NCBI RefSeq assembly: GCF_963678975.1
Contig: NC_089275.1
Location: forward strand, 37,796,819 to 37,860,818
Direction: 5' to 3'
Source: Dysidea avara
Taxonomy: Eukaryota; Porifera; Demospongiae; Dictyoceratida; Dysideidae
DNA length: 64,000 nt
How positions within the stretch are numbered: the first letter of the stretch is position 1; every line of letters begins with the position of its first letter. This document shows, piece after piece, positions 1 to 64,000 of the stretch. The translations under genes were made by a program, and so were the position numbers. The notes under the pieces were generated by a model. That model made no database searches and had not been told where the DNA came from. It was given only the letters and a program-made list of their open reading frames with translations.

Positions 1-1431
1 CCTTTTGTATTTGGCTTAATGGATTCCAGTACCTGCATAGATTCGTTGACTTCTTTGCTAGTAAAAAAATACTTAGAATCAAACAAAAGCAACACACTGC
101 TTATAACTATATTGCATTGTTTGTTTGAAGCTCAAAATGCAGCCCTTTGTTATGGATTTGCTTCGGTGTTTCATAATGAGAATGGTATTGATTTATCATT
201 GCAGTCAGATTTAGAATACCTCTATGCCACTTATTTCTTCTCTGTCTGTGGTTGTGCAAAGTTAACCATTAAAGGACTATGGCTAACAGATACTCGTGCT
301 GAGTCGATGGCTCAATATTTGTGCAATCCTCCAATACCTTATACAGAAATAATATCCTTGAGTTGTGAGGGTGTTGATTTATCAGAAAAGGGGGTGAAAG
401 CTCTGAATAAACTGATTTCCCATCAAGACAATTTCAATTCACTGAAAATTCATGTTTTAGTTTGCTATGAAAGTAATGTAAAAGTCATATATGATAGCAT
501 ATGGAAATGTTATTTAGTTATTGATACTTTGATAGTGATAAATCATAGTATTACTAAAGGTGACCTGGACTGCCTAGGGGAGATTGTTTCTACAGTGAAA
601 TTTATTGATGCCATAATAGTCTATGGCTCTTATTTTGGCGAAGGAGTGTCTCCACAATCATCAGATTCCTTTTGTAACTCATTGTGTAGTACCAAATCAT
701 TGAAATGGCTATCACTGCATCTTACTAATCTATCCTGTGATAATATAGCAGTACTTGGTAGAATTCTGGTCCACAACAGTTGTTTAGAAATCTTAGATAT
801 AGGCCGTGTGAATGCTATGGATAGTTTGGTTAATATTTGTGATGGGTTGTCATCTACCAAAACTCTTCAAAAGTTTAGTGTACATCTGGATTCTGCCGAT
901 ACTTCATTTGTGTTTGAGAAAAGGTTTGCAAAGTGTCTTACAAGTAATCAATCATTGACTTTAGTTGATTTCACTGGTATATTTGGATTTTTGTGTATCG
1001 ATGAGCATGTGCAGTGGTCGTCTTCACAAGTGTGCTTCTTTTGTAGTGGCTTACAATCCAACAGTACTGTTACACTGCTGGATATTACTGGTTGCTACAT
1101 AGACAAGACAGCGAGTGATTCTGTGTCTAAAATGTTGTCAGTCAACACCTCTTTGAGGCATCTTTTCCTCAATCCAGTCCACATGGAGAAACCAGATGCT
1201 GTTATGATAATTGAAAGTTGTAAAACAAACACTGAACTAGAAATTTTATCTCTTCATTGTAACTGGTTGGATGATCAAAGTGAAACCAACAAGTTTACTT
1301 TTGCAACTGATCCAAAAATTTGTGAGATGGTAGGTCAAGTACAAAATTCCCGACAGGACAAAATGAAACCAAATTTGCACATTATCTGGTCAGTGTATAA
1401 ATATAGATTTAATTGTGTTTTATGGTTTTAA
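1..1431 (+). CDS. Leucine-rich-repeat protein, C-terminal part (NLR-like), 5' incomplete
   Basis: The frame is open from the left edge to a TAA at 1429-1431. The first ATG is at 19, but upstream codons are also open, so the true exon probably starts outside the window. The ~470 residues contain irregular ribonuclease-inhibitor-type leucine-rich repeats. Examples are LKWLSLHL, LEILDIGR, LTLVDFTG, VTLLDITGCYID, LRHLFLNP and LEILSLHCNWLDD, spaced about 25-50 residues apart and spread over roughly residues 225-420. No NTPase motif, transmembrane segment or signal peptide is visible. In animals, repeats of this kind commonly form the ligand-sensing end of NACHT/NB-ARC receptors. The neighbouring NB-ARC genes make an NLR-like gene likely, but the upstream domain is not visible. 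The last ~15 residues have no repeat character and may be read-through into intron or UTR. Confidence 0.6.
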   Translation, partial: PFVFGLMDSSTCIDSLTSLLVKKYLESNKSNTLLITILHCLFEAQNAALCYGFASVFHNENGIDLSLQSDLEYLYATYFFSVCGCAKLTIKGLWLTDTRAESMAQYLCNPPIPYTEIISLSCEGVDLSEKGVKALNKLISHQDNFNSLKIHVLVCYESNVKVIYDSIWKCYLVIDTLIVINHSITKGDLDCLGEIVSTVKFIDAIIVYGSYFGEGVSPQSSDSFCNSLCSTKSLKWLSLHLTNLSCDNIAVLGRILVHNSCLEILDIGRVNAMDSLVNICDGLSSTKTLQKFSVHLDSADTSFVFEKRFAKCLTSNQSLTLVDFTGIFGFLCIDEHVQWSSSQVCFFCSGLQSNSTVTLLDITGCYIDKTASDSVSKMLSVNTSLRHLFLNPVHMEKPDAVMIIESCKTNTELEILSLHCNWLDDQSETNKFTFATDPKICEMVGQVQNSRQDKMKPNLHIIWSVYKYRFNCVLWF

Positions 1432-1579
1432 TTATGTAGGGAATTGAAGGAGTATTGTGAAGTAAAGTCTTCTATACTGGTAAAATCTTATCAGGAATAA
1501 TATATTAACAAACTGAACACATTTAAGTAAAATACATAGTATGGACTGTTATCTAAGCTATTTGACTGTTACATATATG

Positions 1580-1711
1580 CTGTAAAAGATAAGTAGTGCT
1601 GGAATACTGTGGCAAATTGTGAACATCACTGCAAGTTTTAGTGACGGTCACTAAAAATGTGTAGTGATGTGTGTTCACTATTTGCCATAGTATTCTACTT
1701 ATTTTTTACAG
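1580..1711. mobile_element. Small fold-back MITE
   Basis: The ends are inverted copies: CTGTAAAAGATAAGTAG at the left and CTACTTATTTTTTACAG at the right. The inner arms continue to pair (GGCAAATTGTGAACATCACT against AGTGATGTGTGTTCACTATTTGCC). At 132 bp with no coding capacity, it is a non-autonomous fold-back element. Confidence 0.6.
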
Positions 1712-1777
1712 TGTATACATGTTACTATATATAGTGTATACATGTTACTATATATAGTGTATACATGTTACTATGTA
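1711..1777. repeat. 23-bp tandem repeat, ~2.9 copies
   Basis: The unit GTGTATACATGTTACTATAT plus ATA starts at 1711, 1734 and 1757. It directly abuts the right end of the fold-back element. Confidence 0.8.
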
Positions 1778-1861
1778 TGTACGTATGTTCAGTAGTTAGC
1801 AACTATACCCATGAAACTGGCATATGAATAAATAATTGTGGTTCATAACTTCATATATATT

Positions 1862-2049
1862 TGTGACCGAATTTGATAAAACAGGGCTTCCACGCACATC
1901 CACTTTTATGAAGCATCACAACTCAATGTAGGAGTATGCCATTAGTTTCGATGGGAAATTTTTTAGGTCAATAGCTTACTGAGTAGTCAAGTTACAAAGT
2001 CAGAAAATTGGATGTGTGTAGAAGCCTTGTTGTGTCAAATTCGGTCACA
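1862..2049. mobile_element. TGTGAC-end MITE, short palindromic type
   Basis: The left end TGTGACCGAATTTGA is mirrored by TCAAATTCGGTCACA at the right. The inner arms (GGGCTTCCACGCACATCCA / GGATGTGTGTAGAAGCC) also pair. It is 188 bp and non-coding, and belongs to the TGTGAC-ended group seen throughout the window. Confidence 0.75.
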
Positions 2050-2308
2050 TTTATATTGTGGTGCTATGTAAAAGCCTAGCTGACTTGATTCTCAAGCAGG
2101 CTCCATACATATGTAAATTAAAGACTGATTGACATATCAAGACAAGTGATAAAATGTCGATACAATAAAATTTATTGCTTTGATTATTTCTGTTCTATTT
2201 GTGCAGTCAGTCAGTAAAAAAAGCATCAGTTCAATAAACTTGTTAAACATGCAGTTGTTTGAGAGTACAATGAAGGTACATTGGAAGTACTGCTGAGCTG
2301 TAAATGCA

Positions 2309-5300
2309 ATCTAATCCAAAACAGCCAAGCTGTAAAAAAAGTGTGTGGCCCTCAAAAAGGCTATGGTGAAAAAAGATGTGAAATCAAAGGTGGCGGCCAA
2401 GAAATGGCTGTGATGGTAGGTTAATGGTAAAAATTTTAATAACGACAATTCAGGTGAATTTGGTGCCGCTTGGTCAATTGGCACAAAATTAACCTGAATT
2501 GTCATTATTAAAATTTTTACCATTAACCTACCATCACAGCCATTTCTTGGCCGCCACCTTGGATTTCACATCTTTTTTCACCATAGCCTTTTTGAGGGCC
2601 GCACACTTTTTTTACAGCTTGGCTGTTTTGGATTAGAGTTCACTTCTTTTTGTATTTGTATACCCCAAAGCCGGCCTATGGCCTGCTTTGGGACTTTTTT
2701 AACCTATCTTGTTTCTTTACCACAGGAAGATGAAGCAGATGTACCTTAAATATTTCTGATTTTATCAGTAAATGTACAAATTATATATATAATACATATA
2801 TTTATTACAGAACTGTCCATGGTGGTTTCTTTGTAACTGAACACTCTTCAAGGTAACTTCTTCTAGCTGTTCTCTCTACAGGGTGATTTATTTGTAGCTG
2901 GATTCTGTACAGGTGATTTTTTTACTGCTGAGCTCTTTACAGAATGTTTTTTTTTGTAGCTGAACTCTCTACAAGGAAACTTCTTATAACTGATCTCTCT
3001 ACAGGGAGATTTGTTTGTAGCTGAACTCTCAACAGGTGATTTGTTTGCAGCTGAACTATCTAGATGATGGTTTCTTTGTAGCTGAACTCTCTACAAGGTA
3101 ATTTCTTCTAGCTGAACTCTCTACATGGTGGTTTCTTTGTAGCTGAACTCTCTACAAGATAACTTCTTCTAACCGATCTTTCTACAGGGCAATTTGTTTG
3201 TGGCAGAATTTTCTACAGGGTGATTTCTTTGCAGCTGAACTCTCTACATGGTGGTTTCTTTTTACTGTAGCTGAACTCTCTACAAGGTAATTTCTTCTAG
3301 CTGATCTCTCTACATGGTGGTTTCTTTGTAGCTGAACTCTCTACAAGATAACTTCTTCTAACCGATCTTTCTACAGGGCAATTTGTTTGTGGCAGAATTT
3401 TCTACAGGGTGATTTCTTTGCAGCTGAACTCTCTACATGGTGGTTTCTTTTTACTGTAGCTGAACTCTCTACAAGGTAATTTCTTCTAGCTGATCTCTCT
3501 ACAGGGTGATTTGTTTGTAGCTGAATTCTATACAGGTGATTTGTTTGCAGCTGAGCTCTTTACAGAATGGTTTCTTTGTAGCTGAACTCTCTACAAGGTA
3601 ACTTCTTCTAACTGAACTCTCTACAGGGAGATTTGTTTGCAGCTGAACTTTCTTCATGATGGTTTCTTTGTAGCTGAACTCTCTACAAGATAACTTCTTC
3701 TAGCTGAACTCCCTACATGGTGGTTTCTTTGTAGCTGAACTCTCTACAAGGTGACTTCTTCTAGCTGATCTTTCTACAGGGTGATTTGTTTGTAGCTGAT
3801 TTTTCTACAGGGTGATTTGTTTGCAGCTGAACTCTCTATATGGTGGTTTCTTTGTAGCTGAACTCTCTACAAGGTGACTTCTTCTAGCTGATCTCTTTAC
3901 ATGGTGATTTGTTTGTAGCTGAACTCTCTACAGGTGATTTGTTTGCAGCTGAACTCTCCACATGATGGTTTCTTTAAATTTGTAGCTGAACTCTCTACAA
4001 AGTAACTTCTTCTAGCTGATCTCTCTACAGGGTGATTTGTTTGTAGCTGAACTCTCTTCATGATGGTTTCTTTGTAGCTGAACTCTCTACAAGGTAACTT
4101 CTTCTAACTGAACTCTCTACAGGGAGATTTGTTTGCAGCTGAACTCTCTTCATGATGGTTTCTTTGTAGCTGAACTCTCTAAAAGGTAACTTCTTCTAGC
4201 TGAACTCCCTACATGGTGGTTTCTTTGTAGCTGAACTCTCTACAGTTGATTTGTTTGGAGCTGAACTCTCCACATGATGGTTTCTTTAAATTTGTAGCTG
4301 AACTTTCTACAAGGTAACTTCTTCTAGCTGATCTCTCTACAGGGTGATTTGTATGTAGCTGAATTCTGTACAGGTGATTTGTTTGCAGCTGAGCTCTTTA
4401 CAGAATGCTTTCTTTGTAGCTGAACTCTCTACAAGGTAACTTCTTCTAACTAAACTCTCTACAGGGAAGTTTGTTTGCAGCTGAACTCTCTTCATGATGG
4501 TTTCTTTGTAGCTGAACTCTCTACAAGGTAACTTCTTCTAGCTGAACTCCCTAAATGGTGGTTTCTTTGTAGCTGAACTCTCTACAAGGTGACTTCTTCT
4601 AGCTGATCTTTCTACAGGGTGATTTGTTTGTAGCTGAATTCTGTACAGGTGATTTGTTTGCAGCTGAGCTCTTTACAGAATGGTTTCTTTGTAGCTGAGC
4701 TCTCTACAAGGTAGTTTCTTCTAGCTGATGTCTCCACAAGGTCACTAGTTTGTAGCTGAACTTTCTACATGGTGGTTTCTTTGTAACTGAACTCTCTACA
4801 AGGTAACTTCTTCTAGCTGATCTTTCTACAGGGTGATTTGTTTGTGGCTGAACTCTCTACAAGGAAACTTCTTCTAGCTGATCTCTCTACAGGGAGATTG
4901 GTTTGTAGCTGAACTCTCTACAGGTGATTTGTTTGCAGCTGAACTCTCCACATGATGGTTTCTTTGTAGCTGAACTCTCTACAAGGTAACTTCTTCTAGC
5001 TGATTTCTCTACAGGATGATTTGCTTGTAGCTGAACTATCAACAAGATAACTTCTTCTAGCTGATCTCTCTACAGGGTGATTTGTTTGTAGCTGAATTCT
5101 GTACAGGTGATTTATTTGCAGCTGAGCTCTTTACAGAATGGTTTCTATGTAGCTGAACTCTTTACAAGGTAACTTCTTCTAGCTGATGTCTCTACAGGGT
5201 CACTAGTTTGTAAATGAATTCTCTACATGGTGGTTTCTTTGTAACTGAACTCTCTACGAGGTAACTTCTTCTAGCTGATCTTTCTATAGGGTGATTTATT

Positions 5301-6360
5301 TGTAGTGGAATTCTGTACAGGTGATTTTTTTTGCAGCTGAGATCTTTACAGAATGGTTTCTTTGTAGCTGAACTCTTTACAAGGTAACTTCTTCTAGTTG
5401 ATGTCTCTACAGGGTCACTAGTTTGTAAACGAATTCTCTACATGGTGATTTCTTTGTAACTGAACTCTCTACAAGGAAACTTCTCCTAGCTGATCTCTCT
5501 ACAGGGAGATTTGTTTGTAGCTGAACTCTCTACAGGTGATTTGTTTGCAGCTGAACTCTCTACATGATGGTTTCTTTGTAGCTGAACTCTCTACAAGTTA
5601 ACTTCTTCTAGCTGATCTCTCTACAGGGTGGTTTCTTTGTAGCTGAACTCTACAAGATGATAACTCCATCTGTACAGCGATTTTCAAAGCATTACCCCAA
5701 GCGGTTTACCTGGTAGGCGTGACAAGCAGTCGTTTTTTATTAGCTAATCTCGATTGCGTAATTGTTACACACTGTTGGTTTTTTCGTTGTATCTTCCTGG
5801 TTTTTTAGCTCGATTTCTTTCAAACCACAAAAGGTTTGAGGTTCAATAGTTAACCTATTCACCCACCGATTTTCAGCTTCTTCCCATACGCGGTTTACCC
5901 TGTAGGCGTGACAACATATTGGTGTTATTTTTCGTGAATAATCGCTCATAACTCTTTGCCTGTTTATTGTATTCCAGCCAAAGTTGGTACAGAGATGCGC
6001 CTTTATACCCCCCTTCTGTGTCCCAAATTGCAAGGCGATCGGATGTGGCGTTCGCGTTTTATAGCAGTTTTTGTAAGTGTGCGAAAAGAGAAAGAAAAAT
6101 AAGAAGAAAAAAAAACGAAGAAACTAAGCCAATTTTTGAAGTCGCATATCTCGGGAACGCTTGAAGCAATTTCGCTCAAATTTGGAATGTGGAGTGCTGA
6201 AGGTGGAGGGAGTGTCCACATCAAAAATCGTCTTGTTTCATCAAGGCAGCACAGAGCTACGGAGGTGCGAAAATTGCGTTTTCTTTCTTCCTGTCAATAT
6301 ACTCACGGGTGTTACGCGCCGGCTTCTTGGGCCGCACGACACACTACCGTGTGTCTTGAT
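2309..6360. mobile_element. Composite element copy A: fold-back, minisatellite, 3' hairpin (Helentron/DINE-like)
   Basis: The left part (2311-2635) is a ~150-bp-arm inverted repeat beginning CTAATCCAAAACAGCC. A GC-rich short palindrome follows near 2670 (AAAGCCGGCCTATGG), then the tandem array 2813-5656. A unique ~700-bp right part contains GGTTTACCCTGTAGGCGTGA and ends in the hairpin GACACAC-TACC-GTGTGTC followed by TTGAT. The boundaries are those shared with the copy at 22074-24582. No transposase, Rep or helicase is encoded. A central minisatellite plus a 3'-terminal hairpin resembles non-autonomous Helentron-associated (DINE-1-like) elements; that classification is inference. Confidence 0.65.
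2813..5656. repeat. Large minisatellite array (~30/60-bp unit)
   Basis: The array alternates two related ~30-bp half-units, one resembling GGTGATTTGTTTGTAGCTGA plus ACTCTCTACA and the other GTAACTTCTTCTAGCTGATC plus TCTCTACAG. This gives roughly 90 half-units over 2.8 kb. Higher-order repeats are visible, such as the nearly identical blocks near 3140-3290 and 3320-3470. All frames carry stops, so it is not coding. Confidence 0.9.
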
Positions 6361-8054
6361 ACTGGTTACTTTTGGGCAGAAAATCCCAAATCTTTCATGA
6401 TCCCTGTTAGGGATTAAAATTAATGTCCACTAGTATAGCTGTAGCTGTAGACACTTGATATCTAAGTATGTTTTACTACATGCATGCATACCACCATGCA
6501 GAGTGTGGAAATGTGGAATGTGACACATTAGTACCGATAACTCTACAGTCTTGTGATGTATTGATTGTTTATTCTACTTGAAGTCAGATCAGAGGCTCCG
6601 CCACTTTTACATGTTTAACTATTAGCTATGGAAGTTAAAGACCACAAAAGTTTACATGTAGACTGGAGAATTACCCAATTTGCAAAGACTCCAACCTGAA
6701 ATGAAACCAGCAGCAGGTGTGCTAGAACTTTTCATTACATGCATGCTTAAAGGTTCTGTTGATTAACAGAATAAAATTTATGCTGACCCATTTATAGGTT
6801 GTGACCACTAAAGCTACCACATCATGTGAAATCACAGAAACACTGACTGCCGAATGTTTTGTACCATCTTTTGTTTATTATTACCACTGTAAACAAAAAT
6901 AAGTGACCAGTGTGGCATCAGAAGCACTGGAAAGGAATTTAGAATCATTGAGGGAATCCCTAATATTGAGGACGAAGGTTTTGGTGCTCCTCACCCAGAT
7001 GGTGAAAAATCTCAAATCCCTTCCACATTAATATCCTATGTATTCAACCTTACTGCAACGCTTTGAGGAAGTCTTGTCTTGGCTGATAGTGAAAAAAATT
7101 AATTTTGTTGTTTTCTAAAGAAAGCAGCTCTGTTCTGAGCATGCAGTCACTCATTTGCTTATTACTGTGTGTACTTTTTAGATCTATGGTTAGATTTGCT
7201 TCCATTGATCAGCACTCTGTCTTTGAGATCCCATCATGATTGCTAGATCCACCGTGAAACTGGAAACATGATTGTCTTCACAAAAATATTGACTACCAAA
7301 AACAATTAACAATGGTTTGTCAACTCACCAAATGAATATTGTCTGCCTCTTTAAATAAACCATTCAAATAGTTTGTTATTTGTTCAAAATTCGACATTCT
7401 ATTGATGTACAATGGTAAAGCAATATAGACTTCAAAACTTTATGAAATATTTTGTCATTTTCTTATAAAAAAAATGGAGCTTGTAGTAGTTAAACCAACA
7501 GATCAGCATAAACAAAGGCAATTTTATTTCCTACAAAAACATAATTGTGAGTGTTCGTGAATCACATGCATTTAGAATATTTGATTATTTGTTCTTTGTA
7601 AAACTATTCATTTTGTTGGCATTTAGAATATATATTCATTTTAGCCCTTCTTTTTTCAATATCAAGAAGGAAGTTCTTCAGAACCCCCCTACCTACATGC
7701 CTGAACTAATTCTTATGTGACCATACACACCAGACAATCCCACCAGTTGTATTTCATCACAGATCATTTTGCTACATTCCTAGGGGTGTATATTATCTGA
7801 CTGACTGATGTGATTTGATGACATTCAGCGTAGTCATTCTTCCATACCTGAGTACATAACAGCACAAAAACAAAATACAAATTAAAATGAAGGAACGCAT
7901 TTGCAAAAATGACAAATAAAAACACAAACTTCCCATGCTTGCTGGGCGCTTCACAGCAATTTATTCCAGCAGCAAGTGGCACTATGTTGGAAGCATTGCT
8001 TTGTTCTAACAAAGCAATTGAAACTTTTTCTATAACACACCCAGTTTAGTTATT
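6361..8054. other. Gene-free interval, nothing recognised
   Basis: AT-rich unique-looking sequence. The ORFs are short and lack codon or splice support. I see no tandem repeat or inverted-terminal element in it. Confidence 0.5.
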
Positions 8055-8119
8055 TCAATGCATTTTTATAGCAAAATAGAATTTTGTGAAAATGGCCAGT
8101 TTTTGCTCAGTGGGTCACA
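8055..8119. mobile_element. Truncated right end of a TGTGAC-end element
   Basis: The segment containing AGCAAAATAGAATTTTGTG and ending GCTCAGTGGGTCACA matches the right end of the element at 38634-39697. No left end is found upstream, so this is a fragment. Confidence 0.6.
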
Positions 8120-8134
8120 TTTGACAAGCTTCAA

Positions 8135-9600
8135 ACATGTATTTCATGATTCATAGAAAGGGTCAATGTCATGCATCTCCCATAATTTTGGTCCACACTC
8201 CACTCGAGTCATCTACCATCATTGCTTATAGTTTGTACGGAATGTGTCATACAAAAACAGTCCATGCAAGTAAAATGTAGCTAGTACACTACAACCAACT
8301 AGTATCAACAAAAAGTGAGGTCTCATAAGTAGATGATGCCCTAAAGAGCCTAGCCTTTTTTTAGCTGACCTGAAATAGATGTTTGGCACTTAGCTATTAT
8401 ATTGGTTTGAAGAGGTTGTCTTTGTAAAGAGGGGTGGTCTTTATAAAGGCCATGAAGAGATCAGTATGCCTTTGAGATCTAATTACAATGTGGCCTTTGT
8501 AAGGAGGTGGTTTTTGTACTAAGGTGGTCTTTAAGAGGTGGCCACTAAACAAGAGTTTTAATTCAGGGTACATTTATATGACAATTTGACCATTTCCGGT
8601 TTTCGTTTTCACTGTTAATAGCATTGCTGTGTGACGGCTTTAAGAAGCTAGTCATCATTCATAACAGAAGCTTCCATTTGTTGTCCTTGGAAGAGAACCA
8701 CTGATTTGCTAACTTTACATTAAGCCACATATTGTGGTCATAATGGTCAACATATTTCATATTGATCAACAACTAAACACCATAGTATAGCAACAGTGCT
8801 TTTTTCTACAGAATTGATCAGGAGCAAGCTGCCACCATCTAGTTATTATGATGACCCCCAACACCTATAGCTAGCTTAAACATCCCACCATGGTAAGGGG
8901 ATTGTATAGATACCCCAGAATCACGTGATGCATATTTGTGGTTTGCGTGCCAGGCGACATTAATATAATTATTCTGCTAGTTTTAGCCTGCATTGGCTCA
9001 ATACTAGGCGGTGAAAGATTCTGACAAGGGGAACGAATCTGTGCTTTACTCAGACTGACAAACCGGAGAAAGTACTCAGTCAACCTGGGGAGAAACGTAG
9101 TAGCTAGCTAGTTGGACTAGTAGTTGGTAAGGCTTTATAACTGTATAATTAACAATAGACTATGATGAATGGACTATAGCAGTATCAACAGATGCCGCTC
9201 AAGTATGTTTGAGCTGTTTAAAAAGCAGAGATGCGATAGCTATCCTGCTACACCAGTGAAATGACTGACGGCGCCATATAAGCTGGTTGTTAGCTACGCA
9301 GGGCCATATATAGGTCAACTTCGCTTCTGCACTGAAAAGTTATTACATCAGTGCAGTAATTTTCTTACCCCGTTTCTTTTCTTAAGTGTCACAGGGTCAT
9401 ATCGTGCGACCAGTATATGGCTGAGCAGGAATTTGTGCTGAATCTTCCGCACTGCTCCGTTACAGCCAACACTACATGGTAGAGTAGCTACGCTAGTATG
9501 CAGTGTCTTCACTTATAATGTATGGCCATGCATATTATAGCTGTACAGCTGCTACTATTGTAGAGATGTAATTTTCGCATGGCCTGTTCAGTGAGTTATG
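8135..9600. other. Gene-free interval with degenerate GGTGGTCTTT repeats
   Basis: At 8405-8550 short motifs of the type GTGGTCTTTATAAAGG recur three to four times, probably a decayed mobile element. The remainder shows nothing recognisable. Confidence 0.4.
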
Positions 9601-9608
9601 TACCTACA

Positions 9609-9886
9609 TATCAATGTCACGCCCCACCTACCCCAGGTCGGGCAGCGGGTGGGGATTTGTAGGGGATTTGTCACCCAAATTCGTCCCTAGGGTAGGGGCA
9701 TTTGCAACACGAATAGCCATACTTGGCCATATTGTTAGTGATTCCCAGGATAAATAATACGAATTCGTAGGGGATTTGTAACTCGAAGCTGTCCCCAGGG
9801 GTAGAGAATTTGTCATCTAGCATTTGCAAATCCCCAGCAATCCCCACATCTTCCCGACCTGGGGTAGGTGGGGCTTAACATTGATA
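9609..9886. mobile_element. Inverted-repeat MITE with GC-rich ends
   Basis: The left end TATCAATGTCACGCCCCACC and the right end GGTGGGGCTTAACATTGATA are inverted copies, extending inward through TACCCCAGGTCGGG / CCCGACCTGGGGTA. It is 278 bp. The interior is C/G-run rich (GGGGATTTGTAGGGGATTTG) and non-coding. Confidence 0.75.
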
Positions 9887-9902
9887 GGTGCATTAGTGAC
9901 TA

Positions 9903-10151
9903 CCGGGGTTTTCAAGTCCGTTGTCCTATTATAATTGCATGCGCATGCGCTAAAAACCTACTAACTGAAGGACCATTCACTGGTGATAAAGGAGTCACAA
10001 CAACACAGTGAGTAATAGTTTTATCACATTTACAATCATCCATCATAATAGGGCACACACAGTTACCTGATCTCACTTGAATCTGCCATTTCTTTCGCAC
10101 TGCTAAGCGCATGCGCCAAAATACATAAGACAACGGACTTGAAAACCCCGG
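9903..10151. mobile_element. TA-flanked inverted-repeat MITE (mariner-like ends)
   Basis: The ends CCGGGGTTTTCAAGTCCGTT and AACGGACTTGAAAACCCCGG are perfect inverted repeats flanked by TA on both sides. The size (249 bp) and TA flanks fit a Tc1/mariner-type MITE. Confidence 0.75.
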
Positions 10152-10153
10152 TA

Positions 10154-11150
10154 TATATTGTGTGATCCAGGCCTTCACCCAAATCACCATGTAATATATG
10201 TACATGTGTTCATTTGAATCTCATCCATACAACTAATGCAATAGCTGGCATAGCTATAGGTTACGGGTATCCATAAAGATCAATAGCAACCATGGAAGAA
10301 AATGAAACTTTGTGATTGTGATTCAGAAGTAGTTAAGACTGGGGAAAATCACTATGATCCTGGATGGATTATATAATAGCCAATCCAAGAGCAGGAATAA
10401 AGGAAACTGGTTAACTCTGCATGCAGTACAATCAACAAACAGCTGGAGTTTAGCTAATGGTCTTGCTAATGGCCCTGTTTCTTAGCGATATTACTAAGCA
10501 ATGAACAACATAACAAAACTGCACTGCTTTTTTTTTTCTTTTTTTTGCCAGTGTTCTTTGGCTTATAACTCACTCTTTCCTCGTGCATTGACAAAGATAA
10601 CTTGTGATTATAGCTATATGTAGTGTGATATCAAACGGATGCCGTCTATAGTTTAGATTATATTAAGTTAAGTAGTTAACTGATATTATTGTACTTTTAT
10701 GTATGTGTACACTGCTGCCATGTCTATTGTACTTCTGTGACCATGTCACTTGCAATGATATCTCATGAACAGCTGTTACATTAGTCTGGTGAAGTTTTGG
10801 TCTACAGGTGACCAGGTTTTCTGCAAGCTTTTCTTTAGTTATAACAAAAAGTCATGGCAGCTACATATTTAGGACATTTAGTACTATACACAGAACTTTA
10901 ATGTGGTTTTATATACAGTTGTGTAGTGTAAGTGATTAATGAGCCATGTACAATTAACACAATTAATGCATGACTAGTGAGGTAATGGATAATTCCCTAA
11001 GTTTTCCCCATTACCAGAGATCATAATGTAATTTATTTAATATGGTTTCCTGTATAATTTATCAGTTACATCCAAATTTAATATGGTTTCCTGTATTAGT
11101 CATTGGTTACATTCAATAAAAATATTATGTGGTTATTCTTGGAAAAGTAG
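10154..11150. other. Gene-free interval
   Basis: No open frame with splice support is present. A short direct repeat containing ATATGGTTTCCTGTAT occurs near 11040 and 11082. Nothing else is recognised. Confidence 0.4.
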
Positions 11151-11589
11151 ACAGTGGAAACCTTGCAAACATTCAAGGGGTACTAGAATGATAGTAGTCA
11201 GACAGATGGTGCTTGGTTATATCGACTTTAAAGGTTGTATTTTATACTTCTACTAACATGCTTGTATATTATTGGTATTCACTACTCATTTTTTTACTGT
11301 GTTTGAATTAAAGAGTTGCTGCTGTCGTAATAAATACAACTGTTGTTTTGCATCACCATGCATGTGTGATCACTCACAACACAGTTTTACCAGCTTAATA
11401 ATATTGTTTTTGTTATAAGAAGGAAAGGAAGATACACATATTCAGCACTTTTAGTACAGATTTTGTGTCAGTCAGTGATTAACTCGAGTGACATTACATC
11501 CAAACATGGTGAGGTAACATAATTCTCCCAAGTTTGATATATTCAACAACTATTATGTGGTCATAATTCTGGTTTTTCATAACCTCTGC

Positions 11590-12030
11590 AAGCTGGCAAC
11601 ACTTAGGAGGTACTAGAATGATGTAATAGTGAGACAGATGGCATCTAGTTTAAGAGTTGATGTTATGGACTCTTGTGGTGGCTATAATCATTGCATCATC
11701 ACACCTCTACAATAACCTTACACAGCTCACCTTTGCAATATGATTGCTGTGTGAATGCGATCCTCCTTCAGTAGTTGACACACAAAATTTCACCTCCTGG
11801 TTTAAAGGCAGATCTAAGTAACAAATTATATCTTAACAGTTGTAGAGGTGTTAATGGCAAAATGTGGAGAGGAGGTACTAGAATCATGTGATGATGAGAC
11901 AGATGGCATGTGGTGATGTTATGAACTCTTGTGGTGGCTATAACCATTGCATTTCTACTATGGCCTTACACAGTTTGCCTTTGATTGCTGTGTGAATGCT
12001 GTACACCTTTAGTAGTTCATATACCAAATC
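11590..12030. repeat. Diverged tandem duplication, ~270-bp period
   Basis: The block at 11608-11780 recurs at 11872-12030. Both start GAGGTACTAGAATGATGT or GAGGTACTAGAATCATGT, then share GAGACAGATGGCAT, ACTCTTGTGGTGGCTATAA and GATTGCTGTGTGAATGC. A partial third copy of the start is near 11178 (GGGGTACTAGAATGAT). It is non-coding. Confidence 0.7.
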
Positions 12031-13759
12031 TTATTCTGATCACCCCCTGAAATATGAGCCCTCAAAATGATATTTTCTTTGTTTATCTTTTTGAACACTT
12101 AAAACTGGTTTGGGGTTGCTAGTGGATCAGGATAAAAGGCATGTGCATAGAACATGCCAAAATAACCAAGTGGTGAAAAACTCTTTCAAATGAAAGGCCA
12201 GGAAATAGTTGCAATAATGTTAACGCCTATTAAAAGCGATTGGCAGTAGCTTCACTGCAGTTATTTCTTGGCTACTACCTTTGAATCACAACATTTTCAC
12301 CCTGCGTTTGTTGGGTAGCTGTGCTCTTTTTTCACAGCTTGATACATATGTACAATAAAATCTGATGCAATATTATTGTGTTAACCATTGATTTTTGTTA
12401 TTGTAACCTGATGATATAGTATTGGCTTATCAATGTAATAGACCTAACATAGCTATTCGTGAGATTTGAATATGATTTGTTTGAAGAAGTACAAGTATCT
12501 TAACATAGATTTAAGTACTGATCATGAATAAGAATCATCTCTTAAAATGAACCCAGTGTGATGAAACTTCTTTTGAAATACAATATTCTGCTGGTTATCC
12601 ACGAAAACAAAAATACACATAATATTATTACGTAGAATTAATTTTGAGTCAATCAGACTGATTGTTTAAAGTCACAGCAAACTTCATGTAATAGTGTGTT
12701 TGCTATTATCAGATGGCTGTGTGAAATTATACTGCACTACAGAAATAGCTGCTCTCTGTCTGTTTGAAAAATAACAATATTGAATTCATTGTTGATAGTT
12801 GTTTGTCTTTTACTGTGTATATAGCAATATCCTGGGAAAAGATGTTTTTATTAGAACTATCATCATAGCTTTTCAAAATCTTTATGTTTAATCCAGTCAT
12901 GAATATCCCAATACACGCCAACCTGACGCTGTGTTAAAAAATTGCAATGGCATATATTTGGAAACTTCTGTTGCTTAAACGTGCAGTATCACTTAAATAA
13001 GTAAAATGCAGTTGAAAGAGCCATAAAGGTGTATCCCTCTTATAGAGTACATTATAGTAGAGCAGCCGGCTTAGCAACATATTTTGATGAAATTGTCCAC
13101 TTTGTGATAAAAGCACCAAATTTTCTGTGGAAGGTGAGAAAGGTGTACTAAATCAATTGAGATACAATGCCATGCCAAAATCGCTACCTTAGGGCATACG
13201 TATTTTGAAACTTTAAAACTAGGCTATAAATTTCTAGCTGCTCAGGAAACCACACAAGTACATTCAAAATCTTCATTTTTGTTTAAATCGCTTGAATTTA
13301 TTTCAAATTTACAAGTGCAATCAGAAGATCTTTCAAAATGTGGTAACATAAATGGTTTTTAAAGACTTCTAATGGAGCCAATATTTCAGTGTTAAAAGTA
13401 CAAGCACAATTCAATATATTGCACATAATATAACTTCGTATACCATGACCTTTCGTGCTTCGGCAAACTAATTACCTGGATGGACACCTCCCTTGATCAG
13501 CTTTTGGATATGACTATCTCTTGCTCGTCAGTGTATTTTGTATGGGGCACTTTATGGCCTACCTACTTAATAGAATTTTACTTGTTAGGTTCTTTAGATG
13601 TGATACGATTGGCGATTTTAATGGCACCATAATTATCTAAAATGCAATAGTATGAATTAAGCAAATGTTGTACCAAGTTTGGTGCTTTATCAAAAAGGGA
13701 ATGATTTTTTTGCTTAGCTGTTCTACTATTTCATTCATGATCATAACAATAGATTTACA

Positions 13760-16700
13760 ATGGATGATATAATGGAAACAGTGACACAAACCACACTACC
13801 AGAGGCTCTTGAAAAAAATGAAGGTATGTTGGTGGTTACAGATAGAACTATTGTAACTGAATTTCCCTTAATTAGACCTGAAGATTCTACAGTCCAGATA
13901 CACTTCTATATTACAGTCATTTCCAGATGGGTTTTCACAGACACTGCAGGATCTTATGGAAGATATTACCCCAGAGTGTATTTATGCTATACTGAGTTCT
14001 GAAACTAATGATGCCAAACTAGCTAACAAGATGATGTTGGACTGTATGATAGCAAAGATCACTTGTAAAGAAGGTCTTCTTGACTTGTGTGATCAGTTGG
14101 AGAAGATTTCTAATGCACCCAGTATGACTACAATTGTGAGCCAGCTACGTACAGGTAAGAATTGGCCACTTATATCAACACAAAAAGATGTGGGGATTGC
14201 ATACTTAATTCACCAGTGTTAAGTTTAATTAACAAGAATTAGGAATTTTAAGTTTGTATGACTGAATTAGGGATTAAATGTTCACTAGTATATTATCTGC
14301 AGGTGTAGGCGACTTAAATGGCCACTTACTGTATATACGTGACTTGATCTGCAAAAAAAGGGTCTTGTAGCCTTCCAATTGCATGTACTTGGCAATCCAT
14401 AATTTAACTTGTGTATATGGTACCAGCCTGAAATTTGGTACACTCCTAAATAAACACTATTCCTGGTGGTGCTGAAACGATTATTTGGTTATTTGACTAT
14501 TCGGTCGGTATGACACTATTCGATTTGTTACCACACTATTCGAATAATCATTAGCACTTTGTACACTGTGTTCAAATGGAAAAGCCTGCCTTGAAACTTA
14601 AGATTGTGAATGAAGTGATGTATCTATGCCAAAAAAAATTAATTTTGGGAAGATAGAAATAGCTCTTAGGCTTTACCTTGCTCCATAACAAAGGTTTCAG
14701 TACTTATTCAATAGAAGTATAAGCTTAAAGAATAATTGAATATTCGGTCGTTTTGTTCACAACTATTCGAATAGTAGAAATTGCTATTTGTTTCAGCACT
14801 AATTCCTGGATATAATTTTAAGACAATGAGTTAAGCACGTGATGAGTTATGACTCGTTAAACTTGGAAATTTGGAAAGGCTATAAGACCCCTTTTTGCAT
14901 ATCTGGTCGCATTGAAAGAATGATGTGGGGATTCAGTGTGAAGTTTAATGAAATTATCTGTGGTCCACTTTGCCAATCTAGTTAACTATTACAAAATGAT
15001 CTGTAACTGTTCCAAATATTAGTGAATTTGCTTGAAAGGTGTCATCACTTAAGATCCTTGGGTTTATGTTTGACTCGTCTTTTACTTGGGGGCCTCATGT
15101 GGACATGATTGTTCCAAGACAAAACAGTGGTTAGCTCAACTATATCATTTATCATCATATTTAGACCCTGTTGGTCTATTTATGGTGTACAAATCCTTTG
15201 TTCATTCCTGTTTGAAGTATGGCCATCTTCTTCATTTTGGTGCTGCCAGAAGTTACCTGGAGCATTTGGATGCTCTTCAGCATCAAGCTGCCAGTATCTG
15301 TCATTGTACCTTTCCATCCCTGGAATCACGCCGGCATGTTGCAGCGATTGGTCTCACGTGTCGTTTATTGGATGGTGGGGTCATGGTAATTTACAGTCGT
15401 TTCTTCCTCAATTTGTTGCAACTGTCACTAGGAGATCATCCTGTCTAACCGATTTATCAGATCCTGTCTGGGCACTTATACTGAACAGTCCCATTACATT
15501 CAATAGTTTCCACAGAAGTTTGCATGGTGCAATTTCAACAATGTGGGATACTATACCTGCCAATTTATTACTACAGGACCATGCCACAGGATGGCGCTCT
15601 GTGCTGAAATGTCTCCAACGCTGCTGCCGTTAATGACAAAAAAAACAACTAATTTCCGATTTTAAATTTTGAACTTATTTGTGTTTCAAAATGATTGGAT
15701 AACACTCTAGAGATTAAAAAAACATAGATATAAAATGAGGTTTGAGTTCATGTACACCAGAAATATATGCATGTGCTTGTTTTGCTCAAATTTAGTATGA
15801 GATGTTTGGGGAAACTTCCAAGGTGAAGTCATCTTGTTTTGAAAAATTCTGTATGTTTAAATGTATGTACATGTAGGATTTCCTACGTACATTGTACAGA
15901 TGTAGTTGTTAAGTGTATATGGATAATTTTCAGAATTACAATGTGCTTTTGAAGTGGATTATTCAAATCGACCTACAGTTACAACACAGAAGTCTGTACC
16001 AGGTAAGTCAGCATAAATTGTGTATGTGTATATGTACTATTTAACTATTTGCAGAACTGAAGTCGTGGTTTTTGACACAAATGACTCTAAGTCATCGTTG
16101 TAAAGGTATGTGCATTGCAGCTTAATTTGTTGATGTATAACTACACAGTAGTTACTGTACATCATACAGTACAGTAGTACTGATCATGAAGAGCTGGGCT
16201 TTTCCAGCCAAAAATACCAGCCCATAACCACCCTCAATTTCCATTCATGATAGCTTGGCAGCATTGATTTGGCTCAGCCAAGCCCAACAATGTCTTCAGA
16301 CCAACCCCAAACACCTTCCAAAAGTTCCTGTAGAATTTACAAAACAATTCTACCTAATAAAATTTTACGTGCTTGACTGACTGACTGACTGATGCCTCCA
16401 GCCAAGCATAACTCGACAGTGGATAAGGCTACGGGCTTGATTTCTTCACTGTTCAACTTTGCTTCATCCCAAGATGTGCCTTTTCACCAACTGCAGTATG
16501 TACAATACACGCATCATTGATTTTCCTTTGTCCCAGTTTTATTTGCTGACAACGCAAGATGTTCATTTATTCATGATAGAACATTAGTGGCTTCCTACTA
16601 ATAATTTATTTAGTATGCGCTGCTCAACTTTCTGTGATGGTACGTTTGTTTCTCGTGTGTTTGAGTTCAACTGATTGTTCCAGACGACGGATGTAGGATA

Positions 16701-19700
16701 ATTAAGAACTTGTTTTTAGCAAAGTATAACAGGCATGTGCTAATTAGTTGGCACAGTTTAATCGCTTGCATTTCTTAACCACTGCTTTGCTATGTAAGTT
16801 CTTTGTTCTAAGGTATTTCATTCTATAAATGCTTAATTGTTTGTTTCTAGTGTGTTTGAGTTCAACTAACTGTTCCAGATGACTGGTGGGTAAGAATTCT
16901 TTCTTAGCAAAGTAGAAAAGGCACATGTTGATTAGTTGACACGCTTGAGTTCCTTCAGCTACAAGTAGAAAAATACAAATGAAAAAAATTGATGGTGTCT
17001 TCTTTGATTGACTTCCCATAACTACATCAATTCATCTTTATAAAACAAACCAGTTATGTAGATTGATCACCAGTTCTCTAAAAAGAACACAAACAAGTAT
17101 AAGAAAAAATATGAATTTTAAGCTAGAGTAGGCGTCAACTAGAACTAATAAAAATGTAATGAAACAAGCTTAAGTTAGTATAATATTATGACAGCAAATT
17201 ACTGTCACACAAAAGAAGTGATCAACCCTACTATGCATTTCAATTACAGAAACTCCACAGCACAGTAGGGATATTCATTTCTTTTTGTGTTACAGTAATT
17301 CGCTGTCATAATAACTCAAGCTTGTTTCAGTACTTTTTATTTGTGCATTATATTCTAGTTGAACCCCATATTCTCTAGTTAGGCTTGCGCCATTTATGCC
17401 AGCATAATTCCAAGCATAATAGGCTAGCAAAAGCATCAAGCATTATGCCAGTATAATAGGACAATTTTCAAGGGTTTTAATTAAAACACGCAATGCACGT
17501 ACCAAAAATACTGCACAACATGAACATGTTGTGCAGTATTACTGCATTTCATATCAAAAACCTTACAGTATTATTATTTTTACTATTCCTTGACTGATTA
17601 TTCACACTTTATGGAAATAAAATTGAGATACTCTAATAGAGCAGTCATTTACTCTAATACAGCAGTCAGGAAATGCAGGTATTCTCTAATAAAACAGTCA
17701 GCTCTCAAGCATAATCTCAATTTTGAAAGCATAATAGGCTGGATTTTTGAACACTGCTCAAAAGCATAATAGGCAATTTTCAAAGCATAATTGGCTCAAG
17801 TCTAACTCTAGTTTATAATTCATATTTGTGACCTGATCTTGGAAAACCTACCTTTTTGGCACGTTGGTCAATTCTCTGTTTTATAGCTTAAACGAGGTAC
17901 TAGGTGCTCATCTATCTTGTGTTAAAATTTCAGCTTAATATCTTTAAGCATTCCTGAGATATGGCCGATTTTCTGTCCTGTACATTACAAACTAACTTTT
18001 ATGGTAATGTATTGAGTTCTGTGGGTGATTAAGGGTGACAAATGGTGACAAATCTCTTTGTTTACTAATAATTCCATTCTTACAATCTAAAATACTTTAA
18101 AAGACATTTCTGATGGGTTAATGAAGTATTCTTGGTACTTTTCTGCAATTAAAGACCATGTATTATTGTCTAAGACTAAGTTTTAGCCATTGCAGCACCT
18201 GAACAAATCACCCAATTTGTTAAGTTACTTGTTGTCCCACGCATGTGAAATTACTACATGGTCTGATGTAATCATCCATATCTCCTAGGAAAAAGAAGCT
18301 TTGGGTGTGAAACTTCATAGCAAGAAGGTTTAATAGTTGCTTTATCTAAATGTGCAAAAAAAATAATTTAAAAAATATTGTTGAAATTTTCATTTGAGTT
18401 TTCCCAAAAAGTTAGCTTGTGCCCAAAAGGTAGGTTTTCCAAGATCCGGTCACATTTTTCTTATACTTGTAATAATAGCACAGTATGTAACACTAATTTA
18501 TACATTGTTGAGACAATAGCTAGCAGTATGGTGGCTGGTTTTTGGACATCAACTTGTTTTTTACTATTTAAGCATAACCTTCCTGTAATTTGCTTCTCTG
18601 AAATTGCATAATTGTCTGGCTCTCCCAACGGAGTTCCAGAGTTTCTGCCTATGCTATGTAAATGCAGCATGAGTCATTGTATATACACCATAGTGTTGTG
18701 AATATATAACATGGGATGTATTATTATAGGAGTAATCAAGAGGCATTATCCAGCACTCTGTAACAGCCTTCCAGTGAATACTCAAAATTCCATATTGAAG
18801 TTGCGACAGTACAACACTATGCTTCCACAAGAAGCAATTGAATCCATAGCTTCCTGTAGCTCTGTCAACGAGAGGATGGTAACTTGTTTCATAATCAGCT
18901 GCAGAAATGATGAAGAATTCTTCTGGTTCTGTGATCAAATGGAAAAGCTTGTTGAGAATCCTTACTGTGTTGAAGCATTAAGAGATGGTTTGTTAAAATT
19001 CATAGTAAAATTGCTAATATGTGACTGGATCTGTGAAAACCCCACATAATCGTGCAAGCCTAAATTTTACCATACAAAACACCAATTACAATCGGTAAAA
19101 TACCTGCGTATCATTGAAACAATTCTGTATATTTTTGAATGCTTTGTTCTTAGTGAAGAAATTAATATAAACCTGGGTATCATCTAATTTGCCTACTCAA
19201 GAAGAGTTCAATAGTCTTCATTTTTTGCAGTAGACAAAAGGTTATTTAAGTTATGGGTGTTTGTTTACATACTGTCAAAGTGATAGTATATGATCAATTT
19301 TTCTTCACTAAATTCGCCTTTGTATGTAGTGATATAAGGAAAAACTTACCCAGCAGTCGATTCCTCCATTCACGGCAAACACAAAGGTGCTAGTTTTAGC
19401 TCCATATCTAATTAACTTTGTAAGTTACAACCGTGATAGTAAGTGCCTGTAATTTATTTTCCCTATACTTGCTGTACAAATCGATTTTTCTGCTGTTTCT
19501 ACTTTATAGGGCTGTAACTCCAAAGTTATTAGCATGAGTCTGAAACTTTGCCAGAGCATGCACTTGCCTAAGTAGATTATAATATCAAACAGTACGGTAG
19601 TACTGTTTAAGTAGGGTTTGCATCAAAAGTGACGCGCGCCACCAAAAATACCTGCCCTTAAAAACCAGCTTAGAAACTTCTTACGCGACTAAAATCACTT

Positions 19701-22700
19701 TTATGGAATAATATTAGTCCATCTAACATCAAATGTAGCGTTAAAAACAAGAAAACATGTACTGGCGGCCGGATGTAGAATTTTTAAAAAATTGTCAAAA
19801 CTCGAATTTTGTCTCACTCACTCACTCACTTACTGACCACAGTTGCAAGCCTAGAGCCCAAACGAAGCAGCGCACGGTCACCATTTTACGCCACAATAAC
19901 AAACTCACTGGTGGGATGTACCTTTTGGGGCTCCGACGAGTGTGCGCCCTGTGCACCTTGTCTTTTCTTTTATCTTCAATCAGGCTGCTTGTCTTCTTCT
20001 TCATCCAATGAAACCATACCGAGGCATTAATTTTCCATATCAACACTTTCTTTAAGCAACATAATAGACGCCACGAGATTACTTAAGGTGCTTAGACTAT
20101 GCTACTGTACGGCCTCCGACTGTACGGAGGTACCAGTACTCCACAATAGGTAACAAGGTCAGGCCCATTCTTTATTCTACGTATTATCGATCTATCGATC
20201 GAGACCACGATGACCACGCCCTTTTTACACTAGCTGTATTTGTGGCCACACACCCTCAAGTTGGCAGGCTGATTCAAGATACTCTAGTCTAATAATCGAT
20301 CGAAACCACGATGACCACACCCCTTTTTGGGGCAAGCACATCTTCGCAGGCTGACTAGAGATACTCTAATACAGCAGTCACCCTAATAAAACAGTCACAT
20401 GTTTATAGCTAGCTGTATGCTTTAACAAAAAAACTAAACAAACTAGTATATTAAAAATTATAAATTTAAAAATGAAGTAGGGTTTCAAGCTATAAAAAGT
20501 AGTGAAACAAGAGATGAACAATGGTAGCTATTACAGCATAGCTCAGTGAGAAATCCCTACTTTGGCATTGAACACAAAATAATTGTTATACCATGCCAAA
20601 GTAGGGATTTAATACTGAGCTATGCTGTAATAGCTACCATTGTAAATCTCTTATTTCACTACTTTTTATAGCTTGAAACCCTACTTCATTTTTAAATTTA
20701 TAATTTTTAATATACTAGTTATTTTATTAATCAAGAATGTGCAATTATGTCAGGTTTTTGCAGACCTGGTCACATATATTTGCCTTTTAGTGGCCTCATA
20801 TGTAGTACAGGTATTTGTTGGACGTGAGATATTGTATGCTTTTCATCAACTGTGTTGCAAGGGTTTGCTTTATGTAGTCATGTTTTGGCCAACCCTTGCT
20901 GACCTGCAGCTGTCTAAAACAGTGATTAAATTAGCTCCATACATAAATGATGCATTTAAAAAAATGCTACTTGCCAAGAAAACTTTATGAGCTTGCTTAA
21001 AGTTGCTGGCTGTACTTTATATTGAAATCTTTTTTCTTGACATGGATATTACCAAGCATAAATTCACACTTATTTCACAGCAAATTTATATATTTACAAA
21101 GTAGTTGTACAGTAATGCACCTATCAATATTATTCCCCACCTAATGCATGCGCACCGCTTATTTTAATTACATATTTCTATTTCTATTGCTTCTCAATTG
21201 CTTCTGCATATTTCTAACTTGGTACATGAATCCACTGTTACACACTCCTCATTTGTGCCAAAGATCAAGGTAATCGAGTTACAAGATTGCATTTTATGGC
21301 AATGTTTGCAAAGTGTGTAAAAAGTAAAATCGAAGCCCCGTAGCCCCCCGTATGGCATAAGAAGAAAAAAATGAAGCAATTAAAATGAAACTTTGAACAC
21401 CCATATCTCACAAATGGCTGTTGAAAATTTAATCAAATTTGCAGTGTGGCATACCCTACTTGGCAAACAGCTATAATGCAAAATGGTGTACTTTGCCATG
21501 GAGATATGCACGCGTGAAAAAGCTATTTTCTTTCTTCCTGTCAATATACTCACGGTGTGGTGCGCCGGCTTTCTTGGCCGCATGACACACTACCGTGTGT
21601 CTTGATTACACAAAATTTATACAGTAGCTGGAACAAAAATATTTCAATATTCTCTGTTTAAAATCCTCTACATTTGTTGCTTCAATAACTGTAGCTGGTA
21701 AACTATTCCGCATTTTAAGAGTTGAAGGAAAAAAAGGAGTGCTAATAAATATCAAGGTGAGCTTGCAATTGTTGGAATCTTTGTGAATGGGATGCCATAG
21801 AACTAGCCCATTTCACATCAACTAATTCATATAGTTGATGGAGTGGGTATAGGTGTTGGGAGGACAAACAAAGACTGGCGCAATTACTCTCCTTACTTCT
21901 GGCTTCGCACCAATAATACGTTGGTGCCTAAACTCATTGAACCTGCTGTTTGACCTTGGAGTGGTCATGTGGTAGCAGCAGTCGGTCTTGTGACACTCCC
22001 AGAGAGATTTGTGCCCCAAGTTAAACCTGATTAAGCTATTAAGTTTTTGTGTTCTTTTGAAGCTATATACTATATCTAATGCAAAACAGCCAAGCTGTAA
22101 AAAAAGAGTGTGGCCCTCAAACCGGCTATGGTGAAAAAAGATGTGAAATCCAAGGTGGCAGCCAAGAAATGGCTGTGATGGTAGGTTAATGGTAACAATT
22201 TTAATAACGACAAATCAGGTGAATTTTGGTGCCGCTAGATCTTGGCACAAAATTCACCTGAATTGTCGTTATTAAAATTTTTACCATTAACCTACCATCA
22301 CAGCCATTTCTTGGCCGCTACCTTGGATTTCACATCTTTTTTTCACCATAGCCAGTTTGAGGGCCGCACTCTTTTTTACAGCTTGGCTGTTTTGGATTAG
22401 ATTTCACTTCTTTTTGTATTTGTATACCCAAAGCCGGCCTATGCCGGCTTTGGGGTTTTTTAACCTATCTTTTTTTTCTTTACCACAGGAAGAAGGAAAG
22501 ATAAAGCAGATGTTAAATACTTTTAAAATTTCTGATTTTATCAGTAAATGTACAGATTATGTATATAATACATATATTTATTACAGAACTCTCTACATGG
22601 AGGTTTCTTTGTAACTGAACACTCTACAAGGTGACTTCTTCTAGCTGATCTCTCTACAGGGTGAATTGTTTGTAGCTGAACTATCTACAAGGTAACTTCT

Positions 22701-25700
22701 TCTAGCTGATCACTCTATAGGGTGATTTGTTTGTAGCTGAATTCTGTACAGGTGATTTTTTTGCAGCTGAACTCTCTACATGGTGGTTTCTTTGTAGCTG
22801 AACTCTCTACAAGGTAACTTCTTCTAGCTGATCTCTCTACAGGATGATTTGTTCGTAGATGAATTCTGTACAGGGTGATTTGTTTGCAGCTGAACTCTAA
22901 ATGGTGGTTTCTTTGTAGTTGAACTCTCTACAGGATGATCTTTTTGTAGCTGAACTCTCTACAGGTGATTTGTTTGCAGCTGAACTCTCTACATGGTGGT
23001 TTCTTTGTAACTGAACTCTCTACAAGGTGAATTCTTCTAGCTGATCTCTCTACAGGGTGATTTGTTTGTAGCTGAACTCTCCACAAGGTAATTTCTTCTA
23101 GCTGATCTCTGTACAGGGTGAATTGTTTGTAGCTGGACTCTCTACAAGGTAACTTCTTCTAGCTGATCTCTCTACATGATGGTTTCTTTGTAGCTGAACT
23201 CTCTACAAGGTAACTTCTTCTAGCTGATGTCTCTACAGGGTCACTTGTTTGTAGTTGAACTCTCTCTACATAATGGCTTCGTTGTAGCTGAACTCTCTAC
23301 AAGGTAACTTCTTCTAGTTGATGTCTCTACAGGGTCATTAGTTTGTTGCTGAACTCTCTACATCGTGGTAACTGAACTCTCTAAAAGGTGGCTTCTTCTA
23401 GCTGATCTTTCTACAGGGTGATTTGTTTGTAGCTGAATTCTCTACAGGTGATTTGTTTGCAGCTGAACTCTTTACATGATTGTTTCTTTGTAGCTGAACT
23501 CTCTACAAGGTAACTTCTTCTAGCTGATCCCTATACATGGTGATTTGTTTGTAGCTGAACTCTCTACATGGTGGTTTCTTTGTAGCTGAACTCTCTACAA
23601 GGTGACTTCTTCTAGCTGAACTACGTAGTTGAACTCCCTACAATTAAGGTAGCTTCTTCTAGCTGATCTCTCTACAGAGCGAATTGTTTGTAGATGAACT
23701 CTTTACAGGGCGATTTGTTTGTAGCTGATCTCTATACAGGTTACTTGTTTCTTGCTGATCTCTTGAACTCTATTCAGGGTGACTGCTCTATTAGAGTATC
23801 TTGATCTCGCACTTGCTACACCAAGTTGGATTTTGTGTTATAACTCCGTGGCGTTAAGTCTTATTCTTCTACACCATTGAAGAGCCTTTTAAAGATGATT
23901 ACTCCATCTGTACAGCGAATTTCAAAGCATTACCCCAAGTGGTTTTTCTGGTAGGCCTGGCAAGTAGTCGTTTTTTTTTATTAGCTAATCTTGATTGCAT
24001 AATTGTTACACACTGTTGGTTTCTTCGGTGTATCTTCCTGGTTTTCAGCTCGATTTCTTTCAAACCACAAAAGGTTTGAGGTTCAATAGTTAACCTATTC
24101 ACCCACCGCTTTTCAGCTTCTTCCCATACGCGGTTTACCCTGTAGGCGTGACAACATATTGGTGTTATTTTTTGTGAATAATCTCTAATAACTGTTTGCC
24201 TGTTTATTGTATTCCAGCCAAAGTTGGTACCGCGATGTGCCTTTATACCCCCTTCTGTGTGCCAAATTTCAAGGCAATCGGATTTTTCGTTCGCGTTTTA
24301 TAAGTGCAAAAAGAGGAAGAAAATTAAGAAGAAAAAATAACTAAGAAACTAAGCCAATTTTTGAAGTCACATATCTTGGGATGACTTGAAGCAATGTCGC
24401 TCAAATTTTGAATGTGGAGTACTGAAGTTGGAGGGCGTGTCCACAGCAAAAATCGTCTTGTTTCATTAAGGCAGCACAAGGCTATGGAGGTGTGAAAATT
24501 GCATTTTCGTTCTTCCTGTCAATATACTCACGGCTGTTGCGTACCGGCTTGGGCCGCACGACACACTACTGTGTGTCTTGATATGTGACTAGTCTCACGT
24601 GCCAGACGGTTTGTGTGGGGGCAATAAATAAACTGTCTGGTCACTGTTGTACACATTCCAGGACCACTGCCAGAATGTTGGCAGAGCCAATCAGATCGCT
24701 TCGCAGACTCTGTGACGAAACAAATCAAATTTTTATTGTAATAAAGAACAAAATCTCAGCAACAGATTGCTTTTTCGAAAGTTTAACAATGCCATGGGTT
24801 TAGGATCTTTGTTACCCCAGCACAGGACTCTTAAAAGGGTTGGTATAAGAATGATTATGGTTCACTACGGATTTGTGAAATGGCGGAATTGTAGAGGAAG
24901 ATGTTCAGCAATGTTTCGAATACGTGTCACCAGGACATTACCTGTACAAATATCATCTTAGCCTACTCACAGAGGTGATTGGAATGATTATTACATCATC
25001 CTTTGTGCGAAACAATACCGTGTTGTAATCTAATTGCATTCCAGTGAGTTCATGGAAAGTGTGCAATAGTGACCAGACGGTTTATTCACTGCCCCTATAC
25101 AAACCGTCTGGCACACAAGACTAATATGTGACCCAGTCTGAAAAAACCGGTCTTATTGCCCATGTCAGCAGATTAGATTTTTCACCCAGGACACAAAGGT
25201 ACATGAATAAACTATCTAATTCCACAGTCAAAATCAGTTAGACTTGAGTGGTCTGATTTTGCTGGCTGCTTTTCCCAAGCCCAGTGGCAATCCATACATG
25301 CGGTGTGGGGCCTTAATGGAGCTCTGGTCAGCCTGGGGATGACTTTATGTGGCTGTACAGCTCTGTGGTATTGAATAAGTACCTCTGCTGTGCATTTCCT
25401 TTCATTTTAGCCAATTTTGAGGCCTGAATGGCCAAAAACTTGGCCTAATTCATTCATATATCTTCCTTTTCAAATCTTGAACACTATCTTGCCCGCCTTC
25501 CAGGCCCCCCCACCTCCCACCCATTTTGCAGCTTGCCTGATACAGTCAGCCCCGGTTTAAAAACTATCTAAAATGGCGGGAAACTTAGTTGTTGCCTACT
25601 TGCACAGTGGATGCTCTGGAAGGTACTTAAGTAGTTGGTGTAAAACGTGTGAAAATCTGGTACACATAGCTTCAACCATTGGCAAGCTGCAACACACCAA

Positions 25701-28700
25701 ATATTTAAAACCGGCATTTCTTGATAGTTTTGAATAGGCGATGATACTGGTTTTTCCCAGACTGGGTCACATATATATGTAGTAGTTGTAACATGGGCAC
25801 GGGTGATTTGCCTGAAATATACACATGAGCATGAGGGTGCAGCCCTAGTGCAAGTGTGTATATTTCAGGCAAATCACAAGTGCCCATGTATATTCCACTT
25901 GGGTGACTCACCTGCAAGTGTGGGAAGCTGCAGGAATGCTTCACAAATGTATTTATATGGGACCATGTCAATTTCAATTTTGTAAGAGCAATGACAAGGC
26001 ACTGCTGAGAGGTCAAACGTAAGTGTGTCGACATGAGCATACAGATTGCTTCGATTATGGGTACGCAATTAAACACAGGAAGCCCTAATGCAAGCTGAAC
26101 AGCTCATAATAAAACTCAGGTGCACTATAAAGTACTTACTATACTAGCCATAATAAACTAAAGCAGTGAATATGTTTGTAGCACTATAATGGCCTAGTCA
26201 ATTAGGTGCCATGCCCAGTCACTATGTGTTGGTGTGTGACATCACGTTAGGTGTCAAAATAGCAATATAAAGACAATTCAAGTGCATTAAAGCACTTACT
26301 TTACTTTACTACCCATGAATAAACATATTGAATATGTTAACACTAATGGCCAAATCAATTAAGCTCTACGCCCAGTGTCTGGACATCGCCACATGACTAG
26401 AATGCAATCAAAACAGCAATATAAACTAAACTGTGACTTCTTGATACAGTAAAACAATGAACTATCTTCTTCTCCGGCTCACTTTGCAAAACTTAACCCA
26501 CTAACAATCCTGTAAAGCGTCACTATGTTAAAGCAGAGGAGATCACACAGTTTCATCAAAGAAATCAGATGATTTCTGAGAATGCTTGGAATGCATTAAT
26601 GTGAAATGGAGGTAGTATATACAAGTTATATCCCTCCTTGGAGGGATATAACTTACCTCCAGTTCTTGTTAATGCATTCCTGAGTACTGATAGCAGTGCT
26701 ATTACACCACTTATACACCTTCTCTTCCCTTTGAAGTGAGGTGTGAAAGTGGTATCATACAGTACGATAGTGCTGTATAGTAGGGACCAAAGGAGTAGGG
26801 ACCAAAGGAGTAGGCATGGTCCACGAAATAACATGCATCACCCAAAAACCAGCCTCAGTTTTCCCTAACGATGATGAGGCAGTATTGGTTAGGTAAAACT
26901 AAGCCCAAACAAGCTTTCAGATCCACCCGGAACGCTGTCAACAAGTTGCTACGGAATTTAAAAAATAATTTATTTAACAGAATTTTCTACTGACTGACTG
27001 CCTGATTGATTGCCTGACTGATGCCTCCAGACAAGTGTAACTCGATAACGGCAAAGGCTACGGGCTTGATTTTTTCACGGTTGGACGTTGCTCGGCCCGA
27101 GAGGTGTCTTTTAGCATACCGCAATATGTACAATGCATTCTTCATGAACTTACCAGTGTCCTCCTTTGTGTCCCATTCATCTTTGCTGACAGTGAAAAGT
27201 GTCGATTTGGCGATGGTACATGATGGCTTCCCTTCATAACAGAAATAGTCCGTATTTTTCATAGTGGCTGATTTAATTGCAGAGGTGCTTTTTTGAGCAG
27301 TTCTCGATTTGTACTGGTGTGTAATGGGTTGAACACAGCTGACAGTGCAGTGTAATGGATACTTCACTTTTCAGGTGATAATTGTGGCGTGCGGTGCCAT
27401 TTCAGATACTGTATCATGGGTTCACTGGTCATAACAATTATTATACGTATGTACAAAAAAAGTTAACAAACAAGTACACAGAAAAATTTGGAAATTTTCA
27501 ACTAGAGTAGGGACCATAGCACATCAATAAAAAAAGTACTGAAACAAGGTGGAGTAGTGCACGATATTAAATCACAGCAAAACAATAAGAAGTGTTATAT
27601 CCTTACTGTGCTCAATATACCATAATGGAAATGCACAGTAGGTATATAATACTTATTGTTTTGCTGTGATTTAATATCGTGCACTACTCCAGCTTGTTTC
27701 AGTACTTTTTATCAGTGTGCTATGGTCCCTACTCTAGTTGAAAATTCCAAGCTTTTCTATGTACTTGTGTGTACCACACCTGTGGTTGAGATCAAAAGTG
27801 CTGTGCTGTGGTACACTGTATATAACTGATATACCACAGCAAAATGTGGTATATAAGTGATATACCACACTTTGTGGCTATGCTACCATATATGGTATAA
27901 CTTCACACATTCCGTGAAATCCTTATAGCTAAATGGTAAACAAGTCTCTAATAACAAGCACCTAAATCAACCAAGAATTATTAAAATGTCTGATCCATCA
28001 AGGATTTCGATCTTCAACAGGGGCTGTTTCACTATAAATTGCTATCTATAATCATTTCATCTACTGGGGGTATAGAATATAACAGTTATAACATGATTAC
28101 TCGGGATGTGTGTATATTTTTGTCATATCCCTCATAACCATGTTATAACTATAAAATATATTATATTCTTTTAGATATCCAACTGTATACTGTAAAGACT
28201 TTTTTGGTGTGCAAACATGTTGGATCTTGTATATAGAATAAGCCATAATCACGTTGTGGATTTTATGATTATTTCTTCCCTTACACATATAGACTTCCTG
28301 ACTGCAGAGGTTGTTATTGACAATAAAGGGAAACAGCAAGATGCAGCATCTGGTGATCTACTCACAGACAAGCTCTCACTTGTTAGAATACAACTTCACA
28401 ATCAACAGAATGTTAACAGCGAGCAAGCGACTGATCATCAAAGTGAAACGCCACTAGGTAAAACTAACATTGTGTTGTGCATTATTGTATATAGTTATGG
28501 ATGTCTAAAGTATGTACTATAACTCAGTCACAATATTAATCTTTAGCTTAACTACTTGTACAATTCACTTTCTTATACTATATACAAGTACACAAAAAAG
28601 TTGGAATTTTCAACTAGCATAGCACATTCATAAAACAAGCTGGAGTAATGCATGATATTAAATCACAGTAAAACAATAAGAAGTGTTATATCCCTACTGT

Positions 28701-31700
28701 GCTCAAGATACCATAATGGAAATGCACAGAAGGGATATAACACTTCTTATTGTTTTACTGTGATTTAATATCGTGCACTACTCCAGCTTGTTTCAGTACT
28801 TTTTATCGATGTGCTATGGTCCCTCTCTAGTTGACAATTCCAATTTTTTGTGTACTTTTTTGTTAACTTTTTTTTGTAAATAATTATTATGACTGGTGAA
28901 CCCACACATACCACATCTGAAATGGTGCCATGTGCCCCAATTATTGTCTGAAGAGTGAAGTATCCATTACGCTTCGTTGTCCGCTATGCTCAACCTGTTA
29001 CGCACCATTTCAAATCAAGAAATTTCGAAAAGCATCTCTGTAATCTACGCATACTAAAAGAAATAGTGCCACATGTCCCAGTTATATCAATTATTGTCTG
29101 AAAAGTCAAGTATCCATTACGCTTCATTTTTGGCTATGCTCAACCTGTTACACAGCAGTTAGAATCAAGAACTGTTTGAAAAGCACCTCTGCAATCAAAA
29201 TAGCCACTATGAAAAATACGGACGATTTCCGTTACGAAGGGAAGTCATCACGTGCTACCGCCAAATCAACATTTTTTGCTGTCAGCAAAGATGAATGGGA
29301 CACAAAGGAGAACACTGGTAAGTCCATGAAGAATGGATTGTACGTACTGCAGTATGCCAAAAGGCACCTGTCGGGCCAAAGCAACGTTGAACAGTGAAAA
29401 AATCAAGCCTATAGCATTAGCCGTTATCAAGTTACACTTGTCTGAAGGCATCAGTCAATTATTCAGTCAGTAGAAAATTCCGTTAAATATATATATATTT
29501 TTAAATTCTGTAGCAACTTGTTGAAAGCATTTTGGGTCAATCTGAAAGCTTGTTTGGGCTTAGGTTTACCTAACCAATACTGCCTCATCATCGTCAGAGA
29601 AAATTAAGGCTGGTTTTTGGGTGATGTTGTGGGCCACGCCTACTCCTTTGTGGTCCCTACTATTAAAGGTGGACCGATACCGATACCAGTATCGGTACTG
29701 ATGCCGATACCAGTGGTATCAGTATCGGATCGGTATCGGTAATACAAGGTACAGATACCACAGTAGACACTCACTACTTTTATTAAACCATCTCTAGCTA
29801 AGTTTCCAGTAGCTAATAACTTAGTTGAGCTAATCAGTAACTTAGTTGAGCTAATCAGTAACTTAGTTGAGCTAACAAAGTAGTGAAACAAAGCCTTTGT
29901 TACCCTTTTCCAAGTATTGCTGCAACTGCTCCGTGCGTATTCTAATATATTAGAGCACGTGAATCCTTTGTAATTAAATGGTAATGCAGTTGTTCCTCAA
30001 GAAATAAGTTTATGACTACTTGGCTTGCCTTTTCATGAAAAGGTTTGGTTGAAAAGCTGTAACAAACATTGTACAATTATCGGCCGCCCACGCAATTAAT
30101 TGCCTTATCAATAAGCTTACAAGAAAACTACCTCAAATCAAGAAATTAGTAATCCACAATGATGTTTTTATCATGTTTAGCTGTTATACAATGAATATTT
30201 AAAACTTGATTGAACTGAGATCAATCAATTACTGTGATATTTTAATAGCTAGCTATGTATCACAACAATGAAATTTCTATAATAAACTTGTCTAGGCTTC
30301 AATGTATAGTATCGGTATCGGTATCGGCATCGGTATCGGCATCGGCATCGGTATCGGCATCGGCATCGGTATCGGCAAATAATTTCAGTACAAATACTGG
30401 TATCGGAAATATCGGTAAAAAGTGGTATCGGTCCATCTCTACCTACTATACAGTACTATCATTCTGTATGATGTTCAAGTTGTAGAAGGTAAAAACATTA
30501 TAGCTCATTTCTTCATTTAGGCTTAAGTACATTATGCTTTTTAAATTACCTATTAAAATTCTTTTTTTATTCACCTATTATTCCCAAAATTATTCTCAAA
30601 TATTTCCTGGAATAGTAGAAGTCACATGTATTTTCTTCTGCAGTTGAACATAAAATCACTTGCATACATAAAAATAATGTATAAGATCGAGATACCCTAA
30701 TAAAGCAGTCACATAAAACCCGGTGACTGTTTTATTAGGGTAAGTGACTGTTCTATTAGAGTATCTTGATTTTTTACGATTTTGATCTAGCAATGTTTGA
30801 GGATGTGCCATTATGAAATTCTTTGCAATACTACAAGAAGAATATGGGAATTCTAATTACTTATTCCTGAAGACCATCCTATTATTCCAGAATTATTCTT
30901 TTTGCCACCTATTATTCCAGAAATTATTCCGGGATAATGTACGCATGCCTATTTATATAGATCTAAATGTAGCATAAATCTAGTACAAGCTGTTGCAGTC
31001 ATTATCATGCTAAGTTCGTATAATTATATATTTGTAACAGTCTTTTCCCAGCTAAGAAATATTAAATTGTTGTAGAAGTACAAATTCAGATGTATGTGCA
31101 CCAGTAATACTTTACTATTTCATGCCAATTGTATGCAAACTTACTTCAAAACTTGTTCACCTATTATGTTGGTCCAGGACTTTATGCAAGAAAACGTCTG
31201 GCACATCAAATAAGTTACGATCAAGACCGTCTTCAACAAGGTAACAGTGTGCATATGTTTGTATAATATGTATTACCTCTAAATTTTCACTTTTTTAGGT
31301 ATCACATATCAGCAACCTCCATTGCTACCTAGCAATTATGTGGAGCGAACTGGTTTGCTGAACAAACTAGCCACTGCTATAGTAAATGCCACAAAAAGCT
31401 CTCCTGATTGTAATCCTACTGTGACCGTCAGTGGCACTGGTGGTTTCGGCAAGACTACTCTTGTCCAAGCTGTTTGCTACCATGAACTGGTAAAAAAGCA
31501 CTTCACCGATGGCTTCATGTTTGTAGACATTGGTCCCCAATACTCAGATCCTGCTGCACAGTTACATCAACTCTACCATCTTCTGACTGGTGGAAAATCA
31601 CTACCTCGAGGTGATCTTGGCTTTGTTATAGAAGAAATTAAAATTTTCACCAGCACATACTGCCGTAAGCTTTTAGTCTTGATTGATGATGTCTGGGAAG

Positions 31701-33190
31701 TCAATGATGCCAACCCAGTACTTCAAGCATTTAGCAGCTGTAAGACCATCCTTACCAGTCGAATAGCTAACATCTGTGAATTGGTGACGTCAGAAGAGTA
31801 CATTACAGTTGATTCCATGACACATTTGGAAGCCGCCACACTTCTAACTACTGGCATAGTTGACCTCAAAATTCTACCAGAAGCTACCATGAAGTTGCTG
31901 GAAAATCTTGCTGAAGATGTTCAACTCTGGCCACTTCTACTGTCACTGGTGCGAGGTCTTTTCAAAAGCAGCCAAAGACTGTACAGTCACTCGTTTGAAC
32001 AACACATACAGTATGTCCAGCGTAAAATACAAGATAAAGGTCTCAGTGCTCTGGACAAAGAGCACCATAACAAAGCAGCCATCAGAAACCGTGCAATAAA
32101 AGCTTGCATTGAAGCTAGTCTTGATTTACTTCTGCAGCATGAGAAGGACATGTTTAAAGCCATTATACTGTTTACCGGCATTGGTAGCTCAGTTCCAGCG
32201 CAAGTTCTGTATTTACTATGGAAAATCACTGAGAAGGAAGCAAAGCAATTTCTAGAAAAGTTGCGCACCTATGGCTTGATTATTCCCAAAAAGTTATTGA
32301 TCCCTCCATACTATAATGAGCAGGAGTGTACTGAGATACATGCCAGTATCAGTACCTTCATCATACGCAGTTTGGAAAGTGATGAAGTTGTCAAGCTGTC
32401 AATAGAATACTATGGAAATGTGACCATTACAGATGCACTAACAAATGCTTTTGATCAATCATTTGGACAGCACCCAGCAAAGCTTGGCCAGGAGGAGTTC
32501 CTTTTGTACTGGAAAACTCGACTAGAGCATGATATCCTGGTTTTCTATCTCCGTCGTATAAACATGAGCGCTCTCATTGATCCCCACAGACTCAATTGTA
32601 TAGTTAAACAAATTGAGAAGGCCTTTTTGCAAATCCCCATGATGTCACAATATGGAGCAGAGCTAGTCAGTGAGCTGGAGATGACAGCAGAAGAAAGCCT
32701 TAAAACACTCATTAAAGCTCCAAAAGTAAGCCAACAACTAAACCAAGCAGCTCAACAGTGTCTCTACGAAAATGACAGTGCCAAGTTATTTGCTACCCTT
32801 GAGGATTACTGCAGCAACTATGCAGTTGGACTAATTGCCAGAAGATCTGCTGAAGTTTGCAAAAAGATGATTATACATATGCATGGTTTATCATATGATA
32901 GTCGCTTTCTGGTGGCTCAATATCAGCACTTGCAAAGTCTGACACCTGAATATCATGAAGTCACTGGTAGTACAATTGTATTGGCCCGTGTTGACTTACA
33001 CCTTGATCTTTACAAACAGGTATGCAGTGCTCTGCAAAGTAAATCTCCCTCCGAAATGCAAGCTGTCAACAATTATGTCAGATCTGGAAGGTTTAAAGAG
33101 GAGGAAACGTTCGTAAATGTACATCATGTGATTAAAGTAAAGAGATTTGCTCCACACTGGCGATTTGAGTTTGCTGGACATGACCATTAG
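13760..33190 (+). CDS. Gene A: CARD-CARD-NB-ARC protein (APAF-1/CED-4-like STAND NTPase), 8 exons
   Basis: Reconstructed exons: 13760-13823 (leader MDDIMETVTQ...), 13876-14154 (CARD), 15934-16002, 16055-16105, 18730-18987 (CARD-like), 28308-28457, 31178-31240, 31299-33190 (NB-ARC to stop TAG). Every internal border is AG/GT, and every exon enters and leaves in phase 1 (split glycine/glutamate/aspartate codons). The whole reads open as ~940 residues. Order: short leader, CARD, 23- and 17-residue linkers, second CARD, 50- and 21-residue linkers, then NB-ARC with P-loop and Walker B and a long helical C-terminus. No WD40 or LRR follows. By family knowledge, such proteins oligomerise on nucleotide exchange and recruit CARD partners in apoptosis or immunity. 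The start ATG is inferred from its position before the first phase-1 donor. Intron 18987-28308 is more than 9 kb and almost all transposon. Small exons could have been missed. Confidence 0.72.
13876..14154 (+). CDS. Gene A exon 2: CARD domain
   Basis: The acceptor AATTAG precedes 13876 and the donor ACAG|GTAAG ends it, phase 1 on both sides. The 93 residues show a helical death-fold pattern: ILQSRYTSILQSFPDGF..., MEDITPECIYAILSSE, LANKMMLDCMIAKI, LLDLCDQLEKI, TTIVSQLRTG. The end pattern (LLDLCDQLEK ... L) is typical of CARDs. It closely matches the CARD exon of gene B at 63864-64000 (ILDLCESLSLL ... LRKG). No catalytic residues are expected; this is a protein-interaction module. Confidence 0.7.
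14338..14911. mobile_element. TGTGAC-type element interrupted by a hAT MITE
   Basis: The left end CGTGACTTGATCTGCAAAAA and the right end TTTTTGCATATCTGGTCGCA are inverted repeats, extended by GGGTCTTGTAGCC / GGCTATAAGACCC. The body is split by the insertion 14467-14801. It lies in intron 2 of gene A. Confidence 0.7.
14467..14801. mobile_element. hAT-like MITE (TAGTGCTGAAACG family), copy 1
   Basis: The left end is TGGTGCTGAAACGATTAT and the right end TTTGTTTCAGCACTA. The perfect 8-bp target duplication ATTCCTGG lies at 14459-14466 and 14802-14809. It is 335 bp and non-coding, with internal TATTCGGTCG motifs near both ends. A sister copy is at 40301-40638. Confidence 0.88.
15040..15660 (+). 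pseudogene. LINE reverse-transcriptase 3' relic
   Basis: Translations in shifting frames match the C-terminal part of non-LTR retrotransposon ORF2. They read LKILGFMFDSSFTWGPHVD (near 15052), YKSFVHSCLKYGHLLHFGA with LEHLDALQHQAASICH (15189-15300), then a frameshift to SFHRSLHGAISTMWDTIPAN up to a stop near 15633. It is 5'-truncated and frameshifted, without the catalytic YADD block. It sits in intron 2 of gene A in the same orientation. The assignment rests on the recognisable spacing of these motifs; the clade is not determined. Confidence 0.65.
15934..16105 (+). CDS. Gene A exons 3 and 4: short phase-1 linker exons
   Basis: Exon 15934-16002 encodes ELQCAFEVDYSNRPTVTTQK plus SVP, and exon 16055-16105 encodes ELKSWFLTQMTLSHRCK. 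They are separated by a 52-bp intron with a TTTGCAG acceptor. Both have G|GT donors and phase 1 on both sides. No domain is recognised. They are low-complexity spacer peptides between the two CARDs and are supported by splice signals rather than homology. Confidence 0.55.
16164..17365. mobile_element. R3 family element, copy 1 (+)
   Basis: It starts with the short palindrome ACAGTACAGTAGTACTG. The body contains ACTGACTGACTGACTGATGC, CATAACTCGACAGTGGATAA and GGCTACGGGCTTGATTT. It ends in a long hairpin (17094-17365) with AATGAAACAAGCTTAAGTTA / AACTCAAGCTTGTTTCAGTA. An internal ~210-bp direct duplication (16625-16745 and 16838-16945, both with GTGTTTGAGTTCAACT) is specific to this copy. Confidence 0.65.
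17380..17804. mobile_element. hAT-like element, TAGGCTTG family, copy 1
   Basis: The ends are TAGGCTTGCGCC and CAAGTCTA, flanked by a near-perfect 8-bp duplication (TCTCTAGT / ACTCTAGT). The interior is rich in AGCATAATAGGC and carries the CTCTAATAGAGCAGTCA motif three times (17632-17700). Confidence 0.7.
17827..18454. mobile_element. TGTGAC-end element, 628 bp
   Basis: The terminal inverted repeats TGTGACCTGATCTTGGAAAA and TTTTCCAAGATCCGGTCACA extend through CCTACCTTTT / AAAAGGTAGG. There is no coding capacity. It lies in intron 4 of gene A. Confidence 0.85.
18730..18987 (+). CDS. Gene A exon 5: second CARD-like domain
   Basis: The acceptor ATTATAG precedes the exon, which runs to the donor GATG|GTTTGT, phase 1 on both sides. 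The residues GVIKRHYPALCNSLPVNTQN, AIESIASCSSVNERM, CFIISCRNDEEFFWFCDQME and LVENPYCVEALRDG follow the six-helix CARD pattern. The FxxFCDQMEKL...Y/L...L end block mirrors exon 2 (LLDLCDQLEKI). It is a protein-interaction module; no enzymatic residues are expected. Confidence 0.7.
19018..20774. mobile_element. TGTGAC-end element split by an R3 copy
   Basis: The left end TGTGACTGGATCTGTGAAAA pairs with the right end TTTTTGCAGACCTGGTCACA. The two parts, 19018-19587 and 20720-20774, are separated by the R3 copy at 19588-20719. Pairing is imperfect, so the end assignment is moderately sure. Confidence 0.5.
19588..20719. mobile_element. R3 family element, copy 2 (+), with 280-bp terminal palindrome
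   Basis: It starts ACAGTACGGTAGTACTGT, followed by GTAGGG. The body includes CTCACTCACTCACTTACTGA and AGATACTCTAATACAGCAGT. It ends in a near-perfect hairpin 20442-20719 whose outer bases are ACTAGTATATTAAAAATTAT / ATAATTTTTAATATACTAGT. Confidence 0.65.
21140..21606. mobile_element. Solo 3' end of the composite (Helentron-like) element
   Basis: It contains TTTCTTTCTTCCTGTCAATA and GCCGGCTTTCTTGGCCGCAT and the terminal hairpin GACACACTACCGTGTGTC followed by TTGAT, as in copies A and B. The fold-back and minisatellite are absent. The left limit is approximate. Confidence 0.6.
21607..22050 (-). pseudogene. LINE reverse-transcriptase C-terminal relic
   Basis: On the minus strand, 21770-21610 encodes STPFFPSTLKMRNSLPATVI followed by EATNVEDFKQRI and a stop. 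This is the conserved C-terminal block of many non-LTR retrotransposon ORF2 proteins (PRTIxxWNSLPxxVVxAxSxxxFK). Upstream (21822-22019) is an open stretch in another frame. It is 5'-truncated and frameshifted, and directly abuts the solo 3' end at 21606. Confidence 0.7.
22074..24582. mobile_element. Composite element copy B: fold-back, minisatellite, 3' hairpin
   Basis: It has the same organisation as 2309-6360. An inverted repeat with AAAACAGCCAAGCTGTAAAA occupies 22082-22400, then AAAGCCGGCCTATGCCGGC near 22430, a shorter array 22585-23790 and the unique right part. The terminal hairpin GACACAC...GTGTGTC TTGAT ends at 24582. Comparing the two copies defines the ends: ATCTAAT at the left, TTGAT at the right. 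It lies inside intron 5 of gene A. Confidence 0.68.
22585..23790. repeat. Minisatellite array of copy B
   Basis: It has the same ~30-bp alternating units as 2813-5656 (GTAGCTGAACTCTCTACAAG / TTCTTCTAGCTGATCTCTCT) but is less than half as long, about 40 half-units. Confidence 0.9.
24590..25123. mobile_element. Mutator-like non-autonomous element with 9-bp target duplication
   Basis: Long terminal inverted repeats (~65 bp) begin TAGTCTCACGTGCCAGACGG and end CCGTCTGGCACACAAGACTA. Inside them GGGGCAATAAATAAACTGTC matches the complement of the right arm. The flanks are identical 9-mers, ATATGTGAC, at 24581-24589 and 25124-25132. The interior is non-coding. Long TIRs plus 9-bp duplications are the MULE signature. 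Confidence 0.8.
25127..25771. mobile_element. TGTGAC-end element, 645 bp
   Basis: The ends TGTGACCCAGTCTGAAAAAA and TTTTTCCCAGACTGGGTCACA (first 20 bases) are inverted repeats with ACCGGT/ACTGGT inside. The left terminus overlaps the target duplication of the neighbouring Mutator-like element. Confidence 0.8.
25780..26754. mobile_element. R4 element, full copy, hairpins at both ends
   Basis: The left hairpin (25795-25885) has GTGATTTGCCTGAAATATAC paired with GTATATTTCAGGCAAATCAC. A second hairpin (26583-26680) has TTATATCCCTCC / GGAGGGATATAA and GAATGCATT. The right terminal hairpin has ACCACTTATACACCT / AGGTGTGAAAGTGGT. It is non-coding. A deletion derivative lies at 34160-34283. Confidence 0.6.
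26755..27766. mobile_element. R3 family element, copy 3 (+)
   Basis: It starts with the CATACAGTACGATAGTGCTG palindrome and GTAGGGACCA. The body carries GATAACGGCAAAGGCTACGG and, on the minus strand, a 126-codon frame (27367-26987). It ends in a ~290-bp hairpin 27472-27766 with AACTAGAGTAGGGACCATAG / CTATGGTCCCTACTCTAGTT. Confidence 0.7.
26987..27367 (-). CDS. Conserved short reading frame carried by R3 elements
   Basis: The 126-codon frame is open. About 65 residues are conserved with the frame in the R3 copy at 29176-29397 on the other strand. Shared blocks include TSAIK, ATMKNTD, VSKDEWDTKE and YAKRHLSG, about 80% identical over the alignable part without frameshifts. No known domain is recognised and no catalytic motif is visible. 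It could be a remnant of an R3-encoded protein or an old captured exon; expression is unproven. Confidence 0.35.
   Translation of the reverse strand: MKYPLHCTVSCVQPITHQYKSRTAQKSTSAIKSATMKNTDYFCYEGKPSCTIAKSTLFTVSKDEWDTKEDTGKFMKNALYILRYAKRHLSGRATSNREKIKPVAFAVIELHLSGGISQAINQAVSQ
28308..28457 (+). CDS. Gene A exon 6: 50-residue linker
   Basis: The acceptor GACTGCAG and donor CTAG|GTAAA give phase 1 on both sides. The peptide (EVVIDNKGKQQDAASGDLLT, KLSLVRIQLHNQQNVNSEQA, TDHQSETPL) is hydrophilic and has no recognised domain. It lies between two oppositely oriented R3 copies. Confidence 0.55.
   Translation, partial: RLLLTIKGNSKMQHLVIYSQTSSHLLEYNFTINRMLTASKRLIIKVKRH
29176..29397 (+). pseudogene. 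Second copy of the R3 reading frame
   Basis: A 73-codon open stretch starts MKSTSAIKIATMKNTDDFRY and contains VSKDEWDTKENTGKSMKNGL and YAKRHLSG, parallel to the frame at 26987-27367. It ends in a stop where the other copy continues, so it is probably a decayed copy. Confidence 0.35.
29664..30441. mobile_element. hAT-like element with CGATACC ends
   Basis: The left end TAAAGGTGGACCGATACC and the right end GGTATCGGTCCATCTCTA are inverted repeats. A perfect 8-bp duplication CCTACTAT lies at 29656-29663 and 30442-30449. Both subterminal zones are runs of TATCGGTATCGGCATCGG. Inside, a 21-bp unit containing AGCTAATCAGTAACTTAGTT repeats about three times (29811-29877). There is no transposase frame. 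Confidence 0.88.
30518..30951. mobile_element. TAGGCTTAAG-family element (hAT-like), copy 2
   Basis: The ends TAGGCTTAAGTACATTATGC and GGATAATGTACGCATGCCTA are inverted repeats. The interior carries CTATTATTCC motifs and an inverted pair of the AGCAGTCAC motif at 30688-30765. No target duplication is visible. Confidence 0.6.
31178..31240 (+). CDS. Gene A exon 7: 21-residue linker
   Basis: The acceptor GGTCCAG and donor ACAAG|GTAAC give phase 1 on both sides. It encodes GLYARKRLAHQISYDQDRLQ plus Q. It is joined to the NB-ARC exon across a 58-bp intron. Confidence 0.6.
31299..33190 (+). CDS. Gene A exon 8: NB-ARC NTPase domain and C-terminus
   Basis: The exon opens after TTTTTTAG and runs 630 codons to TAG. 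It contains the P-loop GTGGFGKTT (31433-31459), Walker B/kinase-2 KLLVLIDDVWE and the RNBS-B-like CKTILTSR. The ARC/winged-helix region has an MHD-equivalent EIHASISTFI instead of canonical MHD. The last ~270 residues are helical, with no LRR, WD40 or TPR pattern. By family knowledge the domain binds ADP/ATP and switches between closed and oligomeric states in the cytosol. It is paralogous to 43767-45643, sharing FGKTT/IGKST, DDVWEV and CK(T/I)xLT(S/T)R. Confidence 0.88.
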
Positions 33191-34150
33191 CACAGTACAA
33201 GTACTCATGCTATACACATGTACAATAGCTGAACATTTACATGTACGTATCATGTATTCAATCATACTATCATGTGCATTCTAGCCTAGATTATAAACAC
33301 GCTTATCAACTTGTAAATGATTACTTTGTTTACCACAGTTATTCAACAGTACAGTGCGTGGAGCCTCATGATCAGTCTATCTGGTCATATCATTACATAC
33401 ATATGAAGCTGTGTCATATATATACAGCAAACTTAACACGATTCCACTCTAACTTGGATAGAGCTAAACATTGGCAGAGCAAATGCATGAGTTGTGTAAC
33501 CATTGGTAAAAATCATGAATACATTATTATTGATGCTTTACTCCAGGGCAGATGATGTTAAGTAATGATCACTGGTTAACATGATATTTAAAATGAATAG
33601 ATTATTCAGTGGTTTACTGACTATTCATACAGTAACTTCAGCTAGCTACTGTAGGATAAAGCTGTTGTCTTGAAATTTAGCCAGTAATGAACATGAACAT
33701 AAATTACTAGGAGGAGGTTTGCATGTTTCTTGAACACCAAGTTATAGTTCATAATATTGGATGTGCATGGAAGACCCCTTTTTGTAAACCCAATCATGTA
33801 TTTTGATGACAATTCTTGTAACAGACAATGGTTATAACACATGGTATATTTGTTATCATTATTGCTACTCAGCTTGATTAATATTCTGCCTCCCTAGTCA
33901 GGCTTGTGTAACCAAAAATCGTATTATTTTCAAGTGTAAAATAAGTCTGACTCTTGAATCACTATTTAAGGTACATGGTCAACATGCAGTGCATATACTC
34001 TATTATGCTGCAGGAATTTCTTTTAGAGTATTAAGAGCAAGTCTGGCATTCAGTTTAAAGGTTTCAGTGTATTTAGAGGTTTAGCATTACAAATCCTGGT
34101 AGGAATATAAATTCCACTAGCTGGTGACAGATTTTGAGATTACTCTCATA
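33191..34150. other. 3' flank of gene A, no gene recognised
   Basis: Short ORFs lack support. No clear AATAAA is present within the first 400 bp, so the gene A cleavage site cannot be placed. It lies between the convergent 3' ends of gene A and gene D. Confidence 0.4.
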
Positions 34151-34159
34151 TATATGTAT

Positions 34160-34283
34160 ATACCACTTTCACACCTCACTTCAAAGGGAAGAGAAGGTGT
34201 ATAAGTGGTATAATAGCACTGCGCCCTCGTGCTCGTGTGTATATTTCAGGCAAATCACTCGTGCCCATGTTACAACTACTACA
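34160..34283. mobile_element. R4 deletion derivative (124 bp)
   Basis: In reverse orientation it contains only the terminal ~60 bp at each end of the R4 element at 25780-26754: ACCACTTTCACACCTCACTT at one end, CAGGCAAATCACTCGTGCCC at the other. They are fused at a GCAG shared by both sides. Confidence 0.7.
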
Positions 34284-34628
34284 TAATATGCCAGGAACTA
34301 CCTTCAGCAGCCGATAAGCTCCTGATAGTCAATTAGTTGTGCGATTGCTTATTAGAGTATTTTTATTGTTTCAGCCAACAGAGACAATTTCAGAATTACA
34401 CTACTGCAGGGAACGTATACTATTTCTTTGTTGAAATACGTAAATGATATGCATTCAGGGATCTTCACATAAACCATAATATTATGGTTTCTGAATCTAG
34501 TAGCATGAAATGTGCAATATAAACAAAGTTCCCACATTATATATGTACAGTAGAGACATATTTTTAGTAATGTTTTCAGTCCACATATTTAGGTTTGTCA
34601 CCTTTGTTTACTGCTTTACTAAAAAAAT

Positions 34629-37515
34629 TTATTTATCATGAGTATGAAAAAATGCTAGGTTGAGTACATACAATTGGAAACAAATGAATACAATCAGAAA
34701 CACATATAAAACATTATATAAGCACAAAGCTAAAATAGCTAGTACAAAACAAACAAACACACTAAACAACACATTGTTCTGGTAATGAATGTTGTCTTGC
34801 AGTAGCTTTAACATTTCGTTGTTGTCTTCATGTATTGCTTGCTGACGGTGTAACAACCGTTTAAGGGACTCTATGCGTCGTTCATAATCCTTTGGATACT
34901 GTTGTTTCTGGGTTTGAGCTATGTCATCTCTTGTTGCTAACCTTTCAAACTTTTTTTGCATTTCATTGTTCAGTACATCAATTTTGTACTGTATCACTTG
35001 ACTAACTTTATCAAATTGTTGCTCACAGTTGGAGTTGATTGACTTTAACAATGTTACATTGCTGGGGTAGCGTGTAGTTTCACATTTTTCTATGAATTGT
35101 TCGGTTATACTCTTGGTTTGGGATTTTAGAATAAAGTTTTCAGAAGACGGCAAGGCACCTACATACAAGTATATAATTATGTACAACATCCCTGTGTATG
35201 ATTGCATGTGAAATTACCTGCTCAAAAAACTTGACCCTCACAACAAAGCCAACATACATATTTATTATGTACATACTTGTACAGTATACAATAAGTACCT
35301 GACTCATACACACAGCTGTGCATATGTACAAACATGCCTAGTATGTATGTAGAGCTGGGCAATAGTAAAGAAAAATATCAAGTATTGTGATATTAATTTT
35401 CATCTCGTATCATGATAATTATTTAGCCTATACACCATCATGATGGATGTAACACTTCTAAATGACTACTAAATGGTTCTATTCATGAACCATATTCTTG
35501 TCTTTTCACAAGAAAGGAGCAATGATTAGTTGTAAACAATGTACAAATTAGCAAGTTTATTTACATTAACTACTGATTTGTCTTTGCATAGTATCATGAT
35601 ACATATCGTTATTGTGATATTTTTATTACTATCGATCGCCTTGTGAAAAATTTGCTATTGCCCAGCACTACTAGTCTGTATCATACGTAGATATACCACT
35701 TTTACACCTCAGATCAAAAGAAACCACAGGGTTATATTTCACATATTGCTCTGACCACAGGGTGATATCATGATTATAGCCCTGACCACGATGCCTTTGA
35801 TGCTGAGGCAACTACAAAGCATCAGTTCCCTTTGATTCTTTATTGAGCTGCTTAGAGTTTACATTGTGGGTTTTAGTTTAGCATATAGACTTGGATGGCC
35901 ACTCATTCTCTTCAAGGAAAAGTAATTGAATGAGTCATCATCACGTAGTTCAGCTGCTACGCATCACTAAATAATTGTTTACACAGTGTTGGCAATGGTT
36001 TTCTATATAGCACATTTCAACCATGTGACAGGATGGCTTAGAAATTCTCAGGGTCAGTAACCTGAACTCTTTGCACTTACTTTAGCACCTTAAACTATTT
36101 TAGACATCCTTAACTAGCTTACTTGGCTACAAATGGTAAGGTGTCCACAAAAGGTATCCATTTGCAAACATGGAAGAAGTACACCACAACAGGAAATTTT
36201 GACAAAAGGAAAAGTTGATGAATCCTCAGTTATCAGCTTTGATGAATTAAATGTTGATGAAAATCACAAAATCATAATAGGCTTTGAAGGTGCTAATTCA
36301 AGGTTTGACAAATTAAAAGTTGCCATTTGTCAAATGTGTTGACCTTCAAACTTTCCTGACATAAAAGTAAGCTAAGGGGGCTATACTGTGTTCAAGGAAA
36401 ATCTTACTCTATTAGTGGTTAGCTATACTGTAATTGGAAGCCAGTTTTGTACTAAGTAATATTACTAGTCTAACAAATTCATTGTAACTTCCTGTAGTTC
36501 TATGGTTCATGATCTAACTAATTATTGGCCAGACTGTTTGGCTGAAAGGTGATGAGATACTTTATTGGTTTACAATTGGACTTTCAACACTAGTGGCAGC
36601 ATTTTATCTGCCCAAAGTGCTCATGCACTATGTAACGTATTATGACATACTTGCAATTATATATTTTCAGGTAGATTAATACTCATGTGCAGTATGTGTA
36701 TGTAAACAACAATTAAACACACACCGGTATTGCTACTTACTTGAATAATCATCAAATGGCTGTCCAAATGCAGGACAATCAAATATATAAGCTGTAGATT
36801 TAGATAATGTATATACAATGTATTGATAATATATAATAATTACTCTTTAGTGGCTAACTACATTTTATGAAAAAGGTATGGACTACTACATGTTAGGGCT
36901 GGAACAAAGGTCAAATTTTACCCTCCGAGCTTCTTGCAAGAAAGCTACCAAAGTTTTGAAGCTTTGTTATTTATGCCATGCTAGTAATTGGTGATAAAAA
37001 TTGACAAGTATACGCCCATATTTTTTGCTGCTGCTGTAGCACAGGCTCTAGTAAAACTGCTTTGATTGTACAAACTTTATCAAGATACTACTGCATGCTT
37101 CCAGGGATTTTTGACTTAGACAAGCCAGTATTCATGGTTACAAAGCTTTGGAGGGGTAAAACTACTTTTGAAGGCTACAAAACCTTTGAAGTTTCTGAAG
37201 CTTTGTCCCAGCCCTACTACATGTATGTCTCTAGATAATATGGCTGCTACATTTTCGAAACTCATCTGGCAGTGGTAAAACAGTTAAACCAAATACCAGT
37301 GTCATGTTTGGCTTAACGGCAGCTTACACTGATTTGTCCAGGGGACCAGCCCAAAAGTTACATACACAAATACACAAATTTACATTATGTTAATCTAGAA
37401 CACATGATATATACACAGACACACAGACAGACAGACACACAGTCACATTACATAGTGATACAGACAAAAGTATACTTACATTGATTATGATGACTTTCCA
37501 TAATTGGTACCTGAT
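34629..37515 (-). CDS. Gene D: coiled-coil protein with C-terminal membrane segment (3 exons)
   Basis: Exons (minus strand): 37515-37480, 36791-36741 and 35158-34629, all with AG/GT borders and phase-1 junctions. With the ATG at 37501 the product is ~200 residues. It begins MESHHNQ, then YIFDCPAFGQPFDDYS, then a charged heptad-rich stretch (ITEQFIEKCE ... NNEMQKKFERLATRDDIAQ ... ESLKRLLHRQQAIHEDNNEM), and ends with a ~40-residue hydrophobic segment (VLFSVFVCFVLAILALCLYN...). This predicts a tail-anchored or membrane-hairpin protein with a cytosolic coiled coil. The stop overlaps AATAAA, a possible poly(A) signal. It may be the 3' part of gene C rather than a separate gene. Family not recognised. 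Confidence 0.5.
35350..35670. mobile_element. hAT-like MITE (GCTGGGCAATAG ends)
   Basis: The ends TAGAGCTGGGCAATAG and CTATTGCCCAGCACTA are inverted repeats. Inside are CAAGTATTGTGATAT and ATATCGTTATTGTGATAT motifs. An 8-bp duplication could not be read. Confidence 0.65.
35680..36740. other. Intron of gene D, nothing recognised
   Basis: One 69-codon plus-strand frame (36133-36342) has no recognised similarity or splice context. There are no clear repeats. Confidence 0.35.
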
Positions 37516-37569
37516 CTGCATATCGTTTCCTACTTAAAACATAAATCCTAACTTTACAGCTTACACAAC

Positions 37570-40108
37570 TTACTGGTCCTGTTGAATCACTTCCTGTTCA
37601 ATTTCATTGCAGACATCTTGCAAGTTGTCGTCCTGCCTGACTGCATCAAGTAACATCTCCCAAGTACTCTCAGTGGGTCTGTTATGCCATTCAGTAAGCA
37701 TCTCACAACAGCAGTTAAAGGCAACATCATTTTCTCTCTGTGCAATGGCGTTTATACTTGAACTATCAAACTGCAGATTAGGTGCAATGGTTCTCCAATG
37801 TGTGTCGATCTTTGGGACAACCAAAGTGAAGAGATGTTCTAATACAGGCTCTGTAAGAACAATACAACATGCACTGTTATTTAGGTGCTCGAGTTCTGTT
37901 GTGTACATATTTTTGTCACTGACTATATGTACATGGTTACACTGACGTATGAAGGGGTAATTGCCACTGGTATGTGTGTGTGTGTGTGTGCGTGTGTGTG
38001 TGTGGGCTGTGAATAACTGAACAGTGCAATATGGGGGAAATGAACCACACTATCTTAGTACACATACTTTCTGCTTTCTATAAATGCAGCCGGATTTAGT
38101 TCCAGCAGACATTTGACTCCTTGTACTGATTAAGTTACTCTTTATATCAACATTTAGCCAAATGCAGTAGCTTTTGTCAAGGAAAATTTCAGTCAATTAA
38201 ATGCAGTGATAAAATAGTTATGAAGTTCTCAAGTATGGATAAAATTTTATGTGTGAAAATTAAGGGTACCTTTTCACAAACCCAGTCACAAATGCATGTC
38301 CTACTTTTGTTCCTTGTCAGTTAACTATTAACAGAAATGTCCTCTTGCCAGACATATGCAGGTACAAAACATGCTAGACTTTAAATGAGTATATGCACAG
38401 TATGTGCGCCCGAAATATTAGGGGTGCAAGTAAAGAGTAGCCATTTGCTTCATTGTTCTGCCTGCTAATGTAACAAACACTCAGTTACACAAAAGCAATA
38501 CTTAGTCCATGCTTGTCCTTGGACTCTCTCATGTGTAGATAGTTACTGCAAGAAGCTCATTGATGTGCTAACCGTGTGATCAACACGGAAGAGAAAACAA
38601 CAAAGGATTTCATAATGCATACATGTGTATATGTGACCCACTGAGCAAAAACCAGCCATTTTCGCAAATTACTCAAATTCCATTTTATTGCTTCTCTGTT
38701 ATCTATATATATAGTGACAAAGGAGTGGACAGCCAAAGTTTCAGCCTTTTGTGATGAATAGTCTTGGAGTTATAGTGATAGACAGTTGAGACAGGAATAA
38801 ACTCGATATGTACAGCAACAATACAGCAAATAAACTACAGGCGCTTACTTAATCAATCATAACTCACAACTGAAACAAGCTACAAAGATGGTATTTGGCT
38901 CAGTCTGTTCACCGTGAACTGGCACATCAATCAAAGTATATAGTGTTTTCCCTGTGCGTCTCCGTGTGGACAAAGAAGAGGGCCATTTCAACAATTAAAT
39001 TACGATGGTACACTTTAATTGCATCATGCATAAACATCCATAACTCACGAACCATATGCTGTACAAACACAAAACAAAGATTTTCTTACTCCCAATGAAC
39101 AGGAGCATCAGGTGGTGTATAGGTTTTATTGATTTGAGCCTTTGATTAATACGTGCTAGGGCTGAGTGATACTGCCATTTTAGTATCACGATCGATACTA
39201 AAGCCACTATTCACGATACTGAATAGTTCACGATACTTATGAATAAGTCAATCATAGCTGCTACTACATAGTGTATTGCTCAGCATTCCTGCAGGAAGTC
39301 CTTACAGGTGATAGCAAACTAGCCACTATCATCCTTGTTTACAGTAACATAACACATGCTTTGAGGTTATGTTATGCTGTTCACACCTCTCTGCAGGGGA
39401 AACCAAGTGGGTGGACTTTATCACTTACAAGGATTCTTAGCTAAATACTGCATAAAAATGAACTTTTAATGACACAATGTACAGGCATGGTATCATGATA
39501 GTTAAATAACAAAATATTACGATATCAATACTTTCAAAATATCACAATATATCGCTAAAACGATAGTATCGCTCAGCCCTAATACGTGCATAAAATTTTC
39601 ATGTAGCACATGTATTTTTACCGTTTGTTTCAATACGTTGTAATAGCAAAATAGAATTTTGTGAAAATGGCCGGGTTTTCGCTCAGCGGGTCACATATGT
39701 TTTTGGTGAAAACATCTATTCTATATAATTATAGCATCACCACAATTGTTGATTGTACCAAATGTTGGCTGAAGGCAATTTACCAGTTCACTACTGTAGT
39801 AAAAATTAAATATAAATACCACATTTGGAGGACTTTTGAAGGCATAATGGAGACACTCAGTAACTTTTTTTTGGAAAAAAATGGAAACCTATATGGTCTC
39901 CATACACTACATGTAAGAACAGACATACAATTACACCTCACTTAGTGGCCACCTCTCCAGATAAGGAAAGGCTTATAATATCAGCAATGCTTAACATACT
40001 ATACTGCATGGCCTTGTCACTTTGTGAAGGTATCACTATAAGAAATTATGATAGACATACAGTACCTTGTAACAAGATATCTTCAGTTTGAGTTACTTGA
40101 ACCGCCAT
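37570..40108 (-). CDS. Gene C: Death-domain protein (2 exons)
   Basis: Exon 40108-40066 starts ATG and encodes MAVQVTQTEDILLQ with the phase-1 donor CAAG|GTACT. Exon 37850-37570 follows a CTTACAG acceptor in phase 1 and encodes a Death domain. Its pattern is EPVLEHLFTLVVPKIDTHWR, TIAPNLQFDSSSINAI, CCCEMLTEWHNRPTESTWEM and LLDAVR, with the conserved W of helix 2, EW in helix 5 and TW before the last helix. The frame stops at TAA, which lies inside the sequence CCA|GTAAGT, itself a strong donor. The product is ~107 residues, an adaptor-sized protein. It resembles the Death exon of gene B (HCNKIVSCCYATMKKWLEE...TWEKLINAL). Whether it continues into gene D by splicing is unresolved because of phase. 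Confidence 0.6.
37972..38003. repeat. (GT)n microsatellite
   Basis: About 16 GT dinucleotides with one GC interruption, in the gene C intron. Confidence 0.9.
38634..39697. mobile_element. TGTGAC-end element with nested hAT
   Basis: The left end TGTGACCCACTGAGCAAAAA matches the complement of the right end TTTTCGCTCAGCGGGTCACA, with AATGGC / GCCATT inside. The ~640-bp body is interrupted by 39157-39581. Related bodies occur at 49149-49786 and 59789-60411 (shared AAAGTTTCAGCCTT and CTACAGGCGCTTA-like blocks). Confidence 0.8.
39157..39581. mobile_element. hAT-like MITE (TAGGGCTGAGTGATACT ends)
   Basis: The left end TAGGGCTGAGTGATACT and the right end AGTATCGCTCAGCCCTA are inverted repeats. A perfect 8-bp duplication ATACGTGC lies at 39149-39156 and 39582-39589. 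It is 425 bp, non-coding, with subterminal ATCACGAT/ATCGATAC motifs. Confidence 0.9.
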
Positions 40109-40300
40109 TAGTGGATCACCAACTTATCCTACAATGAAATGCAGTGTACACTAATGGTATACATGTGATGATTTAAGACGAATACACAATACTAATTTGA
40201 TGTAAATGAAACAAACAGGATAGGTGAACATCAAATAGTACAATTCTTGAAAGGCCATTGTTATTGAGCATTGACACTGATCATCAGTGGCAATAAGAAG

Positions 40301-40638
40301 TAGTGCTGAAACGATTATTCGGTTATTTGACTATTCGGTCGGTATGGCACTATTCAATTTGTTACCACACTATTCGGATAATTGCTAGCACTTTGTACAC
40401 TGTGTTCAAATGGAAAAGCCAGCCTTGAAACTTAAGATTGTGAATGAAGTGATGTATCTATGCCGTAAAAAATTTATTTTAGAAAAGATAGAAATAGCTC
40501 TTAGGCTTTACCTTGCTCCCTAACAAAAGGTTTCAGTACTTATTCAATAGAAGTATAAACTTTAAAGAATAATCGAATATTCGGTCATTTTGTTCACAAC
40601 TATTCGAATAGTAAAAAATGCTATTCATTTCAGCATTA
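40301..40638. mobile_element. hAT-like MITE (TAGTGCTGAAACG family), copy 2
   Basis: It is near-identical to 14467-14801. The ends are TAGTGCTGAAACGATTATTC and ATTTCAGCATTA, with the 8-bp duplication ATAAGAAG at 40293-40300 and 40639-40646. Confidence 0.9.
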
Positions 40639-40646
40639 ATAAGAAG

Positions 40647-42160
40647 CCACCAGTGACTATTGAGGCTGACCAAAAAACAGGAAAGACAGGTAAGTTTCAA
40701 CAAGAAGTGTAAACAATGCATTCACACCACGATTTCTGAATTAGTACACTTGGATAATATATTTCTTGTTGACAAATTTACACAGTGCTTATTAGGACAG
40801 CTCCGAAACCAAAGTGACCCTAATTAGCCCTTAGGTAGTCATGATACATTAGTACAACTACATTGTCTTTTAGAATGCAATTTTTTTGGTGAGTTCAAAG
40901 TAACTTGGCAGGATGTGCCACACTCTTCCAATTCTAGCTTGCCTCAAACTCACCAAAAATTGACAAACTAATGTGCTTGATATTTGATTTGTTCCAATGA
41001 ATCAACATCAATGACACACACACACGTCAATAGCCATTGTGTACTCCCTACTGCTGACTGTGGTAAGATGAGTTTCACAACACAGCACTAATGATTTTTT
41101 CATAAATAAATTTGATGCAGACAGCAACGGAAAACCTTTATTGGAAATATGTGAAATAGAAGAACAAGGTGTTTTCCACTAACAAAGGAAATATATTAGT
41201 AACCTTCAAATATATGGAAGAGCTGAAAAAAGCTCACCAAGGCTAGGAGTCAATGCTTGACAAATACTAATCTTTGTTCTCACATCCTGCTTGTAGTTTT
41301 ACAAGCTTGACCTACTTAGTAGAGCATTAGTGTGTGTGATGCAACAGGCACATCCAATGTATCCCCAATTACTGTAGGCTACTGCAATACATATGAAATA
41401 TGCACACATCATTTAAGGGGGTGTCACATATACACACGCTGTACGTACATCTGCGAGTGGTCAAAAGTCCTTTGCTGTAACTAAGAACCAATTTCACTGC
41501 CCTGCGACTTAAGAGCGAGTATTTAAACTTTTCAATTGTGGGTTTCTAATTATTGTCTTTGATCGTTAACTTTACACGAATTTAGACATCATTGAGAGCT
41601 TGAATGTGGTCGCAGATTTACGTACAGTGAGTGACTTTGTGCCGCGACCCTCCTGTTATTGTACTTTTTTTTTTTCTCCAAGGGTGCCTGCACCCCTCGC
41701 CACCACCCCCAGCACCAGATGGTAAAAGTGCTGGACAAAAAGACTGTAAACTCAAAAAATCAATGAGATGGCAACTTGTTATTGTACTTGTGCCCGATTT
41801 TAATATCTATCAGCACACGTGAATCATACGCATACAGTACACAGCTTACGAACGTAACCGTACCTTTTGACGAAACGACTGCTGTAGCTATCTCTGTGGA
41901 CTGTGGCGTACTTGTTCAAGGTTCTTTTCCTGTTTCCTCATGTGCCAATTATACGCGCGTCAAATAATAATAATAAATGTCACGTGATAACTCCAACTGT
42001 ACAAACCAGTAGGTTATAGACTCGCCAGGCTAATCTTCGAGTTTGCTATTCTGTGCGAGCTCTATATGTGCTCAGATATACAATACCTATACCATACAGC
42101 TGGGGGGGAGACTTCTGCATGCATGAATGTTGTTATCAGGGTACAGCTGAAGGGAAGTCT
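40647..42160. other. Upstream region of gene C / 3' flank of gene B, no gene recognised
   Basis: Contains short ORFs only. A plausible promoter region for gene C lies just upstream of 40108, but no motif stands out. Confidence 0.35.
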
Positions 42161-42165
42161 AGCTA

Positions 42166-42218
42166 ATTGTATTGTATTGTATTGTATTGTATTGTATTGT
42201 ATTGTATTGTATTGTATT
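42166..42218. repeat. (ATTGT)n microsatellite
   Basis: About 10.6 perfect copies of the pentanucleotide ATTGT. Confidence 0.95.
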
Positions 42219-42363
42219 AATGCTTTACAGTGACCAGCACTGAAGGTCTGCAGCAACATGTGCTGCAGCCTTAGGATTGCCTAACCTAATTTCAAGGACC
42301 GTAGACTTAGTGACTTATAGCTGAAAAGGTGTAACAGAAAAGGGGCCAAAGTAAGAAAAAAAA

Positions 42364-42439
42364 TCCCTCCAACCCCAGGAATCGAACTGCAGGTCACCCA
42401 AGTCTAGTCGGGGCCACACTCAGTCTCCTCCAGGAGGGA
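42364..42439 (-). ncRNA. tRNA-like sequence (degenerate tRNA or SINE head)
   Basis: On the minus strand a 76-nt segment begins TCCCTCC and ends GGAGGGA, a perfect 7-bp acceptor-like stem. Near its 3' side is AGTTCGATTCC, 10 of 11 matches to an RNA polymerase III B box (GGTTCGANTCC). An A-box-like TGGAGGAGACTGAG follows the 5' stem. The T-stem and anticodon stem pair poorly, so a functional tRNA is unlikely; a tRNA-derived SINE relic or tRNA pseudogene fits better. Confidence 0.4.
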
Positions 42440-42987
42440 TGGATTTTCTTCCTTAATCCTAAAGTATATTAATTTTAACTGATGCTGTCATCCCTGGATA
42501 AACAAAACAGTGCAGTGAAGTTTGCAATGACTAGAAACTAGTCAAGGGTTTGAGTTGAGCTACATACGTTATAATTAATTTGTTGCAATGTGCAATTTGC
42601 AATTGACAAGGCCAGACAAACTTGATTAATTGTTTGCTATTTGCATCACTTTTCATCCTAGCCTACTGCCTCAAATTTCCGTCATTAATTGTTGCTGTTA
42701 TTAGTCATGATCACATGCACATGAGAAGGCTGGTTTTCACTTTACAGCACAGGAAACATTTTCACTTTGCAGCTCAACTTGAAGGAGTAAGAAAACGGCT
42801 AGCTTTTACTGAGAAGACTTTAGTTAATCAATTATGGTAACAGGTAGCCTGTGTTGGAACATTTTCCTTATAATTAATAATGAATTACGTACACTCAACC
42901 AACACTACTTCTCTACACTGTATGTACAATAAGCACTTTTAGGGTCACTGGCCAGCACCTGCATACAGAATTACACAATTCTACATA

Positions 42988-43187
42988 TGTGACCGGATTT
43001 GCGAAAAGGTTTTATCATTACATATAATTGCTTGAAATTTTCTATGAATACAGATAAAGTATCTCGCTGAAATTAAATGCAAGTTATAATCAGTATAAGG
43101 AGTTAAAATTTAATGTTACGTCATTTTGTTTGCTGGCATGTAAAATGTGTGGAAAAGGTATCTTTTCACAAATCCAGTCACATATTC
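42988..43187. mobile_element. TGTGAC-end MITE, 200-bp palindromic type
   Basis: The ends TGTGACCGGATTTGCGAAAA and CTTTTCACAAATCCAGTCACA (last 20 bases) are inverted repeats flanked by TA. It is the same type as 48799-49048. Confidence 0.85.
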
Positions 43188-43766
43188 TGCTTATGCACCA
43201 TTTTAGGACATAGCACCAAAAAGCCTAGCTAGCTGACATTAAAGAAACCAGCTTACTAGAACTGTAGTTGTTATGTACTATTATATAGGCACCAGCCTAT
43301 AGCTTAGCTCACATAATATACAGTAGGTACGTACCTGCTAGCATTATGAACATAATGCTCATTTTGAATTCCACACCACAATTTTAAAAATATAATAGCT
43401 TATGCAGAAAATGACAAAAACTACTAATAATGATCAGGAATTAAGATTAAACCATTAATAATCTAAGACATATTAAATAGATTTTGTCTTTCATATGTAC
43501 AAGGACTACTAAGGCCCTTCATATTACATGCTATGGTTGTGGTGACATTGATAAGAACTGGACCACATATGTAGAGAAATATAACTACAGCATGAGCACC
43601 ATGCAAAGTGAATGTGTACCAATCACACAGTGATGCATACCTTATCATTACACATGCATATACACGTCAAATTATGTACATCTAAGCCAGTAAAAGTGTG
43701 CATAGTGTAAATGCAAAATTTGAAAGTCACACTGTTATAATGCTTACAGCCAAAATTAAAAGTGTG

Positions 43767-45643
43767 TTATGACATATTACAATTTTGTGCGGCACTTGTG
43801 TTCCCTGAAAATGCTGACATTCCAGCAGAAATGAGATCATTCATATCAAGACCTGACTGCTGCAGTGGAAGTTGCATTATGGTGGATAGTATGTTTGGAT
43901 CACTCATCATTTCAGGCAGAAATTTTTGATAGAGTCCCATTGAGTCTTGCAGCATAGGAGTCAATACTTCAGTGTAACGACTACCAAACTTTTGTATTAT
44001 TTCAAGTTGTTTCTGTGTATCCTCTCTTGAAATTACCATCGCATACAACTCAGATCGCATAGTAATGTAAAGTTTAATTTGGACTGGCATGGGTTTCAAA
44101 TAACTAAAATAATAATTCAATTGGAGTCTTGTAGCTATAGGCACTTTATTGGATGTGCTAATAATGTCAATTAGTTCTTTCAGTAATTTCAGGTAACTGT
44201 CTAGCAATATGTTTATATAGGATATTGCTTGATCACCATGTCCACTGTTAAGAAATGTTACAGTTTTCTTGTACTTTTCTCTCAGCGTCAGGAATGTTTC
44301 CTTCTTCACTTGTGGAAGCCTTCTTGACACATCAGGAAAATCTTCAACACTTAGTTTTATAATAGCTTGAAGCATGAGTGGAATTGTTTTAATGTATATT
44401 GGAATGATAATGGAATCCACCATGTTGTATAAGTAAAACTTGCAGTGATCTGCATCCACTCGCATGCTTATAGACTCAAGGTTGCTTTGCATGTACTGCT
44501 GTACAAATGATGCATCTAACAGAAACTTTTGTAAAACTTCATTTACATCTTTGCTTTCTGAAAAACTCTCAAAGAAGTATTGCATAATTGCTGGATGAAT
44601 TTCAATGCCATGAGTGTCATCTGTATTAGCAAAAGTAGGTAGTGAAGTGTATGACAAAAGCCCCATGGACTGTAGTATGGAACAGCAGCAATCAACAATT
44701 TCTAAATTTCGTCCCCAAATACAAAACAGCAGTGATTTTGATGTAACTTTGCCAAATGTAAATGTTGTCGCAAGCTTTGCCAGTCTATGCAGGTCATCTT
44801 CATTTAAAAATACTAAACTCGCTCTAACACAGGCATTAATGGCATTCTCCAAGTTAGGTTCTATTGGATCAAATTCAGCTAGTCCACAATTACTCAGCTT
44901 TTTAAAGGTTTGCTTTATAATAGAAGCAGAAGACCGATTTGGCATTGCTTTGTGTTGCTGACCTAATTGTCCCCTGACAAGATTTAGTAGCAGTGGAGAC
45001 TTGTGTACACTCAATGCAAGTTCCGTAAGTTGCTCAAATGATGCAGCATCAAGCGGTTGAAATTCTGGTATTGTTAGGAATTCAACTGCTTCACGTTGGT
45101 CCATGCCTTTCACAGGAATCACATGTTTACAATTGATTGTAGTTGAAATGTCACTCTTGCGGGTGGTAAGAACAATTTTGCAACTTGCAAATGTATCAAT
45201 GTACACTTTAGCATCTTCCACTTCCCACACATCATCAATGATAACCAAAAGCTTATTAGCATGATTCTTGCATAGAGTATCAATCTCTTCAGACAAGCAA
45301 GTCACCAATTCTTCTTCAGTGACTTCCTTTTCTTCATCAGTTTCAGGTTGTGTCCATGGCAGTCCAGTTAGATTTAGATAAAGTTGTGAGAGTAAGTTGA
45401 AAGGCTTTCCTGGTACTGGTCCCAATTTTATCCAGAGAAAACCAGATAGGAAATTCATTTGAACAGGAGGCTGATGACACAACATTTTGGCCAGTGTAGA
45501 TTTTCCAATTCCTCCTGCTCCAATAAGTGCCACAGTCAGAGCAGCACTAGAATCAACTACTAGTGCATCTGTAACTGTTTGTAAAATGCTTTGCCGCTGG
45601 ATGTAGTACAATGGAAGTGGTGGTGGAGGTTGGTAGACAACAT
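43767..45643 (-). CDS. Gene B last exon: NB-ARC NTPase domain
   Basis: The acceptor TTGCACAACAG opens the exon in phase 1 (DVVYQPPPPLPLYY...). It contains the P-loop GAGGIGKST, Walker B KLLVIIDDVWE and RNBS-B CKIVLTTR. The winged-helix end has EIHPAIMQYF at the MHD position. A ~240-residue helical tail follows, ending in a Q/M-rich segment (LPLQQSGLDMNDLISAGMSA). No sensor repeats follow the NTPase. It is paralogous to 31299-33190; the same exon boundary precedes YQPPPPLP in B and YQQPPLLP in A. Confidence 0.9.
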
Positions 45644-48600
45644 CTGTTGTGCAAAACACATAATATAACTACAACTTATAATTGCGATGATGGTTGCATT
45701 GCACTACATAACTATGTGGGAAAATCCTACTTTGGCATGGTGGTAGAATGCCAATGTAGGGATATTTCCAAATAGATATACGTATGTGATGTAACCCTAC
45801 CATCAATCATATCCTCTTGTTGTATCATAGGAACCCTACTTCATTTCTAAATTAATAAAATTTTAATTGCACTAGTTTGTTGACTTGTTTTGATATAGCA
45901 TTGGTGCTATACACATGCGGCTGTGACTGCTTTATGTATCTCGATCTTGCTGCTTATTTCGAGTGAGCTATGCAATAGATTTGGGGGTGTGGTTCAATGC
46001 CTTGTCTTGTTTTCTACAGCAAAACTGCAGCTGATTGCAGCTAGATCATTTAGGGGCATGCATGGTGACATGTTCTGATTGTTTGAGGGTGTGGTCATAA
46101 TACAATCATTTGTTTATCAAGTAACAAGTGCAGCTACCGGTACCTACTCCATCTTAACAGTAGCTGAAGCACTTCAAATAGCTTCTAAATACAATCCTCG
46201 AATGAAAGTGTCAACATGGAAAGTTAATGCCTCCTCCTTACATGAAGAAGAAGACAACCATGCAATTCAAAGGCAAACTGTAGAAAGCAGACATTCTTTG
46301 GAACCAGAAAAGGCACATTCCACACGCGAGTTTGTAATTGTGGTGAGATGGTGGCCATATGCATGTGCTGCATCATTTGGCTTCTAGCCTTGCAACTGTG
46401 GTCAGGCAGGCAGGCAAGCTGGCACACCAAAATCAAGTTATGGCAGTTTTTAAAACAAAGTTCAATATTTGGCCTTCTGTAAGTGTTTTCTTGTTCTTTT
46501 TAACACATGCACTAAGACATTCCTGTAAGGCTACTTTTCATCATGTGTGACATTACTATGATGATTTTTAATGGCAGCATTTTGGTAGACGCCGTTCATA
46601 TTAGGAGGGAGCCCTATTAAATAGTACTGTACTGTTTGATTATTATAAGTACTTTAAACTTGTGCAGGCTCTATGCATGTACTTATTTATTTAGTAGCTA
46701 CGTATAACATCTCACCAATTTGGATCAGTTTCAGTGCATTGATTAGTTTCTCCCAAGTAGCATCGGTGTCTTCCTCAAGCCATTTCTTCATTGTCGCATA
46801 ACAGCAGGAAACAATTTTGTTGCAATGTGTAGCATACTTTACTTCAATACCATTAAGACTCGCACTATCTACTCCAAGTTCCCTGCCAATTTGTTTCCAA
46901 TATCTACCTTTGTCCTTAAGAAGCAATCTTTGGATGTATATTAGGTCAGGCCTTTTCCCTGTAAAAATTAAAGACACAGTGAAATATGTAGTGTTGTACT
47001 GTATACACCCAGTGTGCATTACAAGTGACAAAATATTTCATATAAAACCTTCTTTTTTAGAAAAATAAATTCAGCATTGTAATTGTCAACCAGTTTGTAA
47101 TAGGCTACAGTCAAGAGTAAAGTTACACAGTGCGTATAATGAATTACTGCAGTCATAATTTGTCTGGATTAGGATCCAGGATTCTGATCCACTATTTTGT
47201 AGTTCACACTTCATCAAATTACCCACATCTTTCAAATGAATGAATTGAAAGATGAAAATTTGATGTGCACAAAACAATATTCACATTCTTTACAGGTACA
47301 GAATTCTAGGTATGTAATTTCACAAAGAAACGATCACTTGCTATCTAAAGAGTAATCGGAAAAAACTGACAAAAGAACAAAACCTTCACTACCATTGACA
47401 CACGTAGTTTTACATAAAAGTCAAACATTACCTCTAACTTCTCCGCATGATGCAATATCATCTAAAGTCACCCATTCTATGTTCATCATCTTTTGTGCAA
47501 TACTCACTGTATCAGAGGTCCCTGAAATAGCAATTTACAATAATTATACACGTACCTATTGACACATACTCTATATTAAATCTGTATTCACAAGCATATA
47601 TCATACCGTAGAGTCGGGTTGTTAAGCACATGCATCTGTTAATTGCATATTATATGTTAAGCACATACACATTTCTGTAATTAACCATGGATGATAAGTG
47701 CACATGGGCATATGCGACGATACAGCTACACACAGCAAGTATTGTCAAGAAAAGCTGAGAGTACTGAACCATTAATGTCTTCTCAAGCACTTACGTCTCT
47801 GTTGAGGTATCCCTTTGCTATGCATATAGCAAATCAGCAATCTGGATAATGATAATTTGTTTATCACGAAGGATTTCACTCAGAAATGGAGTCAAATATT
47901 CTTACACACTGGCGTGGTGACTATTAACTACTCTCACAACGTAGTGATTCTGTGTTACACTCACCACAATTATTTATTAGGCATATGCGCCTAACAGATA
48001 CTATGATTTTTGCAAAAAGTTTTTTTCCAAAAATTATAAGCGCATGCGCTTAACAACCCGACTTTACGGTAACACTGAACCAATTAATAATAGTGCCAGA
48101 AATATAGGTTTAGTGGATGCCTGTATTTTTATCAAACCAGATCACATTCAGTTCTGATCCAGATTACTATATATTTGGATCAGTGTGTCATTTGGATTGG
48201 TGATTTTGACACCTATTTCTTACAAACTGTGTAATTCTGGAGAGATCGTGCCTACACTACCCTTGTGCATAACAAACTTAGAAATGTTAAAATCCATGAA
48301 AATGCCCAATGTATGAATACAAAATGGAGTCACTTTTACATACCTGTGTCTAATTGTCTTTGGCGAAACTGCATGAATTCCATTAAGGCAGTTCTTGACA
48401 ATGAGGCCACTATATATATAAAATCGTCATGTACATGTATACAGCACTCAGTACCATTTATAAAGATAAGAACACTGATTACCAATTGCACTGTGCCATA
48501 TAGTTTACACAACAGTGTTACAGTAATTACTTCTAAAGTGCACCACATTAACAGTGCTGCACAAAGAATTGGAAATTGGCAATGTATGAAAACAACAATC

Positions 48601-51600
48601 GATAGCATGTTTGGAAGGCAAGGTTTTCAGATCCTGTCACATGCAGCACAGTATTAAAAATGAGTATTACATACCACAAATGTTCATTTCTTCTGGAATT
48701 GTAACAGCGCCACTGGATCTGTAAAAGTCTACAATGTAAAATAAAATGTATGCATTAGCAAGATTAATACAACAGCTGAAAGGTACTACATGTATATATG
48801 TGACCGGATTTGCAAAAAGGTACCTTTTCCACACATTTGACATACCAGCAAACAAAATGTCATAACTGTTGACTCCTTGCACTGATTGACTTTCTGTTTG
48901 TATCAAAATGTAACCAACAAATGTAGGCATATTTATGGAAAATTGCAGACACATGCTTGCAATGATACAAAAGTTACAACATTTGGAAGTTGAAAAAATG
49001 GGTCAAATTTTATGTGTGAAAAAGGTACCTTTTTGCAAATCCGGTCACATATAATCATCATAGGGCAGACAGGGATGCCACATTACATATACGCACGTGC
49101 ATGTTTGTACCTGTGCATACATACATAGTAACACACCGAATAGGCATATGTGACTGAATTTTAGAAGACCGTCGATATACGCACATTTATCAAAATTCGT
49201 TTTATTGGTTCTTTGTTGTCTACAAGGGCAGAGGAATGGACTAGCTAAGTTTCAGCTTCATAAGTTAAACAGTGTGGGAAATACAGTAGTAGACAGCTGG
49301 ACGAGCGAATAAATCAATATGTACAGAAGACACCGAGAAAATAATCTACAGGCGCTTATACAAACCATCATAACTTACTGATACAATGGCGTATGGAGTT
49401 GAATTCTTGCTCATTGTGTGCACCATGAAGTTGTGAATCCACCAAGGTATAGTTTTTGCCGTAGGTATTCTTCTGTAATCCGGAAGGAAGGCAAAGTCAT
49501 TGAAGAAAGATCTTAGTAAATTCTTTTGTCACTGCAACGTAAACAAACATCTGTAACTCTGAAAACCACCTGTGTATGAAGATGAAACAAAGATTGTCCC
49601 TATGAATAGGGGAACACGATGATGCCCAGGATTTATCCACTGTAGTGCCAATTCACCGACCAGCACGGCAATAAAAACTTGCGTAAATTTTTTCTGGAGC
49701 TTGCATTTTATCCATTGTTATTAAATGCGTTTTATTATAAAAGTACTATTGTGCGTAGATTGACGGTTTTCTAAAATTATGTCACATATAGAGTTTATGT
49801 ACACAAGTACGGTTGCCACTCAAATGCATTGTTGTCTCACAAGAGTGTGAGCAATTAAAAAACTTGCTAATTAAAGGGTGTGGAACCTGTTTTGTTAGCG
49901 AGTATTCATCCTGTTTCGTTTGGGATGAATACTTGCGAGCAAAATGGGTCCCACTCCCTTTAATTAGCAACTTTTTAAATCGCTTGCACTCTTACGAGAT
50001 GACATTGAATATGAGCGGTACCGTATGTACAAAATGCATGTCCTTGTACAAAGTACTAGTTACTTAGTTTTCGGCTTTGCTCTGCTTGCTACACAGCCTT
50101 ACGCATGCAAAGCAATATGTAAAGTTCAGAATCAATCTACCTATGGTGTTTAGACTTACGGTAGTGAAGTATAGTTTTATTCTTATGAGGTAAACAACAC
50201 ATGAACCATTGACATACTGACACGTTTCACTGGGAAATGGGACACAATGACAGGCAAAGGTAAGTCCATGCTGCATGCAACATAGCTACTGTGGTTGACA
50301 AAATAGCATACAAAAAGTTATGTAGGCAACTTATTGGCATTTCTGGCTGTTCTGAAGGAAAGTTTGGGCTTGGGTACATCCAGCCAAATAAAATTTCAAG
50401 ACCTTGCGAAGAAAAGCTGAGGATGATATTGTTGGGAAAATGCAAGCCATCGTGATTTCTACAGTACAATACTGTCATTCTGTATGTCATACTGTAGGCA
50501 TCTACACACACACGCGCATTTATGTACATATCTATACACACATACAGTATTACACTTCTTACCTATCATATGATTCCCCAACTCATCATATTGTTCCTGT
50601 TTGACGATAACTTCAACAAAGTCAATAAATTTAGCAGCTCCTTTAGCTAATATAATAGCTTTGACTTCCTTCAGTAATAACTTCATTTGGGTGCTACACT
50701 CAGGGGGAGGATCATCACTATCCATAGAATTTCTTTCTGGGAAAAGTTTTAGTTCCACAAGCTTCACTTTAATAATGTCAGGGTCCATCATCATCATAAG
50801 ATCATAATGTTCATTGAAAGATGCCAATGCTGCTGCTTTGTCTTCTTCAGCGTATGCTGAAACATAAATGCAGTATGTATTTAAGAAAAGAGTATAAGAA
50901 GTATACTCACCATAAAATCCTCGACCATTAATCGATTTTTCAGCACTTGAGGCCGGTTGATTTTCTAAAAAAAGGATGCTAACACCATCACAGAACTACT
51001 TGTAAACAACACATGTTTAATTGCTCGTTCACTATGTTAGCATAACTTTTTCACTCTTTAACTAGAAGAATAATTTTACATGTTTGACAGAAATATGTAC
51101 GTACCTGTAATTACACTTTGCATGGCAGTAGTTGCTGTTGACATTATAGGCTCCAATCCTAGTTGTTTCATGAGTTGTGTCATCCATGTGGACTGCTGAT
51201 CACTTTCATCTGCAAAATACAACAATAACAAATAGTATACTAAACATTGCGGACTTTTAAGGGTGCTAGCGGGTTTTTGAAGCCATTCAAGGGACAACCC
51301 ACATAACCACATGCGGCTGTTACATCATAATTGGCAATATTACGCATACTCAAAGTATCTGTGTTAGGCGGCCGTGTTTTGCGCCAAAGAAATTGGCCAA
51401 GACGTTTGAAAATCATCACGAAAATGATCGTCTAGGCGCCCAAGAGTGACAATAGAGTGAATTATCCTGAAAGTAAGTGCTAGTTTTGATGACACGTGCG
51501 AACGCAAGCTGATTTGTAGCCAACACACGTTCTTCCTGTGTTTTCTCAAGTGATAGTGTACGCTGGTAAGTTATATTTGTAATTGTACGCCTTTTCTTAG

Positions 51601-54600
51601 GTAGAGACAATGTTCCAGTTGGATTTATCACCCAATACAAGACACTGACTGTGCGTTACGAGGCGTTACCCATCGAAGAGCAGGCTTGGCGACTCCACAA
51701 CCAACAGGAAGGTATCCCAGTGTGTAAAGAAAAGAACAAAAGCTTTTGTTTAGTTCATAACTTCATTTATAACTTGTTATTTGATAAAGTTGGCATTTGT
51801 GGTTTATAGAATTTGTTGTAATAACTGGTTGGTGTGCGCATGTTCTACACTGCATTGTAAAAGGCGATATTCTGGAATACACGATAGTGGGATCTCTACC
51901 AAACTTTTGGTGGACCATCAGTGATAAATTTGCAAACTTTTAGCGCATGGAATTATAATTGTTGTGATCCAGCACGAAGTTACAGGGCGCGGAAGTCAAA
52001 GTTTGCTCGTGGCACTCGCTCTTTGTTTTATAACTCAAGAAAGTACATATACCTACACTTGTATAATTGACAATTAAATTATTGAAACAGTTGGTTTTTT
52101 GGTGCATCGATTGACATACAAACTTTATAAAGTAATAGTTAGAATAGTTCTAGGATACACTTTACATAAGTATAAGAAAAAGAATCTCAAGCTAGACTAC
52201 TAGAGTAGGGACAAACTGCAATAAAAAGTACTGAAACAAGCTGGAGCGGATTGCAATGTCCAGATATGAATATCCCTATTGTTATATGGATACTCTACAA
52301 CCAAAATGCACAGTATGGATATTCACTTCTTATTGTAACTGGACATTACATACTATATACTCAGATACAGCATGTTTCAGTACTATTTATTGCAGCGCTA
52401 CATGTGACTGGATTTTGGAAAAACAATCCAAATCACACATTAGAAGTTTTGAGATTAATGGTTTTGATGATTTCAAGTCAGAGTAACTTGGCAAGGATAG
52501 TAAGAATGTGTATGAAAATTGCACAAAAGATGCATCAATCTTTTACTTTTCAGACCACTTCCAGTACTTATAGCTGCTTGTAGAGTTTCCCACCTAACAA
52601 GATAGAACATCTGAGCAGTTGGATAAGTAAGGTAGTATCACGAGTGCTCACAAGGGGATGGAGGGTGAGGGGTGGTGAGGTGAGCAAGAGATATACTTCA
52701 AAATGAAGGCAGACCACGATTGGAGTCCAGACACGAGATTACAGGGCTGTGCTGGCTTCTTTGAGACGGATTTGTAGCAAAATCAACAGAAAAGATGTCT
52801 GGCCAAGATTATCAGGTTATCTACCAGTAAACCACTGATTCTTGCTAAGCCAGACCCTCCACAAGGCCAGAAACCACCATTTGAGCTCTTCACACCACCC
52901 AGAAAAGACGTCTGTTAAAACTAGCGTTGAGTAACTAGCGTTGAGTAGTTTGAGTAGTACTGAGGGTAAAAAGTAGTACGATAGTGTAGCTATCCACTGG
53001 TGGTGTTAGTTTGATTTTGCCTGATGTGCAATTTGATTTGTAAAATCTGGTCATGTATTGTCTCTACTCTAGTTTAAAATTCCTAAATATTTTCTTATAT
53101 ATACTTGTTTGTGAACTTTTTTTTGTTTATTCATGACCTAACAATTAAAAAGCTAGCTACAGCCACATATGTAAATCTTATATTCATGAGTGAGATCATG
53201 ATCTGCAGCAATCATGAATCTAATAATTATATTCATAATGCACAAGGGCTGTCCACTTCATTCCAGCTGCATCTACTGATATGCACCAACAGCACCAACA
53301 GCACCAACAGCACCAACAGCACCAACAGCACCAACAGCACCAACAGCACCAACAGCACCAACAGCACCAACAGCACCAACAGCACCAACAGCACCAACGT
53401 ATGGCATAACCGCCATACTAGCTTACATGCAGCTATGCCAGACTAACTCACAACAATAGTCTACTTTCATACATATGTTTTATGAATACCATTCCACAAG
53501 CAGTCCCATTTCCTGATGGTAGATGACATCTTGTCTGGCAGCTCACTGAACTACACACACGTGTATTCCAATATGTTGGTGCAAGAACACTGTGAAACAT
53601 GCATACCCAGAGATCAAAGCCGTATTGTGCTATGGCCGCTCTAGTACATGGAAGGATAAAAGCAAGACAATAGTGCACATACAGGCTATACATATCAAAA
53701 TGCCAAAGGTTTCTACTTAAATGAATCCGAAGCATTTCTGGTAGCTGTAGTCACTTTTCCGCTATGCTTTCCTGAATGCATCGGACAGGCAGTCACTAGA
53801 AAATTCCATTAAATTTTTTTTGCAATTCTGTAACAACCTGACAAAAATGTTTAGAGCCGATCTGAAGGCACTTTTGGGCTAGATTTTACCCAGCCAATAC
53901 CGTAATATCATCATAAGGGGAAATCCAGGCAGGATATTTTATTCCAAGCCATGCCCACACCTTCATCGTCCCTACTATACAATACTATTGTACTGTGTGA
54001 TACGTACCATAAGATGGATTATCTTATGAGGTACAAATTTACACGAATACAATAATAAGCGACCTAAAATATATGCTTACAAGTACAAGGAATTCTAAAT
54101 TCAATCAGGAGTCATAGAAATATAAAGTAGTGAAACAAGGGAGGTCATCTATACTTGCAGATATTCAATAGTTATACCACCACAGCTGCGAGGGATTTTG
54201 CTGATATATATACACCCAAAGCCCGAGGGCCACAGGCCCAAGGGCTGCAGGTGTATATATTAGTAAACTCCTAATCAGTCATATATAAGTGATATATATC
54301 ACTCAGGGCACACTCACCTGATAGGTGAAAGAACTACACAGCACTCACCCCATTTGTTTTATACACTAGCATCTGATGATTGATTGTGGTTTCAATTATG
54401 TGGGCAAATAGCTCTCACAACATTATTACTACGTCAGTATCTTTCAACACATGCCGGGAACGATATTATTTCGTGGGCCACACCTATTCCTTTGTTGTCC
54501 CTAGTATACAGTTACTATCGTATTGTATGATATTGAGACACGTTATCAGCAATTAGCTCACATTTATTTTCAATAACTATCGGACTAAAGAGGTATGCTT

Positions 54601-57600
54601 CAGGACAAAGAAATTAAGTTCATATACTTTGTCTAGAAAATTTACACAAATTCTTTCTGACTGTGATTCTTTATCAGACACACATGTGCATGACATATGT
54701 TGTCTTTCAGTTCAAAAAATTCATGGTAGCTGACTACGTCAGCAGCTACAGTGACTGACAAGATCAGCAGGTATAGTTTGTAGTTGTTAACATACAAAGT
54801 GTTATTAATGCTTTCAAAGGCCATTTTATATAATTAAAACAAGCATTTCTAGGTTGTCACACCCATATTTCAAACTGACATGTTAAAATCACATTAGAGC
54901 AAAATCTCCTAACATATGTTATGTTGTTTAAAAGAATGAGGTGCATTTACAGTCTTTGTGCGCATAAGCTTTTAGTTTGCATCTAGAGGCAATGCAGTAC
55001 TTCCCACTACATAACTGATAACCTTGAGCACTGGTTTTTAATTCATATGTTACAGTACAGTAAACACACTTCTGCATATCATTGTATGGCAATGGCTATT
55101 CACTAGCCAAGCCATCATTGATGCTTGTACATGCAAAGTACAATGAAGATGTGTATCATCACCATCATGTACATACCATTTGATGGATTCATCATATTTC
55201 TCATCACACTGGAAAACATAGACCCCATAGCTTGTGTATAAGGATCAGCTAACTGGCTTTCAGCTAAGATAAAATATCAACATAGTATATACTTTTCAAT
55301 AATAATAATAATAATAATAATAATTATGTTTAATGTGCATTATATATGGTATGTGTGGTTGTGAAATCAAAGGTGGCAGCTGCATTACTGTTAAGCTTGC
55401 TATTAAAATTTATTGGTATTAAATCATAGCGCTTGGCCACCACTTTTGATTTCACAACGTTTTACACCCAGACTTTTGAAAGTTGCATTCTTTTTTTACA
55501 GCCTAGTTTGATTTGTGTGGATTTCACTTTTATGCATTTTAAACATCTCAAGCCAGCCATAAACTGGTTTTGGGGCTTGTTTTATCCAATGTCTTCTTAT
55601 CTACATACACAATGTGACTGGATTTGCAAAAAAAGAAGTCTTCCACACACATTCAATTTACCAATTTTGGTGATACATTACTTACAAGTGGAAGGAGCTA
55701 TTAGTTTGAAAGTTCGTAACTGGTGGGCCCCAGCATAGCTTAATGAACGGAGAAAAGTTCAGGTTATTTACACACTTTGTTACGGACTCTCAAGTTGATG
55801 AAATTGGATGTGTGTGTGGTCACAACAATGATGAATATGGACAACTGAAGTTACAATAGTATGGTATTGCAGATTTGTTTGACTATATTTTATTTATTAT
55901 TGTATTTAAATACCCAAGTTGGTTTTTTCCTTGTAACTCTGTAGATGTCTTTTAAATCACAAGAAAATTTGAGCTATGGTGGTTAACCTATACACAGACC
56001 AGTTTTCAAGTTACTTCCGTAAGTGGTTTACCCTGCATGTGTGACAAAAAAGCAGACTTTTCTCACAAATCATGAAAAATAGTTCTTTCTTCCTGGTAAT
56101 AAACCCACAGTGTAGTGCCCCAGTTATCTTGGCCACATGACACACTTGTAAAGACAAAAATCGCTAGTAAATAATAAAAATGGTACACTTGTTTCTGGGA
56201 GCATTAATTAGAGTATATACAGTATGTACATTTTTTTCCATGTCATTTCGAAGCACAGGCTAGGTAACTGGTGAGTTGCTTTGTTGAGTAATGACCCCAA
56301 CTCTGTATACGTGTACGTACCTGCACACACATAAATATTTTGCATTCAACATAATATACACATGTACGAGGGATACAGTACGTACGTACCTTGGGATGGA
56401 TTTGATGGATTTCCTGCCATACCAGCAAACAAAGACCCCATGGCTTGTGTAAATGGATCAGCTGACTGGCTCTCAGCTATATGTATGAATGTAAAATGAG
56501 TGTAAGGAATTTCAAAATTAACAGCTGCATTTATATGCTTGTAAGCGACAACATATACAAGAACCTAACCATAGGCGGTGGAAAGGGGGGGGTAGGGGCT
56601 TAAGCCCCTCCTCGGTCTGCTAAGCCCCTCAGAATGATATCACGCTGAAATTATCTTTCTTGGAGTGGGGCTGAAAACCGTGATAAATATCGAGATACTC
56701 TTTTAGAGCAGTCACAGTGTTAGAGCAGTGTGTAGCGAGCTATATAAGGATTTTTATGTAGTTTATCAGCTATAAGCGCGTAGCTGGTGAGGTGGGAAGC
56801 TATTGTCAGCTGGCTGTGACCTTTTTTTTTTTTGGTCTTACCTTACTAAACCAGACACAATGTAGTGACTCAGTTCATTTTGACCTTCCATAAGTATGGA
56901 TCCGCCCCTGGTCAGCCCCCCCTCATATCAACTACTTTCTCCGCCACTGAACCTAACTATGTTTCTATGCATGTAGATAAGTACATACAATAGCAAATCA
57001 TGAGATACACTGCATGTAGTTAAACACTACAACAAATTTTAAAACAAATAAAAAAAGGATAATAAAACAGAATTTTCAGTGGTGGTATTAAGTTACTTGA
57101 AGTAAAGCACGTAGGAAAAATCCTAGAAATAATTTCCAAAGCACAGAGTTTGTAACACAGTAATTTAGTAACTGATCAGTCATTAACACTTGATTCCTAT
57201 GTAGCTCTGTGCTTCCCATAGATTTCATTGCACAGTGGTTGGTTATCTGCATCAAGGGTGATTTTGGGGACAACGTCCCTTAATGATGAAACTCACAACA
57301 TAACAATAGTAGCTACATACATATGTAGGATGTTGTTTATTTTTAAGTTTCTGAGCTTCCAATACTGCAGCTGCAACCCCAGGTAAAATAATCCTGCAAG
57401 AATATTTGCAAGCCTAGATAATATTGTGATTTTACTGTATGTCTTGGATGAACATTTTTACATTGACAACACTGCCAACATCAAGTACTATGTGCTTTAG
57501 TTACACCCACAGTAACAGTAATTTATTACAACTTACATTGAGATGAATCTGTTGGATTCCCCATCATACCAGAGAACATAGATGCCATAGTTTGTGTAAA

Positions 57601-60600
57601 TGGATCAGCTGACTGGCTCTCACCTATCGATAGAACTTTTATGGTTACAGAAACAGCAATGTGCACATCAACTTAGTCACAAATTAATACGTTTCATAGT
57701 TAATACACATGTGATTATTTTCCTTTCTCACAGTATCAACATAAAAGCTTTGAACATCCTAAATCTATGGGGGACCAAGGTACTGAAATGTTTATTTTGT
57801 TTCAGTTGTCCCTTCGTTCCTGTTGTAACTTTTAACTTGTAATGAACTACTATACTGCAACAATGTAGGGTATGTTCTGATTGAGAATTGGGTGATTTGG
57901 TGGTGACTGATTGTGTCATCTTTTACTTTACCTTGATGAAAAAAGGTATGTGTAATTTAATGTATATATAGGCACAGAAGATTACTAGAAGTTAAAATAT
58001 GGTGAACAAACCTGCTATACATGTACTTGCTCACATAACTTAATATTGATGGAAAGCAATGATACCTAAATCAGACAGTAGAAATATATCTGTGATATAG
58101 CCTATTCGTAGACTTTTTAACACTGAATACAATGCTGCTAGTGATGTCATTCATGCAATACTGAAATTGCTTCAATTTACAGGTACTTAATAACAATACA
58201 GTATATGTGACCAGATTTTACAAAACCGATCCAAATTGCACATCAGGCAAAATCAAACTAACACCACCAGTAGATAGCTACACTATCATACTAGTAGTTT
58301 TGACACTCAGTACCACTCGAACTACTCGAGGCTGGTTTCAACAGACGTCTTTTCTGGGGTGTGTGTAGAGCTCGAATGGCGGTTTTAGGCCTTTTGAAGG
58401 ACTTGGCTTGGCAAGAATCAGTGGTTTACTGGTGGACAGCCTGACAATGTTGGCCAGACATTTTTTCTGTGGATTTTGCTACATATCAGTTACTAAGGTG
58501 CCAGTACAGTCCTGTAATCTCATCTCTGGACTCCAATCGTGGTCTGCCTCCATTTTGAGGTCTAACCCTTGCCCACCCCGCCACCCCCCACTCCTTTGTG
58601 AGCACTCGTGATACTATTTTGCTCATCCAACAGCTCAGATTTTCTATCTTATTTGGCAGGAAACTCTACAAACAGCTACAAGTACAGGAAGTGGTCTGAA
58701 AGGTAACAGATTGATGCATCTTTAGTGTAAATTTCATACACGTGCTTGCTATCCTTGGAGAGTTATGCTGGCTTGAATTCTAAACTGTTTATCTCGAAAT
58801 TTCTAATGTGCGAAATGGATGGTTTTTCCAAAATCCAGTCACATATGTATCTTTACAAACAATATACCTACAACAGGATTGAAATGGATCAGCAACACTG
58901 ACCCAGATGACTGACCTACAATAGTAGTCTGGGTCAGGATCTCACCTAGATGTGATCCATGTAAATTACAGTAGTGGAGTGTACTGAAACTTACTTTTGT
59001 GGAAATATTACATAATTGGTCCTGTGTTATACGCAACAAAGATTTTTTTGTAAAAGCGAAAGACAGATGTATAGATGCAGGGTATATGTTAACCAAACAG
59101 TAACACAGGAATGTTTACTCAAAGGTACTCTCATATGCAAAACTGATTCACTTGTAGCAATTTTCATACTGTATTAATGCTTCCCAATGAGTTACCACTG
59201 AAAGGTAGCAAGGATTGTATACAGATCATATGAAAATGGTTATACGCATGTCCTTGAGGAGTGTTATATATTATAGCACCGAACAATCAAAACTCTCTAA
59301 CCAAACAGTCATTGCTCTAATAGAGCAGTCATGAAACCTCATGTGTATTGCTTATACATTTATCTTCCTTTGAGTTTCTCGAACAGAATATATTCACCAG
59401 CAATGGTTTGTTTCAAAACATCTTGAGGAGATATGTTTCCATCATGTTCAAGTAAGATGACATAATCAATGCAAATAAGAATCTGGGTCAGACCCTAATG
59501 CTTTGTAGAATAGTTAGGCTTCAGGATTTTCTGGAATTTAGTATCTCAAAGGCCCTGTGCTGTGGCACCCAAGCAAAACAAGAGTGCTACTATAAGTACC
59601 ACTCTTGTTTTTTGTACTATCCAGTTAAATACCCATGTGTTGCTAATTAGGCAAAACAAAACAAGGGACCTATAGGATTTAGATCTCTGTGAGTATGTAG
59701 CCAATGAAATTTGACTACTAATTATCTTGCCATGGTCTAAAAAGTGGACAAGACCAGATAAAACATGATCCAGATGATCACTCTCATATGTGTCCCGGCT
59801 TAGCAAAAGAGTTTGCACAACTTCCGATTTTTTTTTAATTCTTAACTTTATCTGCAGTGTCCAAGGAATGGATCATCAAAGTTTCAGCCTTCTGTGGCGA
59901 GTAGTTTTGGAATTATAGCACTACACAGTAGGAAGAACAAAACAATCAATTTGTACAGCGACGATACTGAAAATAAACTACAGGCATTTACATTCACAAC
60001 CATGATATCTATTTGCATTAATGTTCAACATTGCAATTTGGCTTAAAATGTTCACCATGGATTAGCAAATCAACCAAAGTATAGCATTAGACCTGTAGAT
60101 ACTTACGCATATGGATATGAAGGCAGTTTAGAGAAATGATGACAATTTTGTTTACGTTTACCGCATCTTAAACAACTCACGTAACATGCATACCATTGGG
60201 GCTAAAGAAACAAAATGAAGATTTTCGAACTCTCCATGAGCAGGCAAATGAGATGGTGTATATTTTAAATCAATTTGAGTCTTGATTCTCTGAGTAATGG
60301 CCCGATAAAAACTTGCATATAATTCCTTTGTAGCATGCATAATTATACAAAGTTTTTATAAATTTCATTTTCTCATAACACATGCTTCTGGTTCTTGCTG
60401 AGATGGTCATATGTATTTTAATGCATTTGAGGGATGCCATTCGCTAGCACTTGCTTATATCCTGTAAAGTCAGGCATATACAGTACGTACATGTACACAG
60501 CAAAAATGAGGAAAGAAATGGACCATACATACAAAGAGCACACAAAATATTCTAAATGAGTTAGTCACTATACTTATGTCTTACTTTAAACTGTGTGTTA

Positions 60601-61019
60601 TACACTGACAATATTGACTGGTACTGTATGTATGTACCTTGTGATTGGTTTGCTAAATTTCCCATCATACCAGATAGCACAGACCCCATGGCTTGTGTAA
60701 ATTGCTGGCTCTCAGCTATAGTTATGCAAGAGCACTACGTTAATATCAACACTCACAATTACTTTTCTATTAAAACTACCTGAACTGCTGGTAGAGTTAC
60801 CTGCTCCACCAGTGAAGGCAGATAACCATTGTTCCATTCCCATCTGATTAACTGGTCCCATAGCCCGTGACATGACATCATCTGAAGTCATTGTCTCATC
60901 ACTATCATCATCAGCTATGTATAAGGTGAATTATGAATAAAATGCATATGTACATTTGTGTATCTCATGTCAGTAGTGGATTTATACTCATACATTAACG
61001 CACGCACGCACGCACGCAT

Positions 61020-61054
<35 letters not shown>

Positions 61055-64000
61055 CACAAAGCAAAATCATAACCTTAGCAACCATAACACAGTAATGTTA
61101 CACAGGAATACTGGGATGCCTGTGTATTCTAAAAAATTTGAAGGAATAAAAAAATTAACTCTTGATGAAATTTGGAAGATGATATTTGATAATTTTTATG
61201 TACATGTTACAACAGATGCTCAACAATGCTTATTGAAATGCTAAGCAGAAATTGGAGAAGAAATATTTGGTGAATTGAAATGAATCCACCATATTCAAAT
61301 TTCTATCCAAATTCATGGTAGTGAGGTTGGTATACATATACCTTTGTGAGCTTTAGGCTTACCACTTTGACTTGTAGCATTCACATTATTATGGGGAGTA
61401 TTGCTGGTAGCTTGGTTAGACAATGGATTTTGACTTGCTGTTTCATGTCCACTTGTATCTAGCTGTTGTTGTTGTTGTTGTTGTTGTTGTGGTTGACGCT
61501 GAGATTGTTGCTGTTGCTGCTGTTGTTGCTTTTGTTGTTGTTGCTGCTGCTGCTGTTGTGGTTGTACTGTCTGTAGATTTTCCACCACAGCTGTAAACAA
61601 GACAAATACAGTAGCTACCATCAATATGGTCTGTAAAACAGCCTTCATTTCAGATATAGCTTGCTTGCTTACGTGGGTGTGTGGCATATGCAAATACATA
61701 TACGTAGTACATACACACATTTTTTCAAACCAATTTCAGGAAACTATCATGCATCAGTCATTTATTTGGATTTAGGAAATTGGGGACAGTATTAGGGAAA
61801 TTTGGGATACAATGAGCTATATAGTATAACTTCAGTTATGACATTTATTGTTTTGGGAGTATCTAATAGTACATTTATATTCATTAGATTATACAAAGGA
61901 AGACCTACACTTCTGTAGATTTACGATTTTTTTTATGTTGGTACAGGTGTATTAGTGGTGAGTGATAATTATTTAGAGTTACTTGTGGGATGATCATATT
62001 TGTAAATAGGGCTTTGCAGTGGGTAAATATTGGCAAGTAGTGGAATGATAAATGTGATGATAGTAAATAGAGTGGGAGATTTGGGGTTAGTGATAGGGAT
62101 GTTTTTGTTATTGAATTAGCATGGGACATTGAATTATGAAGCATTAAATTGTATGGTAGAGAAGGATGTGGTAGTGTTGGAAGTAGTAGGATTGTGCTTA
62201 TTTTGGGGTGTGGTAGGGAAATCGGCACAACTAGGATTGGATACTTGATTGTCGGACGCAATAGTGGGCCCAACTCTGGTTTCAGCATTACTTCATGTTG
62301 CAACAGTGGTGACAGCGGGAGTATTTTTAAAAGTACTAGTTGTATTGTGGGCCCCCGAGTGATTTGCTTGTACACCCAAGCTTGAGGGCTGTCAGGTCTG
62401 AGAGCATGGGTGTACATATCAGGCACATTACAAGGGCACATGATACAACTGGTATGTGCTATGCCAATTGCAGGCTAAGAGTCTGCGAGCGGTTAACCAC
62501 CCAAGCCAATATGAGACCGATCACTGAATTTATTATATAGACCAACTTGTAAAATTTGATTATGGGACAGCAGCAAATAACCTTGTGACTACATTTGCTA
62601 ACATGAATGGGCAAGTCCTAAAGGTATCATGGAAAGTTCAATTAAGTGATTTTACAAGCATTTTAAAGCAGCTGCATCATTTTACCTATTTGCAACATTT
62701 ACTAAACATTTATAGGGGTAAGTTTCACTGTAGAGTGTTTATCTCATGTTACTCGAAAAGAGGACGTGGTTCGTATTCGAAAATGTGGTGAACCACTTGA
62801 GAATATGCTGTAGCACTAGTTCTCACATTAATCCAATGTTTCTCAACACTAGGCATGCATCTATTATGCAAGCATAATTTCAGGAATCATAGGTAGTTGA
62901 AAGAATTGGGAAATATTCCGGAATAATTGGATGAATTCTAGGGATAAATGGTGCAAAATTATGCAAAACTCGTTTAAATACACTACTGAAATAATTTAAG
63001 CATAAAAATGGTTGAAACGTTTGAGATACTCTAATAGAGCAGTCATTTACTCTAATAGAGCAGTCAACTTAGAGTCCATAATTCTACTATAGCAGTCAAC
63101 TTAGAGTCCATAATTCTACTATAGCAGTCACTTGTAAATCGTATTAATATGCTTATTATTTAGCACAAATTTCAGGAATAATTTTGTGAATAATAGGATA
63201 GATAGGGAATAATTCTGAGAATAATACGTAGGTGAATAAAAAAGAATTGCCAGAAAGAATAATTGGAAGATTTTGGAGCATAATAGACTTAAGCCTACTC
63301 AACTCATAGGATGGCAAGGATGACAAATCGCTTCCATCTGAGTGCTGTAGGATGCAAAATTGAATACATGACTTTTGTCACATGACCAAAAATAAATTCC
63401 CACAATTGATTTTGGCTTGAGTTTGTATATAAAGAAATTGGCGGTACTGTTCCCATATCAAGGCCATGGTACATTTACAATGTACCATAGCCAGCCAGGG
63501 TTTATAAGATATGTACCTACAATGTACCATAGCCAGCCAGGGTTTATAAGATATGTACCTACAATGTACCATAGCCAGCCAGGGTTTATAAGATATGTAC
63601 CCTGAAATTTGCCTTTGAAATTAGGTGGCTTCATGGCACATTTATAAACTCTGGATATTTGTTTGAGTGTTGTAATGTAAACTTGGGAGTAGGAGGGGTA
63701 TGAGGGAACTAGCCTATGTACATACATAAAAATATACTGTATGTACAAAGCTATGCAAACATTAACTTAACATTTCTATTAATAGAGTACTTACTGCATA
63801 ATATGCATATTGTATACTTAATTGTTTACAAGATTGAGACTGGGTTCAGACATCATCACTCACCCTTTCTAAGATTATCTAATACACTGGTTAGCTGTGC
63901 AGCATTTTTCAACAGTGACAATGATTCACAAAGATCTAAAATATCTGATTTACATGTCACTTGTTCAATAAGACACTCAAGTATTATCTGATTAGCAGCA
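43767..64000 (-). CDS. Gene B: CARD - polyQ - repeat exons - CARD - Death - NB-ARC protein, at least 15 exons, 5' incomplete
   Basis: Exons in transcript order: 64000-63864 (CARD end), 61590-61342 (polyQ), 60914-60801 (or to 60780), 60715-60638, 57623-57537, 56476-56390, 55263-55177, 51209-51105, 50964-50911, 50856-50563 (CARD), 48728-48675, 48409-48344, 47521-47432, 46958-46716 (Death), 45643-43767 (NB-ARC, stop TAA). Every border is AG/GT and every exon length is 3n, with phase 1 at both sides, so the chain reads open for ~1,200 residues. The architecture combines two CARDs, a Death domain and an APAF-1-like NTPase. By family knowledge this implies a cytosolic scaffold for caspase or immune signalling, triggered by oligomerisation. 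The 5' end lies outside the window. Small linker exons are supported by splice phase only, and alternative inclusion is possible. Confidence 0.72.
45715..46641. mobile_element. R3 family element, degenerate copy 5 (-)
   Basis: It begins with the arm fragment ACTTTGGCATGG...CCTACTTCATTTC and TTGCACTAGTTTG, as in the 20442-20719 hairpin. It continues through a body containing GTGACTGCTTTATGTATCTC and CAACTGTGGTCAGGCAGGCA, and ends AAATAGTACTGTACTGTTTG. It lies between the Death and NB-ARC exons of gene B. Confidence 0.5.
46716..46958 (-). CDS. Gene B exon: Death domain
   Basis: The acceptor AATTTTTACAG and donor AATTG|GTGAG give phase 1 on both sides. The 81 residues show the Death-domain pattern KRPDLIYIQRLLLKDKGRYW, KQIGRELGVDSASLNGIE, CCYATMKKWLEEDTDATWEK and LINALKLI, with the conserved W, LG, I, and W...TW positions. 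It is a homotypic interaction module, related to the Death exon at 37570-37850. Confidence 0.8.
47432..48728 (-). CDS. Gene B linker exons between CARD and Death domain
   Basis: There are three phase-1 mini-exons: 48728-48675 (DFYRSSGAVTIPEEMNIC), 48409-48344 (VASLSRTALMEFMQFRQRQL plus DT) and 47521-47432 (GTSDTVSIAQKMMNIEWVTL plus DDIASCGEVR). All have canonical borders and 3n lengths (54, 66, 90). No domain is recognised; they are probably interdomain spacers. Confidence 0.5.
47606..48069. mobile_element. TA-flanked inverted-repeat element
   Basis: The ends CCGTAGAGTCGGGTTGTTAA and TTAACAACCCGACTTTACGG, flanked by TA on both sides, continue into GCACATGC / GCATGCGC. It is 464 bp and non-coding, in a gene B intron. 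Confidence 0.75.
48799..49048. mobile_element. TGTGAC-end MITE, 250 bp
   Basis: The ends TGTGACCGGATTTGCAAAAA and TTTTTGCAAATCCGGTCACA are perfect inverted repeats, extended by GGTACCTTTT / AAAAGGTACC (approximately) and flanked by TATA. It matches 42988-43187 in its termini. Confidence 0.88.
49149..49786. mobile_element. TGTGAC-end element, 638 bp
   Basis: The ends TGTGACTGAATTTTAGAAGA and TTTTCTAAAATTATGTCACA are inverted repeats. The body shares blocks with 38634-39697 and 59789-60411 (AATATGTACAG..., CTACAGGCGCTTA). Confidence 0.75.
49797..50037. mobile_element. Fold-back element, ~240 bp
   Basis: It is one large imperfect palindrome. The arms include GTACGGTTGCCACTCAAATG / CATATGAGCGGTACCGTAC-like sequence, TTGCTAATTAAAGGGTGTGG / CCACTCCCTTTAATTAGCAA and GAGTATTCATCC / GGATGAATACTT. 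It is non-coding. Confidence 0.7.
50563..50964 (-). CDS. Gene B exons: linker and second CARD domain
   Basis: Exon 50964-50911 encodes ENQPASSAEKSINGRGFY. Exon 50856-50563 encodes AYAEEDKAAALASFNEHYDL, IKVKLVELKLFPERNSMD, TQMKLLLKEVKAIILAKGAA and FIDFVEVIVKQEQYDELGNH. The F-x-x-F(V)...L pattern at the end (KFIDFVEVIVKQEQYDEL) is typical of CARDs. Both exons are phase 1 on both sides (54 and 294 nt). Confidence 0.68.
51105..51209 (-). CDS. Gene B exon: divergent member of the repeat-exon series
   Basis: It encodes DESDQQSTWMTQLMKQLGLE plus PIMSTATTAMQSVIT, with the acceptor TTTTGCAG and donor TTACAG|GTAC, phase 1 on both sides. The D/A-ES-x-Q start and the TQxM core resemble the 55177-60715 repeat exons. 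Confidence 0.55.
52403..53054. mobile_element. TGTGAC-end element, ~650 bp, copy 1 of a pair
   Basis: It starts TGTGACTGGATTTTGGAAAA and ends TTTGTAAAATCTGGTCA. The whole sequence is the inverse of 58206-58843 (shared CATCAATCTTTTACTTTTCAG-like and CAACAGACGTC / GACGTCTG blocks). Confidence 0.75.
53283..53398. repeat. 9-bp minisatellite (CACCAACAG)n
   Basis: About 12.5 perfect copies of the unit GCACCAACA. It lies in a gene B intron inside an R3 copy. Because the period is a multiple of three, it creates a spurious Asn-Ser-Thr frame. Confidence 0.95.
54085..54531. mobile_element. R3 family element, short copy 7 (-)
   Basis: An arm with AATATAAAGTAGTGAAACAA is followed by a hairpin of the R4 type (TATATACACCCAAAGCCCGA / GGGCTGCAGGTGTATATATT). 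The end is TTGTTGTCCCTAGTATACAG with TACTATCGTATTGTATGA. Confidence 0.45.
55177..60715 (-). CDS. Gene B tandem repeat exons (four 78-87-nt exons, AESQ...FTQAMGS...GMMGNP)
   Basis: Exons 60715-60638, 57623-57537, 56476-56390 and 55263-55177 encode near-copies of one 26-29-residue unit: AESQQFTQAMGSVLSGMMGN, GESQSADPFTQTMASMFSGM, AESQSADPFTQAMGSLFAGM and AESQLADPYTQAMGSMFSSV, each ending NP/N-rich. All share the acceptor TATAG|CTGAGAGCCAG or close variants and phase 1 on both sides. They evidently arose by exon duplication. The unit is Met/Gly-rich, amphipathic and unrecognised. Exon 57623 ends T|GT instead of G|GT, changing the split residue. Confidence 0.7.
55340..56150. mobile_element. Degenerate composite element without minisatellite, with nested MITE
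   Basis: The left part resembles the fold-back of 2309-2635 (TGTGAAATCAAAGGTGGCAG / TGGCCACCACTTTTGATTTC, TTTTTTTACAGCC). The right part resembles its 3' unique region (AACCTATACACAGACCAGTT, TTCTTTCTTCCTGGTAATAA) and ends near CTTGGCCACATGACACACTT. A TGTGAC-end MITE (55612-55822) is inserted between. The minisatellite is missing. Confidence 0.5.
55612..55822. mobile_element. TGTGAC-end MITE, ~210 bp
   Basis: The ends TGTGACTGGATTTGCAAAAA and the degenerate GAAATTGGATGTGTGTGTGG plus TCAC pair imperfectly. It is similar to 1862-2049 in the inner CACACACATTCAATTT / AAATTGGATGTGTGTG arms. Confidence 0.5.
56580..56949. mobile_element. hAT-like MITE (CAGTGGCGGA-type ends)
   Basis: The left end is CATAGGCGGTGGAAAG and the right end CTTTCTCCGCCACTG. 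A perfect 8-bp duplication AACCTAAC lies at 56572-56579 and 56950-56957. It is 370 bp with GGGGCTTAAGCCCC near the left end. It contains one ACTCTTTTAGAGCAGTCAC motif. Confidence 0.88.
58206..58843. mobile_element. TGTGAC-end element, ~640 bp, copy 2 of a pair
   Basis: It starts TGTGACCAGATTTTACAAAA and ends TTTTTCCAAAATCCAGTCACA (last 20 bases). It is collinear in inverse orientation with 52403-53054 (CACTATCATACTAGTAGTTT / AAAAAGTAGTACGATAGTG). Confidence 0.82.
59789..60411. mobile_element. TGTGAC-type element, degenerate, ~620 bp
   Basis: The left end TGTGTCCCGGCTTAGCAAAA and the right end TTCTTGCTGAGATGGTCATA pair imperfectly. The body matches 38634-39697 (GGATCATCAAAGTTTCAGCC, AAATAAACTACAGGC, GTTCACCATGGA). 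Confidence 0.6.
60780..60914 (-). CDS. Gene B acidic linker exon with two possible donors
   Basis: It encodes ADDDSDETMTSDDVMSRAMG and PVNQMGMEQWLSAFTGGAG, phase 1 at both ends. Two in-phase donors 21 nt apart (GAGCAG|GTAAC at 60801, TTCAG|GTAGT at 60780) would add or remove seven residues (NSTSSSG). The sequence does not decide which is used. Confidence 0.55.
61001..61056. repeat. (ACGC)n microsatellite
   Basis: About 14 tetranucleotide copies with one T interruption, in a gene B intron. Confidence 0.95.
61342..61590 (-). CDS. Gene B polyglutamine linker exon
   Basis: The acceptor TTTACAG and donor ACAAAG|GTATAT give 249 nt, phase 1 on both sides. It encodes AVVENLQTVQP, then about 35 residues that are mostly Gln (CAA/CAG mixed), then LDTSGHETASQNPLSNQA, NVNATSQSGKPKAHK. 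Disordered and hydrophilic, it separates the first CARD from the repeat exons. Mixed codons suggest the tract is old rather than a recent pure triplet expansion. Confidence 0.65.
62850..63297. mobile_element. hAT-like element, TAGGCATG family, copy 3
   Basis: The ends TAGGCATGCATCTATTATGC and GCATAATAGACTTAAGCCTA are inverted repeats. The 8-bp flanks CTCAACAC / CTCAACTC are a one-mismatch duplication. The interior contains two ACTCTAATAGAGCAGTCA copies and a 39-bp direct duplication (AACTTAGAGTCCATAATTCT, 63068 and 63105). Confidence 0.75.
63477..63601. repeat. 42-bp tandem repeat, 3 copies
   Basis: The unit ACAATGTACCATAGCCAGCC plus AGGGTTTATAAGATATGTACCT starts at 63477, 63519 and 63561. 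Copies are nearly identical, so the array is recent. The period is a multiple of three, so frames stay open by chance. Confidence 0.95.
63864..64000 (-). CDS. Gene B first visible exon: CARD domain (3' part)
   Basis: The exon runs off the window's right edge and ends at the phase-1 donor AAAG|GTGAG. It encodes ANQIILECLIEQVTCKSDIL, DLCESLSLLKNAAQL and TSVLDNLRKG. It aligns directly with the CARD of gene A (NKMMLDCMIAKITCKEGLLD ... VSQLRTG), including the shared ITCK/VTCK and LDLC blocks. Confidence 0.72.

Follow-up and report, generated by a model that had tools for sequence, protein, structure and literature searches.

A candidate prenyl-anchored NB-ARC protein with Death and CARD-like domains in the demosponge Dysidea avara

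The window analyzed here (64,000 nucleotides of Dysidea avara contig NC_089275.1) holds on its minus strand a chain of open exons, and raises the question of whether these exons form one gene and what kind of death-fold protein such a gene would encode. The chain was rebuilt from the sequence as 15 minus-strand exons spanning window positions 63999-43767. All 14 introns between them are GT-AG and all 14 are phase 1 (the acceptor of exon 1 lies outside the window, so that the 14 border pairs cover inter-exon introns only), and joining the exons gives 1206 open codons up to a TAA stop at 43769-43767. The exons are as follows:

63864..63999, minus strand: exon 1, its 5' part outside the window; second half of a putative first CARD-like domain (P0091 residues 208-253)
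61363..61590, minus strand: exon 2, polyglutamine-rich linker
60780..60914, minus strand: exon 3, acidic, Met/Gly-rich linker
60638..60715, minus strand: exon 4, repeat exon copy 1
57537..57623, minus strand: exon 5, repeat exon copy 2
56390..56476, minus strand: exon 6, repeat exon copy 3
55177..55263, minus strand: exon 7, repeat exon copy 4
51105..51209, minus strand: exon 8, Met-rich segment
50911..50964, minus strand: exon 9, short linker
50563..50856, minus strand: exon 10, probable CARD (P0091 residues 540-638)
48675..48728, minus strand: exon 11, linker
48344..48409, minus strand: exon 12, linker
47432..47521, minus strand: exon 13, well conserved segment ahead of the Death domain
46716..46958, minus strand: exon 14, Death domain (PF00531)
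43767..45643, minus strand: exon 15, NB-ARC, helical and winged-helix parts, helical C-terminal domain, tail and stop

A database search showed that the joined protein is identical to residues 208-1413 of P0091, a 1413-residue protein; the 5' end of the gene, with the 207 upstream residues, lies beyond base 64000 and outside the window. The joint probability that the 14 upstream exons would all be open by chance is about 10^-14, as estimated from sampled non-coding stretches of the locus, a figure that serves as a guide only because the exons were selected for openness. The identity with P0091 is therefore the better and decisive test, and the gene is real in Dysidea avara, a demosponge. The initial annotation had described 15 same-strand exons with consistent borders and phase that assemble into one open protein, and the 14 phase-1 junctions and the match to the database model bear this out. 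A chance exon chain is ruled out by the GT-AG phase-1 introns, the open frame and the identity with P0091. The closest full-length paralogue found, P0092 of Dysidea avara (1283 residues), is modeled with the same module order and 60% identity to the window gene; a multi-exon gene with such a paralogue rules out a bacterial or viral origin. Scans for related loci returned six distant bacterial loci, which were left unused, and no locus in viral contigs.

Exon 15 carries the nucleotide switch. It matches the Pfam NB-ARC family with E = 4.6e-16 (59.3 bits, cut-off 23.5), and contains the following motifs:

45495..45521, minus strand: P-loop GAGGIGKST, with G41, G44, G46 and K47 nearly invariant in alignment A5
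45225..45251, minus strand: Walker B LLVIIDDVW, assigned by motif and alignment conservation
45159..45170, minus strand: LTTR motif, assigned by motif and alignment conservation
44586..44606, minus strand: EIH motif with His349, invariant in a 50-row alignment

We take His349 to occupy the position of the STAND MHD histidine. In the predicted structure of exon 15, the switch and the helical part that follows adopt an APAF-1-like fold without WD40 repeats, a strong model-based argument for an APAF-1-like architecture, and only a tail follows the helical domain. Pfam found neither a WD40 nor an LRR family match in P0091 at E ≤ 1. The proposed APAF-1-like NTPase, with no WD40 or LRR sensor, is thus borne out by family match, switch motifs, predicted fold and these null results. 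An NLR identity was considered and ruled out by the sub-threshold NACHT score of exon 15 (14.3 bits, cut-off 26.7) together with the absence of LRR matches at that E value. As a whole, the gene probably belongs, as one of its Dysidea avara representatives, to a branch of the APAF-1/CED-4-type STAND proteins.

The death-fold modules upstream of the switch differ in how readily profiles recognize them. Exon 14 is a Death domain, as previously claimed: PF00531 matches it with E = 2.5e-7 (31.2 bits, cut-off 22.6) and is recovered in the full-length proteins P0091 (26.3 bits) and P0092 (25.8 bits), a sequence search aligns it with FADD (E = 9.7e-4), and it is identical to P0092 at 43 of 80 positions. 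Neither of the two CARDs named by the initial annotation was matched by Pfam in the way that Death and NB-ARC were, above their cut-offs: no CARD appeared at E ≤ 10 in the typed candidate pieces or in members of alignments A3 and A2, nor at E ≤ 1 in full-length P0091, P0092, P0066 and P0045, in searches where the HMMER filters discard most weak matches. Searching PDB sequences with profiles likewise gave no death-fold name at E ≤ 10, either for the first CARD-like domain (3 rows with A3, 7 rows with A6) or for exon 10 (2 rows with A2), and profile-profile comparison of the two candidates found no similarity (probability 0.2). The fold prediction for exon 10 reaches a pLDDT of only 64. Foldseek returned 88 rows for this model at E ≤ 10 and none at E ≤ 0.001, with no CARD among the best 50 of the 88; when the rows were re-ranked by VIA-align, CARDs made up seven of the top eight, topping the list in this second look only. 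The middle CARD therefore survives as a CARD-like predicted fold without a Pfam or PDB-sequence match, and we regard exon 10 as a probable CARD with moderate confidence. The first (P0091 residues ~155-255) is a putative CARD-like domain, as yet unproven. Another Dysidea avara NB-ARC protein, P0066, apparently carries three tandem copies resembling this first domain at residues ~40-400, judged by eye from the alignment; it has no Pfam Death domain.

The initial annotation had also made the polyglutamine tract and the repeats part of the architecture. Both are present in the gene. In exons 4-7 a Met/Gly-rich unit some 25-28 residues long occurs four times, with pairwise DNA identity of 74-83% and with 12 to 30 identical positions of 60 bases in ungapped flanks. 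The alignment with P0092 contains a counterpart of copy 1 (exon 4, 10/25 identical) and none of exons 5, 6 and 7. For exon 2, 15 of 46 residues are identical and 29 are missing from P0092, as are 38 of the 44 residues of exon 3. The best kept segments ahead of the Death domain are exon 13 (23/29 identical), exon 10 (62/89) and exon 1 (31/45). Since the polyglutamine is poorly conserved and P0092 lacks three of the four repeat exons, these elements do not belong to the core architecture; together with the missing part of exon 3, they look like phase-symmetric gains or losses of exons. Two other kinds of repeat were noted in the DNA: a nine-base tandem repeat of the CACCAACAG type, found by reading in an intron at window ~53280-53410, and a 17-base motif, TGACTGCTCTATTAGAG, which occurs five times (at 17631, 23780, 59315, 63029 and 63050) where shuffles expect none and is probably a dispersed repeat.

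Other coding pieces were noted in the window. On the plus strand, opposite to the main gene, pieces of a second NB-ARC gene lie at 13872-14222, 18702-19049 and 31283-33190, as separate pieces. Two of its open frames look CARD-like, and its NB-ARC exon (E = 3.1e-18) has no CaaX box. Located between the main and the second NB-ARC gene, a minus-strand exon at 37570-38049 matches Death PF00531 (E = 6e-7) and apparently belongs to another gene, which lies between those two. At window 1-1431, plus strand, a 476-residue open frame enters from the window start; it looks leucine-rich-repeat-like by eye and has no Pfam match at E ≤ 0.1.

The most surprising feature of the gene, overlooked by the initial annotation, lies at the very end of exon 15:

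43767..43781, minus strand: CaaX box CNMS and stop codon; the protein ends NCNMS

In CNMS, the cysteine stands at -4 of the true C-terminus, a2 is aliphatic and X is a permitted residue. We analyzed the tails of a close set of 34 rows (P0001-P0032, P0091 and P0092), 27 of which have an intact tail; P0005, P0019, P0025, P0029, P0030, P0031 and P0032 were omitted from the count, as their alignment ends early (this includes P0005, whose cut tail has a cysteine at -4). Cysteine occupies -4 in 26 of the 27, the single exception being P0017, which ends CKISYT. It is combined with Ile or Met at -2 in 23 of the 27, and 22 end in Ser or Met, a range that fits farnesyltransferase. The distant set (P0033-P0090, P0093 and P0094) has a cysteine at -4 in 1 of 60 rows (P0067, whose tail is unaligned), which is a weak control because these tails were not filtered for completeness. 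The 27 rows comprise six close to the window gene and 21 that are 35-38% identical to it, and the two subgroups differ at nearly every position from -5 to -15. Within this branch, the CaaX box is shown by sequence to be conserved. P0026, a deeply diverged exon 15 relative, has kept a CaaX box at its end (CLTQ); P0026 and P0095 (the window's exon 10 frame) both lie on contigs of 1,682,593 bases and are perhaps nearby genes.

An IQ-TREE analysis of 64 rows placed the 27 CaaX-branch rows in one branch with support 100/100, and the CaaX label requires two changes on this tree, which a single gain followed by a single loss would explain. These 64 rows were chosen by us from 95 exon-15 rows (P0001-P0094 and the window's second NB-ARC exon), with truncated and some distant rows omitted; the alignment of 699 columns retains the trait's own four columns, and long branches, including P0026 and GENE2, were flagged. 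The predicted pLDDT stays below 50 for 31 of the last 32 residues, which makes a flexible tether the probable role of the tail. From the tail sequence we infer that CNMS would be prenylated and would bring the protein to a membrane.

Together, these data make it fairly probable that the gene encodes a prenyl-anchored, APAF-1-like oligomerizing scaffold that presents a CARD and a Death domain at the membrane. Farnesyltransferase would add a lipid to the cysteine of CNMS; the flexible tail would then keep the closed, ADP-bound protein at the membrane. A trigger would act on the switch, with a partner protein, or even the membrane, perhaps serving as sensor; the triggered NB-ARC modules would exchange nucleotide and then oligomerize, and the oligomer would cluster CARD and Death domains, nucleating caspase and adaptor assembly at the membrane.

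Alternatively, the protein may be soluble and no more than an ordinary APAF-1/CED-4-like NB-ARC protein, as found in cnidarians, amphioxus and sea urchin, with an unprenylated tail and extra death folds acquired by domain shuffling. The initial annotation took known APAF-1/CED-4 proteins to have a single CARD, a premise contradicted by the CARD pairs described for APAF-1 homologues of Nematostella and amphioxus in the sections covered here of a 2007 report, which also notes death domains in homologues from amphioxus and sea urchin, and some that have lost WD40 (PMC2246300). Several death folds on an NB-ARC protein are therefore not new. Shuffled combinations are also on record elsewhere: other NB-ARC and NACHT proteins of amphioxus are shuffled (PMC2575513), and placozoans have 42 NACHT/NB-ARC genes, of which 39 are NB-ARC and among which CARD and death-like domains, two instances of Death, and WD40 or TPR repeats occur (PMC6321704), again as given in the parts of these sources covered. 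All of this would suit a soluble protein, and prenylation of the tail is a prediction. Yet the cysteine is kept at -4 while the remaining tail differs between the subgroups, and a single deep CaaX gain fits the tree; drift would hardly keep one cysteine exactly four residues before the stop, which counts against the soluble reading, and we consider it unlikely.

We give much less credence to the possibility that two genes, or alternative transcripts, are involved, one with the death-fold exons and one with the NB-ARC exon, and that the database model and the initial annotation alike fused them. The joined model is known from genomic sequence alone, the introns are long, and the metagenome relatives inspected look like single-exon open frames; against this stand the uniform GT-AG, phase-1 borders of all 14 introns, the identity of P0091 with the join and the matching module order of P0092. 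Least probable of all is an inhibitory or decoy scaffold that holds caspases or adaptors at the membrane without activating them, which would accord with the lack of a WD40 or LRR match and with polyglutamine and Met-rich linkers that might favor condensates, but would make superfluous the intact and conserved nucleotide-switch motifs.

A bolder reading can be proposed tentatively: Dysidea avara and the sources of the 27-row CaaX branch might possess a prenyl-anchored apoptosome, with an APAF-1-type switch held on a membrane by its farnesylated tail, in which, for the gene described here, CARD and Death join caspase-type and adaptor-type signaling at one surface and the membrane replaces the WD40/LRR sensor in setting the place and time of assembly. 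To our knowledge, animal apoptosome scaffolds are soluble proteins. If true, an early-diverging animal would also have a lipid-anchored death platform, which for this gene at least would unite CARD and Death in a single chain, and would offer a testable case for the joining or separation of death-fold signaling branches.

Compared with APAF-1 and CED-4, the window gene has no WD40 match, places its Death domain between the probable CARD and NB-ARC, and adds Met/Gln-rich linkers and a C-terminal CaaX box. CaaX-prenylated immune NTPases exist in the guanylate-binding proteins hGBP1 and hGBP5; these share with the window gene a CaaX tail on an NTPase, but are dynamin-type GTPases without death folds and belong to another NTPase class. 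Like the APAF-1 homologues of Nematostella, amphioxus and sea urchin, the window gene combines several death folds with NB-ARC, and WD40 is sometimes missing there too, whereas CARD and Death N-terminal to one NB-ARC, and a CaaX box, are undescribed in the covered parts of that report (PMC2246300). Neither CARD plus Death on one NB-ARC chain nor a CaaX box on an animal NB-ARC protein was found in the literature searched, which was judged mostly by titles and abstract openings; for the CaaX box, subscription literature was thinly covered. The main text of a Dysidea avara NLR study, in the parts covered, treats NACHT genes, names NB-ARC once and never mentions CaaX or prenylation (PMC12909245). 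The NLRC and NLRD receptors of that study resemble the window gene in coming from the same species and in carrying CARD or DEATH on a STAND NTPase; they combine NACHT with LRR and hold CARD or DEATH as separate categories, whereas the window gene is NB-ARC and LRR-less.
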